Assembly: GCA_022361135.1 (NCBI GenBank)
Contig: JAKSBM010000231.1
Span: forward strand, 1-12,332
Length of the DNA: 12,332 nucleotides
Reading direction: 5' to 3'
Origin: Desulfobacterales bacterium
GTDB taxonomy: Bacteria > Desulfobacterota > Desulfobacteria > Desulfobacterales > Desulfobacteraceae
The position numbers were made by a program, and so were the translations under genes. Positions 1-12,332 of this stretch are shown here, piece by piece (the first letter of the stretch is position 1; each line of letters opens with the position of its first letter). The notes below the pieces were generated by a model. It did no database searches and was not told where the DNA came from. It saw only the letters and a list, made by a program, of their open reading frames with translations.

Positions 1-1
1 C

Positions 2-208
2 ATGATCCCCGGGGCCGTCACCCCCTTTGCCGCCGTGAACATCCCCAAGGACCGGGAGGTGAGAATCATTCTGGACGAAGAAATGATGAAAAACGATCTG
101 CTCAACTTCCACCCCCTGGTGAACACGGCCACCACCACCATTAAGGCCGGGGACCTGGTGAAATTCCTGGAGCATGTGGGTCAGGCCCCCGAAATCATCC
201 AATTGTAA
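2..208 (+). CDS. YbaK/ProX-type prolyl-tRNA editing (deacylase) protein, 3' end only
   Basis: This is the C-terminal 68 residues of a protein that begins before the window. The stretches PGAVTPFAAVN, VRIILDEEM and LNFHPLVNTATTTI match the C-terminal half of the YbaK/ProX (prolyl-tRNA deacylase, PrdX-like) fold as I know it. Family members act in the cytoplasm and hydrolyse mischarged Ala- or Cys-tRNA(Pro) in trans, protecting translation fidelity. The Met at position 2 lies in the family's usual (L/M)xPGxVTPF segment, so it is internal and not a start. The catalytic lysine region lies upstream and cannot be checked. Which subfamily (ProXp-ala, YbaK or an INS-like domain) cannot be decided from this piece. 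A weak hairpin follows at 231-244. Confidence 0.8.
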   Translation: MIPGAVTPFAAVNIPKDREVRIILDEEMMKNDLLNFHPLVNTATTTIKAGDLVKFLEHVGQAPEIIQL

Positions 209-649
209 CCCATTTGCCGACTGAGACGGGTCGGCCCAGGCCGAATTTGACACCAGTCCCATTGGAGCCGCCCAATTTTTTTTTGGGGGGGGCACCAGCC
301 TCAACCCTGGCTGCATCCCCCCCAAGATCATCCGCCGCTCGGCCCGGCTTCCGGGCATCCCCTTTAACTGGGAACCGATCCTCTCCCAGCCCTTGTCATG
401 AATCCGGACCATCTGCCCCCATCCATGGTGATCATCGGCGGGGCAGCATTGGCTGTGGGTTTCCCCTTATTCCCAATGAAACCGGGTACAAGGTGACGGT
501 GGGGGAAACCCTTGACCATCCATCGGTTAGCCGATACCATCCATGCCCACCCCAGGGTTTCCAAAATCCCGATGGAAACGGCATGGAAGGCATGGGGACA
601 GGCCCTCCAGGCCTGGTATTTAACCCCAATAGAAATGAGGAATGAAAAC
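209..649. other. 440-base intergenic stretch without a supported gene
   Basis: No reading frame here has both a ribosome binding site and a recognisable protein. The stretch contains a run of nine T followed by eight G (276-292), a slippage-prone homopolymer junction. A 32-codon frame at 398-496 encodes a hydrophobic peptide with VIIGGAALAVG but has no Shine-Dalgarno sequence. It is most likely spacer or decayed sequence plus the promoter of the Dabb gene, which I cannot place. Confidence 0.5.
231..247 (+). terminator. weak putative terminator after the deacylase gene
   Basis: TCGGC (231-235) pairs with GCCGA (240-244) around a CCAG loop and is followed by ATTT. The stem is only 5 bp and the T-run is short, so this is a weak candidate. 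Confidence 0.25.
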
Positions 650-952
650 ATGCTGAACCATATAGTTATGTGGCGGTTCAAGGAAGATGCCGCCGGAAAG
701 ACCAAAGCCGAAAACATGGCCACCTTTAAATCCATGCTGGAAAACCTGGTGGGCAAAATCGATGAAATCGTCAGTCTGGAAGTGGGCACCAATGTCATTG
801 AAAGCGAAACCGCCTCCGACCTGGTCCTCAACTCCCGGTTTAAAAACCTGGATGACCTGAACAGCTACAACTCCCATCCCGAACACCAGAAGGTATTGGC
901 ATTCGGCAAGGAAGTCATTGCAGAACGCCGGGCCGTGGACTACGAAATCTAA
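650..952 (+). CDS. Dabb (stress-responsive alpha/beta-barrel) domain protein
   Basis: A 100-residue cytoplasmic protein. The opening MLNHIVMWRFK and the later pattern SLEVGTN, SDLVLNSRFKNLDDLNSY and HPEHQKV are typical of the Dabb family, dimeric ferredoxin-like-fold proteins of about 95-110 residues. His4 and the HPEH motif (residues 77-80) are the conserved positions I can see. Members include plant stress proteins, and many bacterial ones have no assigned reaction, so no substrate is proposed. I chose the ATG at 650 because AGGA (638-641) lies 8 bases upstream and the protein then starts exactly where the family does. An in-frame ATG at 635 would put that purine run inside the gene. A strong terminator follows, so the gene is probably monocistronic. 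Confidence 0.85.
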   Translation: MLNHIVMWRFKEDAAGKTKAENMATFKSMLENLVGKIDEIVSLEVGTNVIESETASDLVLNSRFKNLDDLNSYNSHPEHQKVLAFGKEVIAERRAVDYEI

Positions 953-1005
953 TCCAAATCCATTGTCCAAGCCCGGAACCCCCTACCTCCAGGGCAAAAT
1001 AACAC

Positions 1006-1050
1006 GGCCGCCGACGGTATCCTGCCGGCGGCCTTCCTTTCTTTTTTCTT
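1006..1050 (+). terminator. intrinsic terminator of the Dabb gene
   Basis: GGCCGCCG (1006-1013) pairs perfectly with CGGCGGCC (1026-1033) across a 12-base loop. A T-rich tract (1034-1050, ending in six consecutive T plus TT) follows. Confidence 0.85.
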
Positions 1051-1066
1051 CACAGGGCCATTGAAA

Positions 1067-1086
1067 ATACAACCAATGTCCCATGG
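1067..1086 (+). promoter_or_regulatory. conserved upstream element, unit 1 (diverged copy)
   Basis: ATACAACCAATGTCCCATGG is the most diverged of four related 20-mers, each ending 71-73 bases before the TCAG that opens a riboswitch aptamer. Fourteen of 20 positions are identical in all four. It could be an activator site or part of a promoter. It does not match a sigma-70, sigma-54 or FliA promoter well. The function is inferred only from conservation and fixed spacing. Confidence 0.5.
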
Positions 1087-1156
1087 TCACCCCTCCCAAT
1101 TGGCCTTATCATTATCCCAATAAGTTTGAGACATTTTTGTTATAAAAAACGAACCA

Positions 1157-1238
1157 TTCAGAAAAAGCCAAACCTGTTGTGAAGCAGGGACGGAAAATCA
1201 CGGGTCTTTCGATAATAAAGACAGCCGTGTTGCCTGAA
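1157..1238 (+). ncRNA. c-di-GMP-I (GEMM-I) riboswitch aptamer, unit 1, probably decayed
   Basis: P1 is TTCAG (1157-1161) with CTGAA (1234-1238). A GNRA-capped hairpin follows, CCTGTT-GTGA-AGCAGG, flanked by the AAAGCCAAACC and GGGACGGAAA segments. P3 is GTCTTT with AAAGAC. This order is the GEMM-I architecture (Rfam family cyclic-di-GMP-I). Two substitutions turn the AAAGCC core of the other copies into AAAATC, and GGGTT becomes GTGTT. Ligand binding may therefore be impaired. The base corresponding to G20 is G (1167). Confidence 0.8.
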
Positions 1239-1261
1239 AGCAACACGGCTGTCTTTTTTTT
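1220..1261 (+). terminator. riboswitch expression-platform terminator, unit 1
   Basis: GACAGCCGTGTTGC (1220-1233) pairs perfectly over 14 bp with GCAACACGGCTGTC (1240-1253) around a CTGAAA loop, followed by eight T (1254-1261). The 5' strand is also the 3' strand of aptamer helix P3 and the junction, so aptamer and terminator exclude each other. This implies read-through when the ligand is bound. It is the strongest of the four platforms. Confidence 0.88.
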
Positions 1262-1274
1262 GGGAAGAGTAACC

Positions 1275-1487
1275 ATGAAGAACATATTTTTATCCCCCCG
1301 TATCACCCTGGTTTCCGGCGTTGGCCCACGGGCCAATGCAGCATTCATCCCCGACGACATCACCGTGACCCTGCCCCCGGGTGCCAGGGCAGCAATGGCA
1401 CCCATTCCCGAACCCGGAACCATGCTTTTTATGGGCTGTGGCACCATGGGCCTGGCCGACATGGGACGGAAACGGTTCCAAACCTAA
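1275..1487 (+). pseudogene. remnant PEP-CTERM protein gene with an internal deletion (unit 1)
   Basis: An in-frame 70-residue frame keeps both ends of the PEP-CTERM paralogues downstream but lacks about 150 middle codons. It starts MKNIFLS, has the signal-peptide-end-like ANAAF (20-24), then jumps to DDITVTLPPG (27-36). This corresponds to DDIIVALTPG near the C-terminus of unit 2. The tail has PIPEPGTM (43-50, PEP at 45-47), a Cys-containing hydrophobic segment and the basic end GRKRF. The hydrophobic segment carries an Asp (ADMG, 61-64) where intact copies have Gly, and the N-terminal hydrophobic core is too short for a good signal peptide. The likely history is internal deletion followed by drift. 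The purine-rich GGGAAGAG before the ATG is still a passable ribosome site, so a mini-protein could be made. I favour a non-functional remnant. Confidence 0.7.
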
Positions 1488-1569
1488 GATTCCACGCCCC
1501 GGAACAGGGATTGCCTTTCCGGGGATTTATATAATTGCAACACCCTTAAATAACATTACCCTACCTCCA

Positions 1570-1600
1570 GGGCAGGATCTTCGGATCCTGCCCTTTTTTT
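1570..1600 (+). terminator. intrinsic terminator with UUCG loop, unit 1
   Basis: GGGCAGGATC (1570-1579), loop TTCG and GATCCTGCCC (1584-1593) form a perfect 10-bp stem, followed by seven T. The C(UUCG)G loop is a known extra-stable tetraloop. The 16-mer CCCTACCTCCAGGGCA at 1559-1574 also occurs at 981-996, just before the Dabb terminator. Confidence 0.93.
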
Positions 1601-2059
1601 CGGGCGTATCCCGGGAGTTTAGTCCCAAGGGTACCATTGACCGCCCCAGCCCCCATATGACGGTCTCCAAAATATCTTCCCACCCCCTGGGCAAAGTTTA
1701 CGATTCATCCGAGCAATCCCATGTATGGGGTTTGGCCCCATTCAATGGGGGCATTATTTTAAACTTGCCAATCATACCCGGTAAATCAGGTGATGGCGGA
1801 TTGGGAGAAAAACCTTCAAATCAAATGGGAAAAACCCCATTCATCGAAACGTTATTTTGAGAGCCGCTATATAAAGAGGATGGGGAGAATGCATACCCAG
1901 GGGGGCAAATCCCAAAGCGCAGATTCCCATAAGATGTCCAGCCACACCAGCAAAGCAGGGGGCTTCAGTCAAAGAAGCGGCCCACCATGCCTCCAGATTC
2001 ACCCGGACCAGCCCCAAGGATTCGGTGGAAAAGAATAAAATCGACACAAGGGCTTGTAA
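1601..2059. other. 460-base stretch between units 1 and 2 without a supported gene
   Basis: No frame with a ribosome site and recognisable protein is visible on either strand. One hairpin-like inverted repeat, GCCCC-ATTCAAT-GGGGGC (1735-1753) followed by ATTATTTT, could be a weak terminator. The stretch may be debris of a deleted gene or unit, since the other inter-unit gaps are much shorter. I see no sequence proof of that. Confidence 0.45.
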
Positions 2060-2079
2060 ATACGACAAATGTCCGATGG
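2060..2079 (+). promoter_or_regulatory. conserved upstream element, unit 2
   Basis: ATACGACAAATGTCCGATGG, 73 bases before the aptamer's opening TCAG. It matches unit 4 at 19 of 20 positions. It runs into a perfect 12-base palindrome, GATGGCGCCATC (2075-2086), that the other units lack. Confidence 0.6.
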
Positions 2080-2124
2080 CGCCATCTATCTCAAGCATTA
2101 CATTATTCTAACAATTCAGAAAAA

Positions 2125-2148
2125 GATTTCTCAATTTATTGAAAAATC
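2125..2148 (+). other. leader hairpin upstream of aptamer, unit 2
   Basis: GATTT-C-TCAAT pairs with ATTGA-A-AAATC (10 bp with one mismatch). Units 3 and 4 also have a hairpin at this place, with unrelated sequence. Confidence 0.4.
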
Positions 2149-2152
2149 AAAA

Positions 2153-2227
2153 TCAGAAAAAGCCAAACCCATCGCGAGGTGGGGACGGAAAGCCAAGGGC
2201 CTTAATTTAAGACAGCCGGTTGCCTGA
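2153..2227 (+). ncRNA. c-di-GMP-I (GEMM-I) riboswitch aptamer, unit 2
   Basis: P1 is TCAG (2153-2156) with CTGA (2224-2227). P2 is CCCATC-GCGA-GGTGGG, capped by a GNRA tetraloop. The conserved joining segments are AAAAAGCCAAA before P2 and GGACGGAAAGCC after it. P3 (CTT with AAG) runs into GACAGCCGGTTGCC. The base corresponding to ligand-sensing G20 is G (2162). Stem sequences differ from the other units with pairing kept, which supports a folded RNA. It lies 43 bases before the start codon of the PEP-CTERM gene it should control. Confidence 0.88.
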
Positions 2228-2257
2228 ATATATGAAGCAACACGGCTTGTTTAATTT
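2214..2257 (+). terminator. riboswitch expression-platform terminator, unit 2
   Basis: AGCCGGTTGC (2214-2223) pairs with GCAACACGGCT (2237-2247) with one bulged A, followed by the interrupted T-tract TGTTTAATTT. The 5' strand belongs to the aptamer, so the two structures compete. It looks weaker than in unit 1, so basal read-through is likely. Confidence 0.65.
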
Positions 2258-2269
2258 AAGGAGAATACC

Positions 2270-2950
2270 ATGAAATCCAAACTTTTAATTCTTTTATGCA
2301 CCATTGCCTTGGCCATCGGCATTTTCAGCATAAACCCGGTTTCGGCAGCCCCCGTGCCGTACGACATCGGCCATATCACCGATTTTTTAGATGACGACAC
2401 CTATTTCAACGATTACGAACACCTGGACAATATCGATTTTTCAGGGACCTGGAATTACACGGTCATCGGATATGAATCCAGCCATCGCAACTGGATTCAC
2501 GATGGAACCGGTATCACTTATATGGGATACACCTTTCCCTTAACCACATTTTCCACTTCCTCCACCAGCACCTTCGGCACCTTTGACACGGTGAACTTTG
2601 ACACCGACAACCTCTACTTCCAGGACACCAACGGTCCCTATGGCGTGGCCCTGGACTATTATGTTCACAACAATTTCTTCGAAGTTTTCCGCCTCACCGA
2701 AGCCTCGGAAAACCTCGACTACCTGGCCACCCCCATCACCCTGCCCGAGGGGGCCATCATTGTCGGCTTCAATGACAATGGTTTCTCCCCCCGCATCGGT
2801 GATGCCGACTTTGACGACATCATTGTGGCCTTAACCCCCGGGGAGGACGCGGCCATCAGCCCCATCCCCGAACCCGGAACCATGCTCCTTCTGGGCTGCG
2901 GCCTCATGGGCCTGGCCGGCATGGGCCGGAGACGCTTTACCCAGGAATAA
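2270..2950 (+). CDS. PEP-CTERM sorting-domain exported protein, unit 2
   Basis: A 226-residue exported protein. Residues 1-27 are a Sec signal peptide with a hydrophobic core and cleavage after SAA. A globular region follows, shared with units 3 and 4: DDDTYFNDYEHLDNIDFSG (41-59), then LYFQD, YVHNNFFEVFRL (131-142) and VGFNDNGFSPRIGDADFDD (165-183). The acidic end of the last block resembles calcium-binding loops such as those of DUF4114-type proteins; this is a resemblance only. The C-terminus is a canonical exosortase signal: PEP at 200-202, a hydrophobic helix with a Cys (210), then GRRRF. Known PEP-CTERM proteins are recognised by an exosortase and sent to the surface or matrix; no exosortase gene is in this window. 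AAGGAG lies 6 bases before the ATG. Transcription is presumably gated by the riboswitch upstream. Confidence 0.93.
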   Translation: MKSKLLILLCTIALAIGIFSINPVSAAPVPYDIGHITDFLDDDTYFNDYEHLDNIDFSGTWNYTVIGYESSHRNWIHDGTGITYMGYTFPLTTFSTSSTSTFGTFDTVNFDTDNLYFQDTNGPYGVALDYYVHNNFFEVFRLTEASENLDYLATPITLPEGAIIVGFNDNGFSPRIGDADFDDIIVALTPGEDAAISPIPEPGTMLLLGCGLMGLAGMGRRRFTQE

Positions 2951-2957
2951 ACACCCC

Positions 2958-3013
2958 GGGCGGGTTTAACCCCGCCCCCCATATCATCACCGGATCCGGC
3001 CTTTGCCGGATCC
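2958..3013 (+). repeat. two tandem perfect hairpins after unit 2
   Basis: GGGCGGG (2958-2964) pairs with CCCGCCC (2971-2977). GGATCCGGC (2992-3000) pairs with GCCGGATCC (3005-3013). Neither has a T-tract, and a true terminator follows at 3020. They could protect the mRNA 3' end or act as backup stops. Confidence 0.6.
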
Positions 3014-3019
3014 TCCCAA

Positions 3020-3043
3020 GCAGGGCTTCGGCCCTGCTTTTTT
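3020..3043 (+). terminator. intrinsic terminator, unit 2
   Basis: GCAGGGC-TTCG-GCCCTGC followed by six T. The stem resembles those ending units 1, 3 and 4, so the terminator is part of the repeated cassette. Confidence 0.93.
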
Positions 3044-3190
3044 CGTTTTATCCCCCCTAGCTTAAAAATCGCCTGAAAATTCCATGCCAATGTTTAATCC
3101 TGGATCCATCCGTGGGGTTTCAAGGTGAAATCCTCCCGATTTTATTCAGGTTTTATCCCGGATTACTCACAAGTTTCTAACAGAATGGGT

Positions 3191-3210
3191 ATACGACAAA
3201 CGGCGGATGG
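3191..3210 (+). promoter_or_regulatory. conserved upstream element, unit 3
   Basis: ATACGACAAACGGCGGATGG, 72 bases before the aptamer. Similarity to unit 4 extends further upstream (CACAA, then TAACAGA, then GGTATACGAC) and a few bases downstream. Confidence 0.6.
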
Positions 3211-3258
3211 CAAATGATTTCCCCCTCCCTTAACTTAGTTCCATAATTCAGCAAAAAT

Positions 3259-3276
3259 TTTCCGACCCATCGGAAA
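3259..3276 (+). other. leader hairpin upstream of aptamer, unit 3
   Basis: TTTCCGA-CCCA-TCGGAAA is a perfect 7-bp stem just before the aptamer. Its position corresponds to the hairpins of units 2 and 4. Confidence 0.5.
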
Positions 3277-3282
3277 CCAATA

Positions 3283-3358
3283 TCAGAAAAAGCCAAATCC
3301 ACTGTGAAGTGGAGACGGAAAGCCAAGGATCTTAAATGAAGACAGCCGGGTTGCCTGA
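3283..3358 (+). ncRNA. c-di-GMP-I (GEMM-I) riboswitch aptamer, unit 3
   Basis: P1 is TCAG (3283-3286) with CTGA (3355-3358). P2 is TCCACT-GTGA-AGTGGA, with its closing base pair changed on both sides (T-A instead of C-G in the other copies), a direct covariation. P3 is TCTT with AAGA. The segments AAAAAGCCAAA and GACGGAAAGCC are intact, and the G20 equivalent is G (3292). It ends 44 bases before the unit 3 start codon. Confidence 0.88.
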
Positions 3359-3388
3359 GAGTTAAAAGCAACACGGCTTGTTTAATTT
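3344..3388 (+). terminator. riboswitch expression-platform terminator, unit 3
   Basis: AGCCGGGTTGC (3344-3354) pairs with GCAACACGGCT (3368-3378) with one G-A mismatch, followed by TGTTTAATTT. It overlaps the aptamer's 3' strand, so ligand binding should block it. Confidence 0.65.
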
Positions 3389-3402
3389 AAGGAGAGGCAA
3401 AA

Positions 3403-4053
3403 ATGAAACACAACATATTAACCATCATATGCATCACCGCCCTGGCCATGGGCATCTTCAGCACAACCCCGGTATGGGCAGCCCGGCTGCCCTACAGCAT
3501 CACCAGCATTAACGATTTTTTAAACGACGACACCTATTTCAATGATTACGAGCATCTGGACAACATTGATTTTTCAGGGAGCTGGGACTACACGGTCATC
3601 GGATACGAATCCAGGCATTGGAACTGGATCCGGGAGGGGGGAAACACCACCTTCGCCACGTGGAACCGAGGGGCTTTCGGCACCTTTAATACCGTGGATT
3701 TTGATACCAGCGATCTCTACTTCCAAGATTACGACGGCCCCTTCAACATAGGCCTGAACCCCTATGTCCACAATAATTTCTTTGAAATATTTCGGCTTAC
3801 CGAAGCTTCGGAAAGCCTTTCATACCTGGCCACTCCCGTGACCCTCCCCGTGGGGACCGTCATCGTGGGTTTCAACGACAACGGCTTTGACCCCCGGGTG
3901 GGGGACGCCGATTTCGACGATATCATCGTGGCCTTAACCCCGGGTGAAGACGGAACCCTCACCCCCATTCCCGAACCCGGCACCCTGCTTCTTCTGGGCT
4001 GCGGCCTCATGGGATTGGCCGGGGTCGGCAGAAAGCGGTTCCAAACCCCATGA
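3403..4053 (+). CDS. PEP-CTERM sorting-domain exported protein, unit 3
   Basis: A 216-residue paralogue of unit 2, and the closest to it of the set. The signal peptide covers about residues 1-27 (ending VWAA). The shared blocks are present: DDTYFNDYEHLDNIDFSG (42-59), LYFQD (105-109), YVHNNFFEIFRL (121-132) and VGFNDNGFDPRVGDADFDD (155-173). The segment between NWIREG and FGTF (about 80-91) is shorter and unrelated in sequence to unit 2, marking a variable loop. The tail has PEP at 190-192, a hydrophobic helix with Cys200, and GRKRF. AAGGAG lies 9 bases before the ATG. The role is inferred from the sorting signal: export and exosortase-dependent surface or matrix placement. No enzymatic motif is visible. 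Confidence 0.93.
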   Translation: MKHNILTIICITALAMGIFSTTPVWAARLPYSITSINDFLNDDTYFNDYEHLDNIDFSGSWDYTVIGYESRHWNWIREGGNTTFATWNRGAFGTFNTVDFDTSDLYFQDYDGPFNIGLNPYVHNNFFEIFRLTEASESLSYLATPVTLPVGTVIVGFNDNGFDPRVGDADFDDIIVALTPGEDGTLTPIPEPGTLLLLGCGLMGLAGVGRKRFQTP

Positions 4054-4233
4054 CAAAAACCACCAGGGTGGGCCAGCCCCACCCCATTTATATAACCCGA
4101 TAAACCTGAACCCAACCATTAACCCTAACCCATTGGCAAATTACCATTCCATCAACCTTTAAAAATGCAACAATGAAGCCTTAACTTTACACCCATTTAA
4201 CCCGTAATTCGAAATACACACTATGATTAACCC

Positions 4234-4262
4234 AAAGGCAGGGCCCAAGCCCTGCCTTTTTT
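4234..4262 (+). terminator. intrinsic terminator, unit 3
   Basis: AAAGGCAGGGC (4234-4244), loop CCAA and GCCCTGCCTTT (4249-4259) form an 11-bp stem running into six T. It lies about 180 bases after the stop codon, farther than in the other units. Confidence 0.93.
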
Positions 4263-4427
4263 CGTGGAAAATGCCACGGCTCCTCCCATTGCCGGGACAA
4301 TTTTAAGGGCGGTCCCCCCGATTCACCCCCGGCCCACCCCAAAATGCCTTCCGATTTCACAAAAGACAGCCCCACCCTAACCCAAAGGAATTATGCCAAT
4401 TCATCACAAAACTATAACAGAGCCGGT

Positions 4428-4447
4428 ATACGACAAATGGCCGATGG
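4428..4447 (+). promoter_or_regulatory. conserved upstream element, unit 4
   Basis: ATACGACAAATGGCCGATGG, 73 bases before the aptamer. This copy is closest to the consensus of the four. Confidence 0.6.
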
Positions 4448-4483
4448 TAAACCGGCCCAATCAACCCTAACTTATTACCATGA

Positions 4484-4513
4484 TTTCAAGACATCCCATC
4501 CTGGGACTTGAAA
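4484..4513 (+). other. leader hairpin upstream of aptamer, unit 4
   Basis: TTTCAAG (4484-4490) pairs with CTTGAAA (4507-4513), with an inner CCCA/TGGG stem. An alternative hairpin, ACTTGA-AACA-TCAAGT (4506-4521), overlaps it, so two exclusive folds are possible. Confidence 0.5.
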
Positions 4514-4520
4514 CATCAAG

Positions 4521-4597
4521 TCAGAAAAAGCCAAACCCATTGTGAAGTGGGGACGGAAAGCCTAAGGAACTTAAGATAAGTCAGCCGGGTTACCTGA
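4521..4597 (+). ncRNA. c-di-GMP-I (GEMM-I) riboswitch aptamer, unit 4
   Basis: P1 is TCAG (4521-4524) with CTGA (4594-4597). P2 is CCCATT-GTGA-AGTGGG. P3 is ACTT with AAGT, where units 1 and 3 have TCTT with AAGA, a compensatory double change. The core segments AAAAAGCCAAACC and GGACGGAAAGCC are intact, and the G20 equivalent is G (4530). It ends 40 bases before the start codon. Confidence 0.88.
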
Positions 4598-4624
4598 AAC
4601 GAGGTAACTCGGTTTGTTTATTTT
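4583..4624 (+). terminator. riboswitch expression-platform terminator, unit 4
   Basis: AGCCGGGTTACCT (4583-4595) pairs with AGGTAACTCGGTT (4602-4614) over 13 positions including two G-T wobbles, followed by TTTGTTTATTTT. The stem sequence differs from units 1-3 on both strands (TTACC/GGTAA instead of TTGC/GCAA), so pairing has been conserved. Confidence 0.75.
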
Positions 4625-4637
4625 AAGGAGATAACCA

Positions 4638-5336
4638 ATGAAAAAATATATATTAAACAGCATCTTCGTCCTTGCCATGGCCCTGGCAATTTTCGCCGCT
4701 CCGGCGGCACAGGCAAACAGCCTACCCTATGTCATTGATCACATTGATGATTTTTTAGGGGATACCACCTATTTCAACGGGTATGAACACCTGGACGACA
4801 TCAGCTTTTCAGGCCGCTGGCATTACACGGCCATCGCCTTTGAAGCCGGCCACACCAATTGGATCCACGAAGGGACAGGGACTCCCAACACCTTCACCAC
4901 GGCGGACACCTCCAATTTCGGGGCATACAATTACATCAACTTTGATTCGTCCAACCTCTATTTCCAGGATGACGGCGGCCCCTATAATGTGGTCTTCAAC
5001 CCCTATGTCCACAACAATTTCTTTGAGGTTTTCCGCCTCACGGCCGCATCCAATGCATTGAATTTTCTCCCCGGCGCACCGGTGGAAGATGCAGAACTGA
5101 ATCCCTACGGTACCGGCTCCCTAAGCCTGCCTTCGGGAACCATTATCGTGGGATTTAACGACAACGGCTTTGGTCCCCGCATCGGCGATGCCGACTTTGA
5201 CGACATCATCATCGCCTTAACCCCCTTGGGCGGGGGAGCCATTGCCACTGTCCCCGAACCCGGCACCATGGTTCTCCTGGGCTGCGGCCTCATGGGTCTG
5301 GCCGGAGTCGGCCGGAGACGCTTCCAACGGTCATAA
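4638..5336 (+). CDS. PEP-CTERM sorting-domain exported protein, unit 4
   Basis: A 232-residue paralogue and the most diverged intact copy. The signal peptide covers residues 1-26 (ending AAQA). The blocks TYFNGYEHLDDISFSG (44-59), NLYFQDDGGPYNV (106-118), YVHNNFFEVFRL (123-134) and VGFNDNGFGPRIGDADFDD (171-189) are kept. Around residues 146-162 it carries an extra segment (PVEDAELNPYGTG) absent from units 2 and 3. The tail is VPEPGT (PEP at 206-208), a hydrophobic helix with Cys216, and GRRRF. AAGGAG lies 6 bases before the ATG. As with its paralogues, the sorting signal implies export and exosortase processing. The globular part has no family that I can name, and no catalytic motif is visible. 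Confidence 0.93.
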   Translation: MKKYILNSIFVLAMALAIFAAPAAQANSLPYVIDHIDDFLGDTTYFNGYEHLDDISFSGRWHYTAIAFEAGHTNWIHEGTGTPNTFTTADTSNFGAYNYINFDSSNLYFQDDGGPYNVVFNPYVHNNFFEVFRLTAASNALNFLPGAPVEDAELNPYGTGSLSLPSGTIIVGFNDNGFGPRIGDADFDDIIIALTPLGGGAIATVPEPGTMVLLGCGLMGLAGVGRRRFQRS

Positions 5337-5341
5337 CCCCC

Positions 5342-5364
5342 ACCGGGCGGTACCGCCCGGTTTT
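5342..5364 (+). terminator. first terminator-like hairpin after unit 4
   Basis: ACCGGGCGGTACCGCCCGGT (5342-5361) is a perfect 20-base palindrome followed by TTT, starting 5 bases after the stop codon. Confidence 0.7.
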
Positions 5365-5373
5365 ACATAACCC

Positions 5374-5433
5374 GGCCGGCGAACCTTGCCGGCCCCAAAT
5401 GCCGCTGGATTCCGGCCTCTCCACCGGAATCCA
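5374..5433 (+). repeat. two further tandem hairpins after unit 4
   Basis: GGCCGGC (5374-5380) pairs with GCCGGCC (5388-5394). TGGATTCCGG (5406-5415) pairs with CCGGAATCCA (5424-5433). Both are perfect and neither has a T-tract. The arrangement parallels the hairpin cluster after unit 2. Confidence 0.6.
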
Positions 5434-5439
5434 TCATAG

Positions 5440-5467
5440 GGGCAGGGCTGCCGGGCCCTGCCCTTTT
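5440..5467 (+). terminator. final intrinsic terminator of the PEP-CTERM array
   Basis: GGGCAGGGC (5440-5448) pairs with GCCCTGCCC (5455-5463) across TGCCGG, followed by TTTT. It carries the same GGCAGGGC stem type as units 2 and 3. Confidence 0.85.
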
Positions 5468-5589
5468 CATTTACCGCAAAACCCCGGCCCATCCCCCCCC
5501 GCCCACCGGTTTCCCCCACTTGCCTTTTCCCATTTTTTCATTTAGTCTGGCCTCCAAAACCACAACTCTGAGCCAGTCAAAGGAAGCCC

Positions 5590-6627
5590 ATGCGCACCTA
5601 TCCGGACACCCTTGTAAAAATCATCGAAACCAGCGGATTGAATATCAATCAGATTTCCAAAATGTCCGGCATATCCAACACCTACCTCACCAAATTGGTG
5701 AAGCAGAAGATCAACCACCCGGGCAAGGATAAAATCGCCTCCATCCTCCTGGGACTCAACCACACCATTTCACGAATCAACCAAGTCCTGGCCGACTACG
5801 ATTACCAGCCCCTGAACCGCCACGACATTCCACAGATTCTAAAAAACAACCGGAAACGCCGCTTTGAAGGCCGGGTCCTCCCCCATTACGATTCCATTTA
5901 TTTTGAATTGGTCCTGGCGGCCCTGGAGGATTTGGGGGGGACCAAGATCATTGTATGGAGCCGTCCTTCGGCCATTTTCCTTCCCATGGACCTTTACATG
6001 GACCGGGAATTCCCCGGGGAATTACAGCCCGGCATCTATGGAGATACTGACTTTTACCGGATCTTTACCCGTGAAATCGTGGCCCAGCGCAAGGCCCTCT
6101 TCCTGGAAAACAGCCGCAGGGGCATGACCTATGAAACCTATATGTGCCGGGAATGCCTGGCCATGGGCATGGAAAACAACATCGGCGCCAAAGCCCAGGC
6201 AGACAACCCCGCCCGGGTGGACCAGGTGGCCCGATTCTATGCCAATGTGGTCTCCTTTGTCCTCAAGGCCCCGGACCAACACCGATACGGCATCATGGAG
6301 CGCTGCCCCTATTTTCAATTCCAGATCCAGGACGCCCATGGAAAAAATCCCAAGGTCAGCTTTACCAGCACCCGGAAACACGCCCGGGAAACCAAGTGGG
6401 AGGCCCCCCACATCCAGGGATTTTTCTCCAATGCCCCGGGAATCACCGACCTTTTCACCACCGAGGTGGACCATTGCCGGGAGTCCGCCCACCTGAGCCC
6501 GGAGCTCAATAGCCCCCAGGGATTCCACAATCACATCCGCAAGGGCTTTGCCTGCCATGGGGTAGAAGAAACCTTTGACCGGGCCCTGGCCGAACTCATG
6601 GCCGATCCCGAACTCCGCCTCCACTGA
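5590..6627 (+). CDS. XRE-like helix-turn-helix protein with an unrecognised C-terminal domain
   Basis: A 345-residue cytoplasmic protein. Residues 6-60 look like an XRE/Cro-type DNA-binding domain: LVKIIETSGLNINQISKMSG, then ISNTYLTKLVKQ as recognition helix, then a helix with IASILLGLN. Residues 85-345 form a large domain I cannot assign. It has many aromatic residues, a CRECLAMG pair of cysteines (186, 189), further Cys at 239, 296 and 322, and a His-rich end (HNHIRKGFACHG). It could be a ligand or metal/redox sensor, but there is no direct evidence. AAAGGAAG lies just before the ATG at 5590. It is isolated from the PEP-CTERM array by terminators and precedes the transporter operon on the same strand, so it is a candidate regulator of that operon. 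A role in the array is equally unproven. Confidence 0.75.
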   Translation: MRTYPDTLVKIIETSGLNINQISKMSGISNTYLTKLVKQKINHPGKDKIASILLGLNHTISRINQVLADYDYQPLNRHDIPQILKNNRKRRFEGRVLPHYDSIYFELVLAALEDLGGTKIIVWSRPSAIFLPMDLYMDREFPGELQPGIYGDTDFYRIFTREIVAQRKALFLENSRRGMTYETYMCRECLAMGMENNIGAKAQADNPARVDQVARFYANVVSFVLKAPDQHRYGIMERCPYFQFQIQDAHGKNPKVSFTSTRKHARETKWEAPHIQGFFSNAPGITDLFTTEVDHCRESAHLSPELNSPQGFHNHIRKGFACHGVEETFDRALAELMADPELRLH

Positions 6628-6705
6628 TGGGCATCGCCCCTATCCGAAGCCAATTGACAACATCCTATCAGCCCTGAAAACGGGCCATACTCGCCTTGCA
6701 TTCCC

Positions 6706-6726
6706 ACCCCTGAACTTGGGGTTTTC
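6706..6726 (+). terminator. weak putative terminator after the regulator gene
   Basis: ACCCC (6706-6710) pairs with GGGGT (6718-6722) around TGAACTT and is followed by TTT. The stem is short. Confidence 0.35.
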
Positions 6727-6784
6727 ATAAAAAACAGGGGCAACTTTATAAGGATTCCCCCATCCCCAACCTGGATTATCTTCA

Positions 6785-6898
6785 TTCAAAAAAGTTTAAT
6801 TTTTTTTTAAACTTAATATAAATTTTTTATTGATATAAGTATTAGTTTTGTGTTAGCCAATTAATTCTAATTTGAAAAATCAAACTGAGAATTTGGGT
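6785..6898 (+). promoter_or_regulatory. AT-rich promoter/operator region of the transporter operon
   Basis: An abrupt AT-rich stretch in otherwise GC-rich DNA. It contains AAGTTTAA (6792-6799) in inverted repeat with TTAAACTT (6807-6814) around a T-only centre, then ATATAAATTTTTTATTGATA. The inverted repeat could be an operator or a bidirectional terminator-like hairpin. AT-richness suggests a promoter, but I cannot fix -35 and -10 boxes confidently. Confidence 0.4.
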
Positions 6899-7894
6899 AT
6901 GCGCACAAAAGAACAGATCCTCTCCATTGAAGATCTTAAAACTTATTTTTATTCCCGCAGGGGCGTGGCCAAGGCCGTTGACGGCGTCTCCTTCGGCCTC
7001 AACGCAGGGGAAGTGTTGGGCGTGGTCGGGGAATCCGGCTGCGGCAAAAGCGTCACCGCCCAGTCGGTGATGCAATTGGTCCCCCAGCCCCCGGGCCGCA
7101 TCGTGGGCGGACACATCCGCTTCAAGGGGCAGGACCTGCTCCCCCTATCGGCCCGGGAAATGCGAAAAATCCGGGGCGCGGGAATCGCCATGATCTTCCA
7201 GGAACCCATGACCTCCCTGAATCCGGTCTACACCATCGGCGACCAGATCGCCGAGATGTTCCGGCTCCACAAGGGCATGGGGAAAAAACAGGCCCTGGAA
7301 GCGGCCGTGGACATGCTGGCCCGGGTCCAGATCCCCTCCCCCCATAAGCGGGTCCATGAATACCCCCACCAGCTCTCCGGGGGCATGCGCCAACGGGCCA
7401 TGATTGCCATGGCCCTGAGCTGCGACCCGGAGGTGCTCATTGCCGACGAGCCCACCACGGCCCTGGACGTCACGGTACAGGCACAGATCCTGGACCTCAT
7501 GCTCCGGCTCAAGGAGGAATACAACACCGCGGTCCAGCTCATCACCCATGATCTGGGCGTCATCGCCGAAACCGCAGACCAGGTGGTGGTCATGTATGCG
7601 GGCCAGATGGTGGAACAGGCCCCCACCGGAGAACTCTTCCGGAACACCCTCCATCCCTACACCCAGGGTCTGCTCAACTCCATCCCGGTGTTGGGCAGCC
7701 GTAAGGGAAGCGGGGATGCGGCCCCATTGTCGGAAATCAAAGGAATGATCCCCTCCCTCTTTGACCTGCCCAAGGGCTGCCGGTTCTTCAACCGCTGCCC
7801 CCATTGCATGGACATCTGCAAGACCCAGCCCCCGGCCCTGGAGGACAAGGGCAGCGCCCACGCCGTCCGGTGCTGGCTCCACAATAGGAAATAA
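6899..7894 (+). CDS. dppD: peptide/nickel-family ABC transporter ATPase, DppD/OppD-like
   Basis: One of two nucleotide-binding subunits that power import through the inner membrane. With the ATG at 6899 it has 331 residues: Walker A GESGCGKS (44-51), Q-loop Gln101, signature LSGGM (159-163), Walker B VLIADE (179-184) and switch His217. The C-terminal oligopeptide-transporter extension has four closely spaced cysteines (294, 300, 303, 307). In some DppD homologues such cysteines bind an iron-sulfur cluster. A TTG at 6872 would add nine residues, but it has no ribosome site; GAGAA lies 7 bases before 6899. It is the first gene of the operon, 2 bases before its partner ATPase. The family covers dipeptides, oligopeptides, nickel, opines and some sugars, so the symbol names the family and not a proven substrate. 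Confidence 0.88.
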
Positions 7895-7896
7895 AT

Positions 7897-8883
7897 ATGG
7901 ATAAACCGATCATCACCGCCGATCCCCTGCTGGAAGCCCGTGACCTTAAGGTCCACTTCCCCGTGAAAAAGGGGCTGCTGGCCCGCACCGTGGGCAAGGT
8001 CCATGCCGTGGACGGCATCAGCTTTGACCTGAAGGCCGGAGAAACCCTGGGGATTGTGGGGGAATCCGGCTGCGGCAAAACCACGGCCGGCATGGCCCTC
8101 ATGCGCCTGACACCCCCCACCGCGGGACAGGTCTTCTGGCAGGGCGAGGACATGGCCCTGTGCAGCCCGGGCCGCATGCGGGCCCTGCGCCGGGAAATGC
8201 AGCTCATTTTCCAGGATCCCTACTCTTCTTTGAATCCCCGCATGACCATTGGCCAGATCCTCTCGGACCCCCTGGACATCCACCGGATGTACACGGGCAA
8301 AAAACGGCGGGAACGGTTGGAATTCCTCATGGAAACCGTGGGGCTGTCCCCCTCGGTGGCCGACCGCTACCCCCATGAATTCTCCGGGGGACAGCGCCAG
8401 CGCATCGGCATTGCCCGGGCCCTGGCCCTGGATCCCACCCTCATCATCGGGGATGAGCCGGTCTCGGCCCTGGACGTGTCCATCCAGGCCCAGATCATCA
8501 ACCTGCTGGTCAAACTGAAACGGGAATTCATCCTCTCTTTGATCATCATTTCCCACGACCTGGCCGTGGTGGAGCACATCTGTGACCGCATCATCGTCAT
8601 GTACCTGGGCAAGATTATTGAATCGGCAGACTACGCCTCCCTCTATGCAGATCCCAAGCACCCCTACACCCGGACCCTGCTCTCGGCCGTACCCGTGCCC
8701 AACCCGGACCGGGCCAAAAAACGGATTATTTTAAAGGGAGACCTGCCCAGCCCCATCAACCCGCCCTCGGGATGCCGGTTCCACACCCGCTGTCCCGATT
8801 GCATGGATATTTGTAAACATCAGGAACCCCGGATGACGCAGTTCAGCCCCACCCATGGTGCCGCCTGCCACCTCTACAATTAG
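7897..8883 (+). CDS. dppF: peptide/nickel-family ABC transporter ATPase, DppF/OppF-like
   Basis: The second ATPase, 328 residues, expected to form a heterodimer with the preceding gene product on the cytoplasmic face of the permease pair. Motifs seen: Walker A GESGCGKT (55-62), Gln106 (FQDPYSSLNP), signature FSGGQ (162-166), Walker B LIIGDE (182-187) and switch His220. The C-terminal extension has the same four-cysteine pattern (293, 299, 302, 306). The QDPYSSLNPR and FSGGQRQR sequences are the F-type variants, against QEPMTSLNP and LSGGMRQR in the D-type neighbour, so the two ATPases can be told apart. The start lies 2 bases after the upstream stop, with AGGAAA overlapping the end of that gene, indicating translational coupling. 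Confidence 0.9.
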   Translation: MDKPIITADPLLEARDLKVHFPVKKGLLARTVGKVHAVDGISFDLKAGETLGIVGESGCGKTTAGMALMRLTPPTAGQVFWQGEDMALCSPGRMRALRREMQLIFQDPYSSLNPRMTIGQILSDPLDIHRMYTGKKRRERLEFLMETVGLSPSVADRYPHEFSGGQRQRIGIARALALDPTLIIGDEPVSALDVSIQAQIINLLVKLKREFILSLIIISHDLAVVEHICDRIIVMYLGKIIESADYASLYADPKHPYTRTLLSAVPVPNPDRAKKRIILKGDLPSPINPPSGCRFHTRCPDCMDICKHQEPRMTQFSPTHGAACHLYN

Positions 8884-8920
8884 AGGCATCCAGATCCCAT
8901 TACCCCCAAAAGGAGGACCC

Positions 8921-10438
8921 ATGAGAAACAAACTTGTAAGACTGGCCGTTACACTGGCCTTTCTGGCCCTGCCGTCCATGGCCCTGGCCAAGGCCGACCT
9001 GGTCATTGCCGTTGATGCACCCCCCAAGAGTATGAATCCCCATTCCTACAACTCCGACGCCAACTTCTCCTACATGTCCAACTTTTTTGACGGACTGCTC
9101 CAGAGACCGGCCCCGGAGGGCAAACTCTACCCGGCCCTGGCCACATCCTGGGAAAGACAGGATGCCCTGACCTGGAAGTTCACCCTGCGCCGGGGTGTGA
9201 AATTCCACAACGGCAACGACTTCAATGCCGATGACGTGAAGTTCACCTTTGAACGCATGAAAGATCCCAAATTCTCCAAATTCCTGAACCTGGCCAACTC
9301 CATTGCCGCCATTGAAACCCCGGATGCCCATACCGTCATCTTCAAAACCCACAAACCCGTGCCCTGGTTCGCCGAAACCATGCACCAGAACTTCATCGTG
9401 GATAAGGAATCCACGGAAAACCGGGATTCCGGGGATTACAACACCCGCCCCGTGGGCACCGGTGCCTATAAATTCGTGGAATGGGTCAAGGGTTCCTATA
9501 TTAAAATGGAGGCCAATGAAGACTATTGGGAAGGGGCACCCAAGTATAAAAGTGTTGAAATCAAGCCCATCACCCAGGCATCCACCCGGTTTGCCGCCAT
9601 TGCCGCCCGCCAGGCCGACATCCTCACCGGTGTCCCCGTGACCCTCATTGACCGGATCAAAAAGAATCCCGCCATTGAGATTGTCTCCCGCCCGGCCCGC
9701 CGCTGCATCTACATGGATCTGGGCAAAAAGGAAGGCACCCCCTTTGCCGACATCCGGGTCAGAAAAGCCATTGCCATGGCCATCAATGAAGATGAAATCA
9801 TCAAAACCGTCATGCACGGCCAGGCCACCCCGGCGGCCCAGGTCCCGGACGAAGCCACCATCGGCTACGATCCTTCCCTGAAACGCCTGCCCTACGATCC
9901 TGCAGCAGCCAAGGCCCTGCTCAAGGAAGCCGGATACGAAAATGGATTTGAAATCACCATCGCCGGCCCCAACGATCGTTACATCAACGACAAGGCCATC
10001 TGCGAAGCCGTGGCCAAATACCTGGCCAAGATCGGCCTCAAGGTCAGCCTGGACGTAAAACCCAAGTCCATCTTCTTTGAAGAGCTCACCTCACACAAGC
10101 ACAACTTCTACCTCATCGGATGGATGGACGGATCCTACGACTTTGGCCGCTCCGCCAACATGCTCCTCCACACCCCGGATGCGGACAAGGGCATGGGCAC
10201 CTACAACGGCGCCATGTACTCCGACGCTGAAATCGACGCCGGTATTGCCGCCTCTTCGGCCATCCTGGACCGGGGAGAACGGGAAGCCGCCCTCCAGGCC
10301 ATCAATAAAAAAAGTGTGGAAGACATTGCCTGGATCCCCCTGCACTACCAGCAGGATGTCTATGCCGTGTCCAAGGCCGCCAAGGTGAATTTCACCCCCC
10401 GGCCCGACCGGTGGATGGTGGTCAAGGAAATGAAGTAA
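8921..10438 (+). CDS. dppA: periplasmic solute-binding protein, family 5 (DppA/OppA-like)
   Basis: A 505-residue binding protein that should capture the substrate in the periplasm and deliver it to the permease. Residues 1-23 are a signal peptide ending PSMALA, with no lipobox cysteine, so the mature protein is soluble. The family-5 signature is clear: LTWKFTLRRGVKFHNGNDFNADDVKFTFER spans roughly residues 83-112. Later come the RPVGTGAYKF and NEDYWEGAPKY segments and GWMDGSYDFG in the ligand-pocket region. AGGAGG (8911-8916) sits 4 bases before this ATG, and the signal peptide begins here, so the in-frame ATG at 8855 inside the previous gene is rejected. The substrate cannot be read from sequence. 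Placing the binding-protein gene third, between ATPases and permeases, is less common than the dppABCDF order. Confidence 0.92.
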   Translation: MRNKLVRLAVTLAFLALPSMALAKADLVIAVDAPPKSMNPHSYNSDANFSYMSNFFDGLLQRPAPEGKLYPALATSWERQDALTWKFTLRRGVKFHNGNDFNADDVKFTFERMKDPKFSKFLNLANSIAAIETPDAHTVIFKTHKPVPWFAETMHQNFIVDKESTENRDSGDYNTRPVGTGAYKFVEWVKGSYIKMEANEDYWEGAPKYKSVEIKPITQASTRFAAIAARQADILTGVPVTLIDRIKKNPAIEIVSRPARRCIYMDLGKKEGTPFADIRVRKAIAMAINEDEIIKTVMHGQATPAAQVPDEATIGYDPSLKRLPYDPAAAKALLKEAGYENGFEITIAGPNDRYINDKAICEAVAKYLAKIGLKVSLDVKPKSIFFEELTSHKHNFYLIGWMDGSYDFGRSANMLLHTPDADKGMGTYNGAMYSDAEIDAGIAASSAILDRGEREAALQAINKKSVEDIAWIPLHYQQDVYAVSKAAKVNFTPRPDRWMVVKEMK

Positions 10439-10455
10439 CCCGATTTTCCAGACCA

Positions 10456-10490
10456 TTTGCACCGGCAGTCGACTCTCCTGCCGGTGCAAA
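10456..10490 (+). other. intercistronic 13-bp hairpin between binding protein and permease genes
   Basis: TTTGCACCGGCAG (10456-10468) is a perfect inverted repeat of CTGCCGGTGCAAA (10478-10490) with a 9-base loop. It starts 17 bases after the stop codon. There is no T-tract, so it is more likely an mRNA-stabilising or attenuating hairpin than a full terminator. Such structures are known after binding-protein genes, which need higher expression than the permeases. Confidence 0.75.
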
Positions 10491-10577
10491 TTCATCCGTG
10501 AAATATTCGGTTTTTATAACCCCAAACTCCGGGTCCGGCCCCATGGCCCACTCCGGAACGAAAACGGAAACAACACC

Positions 10578-11543
10578 GTGGCAAGATATATTCTCCAAAG
10601 ATTAATCCAGGGCATCATGGTCCTGCTGGCCGTCTCCTTTATCTGCTTTATTCTCTTCCGGTTCACCGGAGACCCGGTCCTGATGCTGGCGGGCAAATAC
10701 GCCACCCAGCAGGAACGGGAGCAGGTCCGCATCGCCTACGGCCTGGACAAACCCTTTTACGTCCAATACGCCAACTTCCTGGGCAATGCCCTGAAGGGGG
10801 ATTTCGGCAAATCCTATATTTCCCAGGTGGACGCCCTGGACACCATCCTGGAGCGTTTCCCCGCCACCTTTGAGCTGGCCCTCACCGCCATTGCCATCTC
10901 CCTGTTCTTCGGGGTCTTTTTCGGGGTGGTGGTCTCGCTGAAACCCGATGGGTTTCTGTCACGGATCATCATGGCCGGAAGTCTGGGGGGCATTTCCGTG
11001 CCCACCTTCCTCATGGGCATCCTCTGGGTCATGCTCTTTGCCGTTTACCTGGAATGGCTCCCCCCCTTCGGCCGGGGAGATACACTGACCATCGGCTCCT
11101 GGCGTACCGGACTGCTCACCCTGGACGGGCTGAAACACATCATCATGCCCGCCCTGACCCTGGCCGGGTACCAATTGGCCGTAATCCTGCGCCTCACCCG
11201 GGCCGGCATGCGGGAAGCCCTGTCCGAGGAATACATTAAAACGGCCTGGTCCAAGGGGCTTTCCCCCTTCAAGGTCATTGTGAAGCATGCCCTGCGCAAC
11301 GTCCTCATCCCCGTGGTCACCATTGCGGGCCTCAGCTTTGGGGAACTCATTGCCTTTTCCATTGTCACGGAATCCATCTTCCAATGGCCGGGCATGGGTA
11401 ACCTCTTGCTGGTCTCCATCTTTGAAACGGACCAGCCGGTCATCGTCACCTATATTATGCTGGCGGCCTTTATCATTCTTTTCATCAATATTCTGGTGGA
11501 CCTGCTCTACGCATGGCTGAACCCGAGAATTCAATACGACTAG
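10578..11543 (+). CDS. dppB: ABC transporter permease, DppB/OppB-like
   Basis: A 321-residue inner-membrane protein. The N-terminal MARYILQRLIQGIMVLLAVSF with a first membrane helix at about 9-28 is typical of the DppB type. So are the TGDP motif (30-33), the long periplasmic loop with YGLDKP (54-59), and the LKGDFGKS stretch (72-79). The cytoplasmic EAA loop that contacts the ATPases is EALSEEYIKTAWSKGLSPFK (213-232). Helices then recur to residue 313. The start is GTG at 10578, with only a weak GGAAA upstream. It is the only one of the operon's last four genes without a good ribosome site, and it follows the intercistronic hairpin. Both features suggest expression below that of the binding protein. 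Confidence 0.9.
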   Translation: MARYILQRLIQGIMVLLAVSFICFILFRFTGDPVLMLAGKYATQQEREQVRIAYGLDKPFYVQYANFLGNALKGDFGKSYISQVDALDTILERFPATFELALTAIAISLFFGVFFGVVVSLKPDGFLSRIIMAGSLGGISVPTFLMGILWVMLFAVYLEWLPPFGRGDTLTIGSWRTGLLTLDGLKHIIMPALTLAGYQLAVILRLTRAGMREALSEEYIKTAWSKGLSPFKVIVKHALRNVLIPVVTIAGLSFGELIAFSIVTESIFQWPGMGNLLLVSIFETDQPVIVTYIMLAAFIILFINILVDLLYAWLNPRIQYD

Positions 11544-11551
11544 GAGGAAAG

Positions 11552-12332
11552 ATGTCACGATTTATTGATTCCAACCGGGTCCACAATTTTCTCCACGACC
11601 CCTCGGCCCTTTTGGGGGCGGCCCTGATCCTGATTTTTGCCTTCATTGCCATCTTTGCACCGCTTTTAGCGCCCATGGATCCCTATGACTTAACAAATAT
11701 CGACCTGGGCAATGCCCTGCTCTCCCCGGCCTGGATGGACGGGGGCAGCTTCCATTTCCCCCTGGGCACCGACGACCAGGGCCGGGGCATCCTTTCCACC
11801 ATCCTCTACGGACTGCGCACCTCCTTGCTGGTGGGGTTTACCACGGTACTCATCTCCGGCACCCTGGGTATCCTTCTGGGGCTCTTTGGCGGATACTACG
11901 GGGGATTTCTGGACAGCATGATCATGCGGGCCGCGGACACGGTATTCTCCTTTTCCACCACCCTGCTGGCCATCCTCCTTTTGGGGGTCTTTGAAAGCCG
12001 TAACATCTGGACCGTCATCTTTGCCATCTGCATTGCCGGCTGGGTGAAATATGCCCGGACCATCCGGGGCTCGGTGCTGGAGGTAAAGGAAAACGCCTAT
12101 GTCACAGCAGCGGCCGCATGCGGGGCCAAGGACAGCCGGATCCTGTTCAAGCACATTCTGCCCAATGCCCTGCCCCCCATCTTTGTTCTCATGGCCGTGG
12201 ACATGGCCGTGGTCATCATGCTGGAGGCCACCTTGAGCTTTCTGGGGGTGGGGGTTCCCATCACCGAACCCTCCCTGGGCATGATGATCTCCATTGGGAA
12301 AAATTATATCTACGCGGACATGTGGTGGATGG
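11552..12332 (+). CDS. dppC: ABC transporter permease, DppC/OppC-like (3' end outside window)
   Basis: The frame is open from the ATG at 11552 to the window end, giving 260 residues so far; family members are usually about 280-310. It has the short cytoplasmic N-terminus, a first membrane helix near 18-40, and then the diagnostic LGTDDQGRGILSTILYGLRTSL (71-92). The EAA loop is ENAYVTAAAACGAKDSRILFKHILPN (180-205, Gly191 included), followed by LEATLSFLGVGV (224-235). It pairs with the preceding permease to form the channel. AGGAGG overlaps the upstream TAG stop (11541-11547) and lies 4 bases before the ATG, implying translational coupling. Confidence 0.92.
   Translation, partial: MSRFIDSNRVHNFLHDPSALLGAALILIFAFIAIFAPLLAPMDPYDLTNIDLGNALLSPAWMDGGSFHFPLGTDDQGRGILSTILYGLRTSLLVGFTTVLISGTLGILLGLFGGYYGGFLDSMIMRAADTVFSFSTTLLAILLLGVFESRNIWTVIFAICIAGWVKYARTIRGSVLEVKENAYVTAAAACGAKDSRILFKHILPNALPPIFVLMAVDMAVVIMLEATLSFLGVGVPITEPSLGMMISIGKNYIYADMWWM

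Follow-up and report, generated by a model that had tools for sequence, protein, structure and literature searches.

The window, by which we mean the whole 12,332-nt stretch of DNA analysed, carries four consecutive units, each made up of a 20-mer, a GEMM-I aptamer, a PEP-CTERM reading frame, and a GC-rich terminator (Table 1). This layout is real, and the four-module cassette of the original prediction stands insofar as its ordered parts are present four times, but the units are not equivalent, as unit 1 holds only a 70-aa remnant. One aptamer lies ahead of each of the four reading frames, in agreement with the claim that the control RNA was duplicated with each gene, and a terminator, also anticipated as the boundary of each unit, was found 3′ of all four genes. 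The 20-mer occurs in four exact copies, where 0.03 matches were expected from window shuffles with up to three mismatches allowed; the zero mismatches among the copies are by construction, because the pattern was written from them. The measured gaps between 20-mer and aptamer (71, 73, 72, and 73 nt in units 1-4) lie within the predicted 71-73 bases. Sigma-70 matches near the units in a promoter scan were inconsistent from copy to copy, and no sigma-54 pattern common to the units was seen by eye.

Table 1. Features of the four units, with positions in the window.
Feature	Position	Strand	Basis and remarks
20-mer, unit 1	1067..1086	+	ATACAACCAATGTCCCATGG; pattern count; putative promoter or operator
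GEMM-I aptamer 1	1158..1238	+	cmscan RF03167, 66.9 bits, E 2.4e-14; G20, A47, C92
Competing hairpin 1 (predicted)	1217..1256	+	17-bp intrinsic terminator with U tract; overlaps aptamer P3/P1
Remnant PEP-CTERM frame 1	1275..1487	+	70 aa, mature domain missing; PF07589 21.4 bits (cut-off 20.7)
Terminator after unit 1	1569..1594	+	Terminator scan
20-mer, unit 2	2060..2079	+	Pattern count
GEMM-I aptamer 2	2153..2228	+	cmscan RF03167, 63.9 bits, E 1.7e-13
Competing hairpin 2 (predicted)	2200..2261	+	Runs from the 5′ strand of P3 to AAGG of the Shine-Dalgarno (AAGGAG, 2258-2263)
PEP-CTERM protein 2	2270..2950	+	226 aa; PF07589 26.0 bits, TIGR02595 18.2 bits
Terminator after unit 2	3018..3039	+	Terminator scan
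20-mer, unit 3	3191..3210	+	Pattern count
GEMM-I aptamer 3	3283..3359	+	cmscan RF03167, 61.3 bits, E 9.8e-13
Competing hairpin 3 (predicted)	3330..3392	+	Extends to Shine-Dalgarno (AAGGAG at 3389-3394)
PEP-CTERM protein 3	3403..4053	+	216 aa; PF07589 25.9 bits, TIGR02595 21.3 bits; AlphaFold2 mean pLDDT 79.4
Terminator after unit 3	4234..4259	+	AAAGGCAGGGC CCAA GCCCTGCCTTT, then TTT; found by eye, letters checked; scan did not list it
20-mer, unit 4	4428..4447	+	Pattern count
GEMM-I aptamer 4	4521..4598	+	cmscan RF03167, 54.5 bits, E 8.5e-11; below gathering score
Competing hairpin 4 (predicted)	4570..4627	+	Extends to Shine-Dalgarno (AAGGAG at 4625-4630; AAG paired)
PEP-CTERM protein 4	4638..5336	+	232 aa; PF07589 25.6 bits, TIGR02595 19.9 bits
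Terminator after unit 4	5438..5465	+	Terminator scan

The profile search proposed for the PEP-CTERM proteins was run, and the C-terminal PEP motif, transmembrane helix, and basic tail passed the curated cut-off of PF07589 in all four frames and that of TIGR02595 in three, the exception being unit 1. According to the alignments, the frame of unit 1 is without the mature domain of about 150 residues. Its N-terminus is also poor as a signal peptide, whereas the other three proteins have hydrophobic N-termini (maximal 12-residue hydropathy of 1.23 vs. 2.68-3.16, a measure of hydropathy only). The four paralogous exosortase substrates originally predicted are thus three predicted substrates and one remnant. 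The array may therefore be decaying, with its product coming from units 2-4 or fewer and unit 1 being a pseudogene without a role. This reading, to which we give slightly less than even odds, is compatible with the one we prefer (below); it draws on the missing domain and the poor signal peptide, but the frame of unit 1 is open, its aptamer has the best score of the four, and its terminator is perfect, and the leader of unit 1 therefore looks maintained. No exosortase was matched among the window frames searched by profile. The mature domain as modeled by AlphaFold2 had no PDB match at E ≤ 1e-3; an assignment as a lectin was considered and rejected, as LecB/BclA-type lectins were mostly the top matches, but at E ≥ 6e-3 and TMq 0.26-0.30, with NAD kinase second. 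A profile of the window's protein found 1 of 369 genomes in a class-wide sample at E ≤ 1e-10, which was the sample centre itself.

Between each aptamer and its gene, computed folding predicts a long hairpin that competes with the aptamer. This hairpin is the minimum-energy fold in all four leaders (-50.3, -34.8, -36.9, and -40.3 kcal/mol for units 1-4, as compared with -23.0, -16.7, -18.9, and -22.9 kcal/mol for the aptamer-enforced folds, which include no ligand term). A terminator overlapping the aptamer had been predicted for every unit; in the strict sense it is present in unit 1 only (17 bp with a U run; z -10.2). The leader hairpins of units 2-4 are real (z -3.9, -3.1, and -5.2), but their U tract is broken (UUGUUUAAUUU or UUUGUUUAUUUU) and continues into the Shine-Dalgarno sequence. 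Unit 1 has a more extended fold too (1198-1278), in which the greater part of the GGGAAGAG Shine-Dalgarno (1262-1269) is paired. Predicted pairing of the Shine-Dalgarno core amounts to 0.99, 0.96, 0.93, and 0.76 in units 1-4, and is equalled by shuffled P3 apices in only 0, 4, 1, and 5 of 300 cases, respectively. With natural apices from other aptamers (n = 31), the observed pairing was equalled in 1, 3, 10, and 4 cases; since foreign apices succeeded 10 times in unit 3, the pairing in that unit is not special. The apex of unit 1 pairs its own Shine-Dalgarno at 0.99 and those of the other three units at only 0.32-0.49, and the apices of units 2-4 do poorly on that of unit 1 (0.27-0.57), so that the predicted outcome of these swaps is a compensatory pattern. 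In the aptamer-enforced folds the Shine-Dalgarno is only partly free: in unit 2 the two bases of GG have unpaired probabilities of 0.10 and 0.09, and in unit 4 those of GAG have 0.30, 0.12, and 0.09.

A shared expression platform of transcription termination, as first proposed, is not supported for the array, as a strict terminator is confined to unit 1 while Shine-Dalgarno pairing is predicted in all four leaders. Because the competing hairpin pairs the Shine-Dalgarno in each of them, translational or dual ON control appears at least as likely as termination. It is possible, though doubtful, that termination alone is at work and the Shine-Dalgarno pairing is incidental. The leader of unit 1 is a textbook terminator, the hairpin of unit 4 is on the list of terminator-like structures from the scan, and the result with foreign apices in unit 3 points the same way; however, the scan did not list the hairpins of units 2 and 3, and shuffled apices seldom recreate the pairing. 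An additional covarying hairpin directly 5′ of every aptamer was rejected: the 45 nt preceding the aptamers (n = 41) had a mean z of -1.0, with 10 of 41 at p ≤ 0.05, which is too weak a signal beside two control stretches (mean z -0.41, 4/41; mean z -0.36, 8/41).

The four GEMM-I aptamers were recovered by covariance models where they had been predicted, except that the first begins at 1158 rather than 1157. All four matches fall within the expected clan, although its best-scoring member was RF03167 and not RF01051, whose own scores are hidden by clan competition; three of the aptamers pass the RF03167 gathering score of 59 bits, and copy 4 lies under it. Like the GEMM-I (c-di-GMP-I) class as a whole (RF01051, with RF03167 in the same clan), the aptamers combine the model match with a three-way junction, a GNRA loop on P2, and the bases G20, A47, and C92, and differ from it in the dual-acting hairpin that we propose. 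The GNRA tetraloop on P2 is a feature of the class, and computed folds place it in all four units (GUGA, GCGA, GUGA, and GUGA). At positions 21 and 46, the window has a C-G pair in place of the G21-C46 pair of Vc2.

The ligand-contact bases G20, A47, and C92 are of the c-di-GMP type in all four aptamers, C92 having been read off the covariance-model alignments by mapping the Vc2 numbering onto them. These three bases touch the ligand in Vc2, as described in PMC4744006, and at one contact position G goes with c-di-GMP and A with cAMP-GMP, according to the legend of Fig. 3 in PMC9481103. The cAMP-GMP (GEMM-Ib) mark, A20, is absent, since all four copies have G20. The mark of RF03167 would be a G replacing A47, as we infer from the model consensus, and in that column all four copies have A (CGCGAAg in the model vs. 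CGGAAAG or CGGAAAA in the window). RF03167 was rejected as a new ligand class because the pocket bases are canonical, and the aptamers are predicted c-di-GMP sensors of the GEMM-I class. We consider it improbable that they chiefly answer to 3′,3′-cGAMP, like many Geobacter GEMM-I RNAs. The window probably comes from a relative within the Desulfobacterota, and 12 of 17 GEMM-I aptamers in G. sulfurreducens bind cGAMP by the account in PMC8835794; in addition, the top-scoring Rfam model is a variant (RF03167), and PMC9262584 presents the G20-equivalent position as contributing to selectivity without acting as a strict filter. Against this, the c-di-GMP-type G20 occurs in all four copies together with A47 and C92.

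Overall, the reading that we prefer, with a probability of about 0.72, is that of a tandem family of genes for exported PEP-CTERM proteins in which each copy has its own c-di-GMP ON switch. Each gene copy would have retained its own upstream region, class-I c-di-GMP (GEMM-I) riboswitch, and terminator. Without ligand, the P3 3′ strand and the P1 strand would pair with downstream sequence into the long hairpin, which would act as a terminator, a clear one in unit 1 and a weak one in units 2-4, and, with its lower part, mask the Shine-Dalgarno. When c-di-GMP is bound, the aptamer would retain the P3/P1 strands, the hairpin would be blocked, and the gene would be ON. With one ON switch per unit, high c-di-GMP, as in the sessile state, would therefore increase the expression of several related exosortase substrates at the same time. 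Unit 1 would be a decayed unit that kept its switch and lost its protein domain. OFF switches, in which P1 with ligand bound would block expression and leave the downstream hairpin as no more than a default terminator, are very unlikely: homologous cyclic-dinucleotide riboswitch aptamers work with both signs, as stated in PMC9262584, but the terminator/Shine-Dalgarno hairpin is built from the P3 3′ and P1 3′ strands, and ligand binding should therefore prevent it.

Several c-di-GMP-I riboswitches lying close together, as in the window, are known from the tandem riboswitches reported in PMC9481103 (347 doublets and 12 triplets), which are arranged serially ahead of one ORF and act pseudo-cooperatively, whereas the window has one switch per ORF. 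The window is thus not a tandem riboswitch as defined by at least two switches in series upstream of one ORF, as a single aptamer precedes each ORF and terminators separate the units. Likewise, the 7-kb, seven-riboswitch region of Desulfobacca acetoxidans holds several c-di-GMP-I riboswitches in one locus, in three clusters with ORFs between them, but differs from the window in that AdoCbl and cAMP-GMP riboswitches are mixed in as logic gates; the account of this region in the relevant part of PMC9481103 makes no mention of PEP-CTERM genes. A single contig scan for further Desulfobacterales loci returned one locus, from a Methylophaga, and no relatives were found in viral contigs. Of the 30 class-level loci, 20 were examined: in 2 the contig ended before any ORF, in 7 the ORF ran beyond the stretch, and in 11 the first ORF was complete, none of these 11 having a CTERM; several of these first ORFs may be spurious.

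A c-di-GMP riboswitch and a PEP-CTERM gene are repeated at one locus, as in the window, in the gammaproteobacterium Methylophaga nitratireducenticrescens GP59. Three of its c-di-GMP riboswitches, located within 2 kb at 1405201, 1406231, and 1407172, are each adjacent to a PEP-CTERM gene (PMC12530212, Table 4), with a fourth (VPLPA-CTERM) 15-17 kb off (PMC12530212). The GP59 proteins are of another family, and the matching stretch in our set (L026) differs from the window in its 28-nt aptamer-to-ATG gaps and VPVPA-type C-termini and is without the window's terminator. The original prediction left open whether such an array had been described; arrays of this kind are tabulated for M. nitratireducenticrescens (PMC12530212) and are present in several genomes of the Methylophaga family. 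The array type is therefore not new in kind, and the window adds another case.

Genomes of the Methylophaga family carry arrays in which two to five units lie on the same strand. A PEP/VPLPA-CTERM-like gene follows all 37 aptamers in the stretches that were picked and 31 of 38 other aptamers (5 of the 7 misses being unfinished frames), counts to be read with the fact that the CTERM regular expression also matches 70 of 157 ORFs of at least 100 aa in the fetched stretches, aptamer-led ones included, and leaves no clean negative control. The array L025 (G042:C7:317693-321221) resembles the window in that aptamer and exported CTERM protein are repeated head to tail, at a spacing of 0.8-0.95 kb, with a terminator-like repeat behind three of five units; it differs in having five units with full-length genes throughout (167-174 aa), another protein family, and another expression platform. 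In genome G017, a protein of the same family as those of the window is encoded directly 3′ of an aptamer; two of the three strong homologues in the Methylophaga family (in G001 and G032) had no aptamer in the fetched stretch. The window-type terminator was not seen by eye in the Methylophaga family leaders, and the expression platform is therefore probably not shared. A joint reading would be that GEMM-I switch and exosortase substrate form a recurring unit, multiplied head to tail in two or more distant lineages (the Methylophaga family and, probably, the Desulfobacterales), with c-di-GMP dosing the whole matrix-protein repertoire; the hairpins of the window would couple termination with Shine-Dalgarno sequestration, and unit 1 would be a leader yielding mainly a short, terminated, c-di-GMP-binding RNA. 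We regard this reading as unlikely.

For exosortase substrates, the regulator named in PMC7726332, in the portion that bears on them, is the two-component system PrsK/PrsR. Judged from its sequence, the array would tie such substrates directly to c-di-GMP via RNA. Transcript levels of the GP59 riboswitches differ (Ribo5 vs. Ribo4, 6, and 7; PMC12530212), which hints that individual units may respond differently. Most sampled GEMM-I RNAs of the Methylophaga family precede CTERM genes, which makes a riboswitch-run exosortase regulon testable.

The four-unit array is real, well-formed and statistically secure. All four of its aptamers match the GEMM-I clan in the covariance-model search, as the original prediction required, and the top Rfam model in each is RF03167 (c-di-GMP-I-GGC) and not RF01051 of the same clan. 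Aptamers 1-3 lie above the RF03167 gathering score of 59 and aptamer 4 lies below it, at the score and E-value listed in the table. The 20-mer ATACRACMAAYGKCSSATGG that opens each unit is present in the window in these four copies only, compared with a chance expectation of 0.03 for a pattern derived from its own four copies before counting, and the expected 71-73 base gap to the aptamer is present in every unit (71, 73, 72, and 73 nt in units 1-4). The 20-mer itself is kept, because the spacers that separate it from the aptamers share only 51-58% identity across units, compared with 77-87% for the aptamers. It fits none of the recognisable promoter types, and may be a promoter or activator site. 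A second copy of TTCAGAAAAAG, the aptamer 5' end, lies ~37 nt upstream of aptamer 2 and is perhaps a duplication scar. The 45 nt upstream of aptamers 3 and 4 contain hairpins (z -2.8 and -3.4) that differ in sequence, are also seen in several Methylophaga-family leaders, and are not significant as a general feature.

Positions of the array and its neighbouring features in the window
Feature	Position	Strand	Basis or remark
tRNA-editing-domain gene (end), upstream of array	2-205		profile match
Dabb-domain gene, upstream of array	650-949		profile match
20-mer copies	1067-1086, 2060-2079, 3191-3210, 4428-4447		pattern search of window
GEMM-I aptamer 1	1158-1238	+	covariance model, best RF03167
Frame 1	1275-1487		70 aa; PF07589 21.4 vs cut-off 20.7
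TTCAGAAAAAG second copy	2115-2125
GEMM-I aptamer 2	2153-2228	+	covariance model, best RF03167
Pre-aptamer hairpins (units 3, 4)	3259-3276, 4480-4516		folding z-score
GEMM-I aptamer 3	3283-3359	+	covariance model, best RF03167
Frame 3	3403-4053
GEMM-I aptamer 4	4521-4598	+	covariance model, best RF03167; 54.5 bits, E 8.5e-11
345-aa protein directly 3' of array	5590-6627	+	HTH-like N-terminus, weak match below cut-offs
Ordinary Opp/Dpp/Nik-type peptide ABC transporter operon	6899-12331		profile matches

Although the array exists as predicted, its first gene and its common overlapping terminator had been mis-stated. Frames 2, 3, and 4 (226, 216, and 232 aa) encode full PEP-CTERM proteins, each with a hydrophobic N-terminus, a mature domain of ~150 residues, and a C-terminal motif over the PF07589 cut-off. 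By contrast, the short frame 1 passes PF07589 narrowly, is absent from the TIGR02595 matches, aligns convincingly with frames 2-4 over its last ~45-50 residues only, and has a poor signal-like start (maximum 12-residue hydropathy 1.23 vs 2.68-3.16); we read it as an internal-deletion remnant. The AlphaFold2 model of frame 3 (pLDDT 79.4) predicts a beta domain with one helix on its N-terminal and one on its C-terminal side, and a PDB search with its mature domain returned insignificant best matches, mostly LecB/BclA-type lectins (E >=6e-3, TMq ~0.3). The protein tree joins units 2 and 3 as sisters (95/92) and places unit 4, at a weak fork (80/34), beyond a group in which homologues of other origin also fall, so that the array was probably built by successive duplications rather than in one event. 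Directly 3' of the array, the 345-aa protein has no Pfam or NCBIfam family over cut-off, and possibly regulates the array or the downstream Opp operon.

A GC-rich terminator closes each of the four units. Within all four leaders, the minimum-energy fold is a long hairpin formed by the aptamer helices P3 and P1 with downstream sequence, instead of the aptamer. The unit 1 hairpin has as its core a perfectly paired 17-bp stem that leads into a U run (z -10.2), in agreement with an overlapping terminator, whereas the stems of units 2-4 are weaker (z -3.9, -3.1, and -5.2) and their U tract is interrupted; a terminator scan lists the hairpins of units 1 and 4 and leaves those of units 2 and 3 unlisted. 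The longer fold also pairs the Shine-Dalgarno core, with probabilities of 0.99, 0.96, 0.93, and 0.76 in units 1-4, which were equalled by 0, 4, 1, and 5 of 300 P3-apex shuffles, respectively. Apex swaps show that the apices and Shine-Dalgarno sequences are a matched set: the unit 1 apex fits its own GGGAAGAG (0.99) and poorly the AAGGAG of units 2-4 (0.32-0.49), and the apices of units 2-4 pair poorly when placed in unit 1 (0.27-0.57). Natural apices from aptamers of other genomes equalled the observed pairing in 1, 3, 10, and 4 of 31 cases, and with 10 of 31 sufficing, such pairing is therefore not rare for unit 3. Enforcing the aptamer frees the Shine-Dalgarno sequence only in part, least in units 2 and 4. 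These folds point to an ON switch that would act by termination in unit 1, with units 2-4 under mixed or translational control.

In Vc2 numbering, G20 and A47 are present in all four aptamers, and C92 was placed by eye from alignments. The "GGC" in the name of RF03167 would, from the model consensus, denote G20-G47-C92. PMC4744006 gives G20, A47, and C92 as ligand contacts in Vc2, and the Fig. 3 legend of PMC9481103 associates G at the contact position with c-di-GMP and A with cAMP-GMP. The contact bases, read with this rule, predict c-di-GMP as the ligand.

The protein family of the window is rare, with 16 members in a large protein search, three of them the window's own; the nearest named homologue is the Desulfobacterales MAG protein P0003 (61%). 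A search of genome contigs returned one locus, in a Methylophaga (G001), on which we centred a sample of 57 genomes labelled here the Methylophaga family (Methylophagaceae). RF01051 matches occur in 35 of the 57, and the window protein profile (E<=0.001) in 14, strongly in three (G001, G017, and G032). The G017 gene begins 26 nt past a GEMM-I aptamer; the stretches surrounding the G001 and G032 genes (L040, L036; also L001) contain none. From the RF01051 matches listed, 18 stretches were chosen, mostly for clustered aptamers; 16 held aptamers, 37 in total and not all independent, given that the set includes several near-copies (L037/L038 and L030/L032 among them), and a PEP/VPLPA-CTERM-like frame follows all 37 (34 by regular expression, three by eye). 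Same-strand series comprise two to five units, the longest (L025) with a terminator-like repeat behind three of its five. In one stretch (L029, G017:C12:43000-49000), aptamers with CTERM genes sit to either side of the RNase P RNA gene and occur there in both orientations.

A less selected set comprised 38 more aptamers, hand-picked from the upper entries of the RF01051 list, which covers the best matches; some of the 38 have a neighbour aptamer within a few kb. A CTERM gene lies behind 31 of them (17, plus L182, lengthened as L232, plus 13 of 18 added later). Five frames run past their stretch: L174 (lengthened as L231, yet open at the contig end) and L218, L219, L221, and L222, which belong to a long protein family whose sole complete member, L232, has a CTERM end. 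L232 (G053:C24) carries its aptamer ahead of a 1113-aa exported protein, and the other four likewise precede very long exported proteins in several Methylophaga-family genomes. The remaining two, L166 (G017:C7:213941-214027) and L227 (G015:C8:1961-2048), are followed by no fitting frame on the same strand, and their downstream sequence is alike between the two genomes. L166 has a strong terminator-like hairpin immediately past the aptamer. Such an aptamer may be an orphan, or its terminator may be shared with a convergent gene. In a class-wide sample, RF01051 matches were found in 67 of 369 genomes, and none of the 20 loci examined, with 11 complete frames among them, showed a CTERM end.

The riboswitch-per-PEP-CTERM-gene arrangement is already tabulated in print: PMC12530212 records, for M. 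nitratireducenticrescens GP59, seven c-di-GMP riboswitches. Three of these, lying within 2 kb, each adjoin a PEP-CTERM gene, and a fourth flanks a VPLPA-CTERM gene, with Ribo5 behaving unlike Ribo4, 6, and 7. The RF01051 coordinates in our genome G039 agree with that table to within ~160 bases for the four CTERM-linked riboswitches, and G039 is therefore probably M. nitratireducenticrescens. PMC9481103 describes tandem c-di-GMP-I riboswitches placed in series ahead of one ORF each time, as well as a region of Desulfobacca that contains seven riboswitches. Our literature search, which covered papers outside subscription, returned no study treating the riboswitch/PEP-CTERM arrangement as a system. 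The main value of the present array is that the same riboswitch/PEP-CTERM unit probably also exists outside the Methylophaga family, and its leaders would provide a testable dual-hairpin platform.
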